In this document: positions 1-64,000 of the stretch, piece after piece | Layout of the letters: every line of letters begins with the position of its first letter | How positions within the stretch are numbered: the first letter of the stretch is position 1 | DNA from: Actinomycetota bacterium | GTDB lineage: Bacteria; Actinomycetota; Actinomycetes; Nanopelagicales; Nanopelagicaceae | Assembly: GCA_026393035.1 (NCBI GenBank) | Contig: JAPLAY010000014.1 | Coordinates: 1-64,000 of the forward strand | Reading direction: 5' to 3' | Length of the DNA: 64,000 nucleotides | The notes under the pieces: model-generated | What the model saw: only the letters and a program-made list of their open reading frames with translations | What the model was told of the DNA's origin: nothing | Database searches by the model: none | Program-made: the position numbers and the translations under genes

Positions 1-2
1 TA

Positions 3-1544
3 GCAGAGAACTTATTAGTTCGAGATGTAGTGCTTGGCGATTCAAAAATTCATGAATGGGCAGGTGATGCCAAAGTTCGCGAAGTTTTAACTGGGCTCTT
101 TGGTGGTTTTAGTGAAGAGTTGTTGGATCGCAAGATCTCTTATCTATCAGGTGGCGAGCGACGTCGCGTAAATCTTGCCAAATTATTAATTAGTGATTTT
201 GATTTAATTTTACTTGATGAACCAACCAACCATTTAGATGTTGAAGGCGTTGCCTGGCTTGCACAATATATAAAACGAAATACCAAATTAGCGGTTGTGG
301 TTATAACGCACGATCGTTGGTTCTTGGATGAAGTTTCAGAACAGATATGGGAAGTTGTCGATGGAAAAGTTTTGGCATATGAAGGTGGTTATTCGGCATA
401 TGTTCTTTCAAAGGCGGAACGTGCGCGTCAGATAACCGTTGAAGATGGCAAGCGAAATGCGTTGATTCGCAAAGAACTTGCCTGGCTAAGACGTGGTGCA
501 CCAGCCCGAACCGCAAAGCCAAAATTTAGAATTGAAGCTGCAAACACCTTAATTGCTAATGAACCACCACCACGTAATGAAACCGAGCTACTTAACTTTG
601 CGGCAAATAGATTAGGTAACACGGTAATTGAAATTCATCATGCAACTATCAATGCCGGTGATAAAAGTATTTTAGATAATCTTTATTGGAACGTTGGTCC
701 AGGAGATCGCATCGGAGTTGTAGGGGTAAATGGCGCTGGTAAAACAACGCTATTCAAAGCCTTACTTTCACAGATAGCCCCAAGTGCTGGAAGAATTACA
801 GTTGGAGTAACGGTAAAAGCGGCTTTTCTTTCGCAACATCTTGAGGAGCTTGATCCAACCTGGCGGGTGTTAGAAGCGGTAGAAAAAGTTGCGAATCAAG
901 TCCAACTTGGTAACGGCAAAGAATTATCTGCAAGTCAGCTCTGCGAGAAGCTTGGTTTTAATACCGATTCGCAATGGACGCCAGTTGGAGATTTATCTGG
1001 CGGCGAACGTCGAAGACTGCAATTAACCAGGCTATTAATGGATAGTCCAAATGTGCTCTTACTTGATGAGCCCACAAATGATTTCGACGTTGAGACACTT
1101 ACCGCGCTAGAAGACTTATTAGATTCATTCGGGGGCACCTTGCTTGTTATTTCACACGATAGATATTTCCTAGAACGAGTGTGCGATCGATTCGTTGGAT
1201 TACTTGGTGACTTAACTCTGCGAGATTTACCTGGTGGGATTGATGAATATCTTAAGTTGCGTGAAGGTTCAAACCAGCCGATAGCTAATAGCGCACCAAA
1301 AACCAAGAGCTCTAATATTCTCGAAATCAAAGAGGTCCGCAAAGAGATTGCAAAGCATGAACGACAAATTGCAAAGCTTGATGCACAAATTCTTGAGTTA
1401 GAAAGTAAACAGAGTGGACTCGCCTTCGATCATGAAAAATTAGCAATGAACATGGAAGAATTAGCCAAGCTAACCCAAGAAAAATCTGCGACCGAAGATA
1501 GTTGGCTGCAGTCAACATCACGTTTGGAAGGTCTTGAAAATTAA
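3..1544 (+). CDS. ABC-F family ATP-binding cassette protein, 5' end outside window
   Basis: Two ABC domains with LSGGERRR signatures and LLLDEPTN Walker B motifs; the reading frame stays open to the window edge upstream of the listed GTG start at 30. Confidence 0.9.
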   Translation, partial: AENLLVRDVVLGDSKIHEWAGDAKVREVLTGLFGGFSEELLDRKISYLSGGERRRVNLAKLLISDFDLILLDEPTNHLDVEGVAWLAQYIKRNTKLAVVVITHDRWFLDEVSEQIWEVVDGKVLAYEGGYSAYVLSKAERARQITVEDGKRNALIRKELAWLRRGAPARTAKPKFRIEAANTLIANEPPPRNETELLNFAANRLGNTVIEIHHATINAGDKSILDNLYWNVGPGDRIGVVGVNGAGKTTLFKALLSQIAPSAGRITVGVTVKAAFLSQHLEELDPTWRVLEAVEKVANQVQLGNGKELSASQLCEKLGFNTDSQWTPVGDLSGGERRRLQLTRLLMDSPNVLLLDEPTNDFDVETLTALEDLLDSFGGTLLVISHDRYFLERVCDRFVGLLGDLTLRDLPGGIDEYLKLREGSNQPIANSAPKTKSSNILEIKEVRKEIAKHERQIAKLDAQILELESKQSGLAFDHEKLAMNMEELAKLTQEKSATEDSWLQSTSRLEGLEN

Positions 1545-2490
1545 GAGCTCACATTCTCAAATCGCCAGACTAGAGATACTTGCTGCGATATCTGGTCTGC
1601 TAATTGCTCTGCAATCTCGAGCAAATGGTGAGCTTTCGCATCTTCTTGGAAATAGTACTGAAGCCGCGCTAGTTTCATTTGGTTCGGGGTTAATTGTTAT
1701 TTCGTTGATTGCACCATTTAATAATTCAATAAAGCAAGGAATGCGCAATCTTCGAGCGGCTGTAGCAGCAAAGCAGATCCCGCGTTGGCGGTTATTCGCT
1801 GGTGTTCTTGGTGGAAGCTTCGTCGCACTTCAGACTCAAGTTGTCCCACTTATTGGTGTTGCACTTTATTCAGTTGCCTCAATTGCTGGGCAAACTGCCA
1901 TGTCGCTTATTGTTGATCGCATCGGGCTTACGGGTGGCGGCAAGAAATTGATTTCAAAGCGCAGAGTTACGGCCGCCTTGATAACTGTTTTTGCAGTTTT
2001 GATCTCAGCGTTGGATCGCATCTCTCTCGCATCGTTCTCGGTTCTCGCAGTTGCACTCGCTACTTTGGCCGGTGCCTTAGTTGGAGTCCAGCGCGCACTT
2101 AATGGTCAGATAAATGAATATTCAAAGGCAAGTTTCACAACTTCATTTTTGAATTTCTTTATGGGCACATCAGTACTTGTGATTATGTTGTTCGCGCTCT
2201 TAGTTATTAAAGGTAATGAAATCGTGGCTCTGCCAAGTGGGCCATGGTGGGTTTATACGGGTGGAACAGTTGGGGTTATCTATATTGCATTTACCTCAAC
2301 GATTGTTCAGCACCTAGGAGTTTTAACCTTCACACTCTTCAGCGTTGGTGGAACTCTTATCGGTTCGTTACTAATAGATATTTTCTCACCTACTAATGGA
2401 AATACTGTTTCTTGGTATTTAGTTTCAGGAATTGTTATGACTTACTTTGGCGTTGTTATTGGTGGGCAATCAAGGCTTTTTAAACGTTAA
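1534..2490 (+). CDS. DMT/YdcZ-like (DUF606) multi-TM transporter
   Basis: 318 aa with about 10 hydrophobic segments; overlaps the upstream ABC-F gene by 11 bp. Confidence 0.65.
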   Translation: MKIKSSHSQIARLEILAAISGLLIALQSRANGELSHLLGNSTEAALVSFGSGLIVISLIAPFNNSIKQGMRNLRAAVAAKQIPRWRLFAGVLGGSFVALQTQVVPLIGVALYSVASIAGQTAMSLIVDRIGLTGGGKKLISKRRVTAALITVFAVLISALDRISLASFSVLAVALATLAGALVGVQRALNGQINEYSKASFTTSFLNFFMGTSVLVIMLFALLVIKGNEIVALPSGPWWVYTGGTVGVIYIAFTSTIVQHLGVLTFTLFSVGGTLIGSLLIDIFSPTNGNTVSWYLVSGIVMTYFGVVIGGQSRLFKR

Positions 2491-3869
2491 ACGCGACCAA
2501 CAAGTTTTACAGCTTCCGCAACTTTAGTAACAACTTGGCTATCAAAAACGCTAGGAACAATAAAGTTCGCATTTAATTGGTCAGATGTAACACAAGAAGA
2601 GATTGCATCTGCTGCTGCTACCAACATGGAATCTGTAATTTTTGTGATTCGGCCATCTAGTAGACCGCGGAAGATTCCGGGAAATGCCAGGACATTATTA
2701 ATTTGATTTGGCTGATCACTTCTGCCAGTAGCAACCACAGCCGCATACTTACGAGCAATCACCGGATCTATTTCAGGATCTGGGTTTGCGAGTGCAAAAA
2801 CGATTGCGCCTGGAGCCATTGCGGCAACATCTGCCTCCTTAATTACATCTGGCGCACTTACGCCAATGAAGATATCAGCGTCAACCATTGCTTGGCCAAT
2901 GTCACCTTTGAAATCGCCAGGTGCACAATTATCAACGAACCAGGTGCGCATCTCTTGATCTCCAGCTTTATGTTCTGATACCAGGCCATCTTTATCAAAT
3001 CCAATAATATTTTTAGCACCGCGTGCAACAAGAAGACGTGCAATTGCAGTACCCGCGGCTCCGGCGCCACTCATAACTATTTTTGTCTTAGCTAAATCTT
3101 TCTTAACAAATTTAAGCGCATTTGTAAGCGCTGCAAGCACAACAATTGCAGTTCCATGTTGGTCGTCATGGAAAACTGGGATATCTAATAAATCGCGCAG
3201 TCGGCGTTCAACTTCAAAGCAACGTGGTGCTGAGATATCTTCCAAATTAATTCCGCCATAAACTGGTGCAATAATTTGAACAGTACGAACAATCTCATCG
3301 ACATCTTGGGTATCTAAACAGACTGGCCAAGCATCGACATCAGCAAAGCGTTTGAATAGCGCAGCTTTACCTTCCATAACTGGAAGCGCAGCTTCAGGAC
3401 CAATATTTCCCAATCCCAATACCGCTGAACCATCAGTAACAACAGCGACGGTATTTCGTTTAATAGTTAGGCGACGCGCATCTGATTTATCTGCCGCAAT
3501 TGCTTGGGCAATTCGAGCAACACCAGGCGTGTATGCGCGAGATAAATCATCACGCGTCTTTAGCGGAACCTTAGATTGAATTTCAATTTTGCCACCGAGG
3601 TGAAGTAAGAATGTACGATCACTTACTTTGCGAACTGTTAGTTCTGGGTGGCTTGCGATTGATGCAGTAATTGCATCAGCATGTTCGGCATCAATCGCAT
3701 CGCAAGTTACATCGATAACTACGTGATCCAAGAAAGATTCAACAACGTCAAGCGCAGTAATCGCAGCTCCTGCAGCAGTAATCGCAGTTGTAACTTCAGC
3801 AACAGGTTGGGCAGAAGGCGGACCTTCAACTCGAATCGTTATCCCATAGCCAGGACTTGTTGATGCCAT
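2487..3869 (-). CDS. NAD(P)-dependent malic enzyme with N-terminal ACT-like domain
   Basis: SRAYTPGVARIAQAI, HDDQHGTAIVVLAALTNAL, and GAGAAGTAIARLL Rossmann motif. Confidence 0.92.
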   Translation of the reverse strand: MASTSPGYGITIRVEGPPSAQPVAEVTTAITAAGAAITALDVVESFLDHVVIDVTCDAIDAEHADAITASIASHPELTVRKVSDRTFLLHLGGKIEIQSKVPLKTRDDLSRAYTPGVARIAQAIAADKSDARRLTIKRNTVAVVTDGSAVLGLGNIGPEAALPVMEGKAALFKRFADVDAWPVCLDTQDVDEIVRTVQIIAPVYGGINLEDISAPRCFEVERRLRDLLDIPVFHDDQHGTAIVVLAALTNALKFVKKDLAKTKIVMSGAGAAGTAIARLLVARGAKNIIGFDKDGLVSEHKAGDQEMRTWFVDNCAPGDFKGDIGQAMVDADIFIGVSAPDVIKEADVAAMAPGAIVFALANPDPEIDPVIARKYAAVVATGRSDQPNQINNVLAFPGIFRGLLDGRITKITDSMLVAAADAISSCVTSDQLNANFIVPSVFDSQVVTKVAEAVKLVGRV

Positions 3870-3872
3870 GTA

Positions 3873-4511
3873 TTACACAACTCCGTAGAGGCGATCGCCA
3901 GCATCGCCCAAGCCAGGAACGATGTAACCCTTTTCATTTAGCTTCTCATCTAGTGCGCCTGTAACAATTGTTATTGGCAGATTCTTTCCGGCGAATTCTT
4001 TCTCAATAAGTGCAATACCTTCAGGCGCGGCAAGAATTGTTATCGCAGTTATATCTGTTGCCCCACGTTCAAGTAGATATTTAATTGCAGCAATCAAGGT
4101 GCCACCGGTCGCAAGCATCGGATCGAGGATGTAGCACTGACGTCCAGTTAAATCATCAGGCAATCTATTTGCATAAGTTGAAGGTTGAAGTGTGTCGTGA
4201 TCGCGAATCATTCCAAGGAATCCAACTTCCGCAGTTGGCATTAAGCGAGTCATTCCTTCAAGCATTCCAAGTCCAGCACGCAAAATTGGAACTACAACTG
4301 GCTTTGGTTTTGTAAGGGCGACACCATCTGCCATCGCAACAGGAGTCTTAACTTTTACTGGTGTAGTTCGAACATCTCTTGTCGCTTCGTATGCCAATAA
4401 GGTCACAATTTCCTCAGTTAATTGGCGGAAGGTTGGCGAATTAGTTTTCTCATCGCGCAGAACAGTCAATTTATGTGCAAGCAATGGATGGTTCGCTACA
4501 TGGATCTTCAC
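3873..4511 (-). CDS. upp: Uracil phosphoribosyltransferase
   Basis: [12 protein letters not shown] and [14 protein letters not shown]-binding motif, [16 protein letters not shown]-terminus. Confidence 0.95.
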
Positions 4512-4577
4512 GACTCATACCTTACTCGCGCTTGTTGGGCTTGTCGCATGCCCGCTTTAGTGTCAAGATGAAGTCCT

Positions 4578-4599
4578 GCAAACCGGAAGCAAACCGGAA
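4578..4599. repeat. Tandem 11-bp direct repeat upstream of tadA operon
   Basis: GCAAACCGGAA GCAAACCGGAA, perfect and adjacent. Confidence 0.8.
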
Positions 4600-4616
4600 T
4601 TAAAGTCGAACTGGGG

Positions 4617-5084
4617 GTGAGCGCAATGGCGGGAGATTTTGGAATCATTGCGTGGCACGAAGATGGTCGATGGGATGTGGCAGAACTAACTCACGTTACA
4701 GACCTTGGTTCAATTATGGACCAGCTTAATTCGCAGGCTACAAATGGTGGCGCTATAGCGTTAATTGCAATCGAAGAGGATTTCTTTATAGTCGCGCGTG
4801 CACTCGGTTCACAAATGCAGATGATGATTAGCGATGTTACATATGCACTGGAATCTGATCTTGCTGCAGATTTAATTGAGATGTTAGATCTACCATTCCC
4901 AGAAGAGGATGACGATTCGCAGCCTGGTGGCGATATTGATCTGCTCGCAGATTTAGGAATGAGCTCTATGGAACTTGAAGCGCTCTGCGATGATCCAGAA
5001 CTTTTCCCTGATGAACAATTAGATGCAATTGCATCAAAACTTGGTTTTGGAAATCAATTCGCAGAAATATTTGAAGGTCAATAA
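4617..5084 (+). CDS. tRNA adenosine deaminase-associated protein
   Basis: Acidic 155-aa protein directly upstream of tadA, a conserved actinobacterial arrangement; GTG start. Confidence 0.75.
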   Translation: MSAMAGDFGIIAWHEDGRWDVAELTHVTDLGSIMDQLNSQATNGGAIALIAIEEDFFIVARALGSQMQMMISDVTYALESDLAADLIEMLDLPFPEEDDDSQPGGDIDLLADLGMSSMELEALCDDPELFPDEQLDAIASKLGFGNQFAEIFEGQ

Positions 5085-5087
5085 GCA

Positions 5088-5552
5088 TTGTCTTTAACCG
5101 CTAATACATTTGAAATTGAAATGCAGCAAGCTCTCGAAATTGCAAAGTCTGCGCTCGCAAGTGGTGATGTTCCTGTAGGTGCATTGATATTGAATCCAGA
5201 TGGCAAAGTAATTGCTAGTGGCCATAATCGTCGCGAAGTTGATAACGACCCAAGCGCACATGCTGAAATTGTTGCAATCAGAGAAGCTGCGCAAAAAAAT
5301 AAATCGTGGCGCCTAGATGATCACACCATTGTTGTGACACTTGAACCTTGTGCAATGTGTGCTGGAGCCATCGCGCAATCACGAATTAAAACTCTGGTAT
5401 TTGGTGCATGGGATTTGAAAGCAGGCGCAGTTGGCTCAGTTTGGGATGTATTACGTGATCCAAGGGCACCACATCGGGTAGAAGTTATTTCTGGTGTGAA
5501 TGAAAGTGAATGTGCGGCGTTATTAAGCGAGTTCTTTAAAAACTATCGTTAA
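5088..5552 (+). CDS. tadA: tRNA-specific adenosine deaminase
   Basis: HAEI and PCAMCAGAI zinc-deaminase motifs; TTG start. Confidence 0.93.
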   Translation: MSLTANTFEIEMQQALEIAKSALASGDVPVGALILNPDGKVIASGHNRREVDNDPSAHAEIVAIREAAQKNKSWRLDDHTIVVTLEPCAMCAGAIAQSRIKTLVFGAWDLKAGAVGSVWDVLRDPRAPHRVEVISGVNESECAALLSEFFKNYR

Positions 5553-5585
5553 CGAGCAGTACACGTCCTCGGTTACTCTTAGCCA

Positions 5586-6422
5586 ATGACAACGTATGCC
5601 TATCTCGGTCCAGCCGGGACATTTACCGAGGCTGCGCTTCGCCAGATAACAAATGAGTCAGATGTTCTTGTTCCTTATTCAAATGTGACTGCTGCGCTAG
5701 ATGCAGTTAGAAATGGCAAAGCCGAAAAAGTTCTAGTTCCGATTGAAAATTCAGTAGAAGGCGTTGTCTCAAGAACGCTTGATGAACTTGCTCTTGGAAC
5801 GCCGCTAGTTGTTACAGCTGAAACCACACTTCCAGTTACATTTTCATTAATGACGCTGCCAGATCGCGCTGGCGATGAGATAACAAAAATTGCAACGCAT
5901 CCTCACGCCGAATCTCAATGTCGCTCATATGTTGCTAAGAATTATCCGCAGGCAGAGATTATTGAAATGTCTTCAACCGCAGCCGCAGCAAAAGGCTTAG
6001 CAAATGGAAATTATGATGCGGCTATCGCATCTGACATCGCGGCAAAGAATTATGGATTAAAGATAATCGCAAGCAATATTGGCGATAACGCTGGCGCAGT
6101 GACAAGGTTTGTTGTTGCCGAGAAGCCAGGAACTATGCCGCCACCAACTGGAAATGATCGCACTTCACTTGTGGCATTCATCGGTATTGATCACGCAGGA
6201 GCACTGCTAGAAATTCTTACCGAATTTGCTAAACGAGATGTGAATTTAACTTTTATTCAATCTCGCCCAACTGGCCTAGAACTTGGTCATTACCATTTCA
6301 TAATTGATGCAGAGGGACATATTGCTGATCCGAAAGTTGCAGCCGCCGTTGATGGTGTTCGAAATATTTCCGAAGATATTCGTTTCCTTGGGTCATATCC
6401 CCGTGTTGGTAAAAGTAACTAG
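5586..6422 (+). CDS. pheA: Prephenate dehydratase
   Basis: [24 protein letters not shown]-terminal ACT domain with [16 protein letters not shown]. Confidence 0.94.
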
Positions 6423-6436
6423 ATAGGCTTGCACAC

Positions 6437-7702
6437 GTGATTGACTTAAAAATTCTGCGCGATACTCCAGATGTAGTTCGCCATTCCCAAAAGGTACGCG
6501 GTGAAGATGTTGCTGTAGTTGATCAACTTCTTGATGCAGATGTAAAAAGCCGGGCGGCGATAAGTGAATTTGAAACCTTACGCGCCGAGCAAAACGCACT
6601 ATCTAAATCAGTTGGTGCAACAAAAGGTGATGAGAAGAACGCTCTTCTTGAGAATGCAAAAGAATTAGCCAACCGCGTAAAAGCGGCCGATTCCAAGCGC
6701 AGCGATCTCGAAGCAAAGGCCCGCGAATATTTATTGCAAATCTCTAATTTAATTGATTTAGATGCGCCAGTTGGTGGCGAAGAAGATTTTAAAGTTATCG
6801 AAGAAATTGGTAAGCCACGCGATTTCAAGGGCGAAGGTTTCGAACCAAAGGATCACGTTGAATTAGGAAAATTATTAAAAGCAATTGATACCGAGCGCGG
6901 CGCCAAAGTTGCTGGCTCACGTTCTTATTATTTGACTGGCCCTGGAGCTATGTTGGAATTCGCGTTGGTAAATTATGCGATTTCATCTGCAGTTAAAGCT
7001 GGTTTCACCCCAGTCATCCCACCAGTATTAGTAAACCCGACAGCGATGGAGGGAACTGGTTTCCTTGGTCAAGCAGCAGAGAATGTTTACCATCTTGAAG
7101 AAGATGATGTTTATTTAGTCGGTACCAGTGAAGTCCCACTTGCCGCGTACCACATGGATGAAATTGTTGAGAATCTGCCAATTAGATATGCCGGATATTC
7201 CTCATGCTTCCGTCGTGAAGCTGGAACTTATGGCAAAGATACCCGAGGAATTATTCGAGTTCACCAATTTGATAAAGTCGAAATGTTCTCATTCATTAAA
7301 CCTGAAGATGCGAAAGCAGAACATTTAAGACTTCTGGAATGGGAGAAAGATTTCCTTAAGGCAATGGAAATTCCATTTAGAGTTATTGATGTTGCATCTG
7401 GAGATCTTGGATCAAGCGCTATTCGCAAGTTTGATTGCGAAGCTTGGATTCCAACCCAAGGTGCTTATCGCGAAGTCACAAGCACCTCTAATTGCACAGA
7501 ATTTCAAGCTCGTAGATTAAACATTCGTTATCGCGATGAGAGCGGAACTAAGCCAGTTGCAACGTTAAATGGCACTCTGGTTGCGGTACCAAGAATGATT
7601 GTCGCAATTCTAGAGAATCACCAAAACCAGGATGGATCAGTAAATGTTCCAAAGGCGCTTCGCCCATTCTTGGGCGTGGATACTTTGGTGCCATCTTTAT
7701 GA
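6437..7702 (+). CDS. serS: Seryl-tRNA synthetase
   Basis: N-terminal coiled coil plus class II motifs ([37 protein letters not shown]). Confidence 0.97.
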
Positions 7703-8517
7703 TTCCAGGTAAACGCCCAAAATTAATTGCAACTGATTTAGATGGAACGATAGTTCCACACCTCGGTCCAATCTCTGATCGCACTGTTGCCGCATTTAAA
7801 AGAGCTCACGAAGCTGGAATTGAAATCTTCTTTGTTACTGGAAGACCACCTAGATGGATGAAAGAGATTAAAGAAGCCTTCGGTTTTGGAAACGCAATCT
7901 GCGCAAATGGCGCCATTCTTTACGATTTAATGAATGAAAAAGTTCTTGAAGAATGGTTAATGACTAAAGAGTTGCAGTTAGATATTGTAAATCGACTTCG
8001 CAAAAACCTGCCTGGAATACATTTCGCAGTTGAGTATGGCGATGAATTTCATCGAGAGAAGAAGTACACAACAAAGTGGGATATTGGATTAGACAATATC
8101 GGTGTTGATGCGATTGAAATGAAGATTGATAAACCAGCATTTAAAATGTTGGGACGCTGTGGCAATAACGAATTCACTTCTGATCAAATGTTAGAGATTG
8201 CAGCGCGGGAATTAGCTGGAACCGCAAACATCACGCATTCAAATTCCAGTGAATCACTAATTGAAATATCTGCACTTGGTGTAAGCAAGGGTCAAACTCT
8301 GGCCAAGATGGCAGAACGTGCCGGATTGACCGCGCAAGATTGTGTAACTTTTGGCGATAACCCAAATGATTTCTCGATGTTGGAATGGGCGGCCCGATCT
8401 TGGGCAATGTCAGATGGCCATCCAGATGGGCCGAAACATGCAAAGTTTGTAGCCGATGCCCACTATCACGATGGTGTTGCAATTGTGATTGAGTCCTTGC
8501 TCGAATTGCCCGCTTAA
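7699..8517 (+). CDS. HAD-superfamily Cof-type phosphatase
   Basis: [29 protein letters not shown] motifs. Confidence 0.85.
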
Positions 8518-8542
8518 CTATTTAGAGGGTAAGTTTGCCCAC

Positions 8543-8628
8543 GGAGGGCTCGCATAGCGGCCGAGTGCACCGGTCTTGAAAACCGGCAAACGAAAGTTTC
8601 GTGGGTTCAAATCCCACGCCCTCCGCCA
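8543..8628 (+). tRNA. tRNA-Ser (UGA)
   Basis: GGAGGGC/GCCCTCC acceptor stem, long variable arm, anticodon TGA in CTTGAAA, encoded CCA. Confidence 0.95.
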
Positions 8629-8703
8629 GATTTTCAAGTTTTTAAGGGTGTTTCAGCGTGTGGGGGAATTCATAACTCATACGCGCACATACATCTAGCG
8701 CTA

Positions 8704-9531
8704 ATGAAATCCTCGGAGCAAAATTACGCCATGGCAACCGGCGTATTTTCAGAATCACGAGCAAAGATAAAAGAGCGCACTCTTCGAACTGATCGATGGT
8801 GGCTACAACCATTGATTACTTTCATTGTCCTTTTTAGCTTCATAATTTATGCAACATTTAGGGCATTTGAAAATAAATATTATTTTCTAGAACCGTTAGT
8901 TTCCCCACTTTATTCACCATGTCTTTCAACAGCATGCGTAGAGGGATCTTCGCTTTTAGGCCAGCCATTTAATAATGAATATTTTGGTATTGGAATTTCA
9001 CCAGCGCTATTCATTTTGATTTTTCCACTTGGGTTCCGTATGACTTGCTATTACTACCGTAAGTCTTACTACCGGGCATTTTGGATGTCACCGCCTGCAT
9101 GCGCAGTCGCTGAGCCACATGCAAAATACACCGGTGAAACTCGGGCGCCTCTCATTTTGCAGAATTCACACCGTTGGTTTTTCTACGCTGGATTGGTCTT
9201 TAACGTTCTTCTAACTTGGGACGCGATTATCGCTTTTCGAAATGAAAATAAAGAGTGGGGCCACATGAGCGTGGGCACATTAGTTCTATTGTTTAGCGCG
9301 ACAATGCTCTGGTTGTATTCACTTTCTTGTCACACTTGTCGCCACACAATTGGTGGTCGATTGAAGCATTTCTCCAAACATCCAATCCGTTACAAAACCT
9401 GGACCTGGGTCTCCGCCTTAAATCATAAGCATCCAACATTTGCTTGGATCTCACTGTTTGGTGTTGCCTTCGCCGATATCTATGTTCGCCAAGTTGCATC
9501 TGGCGCCTGGACTAACTTCTATTTATTCTAA
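8704..9531 (+). CDS. Succinate dehydrogenase membrane-anchor subunit (Sdh1 / Rv0249c-like)
   Basis: 275 aa, several TM segments, immediately upstream of sdhA-sdhB in the same order as mycobacterial Sdh1; SCHTCRHT motif. Confidence 0.75.
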   Translation: MKSSEQNYAMATGVFSESRAKIKERTLRTDRWWLQPLITFIVLFSFIIYATFRAFENKYYFLEPLVSPLYSPCLSTACVEGSSLLGQPFNNEYFGIGISPALFILIFPLGFRMTCYYYRKSYYRAFWMSPPACAVAEPHAKYTGETRAPLILQNSHRWFFYAGLVFNVLLTWDAIIAFRNENKEWGHMSVGTLVLLFSATMLWLYSLSCHTCRHTIGGRLKHFSKHPIRYKTWTWVSALNHKHPTFAWISLFGVAFADIYVRQVASGAWTNFYLF

Positions 9532-9543
9532 AGAGAGATAACA

Positions 9544-11427
9544 ATGACATCGCTAGAAAAATATAAGTACGACGTAGTCGTCATCGGTGCTGGTGGCGCC
9601 GGACTTCGCGCTGCAGTTGAAGCTCGCGCAGCCGGACTTAGCGTGGCAATCGTATGTAAATCTTTATTCGGCAAAGCCCACACTGTTATGGCTGAAGGCG
9701 GCGCCGCAGCATCAATGGGTAACGTGAACGAGAAAGATAACTGGCAGGTTCACTTCCGCGACACAATGCGCGGTGGAAAATTCTTAAATCACTACCGCAT
9801 GGCCGAACTGCATGCGAAGGAGTCACCAGATCGCATTTGGGAACTTGAAGTATGGGGCGCGTTATTTGATCGCACTAAAGAAGGAAAAATTAGTCAACGT
9901 AACTTTGGTGGCCACGAATATCCTCGCCTGGCACATGTTGGTGACCGCACCGGTCTTGAATTAATTCGTACCATGCAACAACGCATCGTTGCGCTACAGC
10001 AGCAAGATGCAAAAGAAAGTGGAAACGCTGAAAGCCACATCAAAGTCTTTGCTGAACTTACAATCACCGAGATTTTAAAAGAGAACGGCAAAATTGCTGG
10101 CGCATATGGATACTGGCGCGAAAATGGCAATGAAGTTTTGTTTGAAGCTCCAACAGTAATTGTTGCTACCGGCGGCGTTGGAAAGACTTTCAAAATTACA
10201 TCAAACTCTTGGGAAGGCACTGGCGATGGCCATGCGCTCGCACTTAAAGCTGGCGCAAATTTAGTTGATATGGAATTTTTGCAATTCCACCCAACTGGAA
10301 TGGTCTGGCCACCATCAGTTCGCGGAATCTTGGTTACCGAATCAGTTCGTGGTGAAGGTGGAATTCTTACTAACTCACTTGGTGAGCGTTTTATGTTCAA
10401 ATACATTCCAGAGGTATTCAAAGATAAATATGCAGACAATGAAGCGGAAGCAGATCGTTGGTATCTAGATCAAGATAACAACCGTCGCCCGCCAGAGCTT
10501 CTTCCCCGCGATGAAGTTTCTCGTGCAATTAACGCTGAAGTTAAAGCAGGTCGCGGTACCGAGCATGGCGGGGTATACCTAGATGTTTCAAAGCGAATTC
10601 CTGCCGATGTAATTAAAAAGCGTCTTCCTTCTATGTGGCACCAGTTCTATGAACTTGCTGGCGTAGATATCACCAAGGAGGCAATGGAAGTTGGCCCTAC
10701 TTGTCACTATGTAATGGGTGGCGTCGAAGTAGAACCAGATACTGCAGCAGCAGTTGGAGTTCCAGGGTTATTCGCAGCTGGTGAAGTTGCTGGTGGAATG
10801 CACGGATCAAACCGTCTTGGTGGAAATTCACTTTCAGACCTCTTGGTATTCGGTCGTCGCGCAGGTATGGGCGCAGTCGAATATGTTAAGAAGAACCCAA
10901 GTGCAACGGTTTCGGAAAAAGCAATTGCAGATGCTGCAGCAAGAATCCAAGCACCATTTAGCCGCGCAGGTGGCGAGAATTCATATTCACTGCATGCTGA
11001 ACTTCAGGAGATAACTCACAACCTTGTTGGAATTATTCGCACCGGAAAAGAAGTTGAGGAAGCAATTGTGAAGATTGCAGCCATTCGCGCTCGCAGTGCA
11101 AATGTTGCGGTAGCAGGCGATCGTAAATTCAACCCAGGATTCCACTTGGCGTTCGATCTAGACAATATGTTGTTGGTTGCTGAAAGCACAGCGAAGTCTG
11201 CACTTCTTCGTGAAGAATCTCGTGGCGGTCACACTCGTGATGATTTCCCAGGCATGAGTTCAAAGTGGCGCCAGGTAAATCACATTTCAAGTTTTGATGG
11301 CGAAAAGGTGAATGTAAAAGCGCAACCGCTTCCACCAATACCTAAAGAGCTATTTGATTTGTTTGATATCCACGAACTTGAAAAATATATGACGCCCGAA
11401 GAAATTGCGAAAGGTGGTTCCAACTAA
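9544..11427 (+). CDS. sdhA: Succinate dehydrogenase/fumarate reductase flavoprotein
   Basis: VVIGAGGAGLRAA FAD motif, AEGGAAASMG, QFHPTGM, LGGNSLSDLLVFGRRAG. Confidence 0.95.
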   Translation: MTSLEKYKYDVVVIGAGGAGLRAAVEARAAGLSVAIVCKSLFGKAHTVMAEGGAAASMGNVNEKDNWQVHFRDTMRGGKFLNHYRMAELHAKESPDRIWELEVWGALFDRTKEGKISQRNFGGHEYPRLAHVGDRTGLELIRTMQQRIVALQQQDAKESGNAESHIKVFAELTITEILKENGKIAGAYGYWRENGNEVLFEAPTVIVATGGVGKTFKITSNSWEGTGDGHALALKAGANLVDMEFLQFHPTGMVWPPSVRGILVTESVRGEGGILTNSLGERFMFKYIPEVFKDKYADNEAEADRWYLDQDNNRRPPELLPRDEVSRAINAEVKAGRGTEHGGVYLDVSKRIPADVIKKRLPSMWHQFYELAGVDITKEAMEVGPTCHYVMGGVEVEPDTAAAVGVPGLFAAGEVAGGMHGSNRLGGNSLSDLLVFGRRAGMGAVEYVKKNPSATVSEKAIADAAARIQAPFSRAGGENSYSLHAELQEITHNLVGIIRTGKEVEEAIVKIAAIRARSANVAVAGDRKFNPGFHLAFDLDNMLLVAESTAKSALLREESRGGHTRDDFPGMSSKWRQVNHISSFDGEKVNVKAQPLPPIPKELFDLFDIHELEKYMTPEEIAKGGSN

Positions 11428-12188
11428 TGGCCCGCAAACTTAAACTTCGTATCTGGCGTGGAGATGCGTCAGATGGTGGATTGAAGAACGTTGAAGTTGA
11501 GGCAAATGAAGGCGAAGTAGTTCTAGATTTAATCCATCGCGTCCAAGCGACTCAGATGGGCGATCTCGCAGTTCGCTGGAACTGTAAAGCCGGAAAATGT
11601 GGTTCGTGTTCGATGGAAATCAACGGCAAGCCACGTCTTGCTTGCATGACACAAGTTGCATCATTTCCTGAAGGCGAAGAGATAACAATTACTCCACTTC
11701 GTGCATTTCCAGTAATCAAAGATCTTGTTACCGATGTTTCTTTCAACTATCGCAAAGCAATGGAAATTCCTTCATACGAACATCCAAAGAATCTTGCACC
11801 GGGTGAAGCCCGCATGGAACAAGTAGATGTAGAGCGCAGCCAAGAATTTCGTAAGTGCATCGAATGTTTCTTATGCCAAGACGTATGCCATGTTGTTCGC
11901 GATCATGAAGAGAATAAGAAATCATTTGCTGGCCCAAGATTCTTTATTCGTATTGCCGAGCTAGATATGCACCCACTTGATATGTTAAAGAACCGCAAAC
12001 AAAAAGCTCAAGAAGAGCATGGTCTTGGAATGTGTAACATCACTAAGTGCTGCACCGAAGTTTGCCCAGAACATATTCGAATCACCGATAACGCAATCAT
12101 TCCGATGAAAGAGCGCGTTGTTGACGTTAAATATGACCCAGTTCACTGGCTTGGCTCCAAAATTCGCAAACGCGAGGGTATTGTTTAA
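11427..12188 (+). CDS. sdhB: Succinate dehydrogenase/fumarate reductase iron-sulfur subunit
   Basis: CKAGKCGSCSMEINGKPRLAC 2Fe-2S ligands, CIECFLCQDVC, and CNITKCCTEVCPE cluster motifs. Confidence 0.95.
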   Translation: MARKLKLRIWRGDASDGGLKNVEVEANEGEVVLDLIHRVQATQMGDLAVRWNCKAGKCGSCSMEINGKPRLACMTQVASFPEGEEITITPLRAFPVIKDLVTDVSFNYRKAMEIPSYEHPKNLAPGEARMEQVDVERSQEFRKCIECFLCQDVCHVVRDHEENKKSFAGPRFFIRIAELDMHPLDMLKNRKQKAQEEHGLGMCNITKCCTEVCPEHIRITDNAIIPMKERVVDVKYDPVHWLGSKIRKREGIV

Positions 12189-12191
12189 TAC

Positions 12192-12545
12192 ATGAATCCA
12201 CTGCTACTTGTCTCCTTTGGCGGAGTAGCAGGAACTTTGGTTCGATATGGAATCGGGATATTGATTCCGCAAGATCGTCCAGGAACACTCGTTGCAAATC
12301 TTCTTGGGGTTGCACTGGCTTCCGCACTTCTTGTTTTAATGGAGCGCCGAGGTATTACCCCACTTCGTTTGATTCTTCTTCCAGGCTTCTGTGCCGGAAT
12401 GACAACATTTTCTGCAGTCACAGTTCACTCCATTGAACCTGCTAAAGGTGGGCTTCTTTATTTAGCAACAAATGTAATCCTGAGTTTAATAATTGTTGCG
12501 ATAGTACTTCCGTTAGCGCGGAAAACTATTCCGGTGCGTAAATGA
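12192..12545 (+). CDS. crcB: CrcB/Fluc fluoride channel subunit 1
   Basis: 117 aa, GGVAGTLVRYGIG, GFCAGMTTFSAVTVHS. Confidence 0.88.
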   Translation: MNPLLLVSFGGVAGTLVRYGIGILIPQDRPGTLVANLLGVALASALLVLMERRGITPLRLILLPGFCAGMTTFSAVTVHSIEPAKGGLLYLATNVILSLIIVAIVLPLARKTIPVRK

Positions 12546-12880
12546 ATACCTTACTCATAATAATTGGCGCATCAATTGGCGCTCCTGCCAGATATGCAAT
12601 TGATCAATACCTCCGAAGATTTACCAATAAGCCAGTCGGAACATTTACCGTAAATATCGTAGGTTCATTCTTGATTGGTTTAACGTTCAAAGCATCCACT
12701 GAAGCTCATGATTTACTTGCAATTGGATTTGCTGGAGCTTTCACAACTTGGTCAACATTTATGTTGGATTTATATCTAGCTTACGAATTGCGCAGATATA
12801 AGGATGCACTAATAAATGTAAGCGCTTCGCTTGTTTTTGGACTACTTGCAGCTTGGTGCGGAGTTCAGCTAGTTAACTAG
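12542..12880 (+). CDS. crcB: CrcB/Fluc fluoride channel subunit 2
   Basis: 112 aa, GASIGAPARYAIDQYL, GTFTVNIVGSFLIG, GFAGAFTTWSTFMLDL; overlaps subunit 1 by 4 bp. Confidence 0.92.
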   Translation: MNTLLIIIGASIGAPARYAIDQYLRRFTNKPVGTFTVNIVGSFLIGLTFKASTEAHDLLAIGFAGAFTTWSTFMLDLYLAYELRRYKDALINVSASLVFGLLAAWCGVQLVN

Positions 12881-14315
12881 ATTTAGTTAAATTAGAGATC
12901 CAGACTTCAACTTCGTCAGGATGGCTCGGCAATTTATTAGATAAAACTCGACATCCAGTTTCAGTTACGAGAACGTCATCTTCGATTCGCACACCAATAC
13001 CGCGATACTCAGCAGGGAAGAGTTCATCATCTGGGTGGATATAAAGTCCTGGCTCAACAGTAAGAATCATTCCTGGTTCAAGAACACCATCCCGATAATG
13101 TTCGACTCGAGCTTCGTTGCAATCATGAACATCTATTCCCAACATATGGCTTACGCCATGAACTGTCCATCGCTTATGCAATCCCACATCTGGCTTTAAA
13201 GATTCTTCTGCGGTTATTGGGAGAACTCCTAAGTCAGCTAAGCCTTTAGCTAAAACTTCGTGGGATGCAGCAGTTATATCCTTAAAATTCGCGCCTGGTT
13301 TTACCGCTGCAAATCCAGCTTTCTGCGCCTCGTATACCAACATATAAATACGACGTTGTGCTTCGGTAAATTTTCCATTTACCGGAAGTGTTCTAGTTAT
13401 ATCCGCTGTGTAAAGCGATTCAACTTCCACGCCCGCATCAATCAAAATCAGATCACCGTTCTTAACTTCACCATCATTTCTAATCCAGTGCAAGATACAA
13501 GCATGCACACCTGATGCGGCGATGGTGTCATAACCCAAATCATTTCCCTCAACCCGTGCGCGGCCAAAGAATGCCGCTTCAATTACGCGCTCTCCACGTT
13601 TGGTAGAAGTTGCAGCGCCAAAAACTCGTACCATATCTGCAAAGCCACGATTGGTTGCATCAACAGCTTTCTGCATCTCGGCAATCTCATAAGAATCTTT
13701 AACCAATCTAATTTCAGATAGATAAGTTAATAGTTCTGCGGTGGCACCTTTATCTTTAGGGATTGCCTTATCTACAACTTTATTTTCACCACGAACATAA
13801 ACTGCAGGTTTTCCGTCTTTTAAGAACTTTTCTAAGACTTCTATTTGGCGAACCGCCAAGCCATATTTGCGCTCGGTCTCATCTAAAGTCATGCGACGAC
13901 CAACCCAGAATTCACCATATTTAGCGTCACGATAAAACTCGGATGAATCGCGTGGTGATCTTGGATGTATAAAGAGAAGTGCTTCGTGGCCGTTCGCATT
14001 TGGTTCAAGAATGAATACTGAATCCGGAACTGCATCGCCTGCGCTTATGCAAGTGAAGTATGAGAACCCAGAATGAGCACGAAATCGATAATCGGTATCA
14101 CTACTTCGAACTTTAAGTCCGCCCGCAGGAAGAACTACCCGCTTTCCTGGATATGTTTTTGAAAGTTTTTCAATGCGCGCTTTGCAGAATGGAATTGCTT
14201 CACTTGGAACTATTCCTTCAAGTGGAGTTGGGGCCCAACCAGTCTTCATAAATTCAGCTAGCGCAGCAGGATTGGCCGCATCATATTTTCGGCTGCCATC
14301 CTTCTCGTCAGTCAT
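12873..14315 (-). CDS. pepP: Xaa-Pro aminopeptidase (aminopeptidase P, M24B)
   Basis: DAGVEVESLYTADITRTLPVNGKF, HGVSHMLGIDVHD, LTVEPGLYI, IGVRIEDDVLVT metal-ligand blocks. Confidence 0.92.
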   Translation of the reverse strand: MTDEKDGSRKYDAANPAALAEFMKTGWAPTPLEGIVPSEAIPFCKARIEKLSKTYPGKRVVLPAGGLKVRSSDTDYRFRAHSGFSYFTCISAGDAVPDSVFILEPNANGHEALLFIHPRSPRDSSEFYRDAKYGEFWVGRRMTLDETERKYGLAVRQIEVLEKFLKDGKPAVYVRGENKVVDKAIPKDKGATAELLTYLSEIRLVKDSYEIAEMQKAVDATNRGFADMVRVFGAATSTKRGERVIEAAFFGRARVEGNDLGYDTIAASGVHACILHWIRNDGEVKNGDLILIDAGVEVESLYTADITRTLPVNGKFTEAQRRIYMLVYEAQKAGFAAVKPGANFKDITAASHEVLAKGLADLGVLPITAEESLKPDVGLHKRWTVHGVSHMLGIDVHDCNEARVEHYRDGVLEPGMILTVEPGLYIHPDDELFPAEYRGIGVRIEDDVLVTETGCRVLSNKLPSHPDEVEVWISNLTKSS

Positions 14316-14380
14316 AGCAATAGCCTAACGGCTCGCGCAAAATAGTTCTATCAAGCGGGCTTCTTAGATATATTCGACAC

Positions 14381-14998
14381 ATGAGCGTTCAACTTCTAGT
14401 CGAAGAGATTGCATCACTATTACAAGGCTCAAAACCTCGAACCATGATCGGCATAGTAGGCAAACCTGGCGCTGGAAAATCCACAGTTGTTACGGAGATT
14501 CAAAAACAATTTAGTACAGAAGACGTCGCAATCATCCCAATGGATGGATATCACTTAAGCAATGAAGAATTAATCAGGCTCGGACGTCGGGAACGCAAAG
14601 GCGCACCTGACACTTTTGATGTCGAAGGATTTATCTCACTGATAACAAGAGTCAGAAATGAAATAGATAAGGACCATACCTTTCACATCTTTCATCGTGA
14701 AATTGAAGCTTCGAAAGCGGATGAGGGAATCGTTCTGCAAAATACCAAGGTAATTGTTATTGAAGGTAATTATCTTTTTTCAGAAGAACACAACTGGAGC
14801 GAGGTATTTCCACTTCTAGATCAGAGTTGGTTTATAGAGATTGATGATGAAATACGGATGCAGCGATTGATCACTCGCCACATAAAGTATGGAAAGACGC
14901 CACAAGAAGCTGAAGATTGGTCTCGCGGATCTGATGAAGCAAATGCAAAATTCATTGCCAAAACTGCGAGCAGAGCAGAAAGAATTATTAAGCTGTAA
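14381..14998 (+). CDS. Nucleoside/nucleotide kinase-family P-loop protein (uridine kinase/PRK-like)
   Basis: GIVGKPGAGKST P-loop, IPMDGYHLSNEEL, VIEGNYLF. Confidence 0.8.
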   Translation: MSVQLLVEEIASLLQGSKPRTMIGIVGKPGAGKSTVVTEIQKQFSTEDVAIIPMDGYHLSNEELIRLGRRERKGAPDTFDVEGFISLITRVRNEIDKDHTFHIFHREIEASKADEGIVLQNTKVIVIEGNYLFSEEHNWSEVFPLLDQSWFIEIDDEIRMQRLITRHIKYGKTPQEAEDWSRGSDEANAKFIAKTASRAERIIKL

Positions 14999-15749
14999 TT
15001 CCACCAATAAATGGCAGCTTAAGCTTTGGGAACCAGGTTCGCCATGCTGAAATCACGAATAAATAAATTGGGAATCCCATCAAAATCCAGTATTCCAAAC
15101 CGTCATAATGCTTTACAGCCAGCGGGTTGAAGTCCCACGAGAGAATCGCCAAATTAACCAAGTAAATAATTGCTAATGGCAGAGTCAACCAACGCAATTT
15201 AACTACTCGAACAAGGTGTGGCATTTTGAAATTAGTTAATTGGCTTATGCATAAAATTGTAGAGACAATCAACACGTTTCTAGATGACATATCCATAATT
15301 AGAAATGTAGGCACTGCCAAATTCCATACCGCTGGAAAACCGTTGAACCAATGATCTTCAGTCTCTAAATCAGTCCTCGCAAACCAAAGCGCAGAAGAGA
15401 GAAATATTGCTCCTGCGATTAACGTTTGAAAACCTTCTGGCAAAAGTCCTAATTGGATTAGTAGCGCAATTGGCACCAATACGCAGGTAATGTAATCAAC
15501 TACCAAATCTAGAATGTGGCCATCAATCTTCGGCGCATGAACATGGATATCTATTCGTCTTGCGATTGGTCCATCTAGGCCATCTAACACTTGGCAGAAA
15601 ATAAGCCAGAGAAGTGCAGCTCGCCATCTGCCATCAATTACGGCTTGGAGTGCCAGCATTCCAGCAACAGCGCCTGATGCAGTCGCAACATGAAGTGCGT
15701 AACCTGCACGCACTGCATTCTTGATTGATGAATCTGAGTTCATTGCCAA
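14988..15749 (-). CDS. CDP-alcohol phosphatidyltransferase, probable phosphatidylcholine synthase-like
   Basis: DGLDGPIARRIDIHVHAPKIDGHILDLVVDY; the 12-residue AR-to-G spacing matches Pcs rather than the usual 8; multi-TM. Confidence 0.7.
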   Translation of the reverse strand: MAMNSDSSIKNAVRAGYALHVATASGAVAGMLALQAVIDGRWRAALLWLIFCQVLDGLDGPIARRIDIHVHAPKIDGHILDLVVDYITCVLVPIALLIQLGLLPEGFQTLIAGAIFLSSALWFARTDLETEDHWFNGFPAVWNLAVPTFLIMDMSSRNVLIVSTILCISQLTNFKMPHLVRVVKLRWLTLPLAIIYLVNLAILSWDFNPLAVKHYDGLEYWILMGFPIYLFVISAWRTWFPKLKLPFIGGITA

Positions 15750-15790
15750 ACCCTACACACCTAATTTCAATTCGAATAGAATCAACCCAA

Positions 15791-16210
15791 ATGAATGAAT
15801 CAAGAGCCAAGCGCGCATCCCAGATTTGGCTTGTACTAGTCCTATTGTGGGCGATGGCTCGTGCAGTATTCGTTAATAAACTCTTTGGTTCTCATGGTGT
15901 AAATGGCTTAATTTATTTGGCCGTCGATCTTGCATCGAGCGTTCCATATGCAATTTACTCAGCACGATTAGTGATAACTTTTATAAATCACGATTTCAAG
16001 AACGTCTATAAAAATATCCTGCTGACTTCACTATTTTTCTATATTCCAGATGTCTATATTCTTATCGCGGCTAGGCGCGTCCCAAGTGGTCTATACCTAA
16101 TCCTCTTCCTAACAATCGCCCTATTTTCCGCCTTTGCCATCGCCACTATTGCTAGGGATATAAGGAATAAGAGGAGAACCGCGCACGGCGGTGCAGAAAA
16201 TTCACGCTAA
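15791..16210 (+). CDS. Small membrane protein, unknown function
   Basis: ORF with several hydrophobic segments; in-frame ATG at 15791 is more plausible than the listed 15725 start. Confidence 0.5.
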   Translation: MNESRAKRASQIWLVLVLLWAMARAVFVNKLFGSHGVNGLIYLAVDLASSVPYAIYSARLVITFINHDFKNVYKNILLTSLFFYIPDVYILIAARRVPSGLYLILFLTIALFSAFAIATIARDIRNKRRTAHGGAENSR

Positions 16211-16225
16211 ACTTTGCCCACACTT

Positions 16226-16317
16226 GGAGACGTCGCATAGCCCGGTCGAGTGCGCCTCACTGCTAACGAGGTAAGGGGTTAAACCCTTCAGGAGTTCAAA
16301 TCTCCTCGTCTCCGCCA
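16226..16317 (+). tRNA. tRNA-Ser (GCU)
   Basis: GGAGACG/CGTCTCC acceptor stem, anticodon GCT in ACTGCTAA, long variable arm, CCA end. Confidence 0.95.
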
Positions 16318-16339
16318 GTTTTATTATTAAGGAGTTTTA

Positions 16340-17620
16340 GTGCCGCACTACAAGATAGCAATTGTTGGCGCTGGACCAGCTGGTTACTTTGCTGCACAAG
16401 CACTTCAAAATTCTGTTACTGAAGATTTAACTTTTACAATCGACATGATCGAACGTCTACCGACTCCTTGGGGGCTTGTTCGTTCTGGTGTTGCACCTGA
16501 TCATCCAAAAATTAAGACTGTGGCCAAGGTATTCGAGAAGATTGCATCTGAATCCAACTTTAGATTGTTTGGAAATGTAGAACTTGGGAAAGATGTAGCC
16601 CTCACGGATTTAACTAAGAAATATGACGCAGTAATAATGGCTACTGGTTCTGCGATTGGCAAAAGATTAGGAATCCCTGGCGAAAACCTAGCTAACTCAA
16701 TCTCTTCTGCCGAATTTGTACCTTGGTATAACGGACATCCAGATTATGCAGATTTCAAAGTTGATCTAACTGGGAAAGTTGCAGTCGTAATTGGCGCAGG
16801 AAATGTTGCGATGGATTGCGGGCGAATTCTTGCTATCGATCCAAAAGAACTCGATGAGACTGACACTGCTGATCATGCTCTTGATGCAATTCACAAAAGC
16901 AACATCCGCAAAGTCTTTATAACTGGCCGTCGTGGCGCCGAATTCGCAGCCTTTACCGCCCCGGAATTGCGTGATTTACCAAAGTTAGAACATACCGATG
17001 TTTATATTCACGAAGATGAAATTGCACTTGCTCACAAAAATGCAGAAGCTAAAGGCGAAATTGAAAAGCATCTTGCAAGTAATTTAGAAGTCATGAAGTT
17101 GATCGCCGAAACCCCAAAGCATGGACACGAGCGGTCTTTAGAGTTTCTCTTCTCGCACACTCCAAAAGAAATTCTTGGTAATGGCAAGGTCGAGGCTATT
17201 ACTTATTCAACCCCTAGCGGCGATGTAACAATTCCATGCGACCTTGTAATAACTGCAATTGGCTATGAGTCCGAAGCGATACCTGGTGTCAGCTTTGAAA
17301 AGGGAAAGATTGCTAACGTTGATGGTCGAGTGAGTGGCTCAAATATTTACGCAGTTGGTTGGGCAAAACGCGGACCATCCGGAGTTATTGGAACAAATAA
17401 AAGTGATGCCGCAGATGTTGTTTCGCTTTTGATTTCTGACCTTAAAGAACCAAAGAACAGCGGCGACATAACTGAACTTTTGAATTCAGATCACAAAATT
17501 GTTGACCAGCCATATTGGGTGCGAATCAATGAAGCCGAAATTGCGGCAGGTTCGGCCTTAGGAAAACCACGCGTTAAAGCAGTTTCTGTTCCAGACCTGA
17601 TGCGTTTGGGGCAACCTTAA
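16340..17620 (+). CDS. Ferredoxin/adrenodoxin-type NADP+ reductase (FprA-like)
   Basis: AIVGAGPAGYFAAQAL, PWGLVRSGVAPDHPKIK, VIGAGNVAMDCGRIL, GWAKRGPSGVIGTNKSDA. Confidence 0.92.
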   Translation: MPHYKIAIVGAGPAGYFAAQALQNSVTEDLTFTIDMIERLPTPWGLVRSGVAPDHPKIKTVAKVFEKIASESNFRLFGNVELGKDVALTDLTKKYDAVIMATGSAIGKRLGIPGENLANSISSAEFVPWYNGHPDYADFKVDLTGKVAVVIGAGNVAMDCGRILAIDPKELDETDTADHALDAIHKSNIRKVFITGRRGAEFAAFTAPELRDLPKLEHTDVYIHEDEIALAHKNAEAKGEIEKHLASNLEVMKLIAETPKHGHERSLEFLFSHTPKEILGNGKVEAITYSTPSGDVTIPCDLVITAIGYESEAIPGVSFEKGKIANVDGRVSGSNIYAVGWAKRGPSGVIGTNKSDAADVVSLLISDLKEPKNSGDITELLNSDHKIVDQPYWVRINEAEIAAGSALGKPRVKAVSVPDLMRLGQP

Positions 17621-17648
17621 TCAGCAGGTAGTATTTCCCCGCACGCCT

Positions 17649-17724
17649 GCGCTTGTAGCTCAACGGATAGAGCATCTGACTACGGATCAGAAGGTTAGGG
17701 GTTCGAATCCCTTCAAGCGCACCA
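17649..17724 (+). tRNA. tRNA-Arg (ACG)
   Basis: GCGCTTG/CAAGCGC acceptor stem, anticodon loop CTACGGA, GGTTCGAATCC T-arm, CCA. Confidence 0.95.
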
Positions 17725-17729
17725 GATAA

Positions 17730-18332
17730 TTACCAAGGAAAGTCTAAAACAAAAATCTCCCCGTTAATTTCCTTAACTTCATAGCTCTTCAGTGGAGCAT
17801 TTGCTGGGCCAGATATTGCCTTGCCGGTATTACCATCAAAATAAGAGATATGGCATTTACAGATTAATTTGCGAGCTTCAATTTCAACACCGCAACCTTC
17901 GTGTGTACAAACATTATCGAATGCAACTAAGCCCTTGGATGATCGCGTAAGAATATAAGGCTTTCCTCTGCCGTAGGAATCCTTATTTATGAAGATCTTT
18001 GTTTCACCTTCAGCAAGATTGGATGAAGCAGCAACTCTTATCTCGGTCAATTTTGGCGAACCTGAAACTGGTTTCGGTTGAGTACTAGCCGTCGGTGAAG
18101 TTGTGGGACTGGCGCTTGTGGAAGGAGTGCTAACAATTGGTATCCCTTTATTCCAAACAATTTTCTTGCCTGACTTAATTGCAGTATATTTTTTATTGCG
18201 CCAGACAATTACCTGACCAATTCGCTTTGGTTTTAAGCTGGGTTGTTCAATGGCAAAAGCCGAAGCTCCAAAAGAAGAGAAAAGTAATGCCAAACCACCA
18301 AGCAAAATACTGCGGCGATTTATTCGACTCAT
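17730..18332 (-). CDS. Tat-exported Rieske [2Fe-2S] protein with low-complexity linker
   Basis: RRSILLGG twin-arginine start, CTHEGCGVE and CKCHISYFDGNTGKA Rieske motifs, Ser/Thr/Pro-rich linker. Confidence 0.85.
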   Translation of the reverse strand: MSRINRRSILLGGLALLFSSFGASAFAIEQPSLKPKRIGQVIVWRNKKYTAIKSGKKIVWNKGIPIVSTPSTSASPTTSPTASTQPKPVSGSPKLTEIRVAASSNLAEGETKIFINKDSYGRGKPYILTRSSKGLVAFDNVCTHEGCGVEIEARKLICKCHISYFDGNTGKAISGPANAPLKSYEVKEINGEIFVLDFPW

Positions 18333-18511
18333 TTAAATAGCATAGCAAGGAGACCCGCAATTTTGCTCTCTGTAAACCTAAAATTCACTTGGCTAAAAAA
18401 AGTTCAATTTTTAATCTTTCATTACATGAACATACACAATCAGTTTGCCTAGAGTTTTAGATTCGCCATAAGGATTCCTCCGAAGTCACTCCGACCAAGA
18501 TAGGAAAATGA

Positions 18512-20140
18512 ATGAATATTAAGCATAAGAAAGTTGTGGCTGTTGCTGTTTCAGTCGCAGCTGTTATCTCTTTAAGCGCCGCAGCATGGCCAACAAATAA
18601 GCCAATTTACTTAGTTGCCGATAATGATGCCGTAGCAATTAATGCAATTGGAACAACTGGGGATATTTTAAGTGGAACAGTTATTCGCGGAATTCCTGAT
18701 GGAATGGGAGCCTTTGCTTCTGAAAATGGTCGAAGCGTTACTGTTCTTGCAAACCATGAAGTAGCAATCAATGACAAAGTTGCCCTTAAGAGTGCATCGA
18801 AAGATTCACCATGGGGAACATCGATCACTAAGTTGAATTACAGCAAAACACTAAATAAGTTCGATGCGGCAGAACCGCTAGTTACTTCTTGGAACTTTTG
18901 GAACTATAAGACTGGTGCATATGTTTCAACACCAATCGGTGGCGAACCAACTAATGCGGCAGCCGGCTCATTTGGTTGGGGCATTAGCCGTTTCTGTTCT
19001 GGAACTTACACACCTGCCGGAACTTTCATTTATAACGGTGTCGGTTTTGATGGTGGGCTGTTCACAACTGGCGAAGAAGTAGGCGACAGTTCTCGCGGAT
19101 TTGCTTTTGATATGACAGGTGCGGCATATCAACTTCCTCGCGTTGGAATGTTGTCAATGGAAAACATTATTCCAGGCACAAAAAAGGGCCCAAATACTGT
19201 GGCACTTATCAATGAAGACGGATCTGCTACAGACTCTCAACTTCATCTGTACATCGGAAAGAAGCAGAGCACAGGAACAAGCGTTGATAAAGCTGGCCTA
19301 ACAAATGGCGATCTCTACGTGCTGAATGTTCCAACTGCAGCTACAGATAACATCTTCCGCACAACTATCGCGAAATCAACACCTACTCCTGCAACATTCA
19401 AGAAGATTGAATGGAACACAGATGTTACTTCTTTTGCTAAAGGTGCCCGCGACAACGGAACAACTTTCGCGCGAATCGAAGATGGAAACTGGGATCCAAA
19501 GAATCAAAATGTTTTCTATTTCCTAACAACAGAATCGAATAAAGATCCAGTTGCCACTGCAGAGAATCCAGCTGAACCAGGTATCTCACGTGATGGCGGC
19601 GCTCTTTGGCGCTTAACTTTCAAGGATGCACAAAATCCACTTGAAGGTGCGACTCTTGAAATGCTTCTAAATGGTGGCGAAGCTCCATACCTAAGCAAGC
19701 CAGATAACATGACAATTACCGATAATGGTGTTGTTGTAATTCAAGAAGATCCAGGCAACAACGCACACATTGCAAGAGTCCTTGCCTACCGAATCTCAGA
19801 TGGAAAGCTAGCCACATTGGCGAAATTCGATAGCCAGTACTTCACAGCATCAGGTAGCAGGTTCATGACAATCGATGAAGAATCATCAGGCGTAATCGAT
19901 GTTACTTCTCTGCTTGCAAAAGCTGGCGATACGAATACTTACCTAATGTTAAATGCACAGGTTCACACTTATAGCGGCGTAACAACAGTTGATAGTGGAG
20001 TTAAGGGTGCAACTACCCCTGCTCGACCAGATCTTGTTTCGAAACCGACAACCTCTAAGTCAACACTAGATAAGGCAACAGTCGAAGGTGGTCAGTTCTA
20101 CACAATGACTATTTCTGATTGGACGAAGGTATTTAACTAA
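18512..20140 (+). CDS. Secreted PhoX/DUF839-like phosphatase
   Basis: Signal peptide, GEEVGDSSRGFAFDM, IEDGNWDPKNQNVFYFLTTESN, GGALWRLTF, and EDPGNN, as in PhoX-like propellers. Confidence 0.65.
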   Translation: MNIKHKKVVAVAVSVAAVISLSAAAWPTNKPIYLVADNDAVAINAIGTTGDILSGTVIRGIPDGMGAFASENGRSVTVLANHEVAINDKVALKSASKDSPWGTSITKLNYSKTLNKFDAAEPLVTSWNFWNYKTGAYVSTPIGGEPTNAAAGSFGWGISRFCSGTYTPAGTFIYNGVGFDGGLFTTGEEVGDSSRGFAFDMTGAAYQLPRVGMLSMENIIPGTKKGPNTVALINEDGSATDSQLHLYIGKKQSTGTSVDKAGLTNGDLYVLNVPTAATDNIFRTTIAKSTPTPATFKKIEWNTDVTSFAKGARDNGTTFARIEDGNWDPKNQNVFYFLTTESNKDPVATAENPAEPGISRDGGALWRLTFKDAQNPLEGATLEMLLNGGEAPYLSKPDNMTITDNGVVVIQEDPGNNAHIARVLAYRISDGKLATLAKFDSQYFTASGSRFMTIDEESSGVIDVTSLLAKAGDTNTYLMLNAQVHTYSGVTTVDSGVKGATTPARPDLVSKPTTSKSTLDKATVEGGQFYTMTISDWTKVFN

Positions 20141-20175
20141 CTTTAGCTGCGCCTAGTTAAAGCCTAGTTAAAAGG

Positions 20176-20208
20176 CTAAGCCCCGCCACGTAGACCGGCG
20201 GGGCTTAG
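20176..20208 (+). terminator. Intrinsic terminator after PhoX-like gene
   Basis: CTAAGCCCCGCC-ACGTAGACC-GGCGGGGCTTAG perfect stem followed by TTATTTT. Confidence 0.88.
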
Positions 20209-20299
20209 TTATTTTCAAGAATTTCTGACTTGCATCGCACAATCTAAAATACTTCTACCGAGTAGGCTGGCGGCTTAGTCATTAGATTGAGGTAGCAAA

Positions 20300-21079
20300 A
20301 TGAGCTCCAACTTCACACTCGCTGTTTGTTCGGAGATGGTCTTCTTAGATCTGCCACACATTGAACGCGTCAAAAAAATTCATGAACTTGGATTGGCTGT
20401 AGAAATTTGGGACTGGACGCAGAAAGATATTCCTGCCCTTGCCGCTACTGGCGCGAAGTTCACATCGATGACTGGATATATAACTGGCCGTCTGGGCGAT
20501 AGCGAAGGTGCAGCTGAGCTTTTAAAAACTGCAGAACAATCAATTCCTGTCGCACATGCGCTTGGGAATCCATCTTTGAATCTGCATGGAACTGGTTTGG
20601 ATAACAAAGGTTTGCCAGCACAACCTTGCTTTGATGTCACACCCGCGATGTGGGAGCAGGCGGAAATTACGCTAAATCAGATTGCAGATTTAGGTGCCGC
20701 CAATGGTGTCACTTTCGTTCTTGAGAATTTAAATCTTCTTGTTGATCATCCAAACACCCCATTCGGTCTGGCTAAGGATGTAATTAAGTTAGTTAAGAGC
20801 GTTAACAAGCAAAATCTAAAGATGAATTTTGATATCTATCATGCACAAATTGGCGAAGGAAATTTAATAGAACTACTCCGTGAAGCCCTTCCAATCATTG
20901 GCGAGATCCAAGTTGCTGATGTTCCAGGTCGGCAAGAGCCTGGAACAGGTGAAATTAATTATCCAATGATTGCTAAAGCCCTTAAAGATATGAAATACAG
21001 TGGGGTAATTGGAATGGAAGCCTGGGCGAGTAGCGATAGCGAAGTAGCGATTGCTAGATTTAAAGAAGCATTTAACTAG
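20300..21079 (+). CDS. Hydroxypyruvate isomerase-like TIM-barrel protein
   Basis: FVLENLN, MNFDIYHAQIGEGNLIELLRE, GEIQVADVPGRQEPGTGEINY typical of the Hyi family. Confidence 0.82.
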   Translation: MSSNFTLAVCSEMVFLDLPHIERVKKIHELGLAVEIWDWTQKDIPALAATGAKFTSMTGYITGRLGDSEGAAELLKTAEQSIPVAHALGNPSLNLHGTGLDNKGLPAQPCFDVTPAMWEQAEITLNQIADLGAANGVTFVLENLNLLVDHPNTPFGLAKDVIKLVKSVNKQNLKMNFDIYHAQIGEGNLIELLREALPIIGEIQVADVPGRQEPGTGEINYPMIAKALKDMKYSGVIGMEAWASSDSEVAIARFKEAFN

Positions 21080-21094
21080 GAATAAGGAGTCGAA

Positions 21095-21382
21095 ATGAGC
21101 AAGGTCTACCTTTTTGTAGCAATTGATGTTAAGCCAGGGAAGAGCGCTGAATTCTTAGCGAAAATTGCAAAACATGGTGCACATATTCGCACTGAAGAGG
21201 GCTGTGAAGCGCTAGAAATTTTTACTGATACCAATAATCCAAACCAAGTTTGTGTCTGGGAAGTCTGGACTAATCGCCAATTGTGGGATGCCCATATGGT
21301 TAATGATGCAAGTGCCGCGTGGCAAGGCGTAGCAAAAGAGTTTGTGAATGGTGAAAAAATAACTGTGATGGACGCTATTTAA
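21095..21382 (+). CDS. Antibiotic biosynthesis monooxygenase (ABM)-domain protein
   Basis: 95 aa with VAIDVKPGKSAEFLAKI...EEGCEALEIF...VWEVWTN...W..H pattern. Confidence 0.75.
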   Translation: MSKVYLFVAIDVKPGKSAEFLAKIAKHGAHIRTEEGCEALEIFTDTNNPNQVCVWEVWTNRQLWDAHMVNDASAAWQGVAKEFVNGEKITVMDAI

Positions 21383-21385
21383 TTC

Positions 21386-22105
21386 ATGGAATCCGAAGAT
21401 AGATCAGTCTTTGATTTACCCTACAGCGCACCAACTAATACTTTTAGTTACGGGAAAAGCGTTGATCAGGTAATTGATTTCTATCTTCCCGTTGAATCGG
21501 ATAAACCAACAATTGTTTTAATACACGGGGGATATTGGCGCCCAGAATATGATCGAAAGCATTTGGCACCACTTGCCCAGAAATTTGCAGATTTAGGATG
21601 GCCAGTAGCGCTAATTGAGTATCGCAGAATTATTGGCAATCCAGATGCAATGATGAGTGATGTTATTAGTGCGATTGAAGAAGTAGTAGGTCGAAATAAT
21701 AAGTTGGTACTAATTGGACATTCAGCTGGTGGGCATTTGGCTTTACTTGCTGCAAATATATTAAGCGTTTTAGGTGTAATTGCGTTGGCGCCAGTCACTG
21801 ACTTAGTTAAGACGGAAGAGTTAGATTTAGATGAAGGTGCCGCATCTGATTTTCTTGGCGCGCCAGCTTCACTTCGGGCTGATTTAGATCCGATGCGGCA
21901 GCCAGTTTTAACCGTTCCAACAACTCTTATTCACGGCGATTTAGATATTCGGGTGCCAGTGGCTTTTGCAAGAGATTACGTGGCGAAAGCTGCTAGTTCA
22001 CATATCAAATTAATAGAGCTAGAGAACATTGGTCATTTTGAAGTAATTGACCCACGGCATAAAACTATGGAATTAATCTTGGAGCAACTAACCCAGATGG
22101 GGTAG
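21386..22105 (+). CDS. Alpha/beta hydrolase, kynurenine formamidase-like
   Basis: HGGYWRPEYDRKHLAPLA oxyanion motif, GHSAGGHLAL nucleophile elbow, HGDLDIRVP, GHFEVIDP. Confidence 0.8.
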   Translation: MESEDRSVFDLPYSAPTNTFSYGKSVDQVIDFYLPVESDKPTIVLIHGGYWRPEYDRKHLAPLAQKFADLGWPVALIEYRRIIGNPDAMMSDVISAIEEVVGRNNKLVLIGHSAGGHLALLAANILSVLGVIALAPVTDLVKTEELDLDEGAASDFLGAPASLRADLDPMRQPVLTVPTTLIHGDLDIRVPVAFARDYVAKAASSHIKLIELENIGHFEVIDPRHKTMELILEQLTQMG

Positions 22106-22192
22106 AGCTAAACCCATTTGTTCACCTTACGTATTACCTGAATTTAACTTAGTCTTGTTAAGCGTTAAAAGTAAAAGCCTATCTTTCAACCC

Positions 22193-24034
22193 ATGAGCAC
22201 AATTGATTTCCAAGGCGGCGAAGTACTTGCCGCACTTGAGAGCCAATTTGCCCCAAAGGTTATAGCTAAGCCGAAGCCTGAAATAAGAATAAAGAACGCG
22301 ATTGTCTGCTCTTTTTACACAAGCGATGATTACTACAAAGGCCATGGAGCCAGACTTCGAGCAAATTTAGAAGAACTTGGAATCGCAGTTGATCTTCGTG
22401 AAATCACAAAAAAAGAGGGTGAAGATTGGGCGGCAATTTGCCGGAAGAAAGTTGGGTTTATTGCTGAAGTTTGTGCGGCTAATCCCGATAAAAAGGTTTT
22501 TTGGATTGACGTAGATTGCGAACTTTTTTCTATTCCAGATTTCATTCTAAATTCAACTGCAGACATCATTGGGTTCCAACGTGGTTTTAGTAATCCGACA
22601 AAGATTGGTTACGAAAACCGTGGCCGCTTTTGGGAACCTTGCTTTTGGGGAATTAACAACACACCGCAAGCTCGGAAGATGGTTCAAGCTGCTGCAGACT
22701 TTGAAAAAGTTGCAACAGTCCGTGCGACGGATGACTTTTTCTTTGAGGAAGCTTGGCGTGCAGTTTCACCAAACATGACGTTTCAGATTATTCCTTCAAA
22801 TTGTGCAGTAGATAAGGGCGCTGGAACTCTTGAGAGTCATGATGTTTTCTTCCGCTTTGGATCAAGCGGGCAGGTAGAAAATTTCAAGAACAAAGTCGAG
22901 CAGCATAAAGGCAATAAAGCTAAGAAACTTCTAAACCCAAAACGTGAATTACTTGAATTAGCCAAACTTATTGAAGAGAAATTGCCTGAGAAGCTATCTG
23001 TTCGCATGCGTCTATTGGTAGATGCATCTGGCATAACCGGTTTCTTAACCGGCAAAAAGCACAATAATTTAAATAACCAAACTATTAATGAACTTGTAAA
23101 AGCTGGAAAATCCGGTGATCTTAAGAAATTTAATAAAGCACTTGAATTATTCAAACGAAAAGTCCTTCCTAATAGGTACGAAAGTGCTGCAATAAAGGTT
23201 GCATCAAGTTATTTGGCATATTCAGCCAAGCCAAGTAAAGAAAAGCTAAACATCGCTTGGTGGGAGAATCCTTATCCAGGAAACTACGGGGATTGGTTAA
23301 CACCATTTATCTTTAACCATTACACAGATAATAAAATTATTTTCCAAGGGTTGACTACGCAGGCGCCAAAGAAGCATCTGGTCAGCTTGGGTTCAGTGGG
23401 ACGTTTTATTAAGAGTAATTCAGTTGTTGTGGGTACCGGAGTTAGTTCATTCAAGCATGCGTTAAATCCAAAAGCTGAATACATTTCAGTACGAGGACCA
23501 CATACTGCAGAACTTCTTTTAAAATCTGGTGGGCCGATAGTTGAGAGCTTTGGCGATCCTGCTGTTGTTCTCTCGCGAATATTGCCTTTCACTCGAGGTG
23601 AAACAAATGGCCGTGTTGCACTTATTCGCCATCACACACATCTTCAAGCACCTGTTAAATTGCCAGAGAATTTCGATGAACTCAGCGTTCAAATCTCACA
23701 CCCAAATGACATCATCGCCTTCATTGAAAAATTACATGAGTACGACAGCGTTGTGACAAGTGCAATGCATGTGATGATTACATGTCAAAGTTATGGCATC
23801 CCGTGTGCGCTAGTTGTATTTAGAGGCTTTGAAGATTATGTACACGGCGATGGAATTAAGTATTCAGATTACGCTCTTGGAGCCGGTGTAAAAGAGCTAA
23901 ATCCAGTTGCGATCGATCCTAAAATTAAATTATCTGAATTAGAACCTATTACTCATGAGATCAGAATTTCAGAGCGAAAAATATCAGAAGTAGAAGCTGC
24001 CATTAAAGAAGGAATCAAGCGACTAAATAAGTAG
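22193..24034 (+). CDS. Two-domain protein: GT-A-like domain plus polysaccharide pyruvyl transferase domain
   Basis: N-terminal VFWIDVDCEL DxD-like motif; C-terminal WWENPYPGNYGDWLTPFIF, SVRGPHTAELL, SFGDPAVVLS, SAMHVMITCQSYGIPCALV. Confidence 0.75.
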   Translation: MSTIDFQGGEVLAALESQFAPKVIAKPKPEIRIKNAIVCSFYTSDDYYKGHGARLRANLEELGIAVDLREITKKEGEDWAAICRKKVGFIAEVCAANPDKKVFWIDVDCELFSIPDFILNSTADIIGFQRGFSNPTKIGYENRGRFWEPCFWGINNTPQARKMVQAAADFEKVATVRATDDFFFEEAWRAVSPNMTFQIIPSNCAVDKGAGTLESHDVFFRFGSSGQVENFKNKVEQHKGNKAKKLLNPKRELLELAKLIEEKLPEKLSVRMRLLVDASGITGFLTGKKHNNLNNQTINELVKAGKSGDLKKFNKALELFKRKVLPNRYESAAIKVASSYLAYSAKPSKEKLNIAWWENPYPGNYGDWLTPFIFNHYTDNKIIFQGLTTQAPKKHLVSLGSVGRFIKSNSVVVGTGVSSFKHALNPKAEYISVRGPHTAELLLKSGGPIVESFGDPAVVLSRILPFTRGETNGRVALIRHHTHLQAPVKLPENFDELSVQISHPNDIIAFIEKLHEYDSVVTSAMHVMITCQSYGIPCALVVFRGFEDYVHGDGIKYSDYALGAGVKELNPVAIDPKIKLSELEPITHEIRISERKISEVEAAIKEGIKRLNK

Positions 24035-24730
24035 TTATTTAAGTCCCGCGTTAGCTCGGTCTAAATCATCTTGGAAATCAACTTCAACGGCAAATAGATC
24101 AGAGATATCTACTGGTTCCATTTCAATGCCATTCTTTTCGATGGCAAGCTCAAGGCCACGTTCAAAGTAATCTTGCTCAGCACATGCCTCTAGTTGCGTG
24201 ATTACATTTGCTTTTTCGTGAGCCGAAATAAAGTTAATACCGACTGCCTCACCCAGCGCGTTCTTTACAGTCTTTGAAAGTTCTTTGATGAAACCCTTCT
24301 CATTAACTGTGTACTTAACTTCCTCTTCTGCCGTAGCGGAAGTATTTACGCAGACAAAAGACTTTTCAGACTTGATTCGATCAGCTACTCGTTCCAAAAC
24401 TTTGGCATCAAAAACGACATCGCCATTTAGCCAGAGAACTCCAGATTCTTGGCTTGCGTGAAGTGCCTTCAACAGACTCTTCGAAGTATTTGTTTGATCA
24501 TAAATTTCATTGTAAACAAAGCTTGCACTTGGGTGCGCTTCAATAATCATTTCAAGTTTAAATCCAACAACTACAGTTACGCGTGCTTTGTCACCGAATA
24601 CTTGTGAAACATTTTCCATCTGTTGTTGCATGATAGAACGACCATCAGATAAAACTGTTAACGGCTTTGGCCAAGGCTTTCCTAGCCTTGTTCCCATACC
24701 GGCTGCCAGAATCACAACTTGAATAGCCAT
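24035..24730 (-). CDS. Sugar-phosphate nucleotidyltransferase (NTP transferase)
   Basis: VILAAGMGTRLGKPWPKPL signature and LWLNGDVVFD. Confidence 0.9.
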   Translation of the reverse strand: MAIQVVILAAGMGTRLGKPWPKPLTVLSDGRSIMQQQMENVSQVFGDKARVTVVVGFKLEMIIEAHPSASFVYNEIYDQTNTSKSLLKALHASQESGVLWLNGDVVFDAKVLERVADRIKSEKSFVCVNTSATAEEEVKYTVNEKGFIKELSKTVKNALGEAVGINFISAHEKANVITQLEACAEQDYFERGLELAIEKNGIEMEPVDISDLFAVEVDFQDDLDRANAGLK

Positions 24731-24792
24731 CTCTATCTTTCCAACCCATCTTTACCTAAATAATCCCTGTTAGGCACGATAGATTACCGCTT

Positions 24793-26418
24793 ATGACCGC
24801 AAATCTACGTACCCTAGATGTTGATCAGGGCACCAAGATTTCAGAAGTTTTAGCGGCCTTCCAATCAAGCAATCAAGATCTGCTTCTAGTCGATGTCAAT
24901 ACTGTTGTCACAAAACCACACCTTGAATTATTGACTGACTATCCAAGGACAGTTACGACAGCATTAGTTTCGAAGTTAAAAGATGGCGAAACTCGGGTAA
25001 GTCAAGGTCGAATTACCGGCGCAACTTCCGGGTATCACGAAGTTGGGTATGGCAATCACACCTTCCTTGGAATTATTCGACTTTCCCAAACCCAAAAAGC
25101 TGAGATAATCGAAGCGCTTTCAAGGGTTAAAGATACAAATCATTCGGGAAATACCATCGACTTAATTCTGGTGGCACTTGTGCGGGCGGCAATAGTTATC
25201 GCACCAGCAGATGTTGCAGGAGCCCCTTTCATTAGAAGCAATAACGCAAATGATAGAGATGCAACTAAGAATCAAATCGCAGCGCTAAATGATGCCAGGT
25301 TGCGGTTAAAGCTTGCGAACCGTGCGAATGATGGTTTCTACTCTGTTTTCTTTCTCCGTAAAATATCTAAATTATTTACCTGGCTTGCGGTACAACTGAA
25401 GATGACACCAAACCAAGTAACGCTAATTTCTTTTGCAATCGGATTGTTTTCCGCATATGAATTTAGCAAAGGAAATTTCTGGGCAATTTTTGCAGGTGCG
25501 GCTTTGCTTCAACTCAGCATAATTATTGATTGTGTCGATGGTGAATTAGCACGATACACCCGACAGTTCTCACAACTTGGTGCCTGGCTTGATGCAATCA
25601 CAGATCGAATAAAAGAGTATTTAGTCTTCTTCGCTCTTGCATATGGCGCTGCTAAAAACGGAAGAGATCTTTGGATCCCGGCAATGGGCATGATGCTCTT
25701 TCAAACATTTAGGCATCTCTCTGACTATAACTTTGCACGCATAAATAAGATTAGAAGCTCGCACCTAGAGCCGCTTGATTTTAATTTGAAGAACGATGGC
25801 TTTGTTTCGGTCGAACGCGAGAAGAAAACCCGCTTGGAATACTGGTCAAAGAAGGCGCTGCAGTTCCCAATTGGCGAACGTTGGTTAGTAATAAGTGCAT
25901 CTTCAGTTATCGGTGGTGCGGCATTTACTTTCACAGTCATGCCGATTCTTTCGCTCATTTCTATCGCATTGGTCTTTCGTGGTCGTTTTATCAAAACTAT
26001 AACCTGGCCAAAAGATCGAGTAAACAAGAACTTAATAGATGACCAATTAGATTCAATCAAGAACAAGAGTTCAACAAATCGTTTTGACTGGCTTGAACCT
26101 TCGCTACTTCGACTTCTCGAGGGTGCAATATTTATTGAACTTGCAGTTGTAACAAGCCTAGATAGATCTATAATTTTCTTACTTTTATTTGCAATTCTTT
26201 TTAACCACTATGACAACATGTACCGGGCACTTCAAGGTGAGAGAAAACCAACCTGGTTATCCATCGCCGGAGGTTACATATTTGGTCGCTTACTCTTGAT
26301 TGCGCTCTGGATTTGGCTCGGGTGGTCACTAACAATCCTGGTTTATTATTTCAGTGCGTTATTCTTTATAGTCTCTTCAACCCAGTGGATACTTAGTCGT
26401 AAAGTGAAGGCGGACTAG
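24793..26418 (+). CDS. CDP-alcohol phosphotransferase with degenerate NTP-transferase-like N-terminal domain
   Basis: DCVDGELARYTRQFSQLGAWLDAITD matches DxxDGxxARx8GxxxDxxxD; about 200-aa N-terminal extension; C-terminal TM region. Confidence 0.82.
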   Translation: MTANLRTLDVDQGTKISEVLAAFQSSNQDLLLVDVNTVVTKPHLELLTDYPRTVTTALVSKLKDGETRVSQGRITGATSGYHEVGYGNHTFLGIIRLSQTQKAEIIEALSRVKDTNHSGNTIDLILVALVRAAIVIAPADVAGAPFIRSNNANDRDATKNQIAALNDARLRLKLANRANDGFYSVFFLRKISKLFTWLAVQLKMTPNQVTLISFAIGLFSAYEFSKGNFWAIFAGAALLQLSIIIDCVDGELARYTRQFSQLGAWLDAITDRIKEYLVFFALAYGAAKNGRDLWIPAMGMMLFQTFRHLSDYNFARINKIRSSHLEPLDFNLKNDGFVSVEREKKTRLEYWSKKALQFPIGERWLVISASSVIGGAAFTFTVMPILSLISIALVFRGRFIKTITWPKDRVNKNLIDDQLDSIKNKSSTNRFDWLEPSLLRLLEGAIFIELAVVTSLDRSIIFLLLFAILFNHYDNMYRALQGERKPTWLSIAGGYIFGRLLLIALWIWLGWSLTILVYYFSALFFIVSSTQWILSRKVKAD

Positions 26419-26421
26419 GCA

Positions 26422-27195
26422 ATGGCTACAAGACCAAGTCGACCAACAATTGCCCAAATTCGTGAGATTTCACAACCTATCTCTGTCACTGGTAGATCAA
26501 CATCGGAACATTGGATTGCAGACCTCTATCAGAGAAGAATTTCTCCCTACTTAACACGCATTCTTCTTCGCACCCCAATAACTGCTAATGGCGTCACCTG
26601 GCTGATGATTTTAGTTGGCGCTTCGATTGGCCCTTCACTTTTAATTCCCGGTTGGCAAGGAATTGCAATTGCTTTACTTCTTAGCCATCTACAAATGTTG
26701 ATTGATTGCTGTGATGGTGAAGTTGCAAGGTGGCGTGAAACTAAATCACCAATGGGAATTTTCTTAGATAAGTTGGGACATTATTTAGCTGAAGGATTAA
26801 TTCCAATCTGCTTTGGTCTGCGCCTGGCAAATTGGCCAACTGAAGCTGTAACTAATTCGATTTATCCATTCCTAGGTGCCTTGTTATCGCTCTTAGTAAT
26901 TGTAAATAAAGGGTTAAACGATGCGGTGCATGTAGCACGAGCATTCTCTGGCTTACCTAAAATTCAAGATAAATCTGGAATCAATATGCCGACCAAAGGC
27001 ATACTTCGTAAATTGCGAAAAATATTTAACTTTATTCCTGCCCAACGAATGTTCCACTCAGTGGAATTCACGATGTATGTGGCTATCTTCGGGACTCTGG
27101 GTGAATCTTTGAAAATCGCCCTCGGAATCGCCCTATTTGTGACGGTAGGTCATATCGCAGCGATCGTATCTTCAGCGAAACTACGGAATAATTAA
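26422..27195 (+). CDS. CDP-alcohol phosphotransferase paralog with terminal motif Asp replaced by His
   Basis: DCCDGEVARWRETKSPMGIFLDKLGH; multi-TM. Confidence 0.8.
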   Translation: MATRPSRPTIAQIREISQPISVTGRSTSEHWIADLYQRRISPYLTRILLRTPITANGVTWLMILVGASIGPSLLIPGWQGIAIALLLSHLQMLIDCCDGEVARWRETKSPMGIFLDKLGHYLAEGLIPICFGLRLANWPTEAVTNSIYPFLGALLSLLVIVNKGLNDAVHVARAFSGLPKIQDKSGINMPTKGILRKLRKIFNFIPAQRMFHSVEFTMYVAIFGTLGESLKIALGIALFVTVGHIAAIVSSAKLRNN

Positions 27196-27198
27196 GCC

Positions 27199-27969
27199 AT
27201 GCTAACTATTGTAAATCAGCTCCGCCTGGCGCTTCTTGAATTATTTACAACCACCAAGTACCGGATAATTTTAATAAGCCTTGTCTTGATTGCTGCTTTT
27301 ATTTCAGTCTCCGAGCTAGCAGTAGCAAAGCTGTTTACAAAAATTATTCTCCATGAAGGCACACTCAGCCAAACCAAGTTGATTACATTTGTTGGTGCTT
27401 TCTTCCTATTTTTTGGCGGAACAAGGGCAGGTCATTTCCTGCAGCGAATTTATCGAGTAAATGTATTTGATAAGGCTTTTAAAGAATCAAGTTCAGAGGT
27501 CACAGGAGCAAAAGATAACTGGCGTTGGTCTCTTGCCTTTGAATTAACCAACTTGCTAAGCACTTTTACCCAACTAGGGGTAATTGTTCTCTTCTTTACC
27601 TATTTCAATTGGATCTTCGGTTTGCTTGATATCGCAATACTTTTCTTGGTTTTTGAAGTGTATGGCAGATTGTTTAAGCACCAGATGGAAGCGCAGCGGG
27701 GATTCGTGACTGCACGGAAAAATAAGATTCCAATTGCAAATGTTGTGAGAATTGGAACTCGCATCAAATCTGGTGAAACTGGAATCTTACTTTCAGGAAT
27801 TGCAATGATAGTTCTACTGGGAGCGCTCATATATTTCAGCTATGAAGGTGACATCAGCAAAGCAAACACTGTTGTTCTATTCTTTGGACTGCGCATGCAG
27901 AACTCGAATTTATCCAATATATCTACTGGTTTAATGAGATTTGCAAGGGCGCGAACTCATAGTGAATAA
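27199..27969 (+). CDS. Membrane protein resembling an ABC exporter transmembrane domain, no ATPase domain
   Basis: 256 aa with 5-6 hydrophobic segments and C-terminal FFGLRMQNSNLSNISTGLMRFARAR; no Walker motifs. Confidence 0.55.
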   Translation: MLTIVNQLRLALLELFTTTKYRIILISLVLIAAFISVSELAVAKLFTKIILHEGTLSQTKLITFVGAFFLFFGGTRAGHFLQRIYRVNVFDKAFKESSSEVTGAKDNWRWSLAFELTNLLSTFTQLGVIVLFFTYFNWIFGLLDIAILFLVFEVYGRLFKHQMEAQRGFVTARKNKIPIANVVRIGTRIKSGETGILLSGIAMIVLLGALIYFSYEGDISKANTVVLFFGLRMQNSNLSNISTGLMRFARARTHSE

Positions 27970-28714
27970 CTCCTTGCCTTTAACAATTGGCTATTCGACT
28001 TTGGCCAGTAGGGCGAAGAATATTAAGTTTTTGAACTCAGTGAGCAGCCTTGTAATAATTCAAAATCCTGAAGCTAGTGGCCTACCTAATTTCAGTGATG
28101 AAATTACAGTGGTTGAATTACAAAGTAAGGGCGTAGCAAAGAGTCGAAACTCTGCAATTGATCATGCAAAGTCCAAATATTTGATTTTCGGTGATGATGA
28201 TATTGAATTTAGTGAGGCTGGGATTGCCTCTGCTATTAATTTCTTGGATGCCAATCAAGGTATATCAATCTTGCTAATGCAAGCAGTTGATGAAACTGGG
28301 AAGCTTCGCAAGAGTTATCCAACAAAGGCACATGCGCTAAAGCTGACAAATTCAGCGAAGGCGGCGACATATGAGATGGCAATTAGAGTTTCTGATATCA
28401 AGAGAGCCGGTATTAGATTTGATGAGAACTTTGGTGCCGGGGCAACAAACTATCTCGGAGATGAATATATTTTCATCGCCGATTCGATTCGTGCAGGTCT
28501 GAAGGGTCAATTTGAACCCATTGTGGTTGCTACGCATCAAACGCAAAGTTCTGGAACTCTTCGGAATTCAGTTAAAGATCGAAGCGCGCGAGCAAAGGTA
28601 TTCGGTCGAGTCTTTGGAATCTGGGCGCCAGTCATGCGCCTCTTATTTCTTGTTAAGCCACCCTTTAAGAAATTTGGTCTAGTTAATTCATTGCTCTTCA
28701 TATTTGGCAAATGA
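27962..28714 (+). CDS. Family 2 glycosyltransferase
   Basis: GVAKSRNSAIDHAKSKYLIFGDDDIEF GT2 pattern; GTG at 27962 is a plausible start (listed ORF starts at 27941). Confidence 0.78.
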   Translation: MNNSLPLTIGYSTLASRAKNIKFLNSVSSLVIIQNPEASGLPNFSDEITVVELQSKGVAKSRNSAIDHAKSKYLIFGDDDIEFSEAGIASAINFLDANQGISILLMQAVDETGKLRKSYPTKAHALKLTNSAKAATYEMAIRVSDIKRAGIRFDENFGAGATNYLGDEYIFIADSIRAGLKGQFEPIVVATHQTQSSGTLRNSVKDRSARAKVFGRVFGIWAPVMRLLFLVKPPFKKFGLVNSLLFIFGK

Positions 28715-29385
28715 AGATTTACGCACATCGCGGATCTTCCGGTGATAACCCTGAAATGACGAGAGTGGCATATTTGGCGGCAATCAATGATGGCGCAGAT
28801 GGTTTTGAATGTGATGTTCGGTTATCGAAAGATGGCGAAATAGTTTGTTTTCATGATGCCACCACAAAACGCATTGCTCAAAAGAATTTGCGAGTATCTC
28901 GTAGCAATCTAAAAGAACTCCAAAGCGCCTGCGAAATAATGACTTTAAATGAATTACTTGATCTCGCGATTTCCGCAGGAAGAGATTTACTTATTGAAAC
29001 CAAACATCCAGTGCTTTCTGGTGGCCGGATAGAACGCAAAGTTATTGAGCTATTAGATATAAATGCCGAGCGAATAAGTCTGGCCGGAATCGAAGTAATA
29101 GTCATGTCCTTCTCAAAATTCGCTATTGGAAGAGTAAATTCCAATTGGAGCGTTTGTAAGGTTTCTAAATACTATTTACCGGCAATTCTTTCACGAGGCA
29201 AAATTTCTGCGCTTGATATCGAACTGATTATTAAATATCCAAAACTTGTTACAAAAGTTTCGAGCAATGGATCACGAGTTTTAGTCTGGACTGTAAATAA
29301 GAAAAATGAGTTTAAGCTCTGTAAAGATTTGAAGGTTGATGGTGTGATTACTAACTATCCGAAGGTTGCAAGAAACTATGGATAA
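28711..29385 (+). CDS. Glycerophosphodiester phosphodiesterase
   Basis: YAHRGSSGDNPEMT, GFECDVRLSKDGEIVCFHD, LLIETKHP. Confidence 0.9.
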   Translation: MKIYAHRGSSGDNPEMTRVAYLAAINDGADGFECDVRLSKDGEIVCFHDATTKRIAQKNLRVSRSNLKELQSACEIMTLNELLDLAISAGRDLLIETKHPVLSGGRIERKVIELLDINAERISLAGIEVIVMSFSKFAIGRVNSNWSVCKVSKYYLPAILSRGKISALDIELIIKYPKLVTKVSSNGSRVLVWTVNKKNEFKLCKDLKVDGVITNYPKVARNYG

Positions 29386-30028
29386 GAAACTTTCAAACTT
29401 CTACTTCTGGGGTGCTGGGTACTTGCTATTGGTATGCGCAATTCTTACTCTCACATCATCAAAGGTGACTGATGGGGAGATTCAAATAGTAGAAAAAGAG
29501 GTTGCACCGCTCCTCTGTTTCAACGTTGAAACCTCGGAACTACGAACCAGCGATACTGAAAGTGGTTGCCTAGCCCCGGAAGAATCTCTAGGAACAGAGC
29601 CAATTAACCACACAGATGTTCGACCGACACAAATTGATAGAACTTTTGAAGTTCGATTTTTGGCGGCTCAAGTTGCAGCAAAAGAAGCAGGCTTCAACAT
29701 TCGCATAACTTCAGGATTTAGAACGCAACAATTGCAAGAAAGTTTGCATGCAGATGCCGTTAAAAAATATGGGAGTGAAGAGGAGGCCTCGAAGTGGGTT
29801 TTGCCTAAAGAAATTTCCCACCACACATGGGGCACTGCAATAGATGTGAATTATCCTGGTGATCGCAAGGCTGCTAAATGGCTAGAAGAGAGCGGTTCAA
29901 CCTTTGGACTTTGCCGGGTTTACAAGAACGAATGGTGGCATTTCGAACCAGTTATAGCCCCTGGTGAGCTCTGCCCACCAATGATGGCAAACGCCTTAGA
30001 AAGTCTGCCAACACCAGAAGTTAAATAG
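29378..30028 (+). CDS. VanY-type D-alanyl-D-alanine carboxypeptidase, membrane anchored
   Basis: N-terminal TM; SGFRTQ, SHHTWGTAIDV, EWWHFEP metal-ligand motifs. Confidence 0.85.
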   Translation: MDKKLSNFYFWGAGYLLLVCAILTLTSSKVTDGEIQIVEKEVAPLLCFNVETSELRTSDTESGCLAPEESLGTEPINHTDVRPTQIDRTFEVRFLAAQVAAKEAGFNIRITSGFRTQQLQESLHADAVKKYGSEEEASKWVLPKEISHHTWGTAIDVNYPGDRKAAKWLEESGSTFGLCRVYKNEWWHFEPVIAPGELCPPMMANALESLPTPEVK

Positions 30029-31091
30029 CTAGTGGAGCATCTTTCGCTAGTGGTGGGCGACAAACAACACCGCTTGCACCGGTAAGCGTCCAACTCCCAG
30101 CGTTATGTGGAATAAGAATCGCATCACCTTTAACAGCAGTAATTGCTGAATGGTTTTCGAAAGCAATATTTCCATTGCCCTCCAGAACTAACATGATGCT
30201 AAATCCAGCAGCAATTTTGCTGTTGTTGCCAGCAAGATAATCTGCGCGGAAATAAGGATCAGCAACAGCCGTAAATACTGATTGATCTGAATTACTGAAG
30301 AGTCGATTTGAGAAAACTAATTTGCTAGCTTCATCTTTCTCAATTGGGGTATAGCGAAGCGCATCTAAAACAGTATCGAAACCTAACCCTAGATGGCCAT
30401 CTTTTATGCCATCTACTGCGAAGTCATTCCATTCAAGTAGTGCCGAAAGGTCAGTTGGTTCTTGAAGTTCAAGTACGAAAATACCCGCACCAATTGCATG
30501 TGGAGTTCCGGCAGGAACAAAAACGGTATCTCCAGCTTTAACTTCAAACTTTTGCAGCGAAGCAAGCAAACCATCTGAATCAAGTGCTTCAACCATCTTG
30601 GAAACTTCAGGCTTCTTAAGTTCTTTACTAAATCCCAGACCAACACTTGCACCAGCAGGTGCTTCTAAAATAATCCAAGCTTCAGTCTTTCCATGTTTAA
30701 GTGAGAGATGATCTTTAGCAAACTTACGATTTGGATGATAGTGAACTGGAAGTCTTTGGTCTGGATCAAGTAACTTCATTAGCAGCTCTGTACTTGCACC
30801 AAAGGTATTTAGATGTTCGGCGCCAAGCCATTGTTCTGGGTTGGCAATTACTGAATCGCGAAGATAACTTCCATCAGAAAGAGTTGAGAGCCCCATTGTT
30901 TTCTCACCGAAGCGAGTTGTCATTGAACCAATCCACTCTTCAGGTCGCATTGGTCCACCAGGGCCATTACGTAGCGCCCCAATTCGGTAACCACCTTTGT
31001 AGAAGTGATCAAATTGGTTAGAGGCAAGTTTTTGAGGAGTAATCATGGATGGCAATTTACTACGACAATACTTTTTTCGCACTAACTCCAA
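30021..31091 (-). CDS. manA: Mannose-6-phosphate isomerase, class I-like
   Basis: LPVHYHPNRKFAKDHLSLKHGKTEAWIIL, GDTVFVPAGTPHAIGAGIFVLELQEPTDLS. In-frame start at about 31047 is possible. Confidence 0.85.
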   Translation of the reverse strand: MELVRKKYCRSKLPSMITPQKLASNQFDHFYKGGYRIGALRNGPGGPMRPEEWIGSMTTRFGEKTMGLSTLSDGSYLRDSVIANPEQWLGAEHLNTFGASTELLMKLLDPDQRLPVHYHPNRKFAKDHLSLKHGKTEAWIILEAPAGASVGLGFSKELKKPEVSKMVEALDSDGLLASLQKFEVKAGDTVFVPAGTPHAIGAGIFVLELQEPTDLSALLEWNDFAVDGIKDGHLGLGFDTVLDALRYTPIEKDEASKLVFSNRLFSNSDQSVFTAVADPYFRADYLAGNNSKIAAGFSIMLVLEGNGNIAFENHSAITAVKGDAILIPHNAGSWTLTGASGVVCRPPLAKDAPLAI

Positions 31092-32220
31092 AAATTATTG
31101 CCAATACGGCTGGAAGTAGCATCGCCCAACGCAAGGTAATAATGTCTGAGAGAAATCCAATTATCGGTGGCCCAATTACGAAGCCAAAGTATGCAACTCC
31201 GGTAACAAGAGCAACGCCTTCAGCGGCTGATACTTGGCCTGCATACTTATTGTTGGCTAAATTGCCAGTAGCGCTGATCATCATTGGAATTACCGTGGAT
31301 AAGCCAATTCCAAGTAAGAACCAGCCAATAATTACGCCATAAATATTTCCGGCCAGTAGCCCCAAAGATAATCCTGTGCCAGCGATTAGGCCCGACCAAG
31401 TTAATAGCTTCACAACACCAAATTTATGGGCAAGGAAATCACCCGACAATCTTCCGATAACCATCGTGGATGAGAAGAAGACATAGGGAAGAGCGGACAT
31501 AAATACCGATGCGTTATATGTATCTCTGGATAAAACTCCACCCCAATCACTTGCCGCGCCTTCGCCAAGCGCACCGCACAAACCAAGGAGTCCAAGAATT
31601 AAAAATCTGCTTGGCGTCTTTCGTTTCTCATTTTTCTCAAAAATATGTTGATCTGCAGAAGCCGGTAGGAACCAATTTCTGATTATCAGAGCAATTGCAA
31701 AAATGAAGATTCCAATAATGAGCGCATGAATACGAATAGAAATATTGGTCGTTGCTATAAGTCCGCCGATAGCGCCACCCGATAAGCCTCCGATTGACCA
31801 CATCGCGTGGAAGGTACTCAAAATTCTTTTACCTGCTTTATCTTCAAGTGCCGCAGCATGCGCATTCATTGAAAGATCGTGGGTCGAGTAAAGCACACCA
31901 TATATAAATAGCGAGAAAAGAAACCAGGGAAGGTTAAAAAGTAGACCAACCAGCGGAACTGCTAAAGCAAGGGTAAAAGAAGCATATTTTGTAACTGGGC
32001 CGCTGCCATATTTAGCAGCGCTTCGACTTGCCGGGCGCAGTGCAGCCAAGACTCCAAGTGAGGCACAGAATAGCGAAGCCCCTAGAACACCATTTGAAAT
32101 TCCTAATTCACTTTTAAAATCTGGAATTCTGGAAACAAAATTTCCCACCGAAAATCCATCTATCAAAAATGCAATTAATGTGGCAAGTCTCGCTTTGCGG
32201 TAACCATCATCTTGAAACAT
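31060..32220 (-). CDS. MFS transporter
   Basis: 386 aa, about 12 TM segments, SRIPDFKSELGISNGVLGASLF. Confidence 0.85.
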   Translation of the reverse strand: MFQDDGYRKARLATLIAFLIDGFSVGNFVSRIPDFKSELGISNGVLGASLFCASLGVLAALRPASRSAAKYGSGPVTKYASFTLALAVPLVGLLFNLPWFLFSLFIYGVLYSTHDLSMNAHAAALEDKAGKRILSTFHAMWSIGGLSGGAIGGLIATTNISIRIHALIIGIFIFAIALIIRNWFLPASADQHIFEKNEKRKTPSRFLILGLLGLCGALGEGAASDWGGVLSRDTYNASVFMSALPYVFFSSTMVIGRLSGDFLAHKFGVVKLLTWSGLIAGTGLSLGLLAGNIYGVIIGWFLLGIGLSTVIPMMISATGNLANNKYAGQVSAAEGVALVTGVAYFGFVIGPPIIGFLSDIITLRWAMLLPAVLAIIFGVSAKKVLS

Positions 32221-32255
32221 GCGCCAAGCGTATCTTTACCTCTAGGCTTTACCCC

Positions 32256-33662
32256 ATGTTAGAAATGAATGGCACCAACTTCATCGCCGAAAATGAACGC
32301 AATGGAAGTCCAAGGTCATTGTTCTGGCCCTGGGCCGCAGCAAATGTTTCGCTACTTGCGCTTTCTTATGGTTCATTCTTTCTTGGATTTGGTATTTCAT
32401 TCTGGCAAGCAACCTTTGCTGCACTGATTGGAACTGTTGCCTCATTCTTTCTAGTAGGCGTTAGTTCCCTGGCAGGTAAACGCGCAAATGCGCCAACCAT
32501 GACACTTTCGCGTGCCGCCTTCGGAGTCAAAGGAAATGTGGTTCCAGGTCTGCTTTCTTATTTGATATTCGTGGGCTGGGAAACAGTATTAGTTTCACTA
32601 GCAACTCTTGCTACTGAGACAGTCTTAACTAGAGTCGGAAATATCGAACCGAACATTTCTCGTATTCTTGGTTTTTCAATTGCTGCTGGGCTAACAATTT
32701 TTGGCGGTGTACTTGGCTTTCAAGTAATTATGCGGCTGCAAAAAGTTTTGACCATCGCAACAATTGTTCTAACGCTTGGCTATATTGTTTTAACGGCGGG
32801 TCAAGTTAATTGGAGTCAAGTTTCAGCAATCCCAGGTGGAAATTTCGAAGCTTTCTTAGGTGCGCTAATTTTTGGTGTAACTGGAATTGGATTGGGCTGG
32901 GTTAATTCTGCCGCGGACTATTCAAGATATTTGCCCCGCAGCGCTTCGAGTAAAGGCGTTATTGGGTGGACAGTTTTTGGTGCATCAATAACCCCAGTCA
33001 TCTTGGTTATTTATGGCGCGCTATTAGCGGGGAGTAGCAAAGAGTTAGGTGCAAAAATTGCATCAGATCCAATCGGGGCCTTAACTACATTGGTTCCAAC
33101 TTGGTATCTGATTCCATTTGCAGTTGTAGCAATACTTGGGCTTATTGGTGGTGCAATCCTTGATTTATATTCATCAGGTATCACCTTAGTTTCAGTTGGC
33201 CTACCGGTTAAACGCCACATCGCAGCATCAATAGATGGCGTAATTATGACAATAGGAACTATTTATATTGTCTGGATTGCCGGAGATTTCTTTGGGCCTT
33301 TCCAAGGATTCCTAATAACCCTTGGCGTTCCGATTGCGGTTTGGTCCGCGATTTTCGTGGCAGATGTGATTATGCGGAAGAAAGATTATGCAGAGGCCGA
33401 TCTCTTTAATCCACAAGGTAGATATGGTGCATGGAATTTAAGATCGCTAGGTTTAATCGTTATTGGTTCACTTGTTGGTTGGGGCTTTGTTACAAATGCT
33501 TTTGCAAGCTGGTTATCTTGGCAAGGTTATTTCTTGAATCTGATCGGTGGAAAGAGCGGGCCTTGGGCTTACTCAAATATCGGCGTCATCATCGCCCTGG
33601 TAATTGGCTTCTTCGGACACATTCTTTTATCTCGTAAAAAAATCGCAGCACAGGAGAAATAA
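32256..33662 (+). CDS. NCS1-family purine/cytosine permease
   Basis: Multi-TM; TMTLSRAAFGVKGNVVPGLLSYLIFVGWE; in-frame ATG at 32256. Confidence 0.88.
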   Translation: MLEMNGTNFIAENERNGSPRSLFWPWAAANVSLLALSYGSFFLGFGISFWQATFAALIGTVASFFLVGVSSLAGKRANAPTMTLSRAAFGVKGNVVPGLLSYLIFVGWETVLVSLATLATETVLTRVGNIEPNISRILGFSIAAGLTIFGGVLGFQVIMRLQKVLTIATIVLTLGYIVLTAGQVNWSQVSAIPGGNFEAFLGALIFGVTGIGLGWVNSAADYSRYLPRSASSKGVIGWTVFGASITPVILVIYGALLAGSSKELGAKIASDPIGALTTLVPTWYLIPFAVVAILGLIGGAILDLYSSGITLVSVGLPVKRHIAASIDGVIMTIGTIYIVWIAGDFFGPFQGFLITLGVPIAVWSAIFVADVIMRKKDYAEADLFNPQGRYGAWNLRSLGLIVIGSLVGWGFVTNAFASWLSWQGYFLNLIGGKSGPWAYSNIGVIIALVIGFFGHILLSRKKIAAQEK

Positions 33663-33663
33663 A

Positions 33664-33694
33664 AAAGCCCCGCAAAAATCACGGGGCCTTTTAA
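33664..33694. terminator. Bidirectional intrinsic terminator between permease and ctaE
   Basis: AAAAGCCCCG-CAAAAATCA-CGGGGCCTTTT hairpin between convergent genes. Confidence 0.85.
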
Positions 33695-33703
33695 CTTTAT
33701 TGT

Positions 33704-34300
33704 TTAGATAAATGACGTGGTAATTGCGCAAGCAACTCCAGAAACTGCAATCCAGGTAAACCAAGATGCAGCAGTACGGATACGCCATGATTCGAGAATT
33801 GGATTTACATTTGCTCTACGGCTTCTTAGTACTAAACCAAGTGCAATAAATCCCGCCACGATGTAGTGGAACATATTTGCACTAGCAATTACGGTCCAAC
33901 ATGATGCGTAGGCACCTTCAAATGCGCCAGAATCTTTATCGATGAATGGCATATTTGCTAGTTGGTGGAATTGATAATAGCCACCATATAAATATGCGAC
34001 CAAAGTTATGAGCGAGAAGCTGCTTTGATGGCTTGGATCTCGCTGCGCTAGTTTGTGAACTAGAGCTCCAACTATTAGTGGCAAAATTGAAAGCCAACCA
34101 GTAATCGCTTTAAGAGTATGACCGTGGTTTGGAATCCAACCACCATTTTGATCAAGGTTTCGTAGGTAGAAGTAAGAGAAGATCATTGCGAAGACAAAAG
34201 CACCGTCGGCAACAATCAATAGACGAACACCTAGACGTTCGCGACGACCAACAACTTCTGGTGCATCATGATGGACGTGGAATTTAGTATCGCTTGACAT
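33704..34300 (-). CDS. ctaE: Cytochrome c oxidase subunit III
   Basis: RLGVRLLIVADGAFVFAMIFSYFYLRN, SANMFHYIVAGFIALG. Confidence 0.85.
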   Translation of the reverse strand: MSSDTKFHVHHDAPEVVGRRERLGVRLLIVADGAFVFAMIFSYFYLRNLDQNGGWIPNHGHTLKAITGWLSILPLIVGALVHKLAQRDPSHQSSFSLITLVAYLYGGYYQFHQLANMPFIDKDSGAFEGAYASCWTVIASANMFHYIVAGFIALGLVLRSRRANVNPILESWRIRTAASWFTWIAVSGVACAITTSFI

Positions 34301-36162
34301 TATTTTGCACTCCTTCCATATCCATATGGATCGCTAGTTACAACCGGTGGGGTATCAAAGTTAACCAATGGGACTGGATAAGGAACTGTCCACTCCAAGG
34401 TCTTTGCGCCCCATGGATTCATTGGTGCAATCTTTCCGTGGCGCCATGAGTGAATTACTGCCCAGAGCAGAATTATGAAACCAATTCCAATTGAGTAAGC
34501 ACCGATCGTACTGACCATGTTGGAAGTTGCAAATTGCTGCGCATAATCAACAACGCGACGTGGTTGACCTTCTGCGCCCGCAATAAACATTCCGAGATAC
34601 AGAATTTGGAAACCAATTTGTACCAACCAGAATGAGATATAGCTAGCACGCTCGTGCAGCATGTGGCCTGTCATCTTTGGATACCAATATGAAAGTCCAG
34701 CAACTGCGCCAGTAAGTGCGGCACCCATTAGCGTGTAATGGAAATGCGCAGTTACATACATAGATCCATGGAGATACATATCTGCCGGAACATCTGAAAG
34801 ATAAAGTCCAGTGATTCCACCAACCAACATATTCCAAAGGAAAGCATAAACACCAAGCATTGGAACCTTTAGCCAAGGCTTGCCATTCCAAAGTGTTCCC
34901 AAAATAACTAGGAAGATAAGTCCGGTAGGAACTGAAATCATTTCAGTTGTAACCATGAATGGTCCGTTTAGCATTGGCATCCAACCAGAGATATACATAT
35001 GGTGGGCCCAAACCAGAATAGATAGTCCGGTGATTCCAGCGAAGCCAACTATTGCTGCGGTGTAAGAGAACAACGGTTTGCGTACGAAGACGGGAACAAC
35101 TTCCATGATTATTGCAACTCCAGGAAGCAGAATTACATAAACCTCAGGATGTCCCATAATCCAGAACAAGTGCGCATATAGCCAACCAGTACCGCCGACA
35201 TTTGCATCGAAGAAGCCAGTTAAGAATGAGCGATCCATAGCAGTCATGATCATTGAGAGCATGAATGTTGGGAAGGCAGGAATAGCGAGAGCAACCGAAG
35301 TAGTTGCACCAATCACAAAGATTGGAACGCGATTCCATGTCATTCCCTTTGCGCGCATCGTTACTACGGTCGCGGTGACGTTTGCACCAGCAACTGCTGT
35401 TGAAACAGCAAAGATAATTATTGCGGCTATAAACGCATTCATTCCAGGTCCAGCTTGAACGCTTAGTGGTGCGTATGCCGTCCATCCTGTCGGAATTCCA
35501 CCTAAGAACCATGCGCTACATAGAACTGGAATAGCTGTAAATAGAACCCACCATGAAAGTGCATTCAGCCTTGGGAATGCCATATCTGCAGCACCAATCA
35601 TGATTGGCATAATGAAGTTACCAAAAGGTCCGGTAGCAACAATGATTAGTGCAATAATCATTGTGATTCCATGCAACCCAACAAGTGAGTTGTAAACGGA
35701 TGGAGTGATAAATTTTCCGCCAGGATTTGCAAGATTGGTCCGAATCATCATTGCCATGATTCCGCCAACTGCAAGCATTGCGATTACGCCCCATAGATAT
35801 TGAATACCAACCACTTTATGGTCAGTGCAATATTTAAAATAGCGCTTAATTCCTTGGCCATCGCCAGCCATATAAAGCTGTTCTTCGGCAGTTAAATCTT
35901 TGCCGATTAACCAGCGAATGGGTCCAATGAATGCTCCGATGCCCACAAGGAATCCGATGCTCCACATAAACATAGTTGCAAGAAGAACTTGGTTGTGCAG
36001 ATGATAAACACTGGTATCTAAAACTTTTGCTAGCCCTTGGTAGGTAGCAATTGCAAAGATAATTCCAACGATTAACCCAGTTCCGACATTTAATCGAGTA
36101 ATCAAACTATTTTTTGGATTTGGAATAGGTCGCGTTCCAACGTGTTGGTCAAGTGTTGTCAT
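34300..36162 (-). CDS. ctaD: Cytochrome c oxidase subunit I
   Basis: LHGITMI, FWIMGHPEVYVILLP, WAHHMYISGW, AHFHYTLMGA heme-copper motifs. Confidence 0.97.
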   Translation of the reverse strand: MTTLDQHVGTRPIPNPKNSLITRLNVGTGLIVGIIFAIATYQGLAKVLDTSVYHLHNQVLLATMFMWSIGFLVGIGAFIGPIRWLIGKDLTAEEQLYMAGDGQGIKRYFKYCTDHKVVGIQYLWGVIAMLAVGGIMAMMIRTNLANPGGKFITPSVYNSLVGLHGITMIIALIIVATGPFGNFIMPIMIGAADMAFPRLNALSWWVLFTAIPVLCSAWFLGGIPTGWTAYAPLSVQAGPGMNAFIAAIIIFAVSTAVAGANVTATVVTMRAKGMTWNRVPIFVIGATTSVALAIPAFPTFMLSMIMTAMDRSFLTGFFDANVGGTGWLYAHLFWIMGHPEVYVILLPGVAIIMEVVPVFVRKPLFSYTAAIVGFAGITGLSILVWAHHMYISGWMPMLNGPFMVTTEMISVPTGLIFLVILGTLWNGKPWLKVPMLGVYAFLWNMLVGGITGLYLSDVPADMYLHGSMYVTAHFHYTLMGAALTGAVAGLSYWYPKMTGHMLHERASYISFWLVQIGFQILYLGMFIAGAEGQPRRVVDYAQQFATSNMVSTIGAYSIGIGFIILLWAVIHSWRHGKIAPMNPWGAKTLEWTVPYPVPLVNFDTPPVVTSDPYGYGRSAK

Positions 36163-36950
36163 GCTGTGTGACCTCCTTGTTCAATTACCCAATTATCAAA
36201 GTCTGCTTTTGTCATAACCTCACCTGTGGTCTCCATGTATGCGTGATACAAGCCGCAAAGTTCAGCGCACTTAACATCAAATTCACCGAGCTTTGTTGGA
36301 GTTGTGTCTGCAAGAGTTTCGGCTAATTTATTAGCATCAACTTTTACGCCAAGTTGTACTGGCCAGAAAGAGTGGTTTACATCTACTGAAGTTACATGAA
36401 AAGCAACAGGCCTATTAACAGGCAACATAAGTTCGTGACTTTGTACTCCAAGTTCTGGATATTCAAATGACCAAACCCATTGGTTTCCAACAACGTTAAC
36501 GACCATCGCATCTTCGGCATGTTTTGCGGTTGCGATAGAAGATGAATTCATCTCAGTAATTCCATAAATAACCGCAACTAATGCCAACAAGCTAGTCACA
36601 ACGGACCAACCGAGAACAACCGGTCCATTAGTACGTGTTGCTGGGCCATCAGGCGGCGGCGTATCTCCGCTGTGGCGATTTAAGAAGGTATAGAGCGCAA
36701 TTCCAAGAACTACTCCACAAACTGGCGCGGCGATCCAAGTGAAAACAACCATTAAGCGTTCGATTGCTTTCATATCGGTGCTCATGATTGTTGGCATCCA
36801 TTGGGTATAGAACTTGCCACCAAGAATCACAAAAACTAAGGTGATTATTACACCGAATATGGTTGATTGAATTACATCTGAACGCTTAAAGAATTTAGTT
36901 AACCGAGCGCCAGGAGTTGGCTTTAAGTCTACGTTGTCATGTTCGCTCAT
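36159..36950 (-). CDS. ctaC: Cytochrome c oxidase subunit II with CuA site
   Basis: Two TM segments, NQWVWSFEYPE, VNHSFW, CAELCGLYHAYM. Confidence 0.95.
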   Translation of the reverse strand: MSEHDNVDLKPTPGARLTKFFKRSDVIQSTIFGVIITLVFVILGGKFYTQWMPTIMSTDMKAIERLMVVFTWIAAPVCGVVLGIALYTFLNRHSGDTPPPDGPATRTNGPVVLGWSVVTSLLALVAVIYGITEMNSSSIATAKHAEDAMVVNVVGNQWVWSFEYPELGVQSHELMLPVNRPVAFHVTSVDVNHSFWPVQLGVKVDANKLAETLADTTPTKLGEFDVKCAELCGLYHAYMETTGEVMTKADFDNWVIEQGGHTA

Positions 36951-37714
36951 GCTGTGACCGTTACCTTTCCTGACATATATCCGTAACCGCTCATCGCAGC
37001 TCCGAATTTGGCATATGTATCGTCACCGCAAGGGAATTCGCAGTTCCAAACATATTCGCCGGCACCTTTAGTTAAGAATGAAAAAGTAATTGTGTGACCT
37101 TTGAAATTTGTATTTGGGTCTTGTGTTGGAACCCAACCAGTTTCTTCATCTTCTTCAACTCGCAATAGCGGCACACTTACAAAGAGCGGATCTTGTGTTG
37201 AAGTTGGGATTCCGTGCATTGTCCAGGTGTGTTGAATTTTGTTATAAGGCAATGAAGTGATGTCTTCGCCATCAATATTTACAGTTCCACCAACAGTGCC
37301 AACAACTTTTCCAAAGTATGGGTTGTTAAGTTCTTCACCACCGTCATAGCCATGGATTGTCATTGTTACGTAGGTATTTGCTGGGAGTATCAAATGATTT
37401 GAAGGGCCATATTGCACCCAATCATTTTTATTTCCGTCAAAGCCATCTGCATGGGCTTGTTCTTTATCTGCGTAGACACCCATTGTCAGTGAAGCCTTTG
37501 GATAAACCTTGCCATCAATTGTGATCGTGTCTGCTTCTTTAGTAGCAACTAAAGTTCCATTCGGGTCAGCGCTTAATTTGTGAAGAAGTGTTCCTACTCC
37601 AGCGACAACGGCAACCGAGAGAATCGTTGCGATAGTGGCGCTCGCAAGTCTTTTTCCGGCCGTCATATTTGAACTTGCCATATATTTTCGCCTTCCGATT
37701 AAGTGCATTTGCAA
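36947..37714 (-). CDS. Membrane-anchored cupredoxin-like protein, first gene of oxidase operon
   Basis: N-terminal TM; HTWTMHGIP, WNCEFPCGDD, GYMSGKVTV resemble a diverged CuA domain; overlaps ctaC. Confidence 0.7.
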   Translation of the reverse strand: MQMHLIGRRKYMASSNMTAGKRLASATIATILSVAVVAGVGTLLHKLSADPNGTLVATKEADTITIDGKVYPKASLTMGVYADKEQAHADGFDGNKNDWVQYGPSNHLILPANTYVTMTIHGYDGGEELNNPYFGKVVGTVGGTVNIDGEDITSLPYNKIQHTWTMHGIPTSTQDPLFVSVPLLRVEEDEETGWVPTQDPNTNFKGHTITFSFLTKGAGEYVWNCEFPCGDDTYAKFGAAMSGYGYMSGKVTVTA

Positions 37715-37752
37715 TGAAGTTGCAACAATTTTTGTAGGGTACGCTCATTAGG

Positions 37753-37768
37753 AGTGTTAAGGAACACT
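37753..37768. promoter_or_regulatory. Perfect inverted repeat in ctaG/oxidase divergent promoter
   Basis: AGTGTT-AAGG-AACACT. Confidence 0.55.
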
Positions 37769-37821
37769 ATTTATAGGTTATTTTGAGGTTAATTTCGGAT
37801 GTTTTTCAGAATCGGGGACCC

Positions 37822-38601
37822 ATGAGTGTCAGCCCTCTTTGGGACATCCTCTTTGCCTCCGGCCTCATTGCCAATACATCTTGGTACTACTTAGAACATC
37901 CAACTTCGAATGGCGTCTCAAAGATCCGCCAACTCTCTTTTTATTCAGGAATGGCCCTTGCCTTCATTCTCCTCGTAGGACCTCTTGCTCATGCCGCCAT
38001 AGACACTTTCTGGATACATATGGTCCAGCACGTTGGCTTGATGATGTTGATCTCGCCGCTAATTGTTCTCGGTTCACCGATAAAGGTCCTAGTTAATTCT
38101 AGAAATCTGCGAGTTAAGAAAGTTATTTTAGGAATTGGCAGAAATCTTTTAATTCGCCAACTTTTCCGACCTGAAGTTGGATTCCTGATTTTTCTTACCA
38201 TTCTTATACTTACGCATTTCTCACCACTTGCCGATGCCGGGATGGTTAATTCAAGCGTTCACGAATTTGAATTAGTCCTCTTCTTGGTCGGTGGCTTTAT
38301 TTATTACTACCCAGTGATGTCTGGTAATCCGCAGCCTTTCAACGTTCCATATGCAGCACGCGTGCTATCGCTCTTTGCCATGATGCTCCCAGAGACAATG
38401 ACTGGATTCTTTCTTTATTCTGGAAATAAATTGCTGCATGATGTTCCGATGAAGATGTCTGCGAAAACTGGAATCGCTGATCAACACCAAGGCGGTGCAA
38501 TCATGTGGGCGATGGGAATGCTGATTGATGCAATCTGGATTTCGATGGCAGCTTATGAGTGGATTGCAAATGAAAAAAGAAATGCAGATGCTGATGACTA
38601 A
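37822..38601 (+). CDS. ctaG: CtaG-type cytochrome c oxidase assembly protein
   Basis: Multi-TM with HMVQHVGLMMLISPLIVLGSPI, DQHQGGAIMWAMG; ATG at 37822 preferred. Confidence 0.82.
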   Translation: MSVSPLWDILFASGLIANTSWYYLEHPTSNGVSKIRQLSFYSGMALAFILLVGPLAHAAIDTFWIHMVQHVGLMMLISPLIVLGSPIKVLVNSRNLRVKKVILGIGRNLLIRQLFRPEVGFLIFLTILILTHFSPLADAGMVNSSVHEFELVLFLVGGFIYYYPVMSGNPQPFNVPYAARVLSLFAMMLPETMTGFFLYSGNKLLHDVPMKMSAKTGIADQHQGGAIMWAMGMLIDAIWISMAAYEWIANEKRNADADD

Positions 38602-38824
38602 AGAGATTGAACCAAAGCGAAAATGGTTATTACTGTTTATTCCGATCTGTTTTGCAATGGGGATTGTGGAGTTATTCCGAGCGTTTGATGGCATCGACCG
38701 AAGCTGGCTTTATGTTTTTGAATGGCCATTCTTCGGGCTCTTTATTTATTATATGTACTGGAAATTAGGACAACCGCAAGAAGTTTGGGATGAAAGTGAT
38801 GATCCCAAGCGCGAAGTAGATTAA
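38570..38824 (+). CDS. Small two-TM membrane protein coupled to ctaG
   Basis: About 84 aa, overlaps ctaG by 32 bp; two hydrophobic stretches. Confidence 0.55.
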   Translation: MKKEMQMLMTKEIEPKRKWLLLFIPICFAMGIVELFRAFDGIDRSWLYVFEWPFFGLFIYYMYWKLGQPQEVWDESDDPKREVD

Positions 38825-38825
38825 A

Positions 38826-40265
<1,440 letters not shown>

Positions 40266-40315
40266 CTATACCCCTGTCCATGCAGAAGGCGGTAGGTGTT
40301 GCTAGAGTCTTTGGT

Positions 40316-41248
40316 ATGAGCGAGGACGAGGATTCAACGGACGATATTGTCACCGAGGAAATGCTCTGGGAGCGAATTCCAGAAACTCAAGGCTTAGATC
40401 GCGCAAATACATATTACGAATTGAGCGCAAGAATTTATGCACGTGGTCAATATGACGAAGCGCTCGCACTTGCTGAAACTGCACGCGATATTTATGCCGA
40501 ACTTGGGCCAGTTGTTCCATCTGATGGATTAGCTCAGGCATATTCCGCAATTGGTTATAACTTGAATCAATTGAAGCGGATGAATGAAGCTGCAAATGCG
40601 ATGAGCAAAGCTGTTGAATTACTTCGCGAATCTAAATCACCACTTGCAATTGATTTAGCTTGCACGCTTGGTGAATGGTGGTTCTCTTCAAAAGAGTATG
40701 AAAAGACAATTCAATGCATGTCAGATTGCGTACAAGAACATTTAGTTGATGGCAATGACAGTGGAGCGGCGAATGATTTACATTTAATTGGTTGTGCCCA
40801 GCGCGAATTAAAAAATTATGAAGAAGCGCTTGAATCTTTCCGTGAAGCGCGGGAATTATTTAAGAAAATAAAAGAGGTTATAAATGTTGCTAGATGCGAT
40901 CAGAAGATTGCGCATTGCCTAACTGAGATTGGTGATGGCGAAGGTGCACTTCTCGCAGCACAGAAATCTTTAGATGTTTTTATAACTGCTCACGATCATT
41001 ACCGTGAAACATATTCACTTCTGGAATTAGGAAAGGCACAAATCGTTGCCGGACTTGGCGAAGATGGGCTAAATACTTTGGATCGTGTCTTAGAAATCGC
41101 TACTGACAACGACACTAAAGATTTTGAATTTATTCTAGAAATCGAAGGCCGGATGGCTGATGTTCTAAATTCACTAGGTCGCGAAGATGAGGCGGAAGAG
41201 ATTCGCCGCCGAATCAAAGCGGTGGAAGAAGTTATTAAGGAAGATTAG
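40316..41248 (+). CDS. TPR-repeat protein
   Basis: Successive TPR-like helices (e.g. YYELSARIYARGQYDEALALAETARDIYAE). Confidence 0.75.
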   Translation: MSEDEDSTDDIVTEEMLWERIPETQGLDRANTYYELSARIYARGQYDEALALAETARDIYAELGPVVPSDGLAQAYSAIGYNLNQLKRMNEAANAMSKAVELLRESKSPLAIDLACTLGEWWFSSKEYEKTIQCMSDCVQEHLVDGNDSGAANDLHLIGCAQRELKNYEEALESFREARELFKKIKEVINVARCDQKIAHCLTEIGDGEGALLAAQKSLDVFITAHDHYRETYSLLELGKAQIVAGLGEDGLNTLDRVLEIATDNDTKDFEFILEIEGRMADVLNSLGREDEAEEIRRRIKAVEEVIKED

Positions 41249-41880
41249 TTATTTAGGTGTTGCATCGCCCAGGCATACATTGCGATTGCACCCGCTGCTG
41301 AAGCATTCATAGATCTAGTAGATCCATATTGTCTGATTGCTAAAACAGTTTCACAGATATCGACAGCTTCATCAGACATGCCTGCGCCTTCTTGGCCAAA
41401 GAAGAGAACACATTTTTGAGGAAGCTTTGTAGTCTCAAGCTTTTTTGAAATGGGTAAGTTATCAATTCCAATTATTGGAACTTCGTTATCTCGACACCAA
41501 TTCTGGAAGTCAGTAACTGTTGGGTGATGCAATACGTGTAGGTATTTGTCGGTAACCATTGCGCCACGCTTGTTCCAATCGCGCTTACCTACGATATGAA
41601 CTTTTGAAACATTAAATGCATTTGCAGTTCGAACGACAGAACCAATATTTAAATCATGTTGCCAATTTTCAATCGCTATCTGTAAGTCATGGCGCTTAGT
41701 ATCTAAATCAGCGACAATTGCTTCAACGCTCCAATAACGATAATGATCTAAAACATTTCTGCGATCACCGTTTGCAAGAAGCTCGGGATCAAAATGTTCT
41801 TCAGTTGGCCAAGGTTTTTGATGCGGGCCAACGCCAACGACTGGATAGAATTCACCAGGTCCAATTTCGGCGGTAGTCAT
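41245..41880 (-). CDS. SpoU/TrmH-family RNA 2'-O-methyltransferase
   Basis: NIGSVVRTANAFNVSKVHIVG, LFFGQEGAGMSDEAVD, RSMNASAAGAIAMY. Confidence 0.88.
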   Translation of the reverse strand: MTTAEIGPGEFYPVVGVGPHQKPWPTEEHFDPELLANGDRRNVLDHYRYWSVEAIVADLDTKRHDLQIAIENWQHDLNIGSVVRTANAFNVSKVHIVGKRDWNKRGAMVTDKYLHVLHHPTVTDFQNWCRDNEVPIIGIDNLPISKKLETTKLPQKCVLFFGQEGAGMSDEAVDICETVLAIRQYGSTRSMNASAAGAIAMYAWAMQHLNN

Positions 41881-41904
41881 ACCCAAACAGTAGGGGGAGT
41901 TTGC

Positions 41905-42795
41905 ATGAAGCAAAAATCCTGGGTCCCTATTTATTTAGCACTGGGTTTGGTCTGGGGATGTTCATTCATATTTATTAAGCAAGGACTTGAATTCTTAACA
42001 CCTGTCGGGGTTGCCTTTGGCCGATGCGCACTAGGTGCGATGACACTTCTTTTAATTGTAAAAATTCGGGGCATAAAACTTCCGACAGATCGTAAAACTT
42101 GGATTGTGCTCTGGGTGGTTTCACTACTCCTAAATGTATTTCCTGGAATCTTCTTTGCTTTTGCCGAACAGCGAGTCACTACGGTTCTAGCTGGAATTAT
42201 CAATGCCGGAACACCACTTACTACTTTGATTTTCTTACTTCTAGTTTTTAGAACTGAAAAAATTGCAAAGCATCAAATTCTTGGATTATTAATCGGTGGT
42301 ATCGGAGTTTTAACAGTCTTGGGAATCTGGAAAGGAATTGGTTCGAATTCCGCAATCGGAGCCCTTGCGCTACTAGGCGCGATAACTTGTTATGGACTTT
42401 CATTTCCGATAATCCGCAAATACTTAACGCCACTTAAATTACGAGCCGAAGCGCTTGCTGCTGGGCAGGTAACTGCAGGTGCGCTAACACTTCTTCCATT
42501 TTATTTAATTAACGGAATTGCCAAAGATGAATATCGAATTGGACCAATACTTTCGATGGTTGCACTAGGAGTTTTTGGAAGCGGCCTGGCATATATCTGG
42601 AACTTCCAAATCGTAGAACGGGCCGGAAGTTCTATCGCGAGCACAGTTACTTATCTGACACCAGTTGTTGCAGTATTTGTTGGTTGGATTTTCTTGGGTG
42701 AACATATTTCTTGGCACGAACCACTAGGTGGCGCAGTAGTTCTATTGGGCGCTGCAACTTCACAAGGTCGCTTTACAAAGAAAGAGAAGGCCTAA
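41905..42795 (+). CDS. EamA/DMT-family transporter
   Basis: Two 5-TM EamA-like halves; ATG at 41905. Confidence 0.85.
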   Translation: MKQKSWVPIYLALGLVWGCSFIFIKQGLEFLTPVGVAFGRCALGAMTLLLIVKIRGIKLPTDRKTWIVLWVVSLLLNVFPGIFFAFAEQRVTTVLAGIINAGTPLTTLIFLLLVFRTEKIAKHQILGLLIGGIGVLTVLGIWKGIGSNSAIGALALLGAITCYGLSFPIIRKYLTPLKLRAEALAAGQVTAGALTLLPFYLINGIAKDEYRIGPILSMVALGVFGSGLAYIWNFQIVERAGSSIASTVTYLTPVVAVFVGWIFLGEHISWHEPLGGAVVLLGAATSQGRFTKKEKA

Positions 42796-42799
42796 TCCG

Positions 42800-43918
42800 A
42801 TGTCACGCAAAGTTGTTGCAACGCTATTAGCTTTTTCACTCACTACTTTTATAAGCACTCCTGCAAATGCGCTAACTGTTCCAAATTCATTTAGGAGCCT
42901 GGCAAAAGCGCCAGTGCTAGGACAGCCCGGAATTTTGGTAATTGATCCAATAAGTCAGACTGAAATATTCTCAAATCAAGCTGATGTGCCACGAGCTCCA
43001 GCATCAATTTTAAAATTAATCTCATCAGTAACCGCAATCTCGGCATTTGGTGAAGATAAGACTTTTAAAACTTCGATGAATTCCACTGAAGATCCTGGAA
43101 CTTTCGTACTGCTTGGCGAGTATGACCCGTGGTTAACAACGAGTTCAAAAGAGGCGATTAAGTTCCACCGCGCATTATCAACAAAATTAATTAGTGCAAT
43201 AAGTTCCAGCGGCACAAAACTTTCAGATGTAACAGTTATGTTTAACGGAGTTTTTGAAAAAGACATTGCAAATTTAAAGGCATTTTATGGCAAGAAAGTG
43301 AAGTTTAAAAGAGTTACCAAAGCAGAAGTAAAGAACTTTGCTAGCTTGAATCCGCTAGCTGAAATCAACTCGCCAAGCCTTGGTGAAATTATTGGCTTCA
43401 CACTTCTCTGGAGTGATAATACGTTGGCCGATCGCCTTGCTCGAAATGCAGCAAGTGAATTTGGATTTACAAGAGATAGCGATGGAATGAATCAAGCATT
43501 CCAAAAGACTCTTAAAGAAATTGGCGTTTATTCAACTGGTTTAAAAGTTAAGGATGGAAGTGGACTCTCCCATGATGATCGCGTTACCGCGCGCACTATG
43601 GCCGAACTTCTTTGGAAGATTCGTGTAGAACCACAGTTCCAATCTATTTACGATGGGCTTCCAGTGGCTGGTAAATCTGGAACGCTTAAAAAGCGATTTA
43701 AGAAATATGGAAAGTCAGCAAAAGGGCTGATCAGAGCAAAGACCGGGTGGATTAACACTTCAGTGACCATGGCTGGCTATGTAGAGGTTGGAAACAATGA
43801 ATATGTATTCGCTGTTATTGCTAACCATGTGAAGCCAACTGAAACCGCACGAACTTTAGCTCGACATACGATAGATAAAATGTTGGCAACAGTAGCTAAG
43901 CCAGAAGATGAAGCATGA
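42800..43918 (+). CDS. dacB: D-Ala-D-Ala carboxypeptidase/endopeptidase (PBP4, S13)
   Basis: Signal peptide; PASILKLISS (SxxK), LLWSDNTLADRLAR (SxN), AGKSGTLKKRF (KSG/KTG). Confidence 0.88.
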   Translation: MSRKVVATLLAFSLTTFISTPANALTVPNSFRSLAKAPVLGQPGILVIDPISQTEIFSNQADVPRAPASILKLISSVTAISAFGEDKTFKTSMNSTEDPGTFVLLGEYDPWLTTSSKEAIKFHRALSTKLISAISSSGTKLSDVTVMFNGVFEKDIANLKAFYGKKVKFKRVTKAEVKNFASLNPLAEINSPSLGEIIGFTLLWSDNTLADRLARNAASEFGFTRDSDGMNQAFQKTLKEIGVYSTGLKVKDGSGLSHDDRVTARTMAELLWKIRVEPQFQSIYDGLPVAGKSGTLKKRFKKYGKSAKGLIRAKTGWINTSVTMAGYVEVGNNEYVFAVIANHVKPTETARTLARHTIDKMLATVAKPEDEA

Positions 43919-43931
43919 GTAGGCTGCCTAG

Positions 43932-44804
43932 GTGAGCAAATCTAAAATTTCGCCTTATGTCGCGCTTATGAAATTACGAGTTGTCGAACTTTTACTTGTA
44001 ACAACGCTTCCCGCGCTTTTTCTAGCCGCTAAAGGCGTACCACCACTAGGACTAACAATCGCAACACTTATTGGTGGAACGCTTGCCGCAGGTGCATCAA
44101 ATGCATTCAATATGATTATCGAAGTTGATTCAGATCGATTGATGGCTAGAACTTCTAAACGCCCAATAGTTAGTGGCGAAGTTTCTGAAACTCAAGCATT
44201 TGTATTTGCATCTGCGCTAACTGTTATTTCGCTAACAATTTTCTCAATATTTACAACAGTGCTTGCAACTGTTTTAACGGCTGCTGCGATTGTCTTTTAT
44301 GTATTTGGATACACCATCGGACTAAAGCGCAGAACTTCACAGAACATCGTCTGGGGCGGAATCGCAGGTTGTATGCCAGTTTTAATTGGCTGGGCAGCAA
44401 TTACAAATTCGCTATCGCTAACTGCATGGCTATTCTTTTTAGTTATTTTCTTCTGGACTCCACCGCATTTTTGGGCGCTTGCAATTAAATATAAAGAAGA
44501 TTATGCAGCTGCTGGAATTCCAATGTTGCCAGTAGTCGCAACGATTAAATCTGTTGAAAAGCAGATGTGGTTTCACACAATTGGAATGGTTATAACATCC
44601 CTTGGAGTGAATTGGAGTGCAAAACTTCCGTGGTGGTGTTGGGCTATAACAATTGCAATTGCACTTGGTTTTGCTCTGGAATTGCTAAAGATTGATGGGC
44701 CAGATTCAAATAAAGCCGCGGCAAAATTATTCCAGTGGTCAATTACTTATTTAAGCGTTTACTCACTTCTGCTTGTTATCGCAGCGCTTGTTGTAAATCC
44801 TTAA
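43932..44804 (+). CDS. ctaB: Protoheme IX farnesyltransferase
   Basis: NAFNMIIEVDSDRLMARTSKRPIVSGEV, FWTPPHFWALAIKYKEDY; prenyltransferase TM topology. Confidence 0.95.
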   Translation: MSKSKISPYVALMKLRVVELLLVTTLPALFLAAKGVPPLGLTIATLIGGTLAAGASNAFNMIIEVDSDRLMARTSKRPIVSGEVSETQAFVFASALTVISLTIFSIFTTVLATVLTAAAIVFYVFGYTIGLKRRTSQNIVWGGIAGCMPVLIGWAAITNSLSLTAWLFFLVIFFWTPPHFWALAIKYKEDYAAAGIPMLPVVATIKSVEKQMWFHTIGMVITSLGVNWSAKLPWWCWAITIAIALGFALELLKIDGPDSNKAAAKLFQWSITYLSVYSLLLVIAALVVNP

Positions 44805-46002
44805 TCAAATCTGAAGAGTGCTCAAGGCCTACAGATAATCGCGCTAGCGAATCGGTAATCCCCATAGATTCACGTGTTGCTAGATCTAATCTGCGATGAG
44901 TTGTCGAGGCTGGATGAGTAATAAGAGATTTACTGTCACCTAAATTGTTTGAAATATCGATGACTTTAAGCGCATCCATAACCTTAAATAGCTCAGTTGG
45001 TCCACCAGCAATCTCAAAACTAAGCGTTGTTCCACCGCCTGACATCTGCTTCTGTGCAACTTCAAAACCATTGTGAGTTTTTAGGCCCGGATAATTTACT
45101 GATTTAACTTTAGGTATTTGCGATAAAAATTCAGCAACTGCTTGCGCACTTTCATTCATGCGATTGACGCGCATTGACAAAGTTTCAAGAGATTTAACAA
45201 GTACCCAAGCATTGAAAGCGCTAAGAGTTGGTCCGGTATGTCTAATAAAAGGATTTAAATAATTTTGGATGTAATCAAAGCCACCAAGAATGGCACCACC
45301 AAGAACTCGACCCTGTCCGTCAATGTGTTTTGTCGCGGAATACATCACAACATCGGCACCATGTTGTAGCGGCTTCTGCAAAATTGGTGAAGCCATTACA
45401 TTGTCAACAATTACAGTTGCGCCGGCGTTATGTGCCAAATCGCTAACCATCTTTAAATCTACGATTTCTAACATTGGATTACTTGGAGTTTCAATGAAAA
45501 CAACTTTAGTTTTCTCGCTAAGAGCTTTCTCCCAATCCTTTTTATCGTTTCCTTTGACAAATTCAACTTTAATTCCCCACTTAGGCAATATTTCTGAGAG
45601 AACTACGTAGCAAGAGCTAAACATCGATGCAGCAGCAACAATTCGATCTCCAGCTTCCACCATGCAGGCGATTGATGAAAACATCGCCGACATTCCAGAA
45701 CCAGTTGCAACGCAATATTCAGCACCTTCGATGGCAGCAAGTCGTTGTTCAAACATTGAAACAGTTGGGTTTGCAAAGCGACTATAAACAAAGTGGTCTA
45801 CTTCATCAGTAAAAGAATGAACCGCTTGTTCTGCACTGTCATACGTATATCCACTTGTTAGATACATTGCTTCGCCAGTTTCACCGAAACCAGATCTTGC
45901 TAAGCCTGCTCGTACCGCAAGAGTTTCTTCATGTAATTGCCAATCAGGCAGATTGCCGTCAGAAGAATTGGAATATCCCCAAGGCCGGTGCTGATGAGTC
46001 AT
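44776..46002 (-). CDS. metZ: O-succinylhomoserine sulfhydrylase-like PLP enzyme
   Basis: SATKHIDGQGRVLGGA PLP lysine motif, IETPSNPMLEI, SLITHPASTTHR. Confidence 0.9.
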   Translation of the reverse strand: MTHQHRPWGYSNSSDGNLPDWQLHEETLAVRAGLARSGFGETGEAMYLTSGYTYDSAEQAVHSFTDEVDHFVYSRFANPTVSMFEQRLAAIEGAEYCVATGSGMSAMFSSIACMVEAGDRIVAAASMFSSCYVVLSEILPKWGIKVEFVKGNDKKDWEKALSEKTKVVFIETPSNPMLEIVDLKMVSDLAHNAGATVIVDNVMASPILQKPLQHGADVVMYSATKHIDGQGRVLGGAILGGFDYIQNYLNPFIRHTGPTLSAFNAWVLVKSLETLSMRVNRMNESAQAVAEFLSQIPKVKSVNYPGLKTHNGFEVAQKQMSGGGTTLSFEIAGGPTELFKVMDALKVIDISNNLGDSKSLITHPASTTHRRLDLATRESMGITDSLARLSVGLEHSSDLIKDLQQALR

Positions 46003-46031
46003 GGTGAAAGTTTAGTGGGTAGGGTGGTGAC

Positions 46032-46949
46032 ATGAACAAAGGCTCAACACCAGCAATAACAGCAACAGATTTAACAAAAATTTACGGTGCGCGAGCAGCG
46101 CTATCACACGGAAATTTCGAAGTTCCAGCAGGCTCGATTTGCGGCTTTGTGGGACCAAACGGTTCAGGTAAAACCACAACTATAAGAATGTTGCTTGGTC
46201 TAATAACTCCAAGCGGTGGCAGCGGAACTGTTTTAGGCGAAAGCATTACTCACCCCGAAAAATATTTGCCGCGTGTTGGCGCAATGATTGAAGGGCCAGC
46301 GTTTTACCCAGCTCTATCTGGCCGAGAAAATTTAAAGGTACTTGCAGAGCTTGGCGGCTTTCCACTTTCGAGAGTTGATGAGCTGCTGGAAAAAGTAGAT
46401 TTAGCAGATCGCGGTGGTTCAAAATTTAAAACTTATTCCTTAGGTATGAAACAGCGACTTGGTATTGCTGCAGCCCTATTGCCGAATCCAGAGTTACTCA
46501 TATTGGATGAACCAACAAATGGTTTAGATCCATCTGGAATTCAAGAAGTACGTGGAATTATCAGAGATTTAGCAGATAGCGGAACTACAGTTTTTGTTTC
46601 ATCTCACATCCTTAGTGAACTTGAAATGATTTGTGAGTACTTAGTTATGTTGCGCGAAGGAAAAGTTATCTTCTCTGGCCGTACCAATGAATTGCTTTCA
46701 GCGCAGAAGCCTATGATTGTTGCTAAACCAGAGTACGAAGTAGATCTCACAAAACTTGCTGACAAAATTAGTAGCGCTGGCTACCAAGTTATTGTTGCGG
46801 AGGGTGCCTTGCATATCTCAGCATCAAGCGAAGCTAGCGCAGTGATAAATCGAGCGGCCTTCGATGCGGGGATAACGCTCTCCTCTATCTCAGTAGTTCT
46901 GCCAACTTTGGAAGAAACTTTCTTTGAAATGACCGGAGATAACAAATGA
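46032..46949 (+). CDS. ABC transporter ATP-binding protein
   Basis: GFVGPNGSGKTTTIRML, YSLGMKQRLGIA, LLILDEPTNGLDP. Confidence 0.94.
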   Translation: MNKGSTPAITATDLTKIYGARAALSHGNFEVPAGSICGFVGPNGSGKTTTIRMLLGLITPSGGSGTVLGESITHPEKYLPRVGAMIEGPAFYPALSGRENLKVLAELGGFPLSRVDELLEKVDLADRGGSKFKTYSLGMKQRLGIAAALLPNPELLILDEPTNGLDPSGIQEVRGIIRDLADSGTTVFVSSHILSELEMICEYLVMLREGKVIFSGRTNELLSAQKPMIVAKPEYEVDLTKLADKISSAGYQVIVAEGALHISASSEASAVINRAAFDAGITLSSISVVLPTLEETFFEMTGDNK

Positions 46950-47737
46950 TTCGAGTTGTAATTGCCGAACTTCGTAAACTTCGGCGCCCCACACTTCTCT
47001 TAGGAACAATTGCAACTGTTGGTGGGTTAAGCGCTCTTTTCACCTCGATTGTCTTTCTGATGATTAATTCCAAGGATGGAAATTCAAAGCGGGGTCAGCA
47101 CGTCGGCCCGGCAGAGTTAAGCCAAGCAACAGGATTGGTTTATGGATTTAGATTAGTAGGCGTATTTCTCGGAATAGTGTCCCTCTGCATCTTTGCATCA
47201 CAGACTGCGCAGGAATATTCACTTGGAACGCTACGCAATCTCTTAGTTCGGCAACCTTCACGAATGAAAATTTTGGCAGGCAAATTTATTTCGATGAAAA
47301 TCTTTGCGCTAGTCATGGTTTTATTCGCCGGCGCTCTTAGCATCGGAATTTCTTTTGCCTTGTCTGGCCGCGCAAAAGTTGATACAACGGCGTGGAGAAC
47401 TTCTGCCGCAAGGCATTTATTGTTTGAGAGCACCTTAAATATCTTTATTGCAACGATATGTTTTGGCGCCTTCGGAATGATCCTGGGGCTTTTGCTGAGA
47501 TCACCAATAAGTGCAATTGCAGTAGGTGTTCTCTGGAATCTAATTTTGGAGAATATTCTTTCGGCTCTAATAACTAGCACTGGAAAGTGGCTGCCTGGAG
47601 TAAATTTCTCAAATCTTGGCGAGGGTGGGAATCCTGATTTGAGTTACAAACATTCAATGGCGATTTCATTGGCCTATCTGATAATTGGTGGGGCAATTGC
47701 TGCACTTCTATTTAAGCGGAGAGATGTCGCAAATTAG
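46946..47737 (+). CDS. ABC-2-type permease
   Basis: Six hydrophobic segments; overlaps ATPase gene by 4 bp. Confidence 0.85.
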   Translation: MIRVVIAELRKLRRPTLLLGTIATVGGLSALFTSIVFLMINSKDGNSKRGQHVGPAELSQATGLVYGFRLVGVFLGIVSLCIFASQTAQEYSLGTLRNLLVRQPSRMKILAGKFISMKIFALVMVLFAGALSIGISFALSGRAKVDTTAWRTSAARHLLFESTLNIFIATICFGAFGMILGLLLRSPISAIAVGVLWNLILENILSALITSTGKWLPGVNFSNLGEGGNPDLSYKHSMAISLAYLIIGGAIAALLFKRRDVAN

Positions 47738-47769
47738 CGACACTAGGGATTACTTTCCAATAATTCACA

Positions 47770-47809
47770 CCTAAGGGCTTTATCCTTAGGGAATTAACTT
47801 CCCTGGGAG
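47770..47809 (+). promoter_or_regulatory. Tandem leader hairpins upstream of NlpC/P60 gene
   Basis: CCTAAGG-GCTTTAT-CCTTAGG perfect inverted repeat followed by AGGGAA-TTAAC-TTCCCT, just before the start codon. Confidence 0.55.
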
Positions 47810-47819
47810 CTGCCAATAA

Positions 47820-49040
47820 ATGTTTTTTAAAAATTCTCACAAGTCAACGAGTGCGCTATTAGCGCTTTCAATTGGGCTTTCAATTGTCAGTTCTGATTTA
47901 GCGTTGGCAAAAACTAAGAAGCCGACCCAGGCTCAGATTGATGCAGCAAAACAGGAAGAAGAAGCTAAGGCGGCCGCTGCAAAGAAAGCTGCAGCAGTTT
48001 TAAATTCAGCTACTAAAACTTTAAATCAATTGGCATCAATCGCAAATACTGCTCAAGTTGCATATAACAAAGCACTTAAAGAGCTAGCGATTGCGAAAGC
48101 GAATGCACGTGCTGCAGCAGAACATGCAGCTAAGACGCAAGCTGAAGTTGCAAAGGCAACTCGGGTAATTGGAAAAATGGCTTCAAATGCCTACAAACTT
48201 GGTGGCGACTTTTCAAATATTAGTGTATTGCTTAGTGCAAATGGCCCACAAGATTTAATTGATCAGTTAACTACCCTAGATAAAATTGGTAATACAAATA
48301 CTGTCGCGCTAAAGCGATTTAAAGTTGCCGAAGCTGCAGCCAAGGTTGCAAAACTTGAAGCAGATCGCACGAAAACAGCGCAGGAGCAAGCAACTATTAA
48401 AGTAGCCGCCGCAAAGAAAGTTGCGGATGATGCAAAAGCTGAACAACAAAAAGAAGTTAATAAACTTCGTGCAGTTCAGAATAAACTTGCGGCCGAACTG
48501 GCGAAGGCAAAGAATTTCCGAGTAACACTAGAAGAGCAAAGACAACTTGCACTTCTTGAAGAATCAAATGCGGTCACGGCTGCAAAGACTCCAAATCAAT
48601 TTAAAGTTTGGCCAAATAAAGGTTTTACTGGTCGATCAACAATCCGCTCAACCGAAGCAATTAGAACTAGCGCTGTTGCATTTGCTAAGAAACAAGTTCT
48701 TGCGCGCAAGCCATATATTTGGGGAGCTCAAGGGCCAAATGCTTTCGATTGTTCAGGTTTGGTTTATGCCGCATATAAAGATGCAGGTTTAGGTTATCCA
48801 GGTTGGGGTCGTTTGAATGCTGCACTTTACTTTGTTGCTAGCAAGCGAGTTGCTTTCAATGATTTAGTACCAGGCGACTTACTCTTCTATTCATATGACG
48901 GATCGGTTCAAAATATTCACCACATTACGATTTACGCCGGAAATGGAATGATGTGGGAAGCCAATTCACGCAAGGTGGGGCTCATTTACTCAAATATGTA
49001 CAGCATCAAGGGTTTGATGCCATCTGGCGGTCGAGTATAA
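47820..49040 (+). CDS. Secreted NlpC/P60 peptidoglycan endopeptidase with coiled-coil region
   Basis: Signal peptide; long Ala/Lys coiled coil; PYIWGAQGPNAFDCSGLVYAAYK, HHITIYAGNGMMWEA. Confidence 0.92.
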   Translation: MFFKNSHKSTSALLALSIGLSIVSSDLALAKTKKPTQAQIDAAKQEEEAKAAAAKKAAAVLNSATKTLNQLASIANTAQVAYNKALKELAIAKANARAAAEHAAKTQAEVAKATRVIGKMASNAYKLGGDFSNISVLLSANGPQDLIDQLTTLDKIGNTNTVALKRFKVAEAAAKVAKLEADRTKTAQEQATIKVAAAKKVADDAKAEQQKEVNKLRAVQNKLAAELAKAKNFRVTLEEQRQLALLEESNAVTAAKTPNQFKVWPNKGFTGRSTIRSTEAIRTSAVAFAKKQVLARKPYIWGAQGPNAFDCSGLVYAAYKDAGLGYPGWGRLNAALYFVASKRVAFNDLVPGDLLFYSYDGSVQNIHHITIYAGNGMMWEANSRKVGLIYSNMYSIKGLMPSGGRV

Positions 49041-49061
49041 AAGTTTTATAGAGTGTGCCAT

Positions 49062-50051
49062 ATGAGTATTACAACTCCTGCGCTCTTAGAACTGCGAAAA
49101 GCAGTTCGAACCTGGTTTGAAAAACTGGAACCAAACTCTAAAGTCTGTATCGGAGTATCGGGAGGTGCTGACTCTTTGGCACTAGCCGCAGCCTCAAAGC
49201 TGGAGTCTAAAAACTTTGCAATTGACTTGATTGCTGTCGTGGTTGACCATCGATTACAAGCTAATTCTGAAGAAATTGCGCAATTTGCTAAGCAGCAATT
49301 AGTAAGACTTGGTTATGAAGATGTTTTTATTGGAAGAGCAAATGTACAAATTACCGATGGTTTAGAAGCATCTGCGCGCCGGGCTCGCTATAAAGTTTTC
49401 CAACAAGCAATTGAAACTTATGGCGCAAATACTTTCCTGTTAGGTCACACTAAAAATGATCAAGCAGAAGGCGTGCTTCTTGGATTGGCACGAGGTTCTG
49501 GAACAAAATCACTCTCTGGAATGCAAGAAGTTTCTGGAATTTTTATTAGGCCGTTACTTGGAATTGATCGCACAACGACAGAGGCGGCATGCCGCGAAGC
49601 TCAAATTGAATTTTGGATTGATCCACATAATTCAAATGAGGATTTCACGAGAGTCAGAGTGCGTGAAAATATTCTGCCGTTATTGGAAAATGAAATCGGT
49701 CCGGGCATTGCTGATGCACTTTCTAGATCAGCGAAAATTCTGCGTGAAGATGCAACTGCGCTAGATCAGTGGGCTGGCGAACTATTTAGCAAAATTGATC
49801 CATCAAATATTGAAATCTCAATTCTCGCTGAACTACCTATTGCTATCCGAAGTCGGCTTCTTCGCTTGGCGATTTATGCGATAGGAGCCCCGGCCGGCAG
49901 CATTTCGGCCGCCCATATTGAGCCCATCGAGGCGCTGGTGAGCGATTGGCGTGGCCAGGGCCACACAGCGCTACCCGGTGGTGTGAAGGTTTCGAGAATT
50001 TCGGGCAGACTTTCGCTCTCACGCACTGACCCAATTCAGCCTTTAAAGTAG
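49062..50051 (+). CDS. tilS: tRNA(Ile)-lysidine synthase
   Basis: GVSGGADSLALAA PP-loop, VDHRLQ, LGHTKNDQAEGVLLGLARGSG. Confidence 0.93.
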   Translation: MSITTPALLELRKAVRTWFEKLEPNSKVCIGVSGGADSLALAAASKLESKNFAIDLIAVVVDHRLQANSEEIAQFAKQQLVRLGYEDVFIGRANVQITDGLEASARRARYKVFQQAIETYGANTFLLGHTKNDQAEGVLLGLARGSGTKSLSGMQEVSGIFIRPLLGIDRTTTEAACREAQIEFWIDPHNSNEDFTRVRVRENILPLLENEIGPGIADALSRSAKILREDATALDQWAGELFSKIDPSNIEISILAELPIAIRSRLLRLAIYAIGAPAGSISAAHIEPIEALVSDWRGQGHTALPGGVKVSRISGRLSLSRTDPIQPLK

Positions 50052-50066
50052 AGAGAGAATCGCCTC

Positions 50067-50618
50067 GTGGAAATAGCATCAACCGGCACTGATATCGAAA
50101 AAGTAATTGTCACCGAAGATGAAATTCGCGCGCGCTTAAAAGAATTAGCAGCACAAGTTGAGAAGGATTATCAGGGAAGAGATTTACTTTTAATTGGGGT
50201 TTTAAAAGGCGCAGTGATGACTATGGCTGACTTTGCAAGATCACTGCAACGCCATGTCGAAATGGATTGGATGGCGGTTTCATCCTACGGATCTGGAACT
50301 AAATCAAGTGGTGTTGTTCGAATTCTAAAAGATTTGGATCGTGACATTACCGGTCGCGAGGTAATAATTGTTGAGGACATTGTCGATACAGGTTTAACTC
50401 TGGGCTGGTTGAAAGCAAACTTAGAATCTCGTGGCGCAAAGAACGTTGAAATTCTTACCATGCTTCGCAAACCAGAAGCCGCAAAAGTTGAAGTTGATGT
50501 GAAGTATGTTGGCTTTGATATTCCAACTGAATTCGTAGTTGGCTATGGTTTAGATTTTAATGAAAAGTATCGAAATCTTGATTTCATCGGCGTACTAGCG
50601 AAGCATATGTATTCATGA
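50067..50618 (+). CDS. hpt: Hypoxanthine phosphoribosyltransferase
   Basis: [48 protein letters not shown]. Confidence 0.95.
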
Positions 50619-52666
50619 GTGAGAAAAATTCTAAGAAGAAGCCGGCGCCTGTAGTTAAGAAAAAGCTTACTTTTTCCAAAGCGCGCATCCGTAAAGTTTT
50701 GCGCGGGCCGCTTTTTTGGATAGTTCTTGCACTCGTACTTGTAAGTGCTTTTGGTCGCATCTCTTCAAGCGGAGATAAATTTACCAAGGTCGAAACTTCA
50801 ACAATTCTTGCTGCAATCTCGGCAAATAAAGTTGATTCAGCTCTAGTTATTGATCGAGAGCAGAAGATAGAAGTAATTCTTAAATCTGGTAATTTCGTCA
50901 AAGGCTCAAAGAAAATTTATGCCTCGTTTGTTAGCGGTGAAGAGCCACAAATAATTGAACTTTTGACTAGTAATCCGCCACCTAAAAAGTGGGATGTGAA
51001 AGTTCCATCGCAATCATTCTTGATGTCGCTCTTCTTAAGTTTTGCACCACTTTTATTAATCGGTTTTCTCTTGCTTCTCTTCATGGGAAATGCACAAGGT
51101 GGAAATCGCGTCTTCTCCTTCGGTAAGTCGAAGGCAAAACTGCAGACAAAAGAGATGCCAAAAAATACTTTTGCTGATGTCGCAGGTGCAGATGAGGCAG
51201 TTGCAGAGTTAATTGAGATTAAAGATTTCTTGGCAACACCACAGAAATATCAAGACATAGGTGCAAAAATTCCTAAGGGAGTGCTTCTATATGGCCCACC
51301 AGGAACTGGTAAGACTTTGCTTGCACGTGCCGTAGCCGGCGAAGCAAATGTTCCGTTCTATTCGATTTCAGGATCAGAGTTTGTTGAAATGTTCGTTGGT
51401 GTTGGTGCATCTAGAGTTCGCGATCTCTTTGCCCAAGCTAAGGCAAATGCACCTGCAATTATTTTCGTAGATGAAATTGATGCAGTCGGTAGACAACGTG
51501 GTGCCGGCCTTGGTGGCGGACATGATGAGCGCGAACAGACTCTTAATCAATTACTTGTTGAGATGGATGGCTTTGAAGCAAATGGTCAAGTAATTTTAAT
51601 TGCCGCAACAAACCGACCAGATGTTTTAGATCCTGCGCTATTGCGTCCAGGAAGATTCGATCGGCAAATTCCAGTTGATCGACCTGACTTAAAGGGACGT
51701 TCTGCGATCCTTGCGGTTCATGCGAAGAACAAGCCAGTTGCTAAATCAGTAAAGTTGGAAGATTTTGCAAAGCGGACACCTGGATTTACCGGCGCAGATC
51801 TAGCAAATGTTTTGAATGAAGCAGCTCTGTTAACGGCTCGGGAAAATGCGAAAGTAATTACCAACGCGGCACTTGACGAAGCTATTGATCGCGTAATGGC
51901 TGGACCACAACGCAAAACTAGATTGATGACTGAAGAAGAACGTCGAATAACTGCTTATCACGAAGGTGGCCATGCCCTTGTTGCGCATGCACTTCCACAC
52001 ACTGATCCAGTTCATAAAATTACAATCATGCCGCGCGGTCGTGCACTTGGCTACACAATGATTTTGCCGGATGAAGATCGTTATGCAACAACTAGAAATC
52101 AGATGCTAGATCAACTCGCCTATTCACTTGGTGGGCGCGCAGCTGAAGAATTAATTTTCCATGATCCAACTACTGGTGCATCAAATGATATTGAGAAGGC
52201 CACTAACTTGGCACGTGCGATGGTTACGCAATATGGAATGACCGAGCGAATTGGCGCAATCAAACTTGGCGTAAGTGAAGGTGAGCCATTCCTTGGAAGA
52301 AGTTATGGACATCAACGTGATTATTCTGAAGAGGTCGCAGGCATTATTGATAATGAAATTCGTACCCTGATTGAGAATGCACATCAAGAAGCCTATGAAA
52401 TCTTGGTTGCCAATCGTGAAATTCTTGATGATTTAGTTGAAGTGTTACTTGAGAAAGAGACGCTACTCAAAGATGAAATCGAACTAATCTTCAACAAGGT
52501 GAGATTAGTTTCTAGGAGACCTGCTTGGACTGGTTCAGATTTACGCAAGCCAAGTAATCAGCCACCTGTTGCACTTTCACCAGCAAAGCCACAACCTCCG
52601 GTAGTTGAAGAGGAAGAGAAAGTTGTGCGCAAGGCAAAGAAGAAAGCAGCACCACCAAGTGAATGA
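50615..52666 (+). CDS. ftsH: ATP-dependent zinc metalloprotease FtsH
   Basis: [40 protein letters not shown] zinc motif. Confidence 0.97.
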
Positions 52667-53282
52667 AATAACTCCAGTTTCAATGGGGCCACATGATGGT
52701 GGTGCCAAAGGCGAGTTTGATCAAGATCGTGCAGAAAAAGCTGTAACTGAATTACTTATTGCAATTGGTGAAGATCCAGACCGCGAAGGTTTGCGCGATA
52801 CTCCAGCAAGAGTTGCTCGCGCAATGCGCGAAAACTTTGCCGGACTTTGGCAGACGCCTGAAGAAGTTCTCTCTACAACTTTTGATATTGGACACCGCGA
52901 ATTAGTAATCGTTCGCGATATTGAAGTTTTCTCACACTGCGAACATCACTTAACTCCGTTTCACGGTGTTGCGCACATTGGTTATATTCCAGGTGAACGC
53001 GGCCAGATTACTGGGCTATCAAAGTTAGCAAGGCTTGTTGATTTGTATTCCAAGAGACCGCAAGTCCAAGAACGTTTAACTTCACAGATTGCAGATGCAA
53101 TGGTCGAAGTTTTAAATCCAGCGGGAGTAATCGTTGTAATTGATTGTGAGCATCTATGTATGTCAATGCGTGGCGTTAGAAAATCAGAGGCGAAGACAAT
53201 AACAAGTGCTGTGCGCGGCCAATTGCGAGATCCGGCAACTCGGGCCGAAGCAATGAGTTTAATTACTTCTAATAATCGATAA
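52659..53282 (+). CDS. folE: GTP cyclohydrolase I
   Basis: [36 protein letters not shown] at 52659 or ATG at 52683 as start. Confidence 0.95.
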
Positions 53283-53283
53283 C

Positions 53284-54087
53284 ATGTCACAGCAACGTAC
53301 CCTGGTTATGGGGATATTAAATGTAACTCCAGATTCTTTTGCTGATGGCGGCCGACATTTTGATTTTGAATCCGCTATAAATCGGGCGAAGGAAATGATT
53401 GCTGAAGGTGTTGATGTAATAGATGTTGGCGGTGAATCAACTCGTCCTGGCGCTGATCGAGTTAGTGAAGAAACTGAACGAGATCGTGTTATTCCAGTTA
53501 TTACTGAGCTAGCTGAACTAGGTGTAACCATTAGCGTTGACACAACCCGCGCGGCCATTGCACAAGCAGCAATTGGCGCCGGAGCAACAATTGTTAATGA
53601 CGTGAGCGGTGGCTTAGCAGATCCTAAAATGGCTGCGATAGTCGCAAGCAATCCAGCAATCCAATATGTTGTTATGCATTGGCGTGGACATTCGAAAGAT
53701 ATGGCTAAAGCCGCTACCTATAAAAACGTAGTAAGTGAAGTTAAAGAAGAGCTCGATGATCGCGTAATTGCACTTACTAAATCTGGAATTCTGCCGGAAC
53801 AAATAATTTTGGATCCAGGAATTGGCTTTGCAAAAAGCACCGAACACAATTGGGAGCTACTTAAAAATATTGATCGGCTAAATTTATTGGGCTTTCCAAT
53901 TCTTATCGGGGCATCCCGTAAACGGTTTTTGGGTGATTTACTTGGTGCAAATTCGGCAGATGATCGGGATTCGGCATCGGTTGCAATTACAACAATCATG
54001 GCAAAGGCTGGAATCTGGGGAGTGCGAACACATTCAGTAAAGCCTCATCGCGATGCGATTGCAGTAGTAGAAGAGATGCGCAAGTGA
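53284..54087 (+). CDS. folP: Dihydropteroate synthase
   Basis: MGILNVTPDSFADGG, DVGGESTRPGA, LDPGIGFAKSTEHNW. Confidence 0.96.
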   Translation: MSQQRTLVMGILNVTPDSFADGGRHFDFESAINRAKEMIAEGVDVIDVGGESTRPGADRVSEETERDRVIPVITELAELGVTISVDTTRAAIAQAAIGAGATIVNDVSGGLADPKMAAIVASNPAIQYVVMHWRGHSKDMAKAATYKNVVSEVKEELDDRVIALTKSGILPEQIILDPGIGFAKSTEHNWELLKNIDRLNLLGFPILIGASRKRFLGDLLGANSADDRDSASVAITTIMAKAGIWGVRTHSVKPHRDAIAVVEEMRK

Positions 54088-54446
54088 GCGATCAGATTTC
54101 TTTACTTGGAATTTCGGCAACTGGATTTCATGGAGTGTTTCCAGATGAACGTAGAGATGGCCAGACCTTCGTCGTAGATTTGCAATTGTTTCTAGACCTC
54201 GCACCCGCTGGCAAAAGTGATGATCTAAATTTAACTGTTAATTACGCCAGTGTCGCAACCGCAGTTGTTGAAGAAATTACTGGTCCACCTCTCAACTTAA
54301 TAGAAGCCTTAGCGATGCGAATTAGCAACCGTGTTCTCTCTGACTTTCAATCAATTGAACGAATCGAAGTGACAGTTCATAAACCAAATGCGCCCGTTGG
54401 CGTTAAGTTCTCGGATATTTCAGTAAAGATTGCGCGCGGTAGATGA
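54084..54446 (+). CDS. folB: Dihydroneopterin aldolase
   Basis: GFHGVFPDERRDGQTFVVDL, VNYASVA, KPNAPVGVKFSDISV. Confidence 0.93.
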   Translation: MSDQISLLGISATGFHGVFPDERRDGQTFVVDLQLFLDLAPAGKSDDLNLTVNYASVATAVVEEITGPPLNLIEALAMRISNRVLSDFQSIERIEVTVHKPNAPVGVKFSDISVKIARGR

Positions 54447-54886
54447 AGGCAGTTATTGCGCTTGGATCTAATTTAGGAAATCGTGAATTAAATATTGATA
54501 GCGCAGTAGCCGAGATAGCAAAAATCATTGAAGTTACTCACTTATCAACAAATCATGAAACAGATCCCGTAGGTGGACCAGATCAACCAAAATATTTAAA
54601 TGCAGTTTTAATTGCGGAGTCATTTCTTACGCCGGAAGAATTGCTCAAAGCCCTACTTGCGATTGAGTCACGGTTAGGGCGAGTTCGAGAAATCCACTGG
54701 GGACCAAGAACGATTGACCTTGATTTAATTATTGTTGACGATGAAAAAATCGATTCACCAGATTTAGTTTTGCCACATCCCAGAGCGCATGAGCGCAGAT
54801 TTGTTCTAGAACCTTGGGCCGAAATAGATCCCGAGGCAGTGCTTCCAGGCCGTGGACGGGTTGAAGAGATTTTGCTCCGAATCTAA
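54443..54886 (+). CDS. folK: HPPK (6-hydroxymethyl-dihydropterin pyrophosphokinase)
   Basis: ALGSNLGNRE, RVREIHWGPRTIDLDLI, LPHPRAHERRFVLEPWAEI. Confidence 0.95.
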   Translation: MKAVIALGSNLGNRELNIDSAVAEIAKIIEVTHLSTNHETDPVGGPDQPKYLNAVLIAESFLTPEELLKALLAIESRLGRVREIHWGPRTIDLDLIIVDDEKIDSPDLVLPHPRAHERRFVLEPWAEIDPEAVLPGRGRVEEILLRI

Positions 54887-54937
54887 TTTGCGCAGTAAAC
54901 TTATGGCTCGAGCCCGGTACCCGGAAAGGACTGGAGC

Positions 54938-55735
54938 ATGAATTTAAAGTTAGAAGACCCAGTCGCCCTGGTTCCAACTATGGGCGCGCTTCATGCTGGA
55001 CACCAATCACTTATAGAAATCGCAAAAGAATTTACCCAAAATATTGTTGTCAGTATTTTTATTAACCCATTGCAATTTGAAAATACAAATGACTTCGCAA
55101 GTTACCCAAAGACCGTAGCTGCTGATTCTAAATTTGCAGAAGAGAGTGGCGCTTCATTTGTGTGGGCCCCAACTTTCGAAGAGATCTATCCAAATGAACC
55201 CGCGATAATTTCTGCAGGAGAGATTGGAAATCTATTTGAAGGAGTGCACCGATTTGGCCACTTCGATGGTGTGTTGACGGTAGTTAAGCGGCTATTTGAT
55301 CTAACTAGCCCAGAGTTTGCGATATTTGGTGAGAAAGATTTCCAGCAACTATTTTTAATTAAAAAAATGGTAGAAAAACTTAACGTCCCAGTAAAAATTA
55401 TTTCTGCGCCGACTATCCGCGATTCCCAGGGCCTCGCCTTATCTTCCAGAAATATCAGGCTTTCAAATTCAGATCGAGAGAGTGCGCTAGGTATTTACCA
55501 GGCGTTGGAATCCGCAAATTCTGGAACTAGCGTTGAATCGGCAAGAGCCAAATTACTTAAAGAAATTAGCTCAATTCCTAATTTCTTAATGGACTATGCC
55601 GAATTAATAAATGAGGACACTTTTGAGATTGCTACCGATCAAACTCAGAATATACGGGCTATCGTCGCTGGCTGGATAAATGGCATTCGATTGATAGACA
55701 ATATGTACATGTCAAACCTCGGAGTTTCTAAATGA
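54938..55735 (+). CDS. panC: Pantothenate synthetase
   Basis: LVPTMGALHAGHQSLI, FINPLQFE, FGEKDFQQLFLIKKM, RDSQGLALSSRN. Confidence 0.95.
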   Translation: MNLKLEDPVALVPTMGALHAGHQSLIEIAKEFTQNIVVSIFINPLQFENTNDFASYPKTVAADSKFAEESGASFVWAPTFEEIYPNEPAIISAGEIGNLFEGVHRFGHFDGVLTVVKRLFDLTSPEFAIFGEKDFQQLFLIKKMVEKLNVPVKIISAPTIRDSQGLALSSRNIRLSNSDRESALGIYQALESANSGTSVESARAKLLKEISSIPNFLMDYAELINEDTFEIATDQTQNIRAIVAGWINGIRLIDNMYMSNLGVSK

Positions 55736-57342
55736 AACTACTTGCCGGAAAACCAGGTTGGACTGTAACCGCTGATGTAATTGTTATTGGATCCGGTGTT
55801 GCAGGTCTGACAACGGCGCTGAATTTACGTTCAAGTAATCTCTCAGTTCTGCTCGTAACTAAAGCGAGAATTGATGAAGGTTCTACTAAATGGGCACAAG
55901 GCGGAATTGCCGCTGCACTTGGACCGGGAGATACGCCAGATCAACATAAGAAAGATACGTTGATTGCTGGCGCTGGACTCTGTGATGTTGCAGCAGTAGA
56001 TGTTTTAGTTACCGAAGGACCAGAAGCAGTTCGCAAACTAATTGCCCGCGGCGCGGTATTTGATAAATCAGATTCTGGTGAAATCGCGCTAACTCGCGAA
56101 GGTGGACATTTACGTAATCGAATCTTGCATGCCGGCGGAGATGCGACTGGCGCTGAAGTTTCTAGAGCGCTGCTCGCTGCGGTTCAAGATGATGATGGAA
56201 TTGAAGTAATTGAAAACGCGCTTGCAATTGATGTTTTAAAGAGTGATGCCGGTCGAGTTTGTGGAGTAACACTTCATGTTATTGGCGCGGGAAGTCGTGA
56301 TGGTGTTGGGCGTGCTCTTGCTCGTGCCGTTGTTATTGCAACAGGAGGTTTGGGACAGGTCTATGCACAAACAACTAACCCAGCAGTATCAACTGGAGAT
56401 GGTGTTGCGCTAGCTCTGCGTGCTGGTGCCGAGATTGCTGATGTTGAATTTATTCAGTTTCATCCAACTGTCTTATGGCGCGATGACAGTTTGAGCGGGC
56501 AACAACCATTGATAAGCGAGGCAGTTCGAGGCGAAGGTGCCGAACTTGTAAACGATAAAGGTATTCACTTTATGAAAGGCAAACATCCGCAAGGCGATCT
56601 TGCACCTCGCGACATTGTCGCTATTGAAATTTTCAAACAGATGAAAGAGAGCAATTCACCCCATGTTTGGTTAGATACAACAAAGATAAAAGATTTCGCA
56701 GATCGCTTTCCAACTATTTTTGCCTCATGTATTGCAAATGGTATTGACCCTAGAAAACAGTTAATTCCAGTTTCACCAGCATCGCATTATTCATCTGGTG
56801 GCGTGAAAGTTGATTTAATGGGTCGGACTTCGATTCCAGGTTTATATGCTTGTGGTGAAACCGCTTGTACTGGGGCACATGGCGCAAATAGATTGGCCTC
56901 GAATTCACTACTTGAAGGGCTAGTTTTTGGAACTCGAATTTCAACTGACATTGCTGCAAATATTGCGCCACAAAGTGAGCCAAGCAAGAGCACCTCTAAC
57001 GACTTTCTACTTAGTCCAGCGATAAAGATGACCTTGCAACTTGCTATGAGCCAAGGCGCAGGTGTTATGCGAAATGAACAATCGCTACGTGAAACTCTCA
57101 CAACCTTAGAACAGCTTTCGGCACACACAAGCAATGAACCATGTATCGAAGCTTGGGAAGTTTCAAATCTTTATCTACTTGCAACTGCAATAGTTAAAGC
57201 AGCTCTCGAGAGGTGTGAATCTCGAGGTTCACATTGGCGTAGTGATTTCGCTGATACCAGTAACCAATGGGTAAAGAGAATTGTTCAAAATTATGATGAA
57301 GATGGAAAATGGAGTTCAAAACTAGAGGATGTGAAGTTATGA
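55732..57342 (+). CDS. nadB: L-aspartate oxidase
   Basis: VIVIGSGVAGLTTAL, KWAQGGIAAAL, QFHPTVL, GANRLASNSLLEGLVFG. Confidence 0.94.
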   Translation: MKLLAGKPGWTVTADVIVIGSGVAGLTTALNLRSSNLSVLLVTKARIDEGSTKWAQGGIAAALGPGDTPDQHKKDTLIAGAGLCDVAAVDVLVTEGPEAVRKLIARGAVFDKSDSGEIALTREGGHLRNRILHAGGDATGAEVSRALLAAVQDDDGIEVIENALAIDVLKSDAGRVCGVTLHVIGAGSRDGVGRALARAVVIATGGLGQVYAQTTNPAVSTGDGVALALRAGAEIADVEFIQFHPTVLWRDDSLSGQQPLISEAVRGEGAELVNDKGIHFMKGKHPQGDLAPRDIVAIEIFKQMKESNSPHVWLDTTKIKDFADRFPTIFASCIANGIDPRKQLIPVSPASHYSSGGVKVDLMGRTSIPGLYACGETACTGAHGANRLASNSLLEGLVFGTRISTDIAANIAPQSEPSKSTSNDFLLSPAIKMTLQLAMSQGAGVMRNEQSLRETLTTLEQLSAHTSNEPCIEAWEVSNLYLLATAIVKAALERCESRGSHWRSDFADTSNQWVKRIVQNYDEDGKWSSKLEDVKL

Positions 57343-58217
57343 CACTTAGTCCAGCGCTAGTAAAACTTATCCAAGAGGCAGGATTGCGTGCGGAAAGTAT
57401 TGAACAGATAGCTCGCGCTGCAATTGCTGAGGATTTAAATGGCGGCACTGATGTTACTTCCACTGCCACAATCCCGGATGATCAATTTTCAATTGCAGAA
57501 TTTTGGAATCGCAAAGCAGGAGTAATTGCTGGTGTACCGATAGTTTGCGCAGTCTTTGAAATATGTGGCGTAAGTGATTATTCGATTGCACATCACGACG
57601 GAAATTCAGTTCCCGCTAATACGCTGTTGTTAAGCGCCCGAGGTAAGACTCGTGCAATTCTTCTAGCCGAACGAAGTGCGTTGAATCTCTTTGGCCATCT
57701 CAGTGGAATAGCGACACTTACACAACAATGGGTTGATGCAGTTGCTGACACAAATACTGGAATTAGAGATACCCGAAAGACAACGCCTGGGTTACGTGAT
57801 CTTGAAAAATATGCGGTTCGAATGGGTGGCGGAGTTAATCACCGTTTCTCATTAGCCGATGCTGCGTTAATTAAAGATAACCATGTGCTTGCAGCAGGTG
57901 GAGTAGCTGAGGCATTCAACTTAGTTAAAGCTAAATATCCTGATATTCCATTAGAAGTTGAGGTTGATTCGCTAGAACAACTACGCAAAGTTGTTGATGC
58001 CGGAGCAGATTTGGTATTGCTCGACAACATGTCAATCGAAGAGTGTCGCGCTGCTGTTGAAATGGTTAAAGGAGCCGCGAAACTTGAAGCTTCTGGTGGC
58101 CTAATTTTAAATAATGCACATGCATATGCAAAAACTGGTGTCGATTTTCTAGCAGTTGGGGCGCTTACGCATTCAGCTCCAGTTCTAGATATCGGATTAG
58201 ATCTGAGAATGGAGTAA
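57339..58217 (+). CDS. nadC: Quinolinate phosphoribosyltransferase
   Basis: RDTRKTTPGLRDLEKYAVRMGGGVNHR, IKDNHV, EVEVDSLEQL, LLDNMS; ATG overlaps nadB stop. Confidence 0.95.
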   Translation: MTLSPALVKLIQEAGLRAESIEQIARAAIAEDLNGGTDVTSTATIPDDQFSIAEFWNRKAGVIAGVPIVCAVFEICGVSDYSIAHHDGNSVPANTLLLSARGKTRAILLAERSALNLFGHLSGIATLTQQWVDAVADTNTGIRDTRKTTPGLRDLEKYAVRMGGGVNHRFSLADAALIKDNHVLAAGGVAEAFNLVKAKYPDIPLEVEVDSLEQLRKVVDAGADLVLLDNMSIEECRAAVEMVKGAAKLEASGGLILNNAHAYAKTGVDFLAVGALTHSAPVLDIGLDLRME

Positions 58218-58219
58218 TA

Positions 58220-58996
58220 ATGTTGTTAGCAATCGATGTCGGAAATACCAATACGGTATTGGGTGTCTTTGAAAACAAGGCCTTGATTCGCAGTTGGCGC
58301 GTTAAGACTGACCCAAGAGATACTGCTGATGAACTTTGGGTTCGCTATTCCGCACTTGTCCAAGGGTTTGAAGTAACAGCGTTAGCAATCTGTTCCACAG
58401 TTCCTTCAACTCTTCGCGAATTGCGCACCATGATTACAACGTTCTATCCAGATTTACAAACAACAATTGTTGAACCTGGCGTAAAAACCGGTGTGCCGTT
58501 GCAAGTAGATAACCCTAAAGAAATTGGCGCAGATCGAATTGTTAATACCTTGGCCGCCCATGAACTTTATGGTGAAAATGGTCCATGTATTGTCGTTGAT
58601 TTTGGAACTTCTACTAATTTAGATGTTGTCTCACCGAAAGGTGAATTCTTGGGCGGGGCACTTGCTGCAGGAATCGAAATTTCAGTCGATGCACTCGCAG
58701 CACGAGCTGCCCAATTGCGACGAGTTGAATTAGTAAAGCCTCGAAATGTAATTGGTAAAAATACTGTCGAAGCTTTGCAATCTGGAACTATCTATGGATT
58801 CGCGGGCCAAGTAGATGGATTGGTAAATCGAATTGCAGATGAACTAGCAATCCTTTATCCAGATACTGGTGAGATAAGTGTTATTGCAACTGGTGGACTT
58901 GCGCCATTGGTAATCGGTGTCAGCGAAACTATCGATTTCCACGAGCCAGATTTGACCCTAATAGGACTTCGTCTCGTTCACGAACGCAATTCCTGA
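58220..58996 (+). CDS. coaX: Type III pantothenate kinase
   Basis: LLAIDVGNTNTVLGVF, GADRIVNTLAAHELYG, VVDFGTSTNLDVVSPKGEFLGGALAAG. Confidence 0.95.
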   Translation: MLLAIDVGNTNTVLGVFENKALIRSWRVKTDPRDTADELWVRYSALVQGFEVTALAICSTVPSTLRELRTMITTFYPDLQTTIVEPGVKTGVPLQVDNPKEIGADRIVNTLAAHELYGENGPCIVVDFGTSTNLDVVSPKGEFLGGALAAGIEISVDALAARAAQLRRVELVKPRNVIGKNTVEALQSGTIYGFAGQVDGLVNRIADELAILYPDTGEISVIATGGLAPLVIGVSETIDFHEPDLTLIGLRLVHERNS

Positions 58997-59025
58997 CCCG
59001 TTGAAACGATAGGCTTACACTCCTT

Positions 59026-60540
59026 ATGAGCGAGAAAATTAACTCACAGAGCGCACCAGAGGCAGATGATCTGCCAGAGCAACTGCGCATCAGACGAGAG
59101 AAGCGCGCTGCGATTATTGAGCGCGGAAGCGAGCCATATCCAGTTGAAGTACCGAGAAGTAAGAGCATTAAAGAGATTCGTGAAGCACATAAAGATTTAG
59201 CAATTGATGTTGCTACTGGCGTAATTGAAAGCATCGCCGGGCGAGTTATTTTTAAACGTGATACTGGAAAACTCTGCTTTGCAACTTTGCGCGAAGGTGA
59301 CGGAACAGAAATTCAAGCAATGTTCTCACTAGATAAAGTTGGGCAAGAAGTATTAGATCTTTGGAAATCCGATGTTGATTTAGGGGACTTGGTTAGCGTT
59401 ACTGGTGAAGTAATAACCTCAAAACGTGGTGAGCTTTCGATATTGGCAGCTAGTTGGAAAATGGCGGCAAAATCACTTCGCCCACTTCCAGTAGACCACA
59501 AGCCGCTTTCTGAAGAGACTCGTGTTCGCATGAGATATGTAGATTTAATTGTTCGACCAGAGGCTCGTACCAATGCCAGATTACGTCCTAAAGTTATGCG
59601 CGCACTCCGTGAAACTTTTAATAACCGCGGTTTCATAGAAGTTGAAACTCCGATGCTTCAAGTAATGCATGGTGGCGCAACAGCTAGACCTTTTAAAACT
59701 GTAAGCAACGCTTATGACATGGATTTATTTCTGCGAATTGCACCAGAGCTTTTCCTAAAACGTTGCGTCGTAGGCGGAATTGAAAAAGTATTTGAAATTA
59801 ACCGTAACTTTAGAAATGAAGGAGCGGACTCAAGCCACTCACCAGAATTTGCAATGATTGAAAGTTACGAAGCATATGGCGATTGGAATTCAATTGCAGA
59901 TCTAACTCGTCAACTTGTTCAAGATGCGGCACTTGCAACTTCAGGAAGCCATGTTGTTACTCATCACGATGGCCGCGAAGTTGATCTAGGTGGCAAGTGG
60001 GAAGAAGCATCACTCTTTGACCTAATCTCAAAAGGCGTTGGGCAAGAAGTTACTGCGTTAACACCCCGCCCAGATCTAGTAAAAATAGCGGAGAAACTAG
60101 GGATGAAGATTGATCCAAAGTGGATTACCGGAAAGCTAGCCGAAGAAATCTTTGAGCACGTTTCTGCAGATAAATTGCGCGGACCAATTTTTGTTAAGGG
60201 TTATCCGATAGATACTTCACCACTAGTTCGCGCGCACCGTGAAATTCCAGGAGTCGCAGAAAAATGGGATTTATATATCGATGGCTTTGAACTTGCTACT
60301 GGTTACTCCGAATTAATTGATCCAGTTATTCAACGCGAACGTTTAATCGAACAAGCTGCACTTGGTTCAAAGGGTGATCTTGAAGCGATGCAGATTGATG
60401 AAGATTTCTTACGCGCGATGGAATATGCGATGCCACCAATGGGCGGAATGGGAATGGGTGTAGACCGTTTGCTTATGGGACTTACTGGACTTGGTATTCG
60501 CGAAACTATTCTCTTTCCATTAGTGAAGCCTGAAGAATAA
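59026..60540 (+). CDS. lysS: Lysyl-tRNA synthetase, class II
   Basis: RYVDLIVRPEARTNARLRPKVMRALR, EINRNFRNEGADSSHSPEFAMIESYEAY, GMGMGVDRLLMGLTG. Confidence 0.97.
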   Translation: MSEKINSQSAPEADDLPEQLRIRREKRAAIIERGSEPYPVEVPRSKSIKEIREAHKDLAIDVATGVIESIAGRVIFKRDTGKLCFATLREGDGTEIQAMFSLDKVGQEVLDLWKSDVDLGDLVSVTGEVITSKRGELSILAASWKMAAKSLRPLPVDHKPLSEETRVRMRYVDLIVRPEARTNARLRPKVMRALRETFNNRGFIEVETPMLQVMHGGATARPFKTVSNAYDMDLFLRIAPELFLKRCVVGGIEKVFEINRNFRNEGADSSHSPEFAMIESYEAYGDWNSIADLTRQLVQDAALATSGSHVVTHHDGREVDLGGKWEEASLFDLISKGVGQEVTALTPRPDLVKIAEKLGMKIDPKWITGKLAEEIFEHVSADKLRGPIFVKGYPIDTSPLVRAHREIPGVAEKWDLYIDGFELATGYSELIDPVIQRERLIEQAALGSKGDLEAMQIDEDFLRAMEYAMPPMGGMGMGVDRLLMGLTGLGIRETILFPLVKPEE

Positions 60541-61038
60541 ATGTCACTGTTAATTCGCCAGGCCCGCACTTCCGACATCAAAGCCATCCGAGGAATAATT
60601 GATGAATACGCGGCTGGTCGTCGGCTGCTAACTAAAGAGACTGTAACTTTGTATGAAAGCGTTCAAGAATTTACGGTTGCAGAGATAGATGGAAAAGTTG
60701 TTGGTTGCGGCGCGGTTCACGTACTTTGGGAAGATCTTGCCGAAGTTCGTTCAGTAGCAGTTGATACGACGCTTCGTGGCAAAGGTGTTGGACATGGAAT
60801 CCTTGAAGTATTAATTAAGCGGGCTGCTGAACTCGGAGTTAAAAGAATTTTCTGTTTGACATTTGAAACTCAATTTTTTGGTCGTCATGGTTTCCAGGAG
60901 ATTGAAGGAACACCGGTTTCACCAGAGGTTTACACCGAACTTCTCCACTCGTATGACAGCGGTGTAGCTGAATTCTTGGATCTCGAGAGCGTCAAGCCAA
61001 ATACGCTCGGAAATATCCGAATGCTCCTTACTCTCTAA
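60541..61038 (+). CDS. argA: GNAT amino-acid N-acetyltransferase (mycobacterial ArgA/Rv2747-like)
   Basis: VGCGAVHVLWEDLAEVRSVAVD, LTFETQFFGRHGFQEIEGTPV, GVAEFLDLESVKPNTLGNIRMLL. Confidence 0.85.
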   Translation: MSLLIRQARTSDIKAIRGIIDEYAAGRRLLTKETVTLYESVQEFTVAEIDGKVVGCGAVHVLWEDLAEVRSVAVDTTLRGKGVGHGILEVLIKRAAELGVKRIFCLTFETQFFGRHGFQEIEGTPVSPEVYTELLHSYDSGVAEFLDLESVKPNTLGNIRMLLTL

Positions 61039-61102
61039 TTTTTAGCCTAGACCACAAAATATTGGGCAAAATCTCAGTTTCCTGGGCATAAATAGTGCCT
61101 AA

Positions 61103-61119
61103 ATTGGGTTAGACCCAAT
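61103..61119. promoter_or_regulatory. Perfect palindrome upstream of clpC
   Basis: ATTGGGT-TAG-ACCCAAT, with a further TTGGGT half-site at 61138-61143. Confidence 0.6.
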
Positions 61120-61187
61120 ACAGCCCTTCGCATAGAGTTGGGTCATTGATTGAGAAGAAAATCTTTTATTAGAGAGGCAGGCCTGCG

Positions 61188-63692
61188 ATGTTCGAGCGCT
61201 TTACCGATCGAGCCCGACGAGTTGTTGTGTTGGCGCAAGAAGAAGCCCGCATGCTTAATCACAATTACATTGGAACCGAACATATCCTTCTGGGTTTAAT
61301 CCACGAAGGTGAAGGCGTTGCCGCAAAGGCGCTCGAAGCTCTTGGTATCTCACTCGAAGCAGTTCGTTCTCAAGTTGAAGAAATTATCGGCCAGGGCCAA
61401 CAAGCACCTTCAGGCCATATTCCATTTACCCCACGTGCAAAGAAAGTTTTAGAGCTTTCACTTCGTGAAGCTTTGCAACTTGGACACAATTACATTGGAA
61501 CCGAACATATTCTTCTTGGTCTAATTCGCGAAGGCGAAGGCGTTGCGGCTCAGGTATTAGTAAAACTTGGCGCAGATTTAAATCGCGTTCGCACTCAAGT
61601 TATTTCACTTCTATCTGGTTATCAAGGAAAAGAAGCTGCAACATCTGGTGGTCCTGCAGAAGGAACACCATCTACATCATTAGTGCTTGATCAATTTGGT
61701 CGCAACCTTACGCAAGCTGCACGTGAAGGAAAACTTGATCCAGTAATTGGTCGCGACAAAGAAATCGAAAGAGTTATGCAAATTCTTTCACGTCGTACAA
61801 AAAATAACCCAGTATTAATCGGCGAACCTGGAGTTGGTAAGACAGCAATCGTTGAAGGACTTGCACAATTAATTGTTAAGGGCGACGTGCCTGAAACTCT
61901 TAAAGAGAAGCAGGTTTATTCACTTGATCTTGGTGCCCTTGTTGCCGGCAGTCGATACCGCGGAGATTTTGAAGAGCGTCTTAAGAAAGTATTGAAAGAA
62001 ATTCGCACACGTGGCGACATCATTCTTTTCATCGATGAGATTCATACCCTTGTTGGCGCAGGCGCTGCAGAAGGTGCGATTGATGCTGCAAGCATCTTGA
62101 AGCCAATGCTTGCTCGAGGTGAATTACAGACAATCGGTGCAACAACTCTTGATGAGTATCGCAAGCACTTTGAGAAGGATGCTGCTCTTGAACGTCGCTT
62201 CCAGCCAATTCAAGTTGCTGAACCAACTGTTGAACACACAATTGAAATCCTTAAGGGTCTTCGCGATCGTTACGAATCCCACCATAAAGTTTCAATTACT
62301 GATGCAGCGCTAGTCGGCGCCGCACAAATGGCAGATCGTTATATTTCAGATCGCTTCTTGCCAGATAAGGCAATCGATCTAATTGATGAAGCTGGTTCAA
62401 GACTTCGTATTCGTCGAATGACTGCGCCTCCAGAGCTTCGCGCTTATGATGACAAGGTTGCTGAAGCGCGCAAAGCTAAGGAATCTGCAATTGATTCTCA
62501 AGACTTTGAAGGTGCTGCAGCGTTCCGAGATAAGGAAAAAACCTTAATCGCAGAGAAGCATGAAGCAGAGAAGACTTGGAAAGCTAGCGACCTAGATGTT
62601 GTCGCGGAAGTTACCGAAGAGCTAATTGCTGAAGTCTTATCTAATGCAACCGGAATTCCAGTATTCAAATTAACTGAAGCAGAGACTGCCCGTTTGCTCC
62701 GCATGGAAGAAGAGTTGCATCGCCGTGTTATCGGCCAAGATCAAGCTATCAAGGCGCTGTCACAAGCAATCCGACGTACTCGCGCTGGCTTGAAAGATCC
62801 TAAGCGTCCTGGCGGTTCATTTATTTTTGCTGGCCCTTCTGGTGTTGGTAAGACTGAACTTTCTAGAACTCTTGCCCAATTCTTATTCGGCGACTCTGAT
62901 GCACTTATCCAACTTGATATGTCTGAATATTCAGAGAAGCACACTGCATCACGCTTGTTCGGTGCACCTCCAGGCTATGTCGGATATGACGAAGGTGGCC
63001 AGCTAACTGAAAAGGTTCGCCGTAAGCCATTCTCTGTTGTTCTCTTTGATGAGATCGAAAAGGCACACCCAGATATCTTTAACTCACTTCTACAAGTGCT
63101 TGAAGATGGCCGCCTGACTGATTCCCAAGGCCGTGTTGTTGATTTCAAGAACACCATAATTATCATGACTACAAACCTTGGTACTCGTGACATTTCTAAG
63201 ACTTTGAATCTTGGCTTCACGAATGCATCAGATCAACAAGGAAACTATGAGCGCATGAAGAACAAAGTTAGTGATGAACTAAAGAATCACTTCCGCCCAG
63301 AATTCCTAAACCGTATCGATGATGTAATCGTCTTCCATCAATTGAGCGAAAATGAAATCATTCAAATTGTTGACTTGATGGTTGCTAATCTGGATGAACG
63401 TTTACGTTCTCGCGATATGGGAATTGAATTAACAACTGAAGCAAAAGCTTTGCTTGCCAAGAAGGGTTACGACCCACTACTTGGCGCACGGCCATTGCGT
63501 CGCTGCATTCAACGAGAGATCGAAGATGCGCTCTCAGAGAAGATTCTCTTTGGTGATCTAAAAGCTGGAGAAATAATTATTGTAGGCACTGCAGTTGAAG
63601 ATGAGAAAGAGATATTCACCTTCAAGGGAATGCTTAAAGCTCAAATGCCAGATACTCCTGGCGATTTAGCGCAAGCACCTACAACTAATTAA
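61188..63692 (+). CDS. clpC: ClpC AAA+ chaperone
   Basis: Duplicated Clp_N repeats ([14 protein letters not shown] twice), [15 protein letters not shown] and [15 protein letters not shown] Walker A motifs, UVR-like middle region. Confidence 0.97.
61260..61510 (+). repeat. clpC: 26-bp exact direct repeat marking Clp_N duplication in clpC
   Basis: CACAATTACATTGGAACCGAACATAT at 61260-61285 and 61485-61510. Confidence 0.9.
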
Positions 63693-64000
63693 TTTTTACG
63701 CGAGCGATCGCCTGCTCTAAGCGGGCGACCTCCATTATTTCAATTCCAGGAATCTTGATATCGCTTCCTGCTGGGACCATCGCTTTCTTAAATCCAAGTC
63801 GCGCCGCTTCAGCGATTCGCTGAGTCGCGCCAGTTACCTTTCTAATTTCACCAGCAAGTCCAACTTCACCAATTGCAATTAGATCTGCGGGAAGTGCGAG
63901 TCCTTTTGCTGCAGATCCGACAGCAAGAGCAACAGCAAGATCTGCAGCTGGTTCAGCAATCTTCATGCCACCGACTGTTGCAACATAAACATCACGGCCT
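63685..64000 (-). CDS. radA: DNA repair protein RadA, C-terminal part; 5' end outside window
   Basis: GRDVYVATVGGMKIAEPAADLAVALAVGSAAKG, GEVGLAGEIRKVTGATQRIAEAARLGF; frame open to window edge. Confidence 0.92.
   Translation of the reverse strand, partial: GRDVYVATVGGMKIAEPAADLAVALAVGSAAKGLALPADLIAIGEVGLAGEIRKVTGATQRIAEAARLGFKKAMVPAGSDIKIPGIEIMEVARLEQAIARVKIN

Follow-up and report, generated by a model that had tools for sequence, protein, structure and literature searches.

The acI actinobacteria are among the most abundant of freshwater bacteria and their envelope polymers are little described; surface loci of the type considered here are candidates for interaction with phages and grazers. 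The genome of one Nanopelagicales-like (acI) bacterium contains, within the 64,000-nucleotide stretch of DNA that was analysed (the window), a near-continuous run of eight genes whose likely product is the question addressed here. The first-pass annotation of the window had proposed either a phosphodiester-linked surface polymer or an unusual phospholipid. All eight open reading frames are present between positions 22193 and 30028, and the families first assigned to them have Pfam support, with the exception of two weak labels, GT-A-like and ABC-exporter-like. The features are as follows.

17649-17724, + strand: tRNA-Arg(acg), left edge of the variable interval (17730-30028) that holds the cassette
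22193-24034, + strand: 613-residue fusion of an N-terminal part and a polysaccharide pyruvyl transferase domain (PS_pyruv_trans, E 8.5e-11, residues 394-540)
24035-24730, - strand: nucleotidyltransferase (Pfam, NTP_transf_3); core gene
24793-26418, + strand: AP1, CDP-alcohol phosphotransferase with DUF5941, 541 residues (Pfam, CDP-OH_P_transf and DUF5941; motifs; AlphaFold; Foldseek); core gene
26422-27195, + strand: AP2, CDP-alcohol phosphotransferase, 257 residues (Pfam, CDP-OH_P_transf; profile match; motif alignment); core and most widespread gene
27199-27969, + strand: ABC-exporter-like membrane protein (weak Foldseek and profile matches)
27941-28714, + strand: GT2 glycosyltransferase (Glycos_transf_2); core gene
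28711-29385, + strand: glycerophosphodiester phosphodiesterase (Pfam, GDPD); accessory
29366-30028, + strand: VanY-type (M15) D,D-carboxypeptidase (Pfam, VanY); accessory

The spacing of the genes from 24793 to 30028 (3, 3, -29, -4 and -20 bases) is operon-like, and this segment reads as a single operon; the nucleotidyltransferase gene is divergent, starting 62 bp upstream of it on the opposite strand. The genome is 82.7% complete.

A conserved core and its neighbours in related genomes

The eight genes had initially been taken as one unit. Comparison with relatives bears this out for the nucleotidyltransferase, AP1, AP2 and GT2, which form the core, and not for the remaining genes: the ABC-like protein and the GDPD are confined to a subset of Nanopelagicales, the pyruvyl transferase fusion is restricted to the same genus and near relatives (a cluster of seven plus the window), and the occurrence of VanY is more sporadic. 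Of the 151 genomes of the order, 30 have the set of nucleotidyltransferase, AP1 and AP2 (counted as AP1 carriers). The set was intact in every one of the 24 relatives' neighbourhoods read, contrary to the refuting outcome named at first pass, a failure of the genes to co-occur. Because they stay together at AP1 identities down to 37–39%, with differing flanks, the association is more than chance.

AP2 together with GT2 is distributed far more widely in Actinobacteria than the full core, and in these wider loci TagB/F-like and TagG/TagH-type genes, and sometimes LCP genes, lie alongside. Sixty AP2 loci had enough flank to be scored: GT2 was present in 59, a TagB-like gene in 48, TagH in 44, the nucleotidyltransferase in 43 and TagG in 41. 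ABC ATPases of other kinds share a broad similarity with the TagH type, and every match fell under the equivalog cut-off. Family checks on example loci confirmed Glyphos_transf, ABC2_membrane/Wzm-type, TagH-type ATPase, LytR_cpsA_psr and IspD+SDR assignments. Five intermediate loci from Nanopelagicales have the gene order nucleotidyltransferase and TagB (both leftward), then TagG, TagH, a sulfotransferase-like gene, AP1, AP2 and GT2 (all rightward), and a TagB/TagF-type gene (PF04464) occurs in 5 of 25 related cassette genomes.

We therefore read the locus as a reduced, streamlined wall-teichoic-acid-type pathway, the product of which would be a CDP-alditol-derived phosphodiester surface polymer with an alditol of glycerol, ribitol or inositol type, and assign this reading a probability of roughly 0.6. 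The surface polymer first proposed is thus both supported and sharpened by the presence of TagB/F-like, TagG/TagH and LCP genes beside AP2, GT2 and the nucleotidyltransferase in relatives; a phospholipid or a soluble osmolyte is less likely. The window genes are a streamlined form of a widespread, biochemically unstudied actinobacterial gene set that probably directs synthesis of a teichoic-acid-like phosphate polymer of the cell surface.

The donor logic proposed for this cassette, based on a CDP-alditol, is that of the Firmicutes loci for wall teichoic acid (TagB/TagF, TagG/TagH, TagD or TarI/TarJ, and LCP ligases), and among the cassette's relatives there are genes for Glyphos_transf (TagB/F-type) proteins, a TagG/H-type transporter, LCP proteins and TarI/TarJ-like enzymes. 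Unlike the Firmicutes loci, the cassette uses membrane CDP-alcohol phosphotransferases and an NTP_transf_3 nucleotidyltransferase, and the window lacks TagB/F and TagG/H. The original description of the locus as uncharacterised holds for its biochemistry, but a related Streptomyces cluster, a syntenic region of araM, tagGH, CDP-alcohol phosphatidyltransferase and GT2 genes, has already been flagged as teichoic-acid associated in a 2026 synteny study (PMC13118837). That region has the same core as the window (AP1-DUF5941, nucleotidyltransferase, AP2 and GT2) with a glycerol-1-phosphate dehydrogenase and TagG/H added, in the order AP1, nucleotidyltransferase, dehydrogenase, AP2, GT2 and Wzm/TagH; the window's GDPD, pyruvyl transferase and ABC-like membrane protein are missing from the Streptomyces loci read. 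The literature searched yielded no work joining CDP-alcohol phosphotransferases, teichoic acid and cytidylyltransferases, nothing on the window's cassette, and no chemical analysis of any cassette carrier.

Proposed supply of the activated donor

In the nucleotidyltransferase the GxGTRLxxxxPKP loop and the NGD motif are both intact, and the enzyme is proposed to be a CTP:alditol-phosphate cytidylyltransferase; it scores 34.3 bits against the NCBIfam IPCT/DIPPS model, the cut-off for which is 580. Other AP2 loci have in its place an IspD/TarI-SDR fusion (CDP-ribitol-type), and the two were found together in none of six loci among those with enough flank, a mutual exclusion that is expected if both are alternative suppliers of CDP-alditol. 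Such replacement in sister loci also argues against a decoration of polysaccharide by phosphocholine, phosphoethanolamine or phosphonate, in which the nucleotidyltransferase would furnish CDP-choline or CMP-phosphonate for attachment by AP1 and AP2. The best PDB sequence match of the nucleotidyltransferase, the phosphonate cytidylyltransferase PntC (E 5e-5), is in keeping with such a role, but no choline kinase or LicD was noted at the locus, and PEP mutase was above cut-off in none of 18 cassette-bearing genomes, 10 of which (including a single-contig genome) gave no match of any kind. The phosphonate route was accordingly rejected, and decoration of this kind as a whole appears very unlikely.

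AP1 and the nature of its product

AP1, a core gene in both Nanopelagicales and Streptomyces, comprises a degenerate NTP-transferase-like N-domain (residues about 1–170), a CDP-alcohol phosphotransferase domain and the C-terminal membrane domain DUF5941, of which a literature search found no mention. The family signature, D1xxD2G1xxAR...G2xxxD3xxxD4 with eight conserved residues (PMC4634129), is complete from D1 to D4 in AP1 (DCVDGELARYTRQFSQLGAWLDAITD), and D4 is retained in all 53 AP1 sequences in which the motif region is covered. The best Foldseek matches of the AlphaFold model (pLDDT 86) are IPCT-DIPPS (4mnd, E 1.2e-10) and AF2299, and its N-domain resembles IPCT/LicC/PntC-type folds. Archaeoglobus AF2299 and IPCT-DIPPS (PDB 4O6M and 4MND), closest to AP1 in sequence and fold, likewise join a CDP-alcohol phosphotransferase to an N-domain of cytidylyltransferase-like type. 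AP1 differs from them in its additional DUF5941 domain and in having lost the catalytic GxGTR loop from its N-domain, whereas AP2 has neither the N-domain nor the catalytic Asp D4. The best NCBIfam match of AP1 is to the bifunctional IPCT/DIPPS family, at 76.8 bits far under the cut-off of 580.

This likeness, which extends to the degenerate N-domain, might suggest that AP1 and the nucleotidyltransferase, as in the IPCT/DIPPS of hyperthermophiles, make a soluble solute of the di-inositol phosphate, glycerophospho-inositol or diglycerol phosphate type, to be degraded by the GDPD. GT2 is a near-constant partner, however, relatives have exporter and TagB/F-like neighbours, the window includes a pyruvyl transferase, and AP1 is missing from most AP2 loci. 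The organisms are moreover freshwater mesophiles, to which solutes protecting against heat or osmotic stress would be of no evident use, and a soluble product is least probable of all.

A membrane phospholipid or phosphoglycolipid would require AP1 and AP2 either to place a CDP-linked phospho-alcohol on a lipid acceptor or to use CDP-diacylglycerol, with glycosylation by GT2 and recycling of the head group by the GDPD present in the operon. Phospholipids are the usual products of CDP-OH_P_transf enzymes, there is remote similarity to models of PIP synthase and of archaetidylinositol phosphate synthase, and the ABC-like membrane protein is weakly like MsbA, a lipid flippase. Yet the solved homologues nearest to both AP1 and AP2 are AF2299 and IPCT-DIPPS, whose small hydrophilic donor pocket is compatible with a soluble donor (PMC4634129); genes of TagB/F, TagG/H and LCP type co-occur in relatives; and strong canonical CDP-alcohol phosphotransferases are encoded elsewhere in the window genome. 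Since the nearest donor pocket fits soluble donors, the phospholipid alternative has lost ground and is now unlikely.

A proposed pathway

In the teichoic-acid-type pathway the nucleotidyltransferase would activate an alditol phosphate to the CDP-alditol, and AP1, as a membrane enzyme of the soluble-donor AF2299/IPCT-DIPPS type, would move phospho-alditol onto a growing or primed chain, perhaps substituting for the TagB/F-like enzyme missing from this genome. Synthesis or priming of the lipid-linked acceptor would fall to AP2 and the neighbouring GT2. Decoration of the chain, by the pyruvyl transferase in the window and by a sulfotransferase-like enzyme in relatives, would be followed by export via an ABC system and possibly by attachment to peptidoglycan. 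The candidate for this last step is the only LCP protein (LytR_cpsA_psr) of the genome, the gene for which is not near the cassette. No TagB/TagF-type glycerophosphotransferase (PF04464) was found in the 82.7% complete genome, and a TagG/TagH exporter is absent from the cassette, so that polymerisation and export must differ from those in relatives; three ABC-2 permeases are encoded elsewhere in the genome. The GDPD, with no obvious signal peptide by eye, may point to glycerol as the alditol. Glycerol-1-phosphate was rejected for the window genome, in which (at 82.7% completeness) there is no convincing candidate for glycerol-1-phosphate dehydrogenase: the sole Fe-ADH_2 match, of 344 residues, lies under the cut-off and is probably AroB.

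AP2 and the fourth signature aspartate

AP2 belongs by homology to the CDP-alcohol phosphotransferase family (PF01066, 36.1 bits against a cut-off of 22; profile match to AF2299, E 7e-18), and has His in place of the fourth signature Asp (DCCDGEVARWRETKSPMGIFLDKLGH). The complete eight-residue signature is lacking throughout, D4 being absent from 111 of 111 AP2 sequences (107 His, 4 Ala) at a position that aligns with the D4 column of AF2299, while it is retained in AP1 and in all 22 other family members examined. D4 is the proposed catalytic base, and has been termed absolutely conserved in these enzymes. The idea that AP2 is an obligate pseudoenzyme partner of AP1 was dropped as a general rule: seven Microbacteriaceae/Brevibacterium genomes carry AP2 without AP1, five of them with only two other CDP-alcohol phosphotransferases, and AP2 is therefore not merely a silent partner. 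It is tempting, though the reading is rather improbable, to suggest that AP2 founds a non-canonical class in which the D4 base is dispensable since the acceptor is already an anion (polyprenyl phosphate, for example); the product would then be a polyprenyl-pyrophospho-alditol on which a polymer of teichoic-acid type is started in actinobacteria. To our knowledge, such a lipid-carrier initiation reaction is known in no other member of the family. Alternatively the His may act as the base, a reading weakened in that it leaves unexplained the Streptomyces AP2, which has Ala at D4 where the window enzyme has His. Through the AP2 family, CDP-alcohol phosphotransferases, which are known from the synthesis of lipids and osmolytes, are tied to loci of teichoic-acid type throughout Actinobacteria. 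The family, whose relatives number in the hundreds and include many from genera that can be cultivated, also offers a natural test of the role of the fourth Asp.

Accessory genes

Only the pyruvyl transferase half of the 613-residue fusion stands as first annotated: the N-terminal half, with a DVD motif, is GT-A-like by eye only and has no significant Pfam match and no PDB sequence match. The protein is likely to act in polymer decoration. The membrane protein at 27199-27969 has no Pfam or NCBIfam match, and the label of ABC exporter is weak. Nearly all its best Foldseek matches are exporters of the MsbA/McjD/IrtAB type (best E 0.043, from an AlphaFold model with pLDDT 53, too poor to rely on) and its best PDB profile match is MsbA (E 0.084), but it consists of the transmembrane part alone, without an ATPase domain, and may represent the membrane-spanning half of an ABC exporter of type IV. 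The VanY-type protein has a hydrophobic segment at its N-terminus.

Neither the active-site divergence of AP2 nor the conserved sulfotransferase-like gene upstream in relatives had been picked up in the first-pass annotation. The latter gene is found in most relatives, is absent from the window, and has no supporting Pfam, NCBIfam or PDB match; its putative assignment follows from an HKSGTT motif and from adjoining CysD/CysN-C genes in three loci.

Organisation of the locus

The locus at 22193-30028 is best placed among the teichoic-acid-type loci, as a variant built around CDP-alcohol phosphotransferases, and not in a new category. The first-pass annotation had proposed here an uncharacterised surface phosphoglycan or phospholipid pathway; all eight of its ORFs were found as described, and the locus proved real, conserved and more specific in nature than could be told from sequence alone. 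Pfam confirmed the family labels, with two exceptions: the N-terminal portion of the 613-aa protein and the 256-aa membrane protein.

22193-24034 (+), pyruvyl-transferase fusion, 613 aa
24035-24730 (-), nucleotidyltransferase
24793-26418 (+), CDP-alcohol phosphotransferase/DUF5941 protein, 541 aa (AP1)
26422-27195 (+), second CDP-alcohol phosphotransferase, 257 aa (AP2)
27199-27969 (+), membrane protein, putative ABC-exporter transmembrane domain
up to 30028 (+), GT2, GDPD and VanY

From 24793 to 30028 the intergenic spacing is 3, 3, -29, -4 and -20 bases, so that AP1, AP2, the membrane protein, GT2, GDPD and VanY read as one operon. The nucleotidyltransferase diverges from it across a 62-bp gap and is directly abutted by the end of the 613-aa fusion. 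The GC content of the window is 40-46%, with a small dip across 22-30 kb. The putative exporter domain has no ATPase partner in the operon, and is kept in 17 related loci.

Conservation and genomic site

AP1 occurs in 30 of 151 genomes of the order (37-87% identity, the window's own excluded). Each of the 24 neighbourhoods read has the nucleotidyltransferase, AP1 and AP2 together, followed in a large subset by the ABC-like membrane protein and a GT2; GDPD and VanY are found in smaller subsets, and in one locus (L059) AP1 is relocated to behind the membrane protein. The interval between tRNA-Arg(acg) and manA differs between congeners:

17649-30028 of the window, polymer cassette
5477-11948 of relative locus L197, variable interval

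Congener G366 lacks the cassette and has an integrase-like ORF and unrelated genes in this interval, which places the cassette at a variable tRNA-linked site. In two further congeners the cassette is absent and the neighbourhood rearranged.

The two phosphotransferases

The AlphaFold model of AP1 is good (pLDDT 86), and Foldseek matched it to IPCT-DIPPS (E 1e-10) and AF2299 (E 1e-8). The N-terminal ~170 residues match the cytidylyltransferase folds of Thermotoga maritima and Archaeoglobus fulgidus IPCT, LicC and PntC, but by inspection the GxGTR loop is missing, so this domain is probably degenerate; we infer that activity is supplied instead by the separate nucleotidyltransferase. In certain actinobacterial loci AP1 seems to be split or differently fused, part of it apparently forming an ORF of its own next to the nucleotidyltransferase: L078 (9122-9703), L076 (11716-12333) and L077 (9216-9695).

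The missing catalytic Asp of AP2 is the best surprise of the locus. AP2 is homologous to the CDP-alcohol phosphotransferase family, with signature residues D1-D3, G and AR intact, but in all 111 sequences the fourth Asp (D4) is replaced, 107 times by His and 4 times by Ala, some genomes being entered twice. D4 is kept by AP1 (53/53) and, in the genome of the window and in seven genomes that carry AP2, by all 22 other CDP-alcohol phosphotransferases (20 by pattern match, two by eye). The eight signature residues are reported to be absolutely conserved, D4 being the likely catalytic base, and a D93N mutant had almost no activity although it still bound substrate (PMC4634129); the same view of D4 is taken in PMC9385802. 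Seven genomes with AP2 lack AP1, so AP2 is not just an inactive dimer partner of AP1. In our view the leading options are that AP2 may use a different acceptor, which could fit the loss of D4 because a phosphate requires no deprotonation, or may act as a scaffold with GT2.

Elsewhere in the window, at 14988-15749 (-), a further CDP-alcohol phosphotransferase resembles phosphatidylcholine synthase, scoring 143 bits against NF045884, whose cut-off is 350. It retains D4 and is, in our view, unexpected in a streamlined freshwater actinobacterium.

Relation to teichoic-acid-type loci

An AP2 profile run against GTDB contigs gave at least 550 confirmed relatives, of which 80 were kept, among them Nanopelagicales, Agromyces, Leifsonia, Cryobacterium, Herbiconiux, Frigoribacterium, Curtobacterium, Brevibacterium, Mumia and others. 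The 60 loci with enough flank contain GT2 (59), TagB-like (48), TagH (44), nucleotidyltransferase (43), TagG (41) and AP1 (11) genes; examples checked for family gave Glyphos_transf, ABC2_membrane (Wzm-like), a TagH-like ATPase and LytR_cpsA_psr. An IspD+SDR fusion, on checked examples close to D-ribitol-5-phosphate cytidylyltransferase, and the NTP_transf_3 gene are mutually exclusive (fusion in 6 loci, both in none), which suggests that they supply equivalent CDP-alditols. Five Nanopelagicales loci (L091, L092, L097, L102 and L116) carry nucleotidyltransferase, TagB-like, TagG, TagH, sulfotransferase-like, AP1, AP2 and GT2 genes in one run, tying the reduced form in the window to teichoic-type loci. 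Four putative Streptomyces loci contain AP1/DUF5941, nucleotidyltransferase, glycerol-1-phosphate dehydrogenase (249 bits to PRK00843, below the cut-off of 413), AP2, GT2 and an exporter, a layout matching a syntenic Streptomyces region independently reported as teichoic-acid associated (PMC13118837).

Proposed pathway

The nucleotidyltransferase would convert CTP and an alditol phosphate into a CDP-alditol; in the window's genome (82.7% complete) a search for glycerol-1-phosphate dehydrogenase found none. AP2 and GT2, paired here on account of their near-constant adjacency, would make or prime a lipid-linked acceptor. AP1 would transfer phospho-alditol units, perhaps in place of TagB/F; of 25 cassette genomes searched, 20 have no TagB/F. 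The pyruvyl transferase may decorate the polymer, which would be exported by a putative ABC system and linked to the wall by the single LCP protein of the window's genome. GDPD and VanY, both accessory, may act in turnover or wall remodelling.

Most relatives have, upstream of the nucleotidyltransferase, a 370-aa gene that is absent from the window; it is sulfotransferase-like by its HKSGTT motif, a label for which HMM searches gave no support. In L058, L059 and L081 its neighbours are CysD, CysN/C (including APS kinase) and a permease of TauE/SafE-like type. These genes stand either ahead of the nucleotidyltransferase or past the end of the cassette, and suggest a sulfated form of the polymer.
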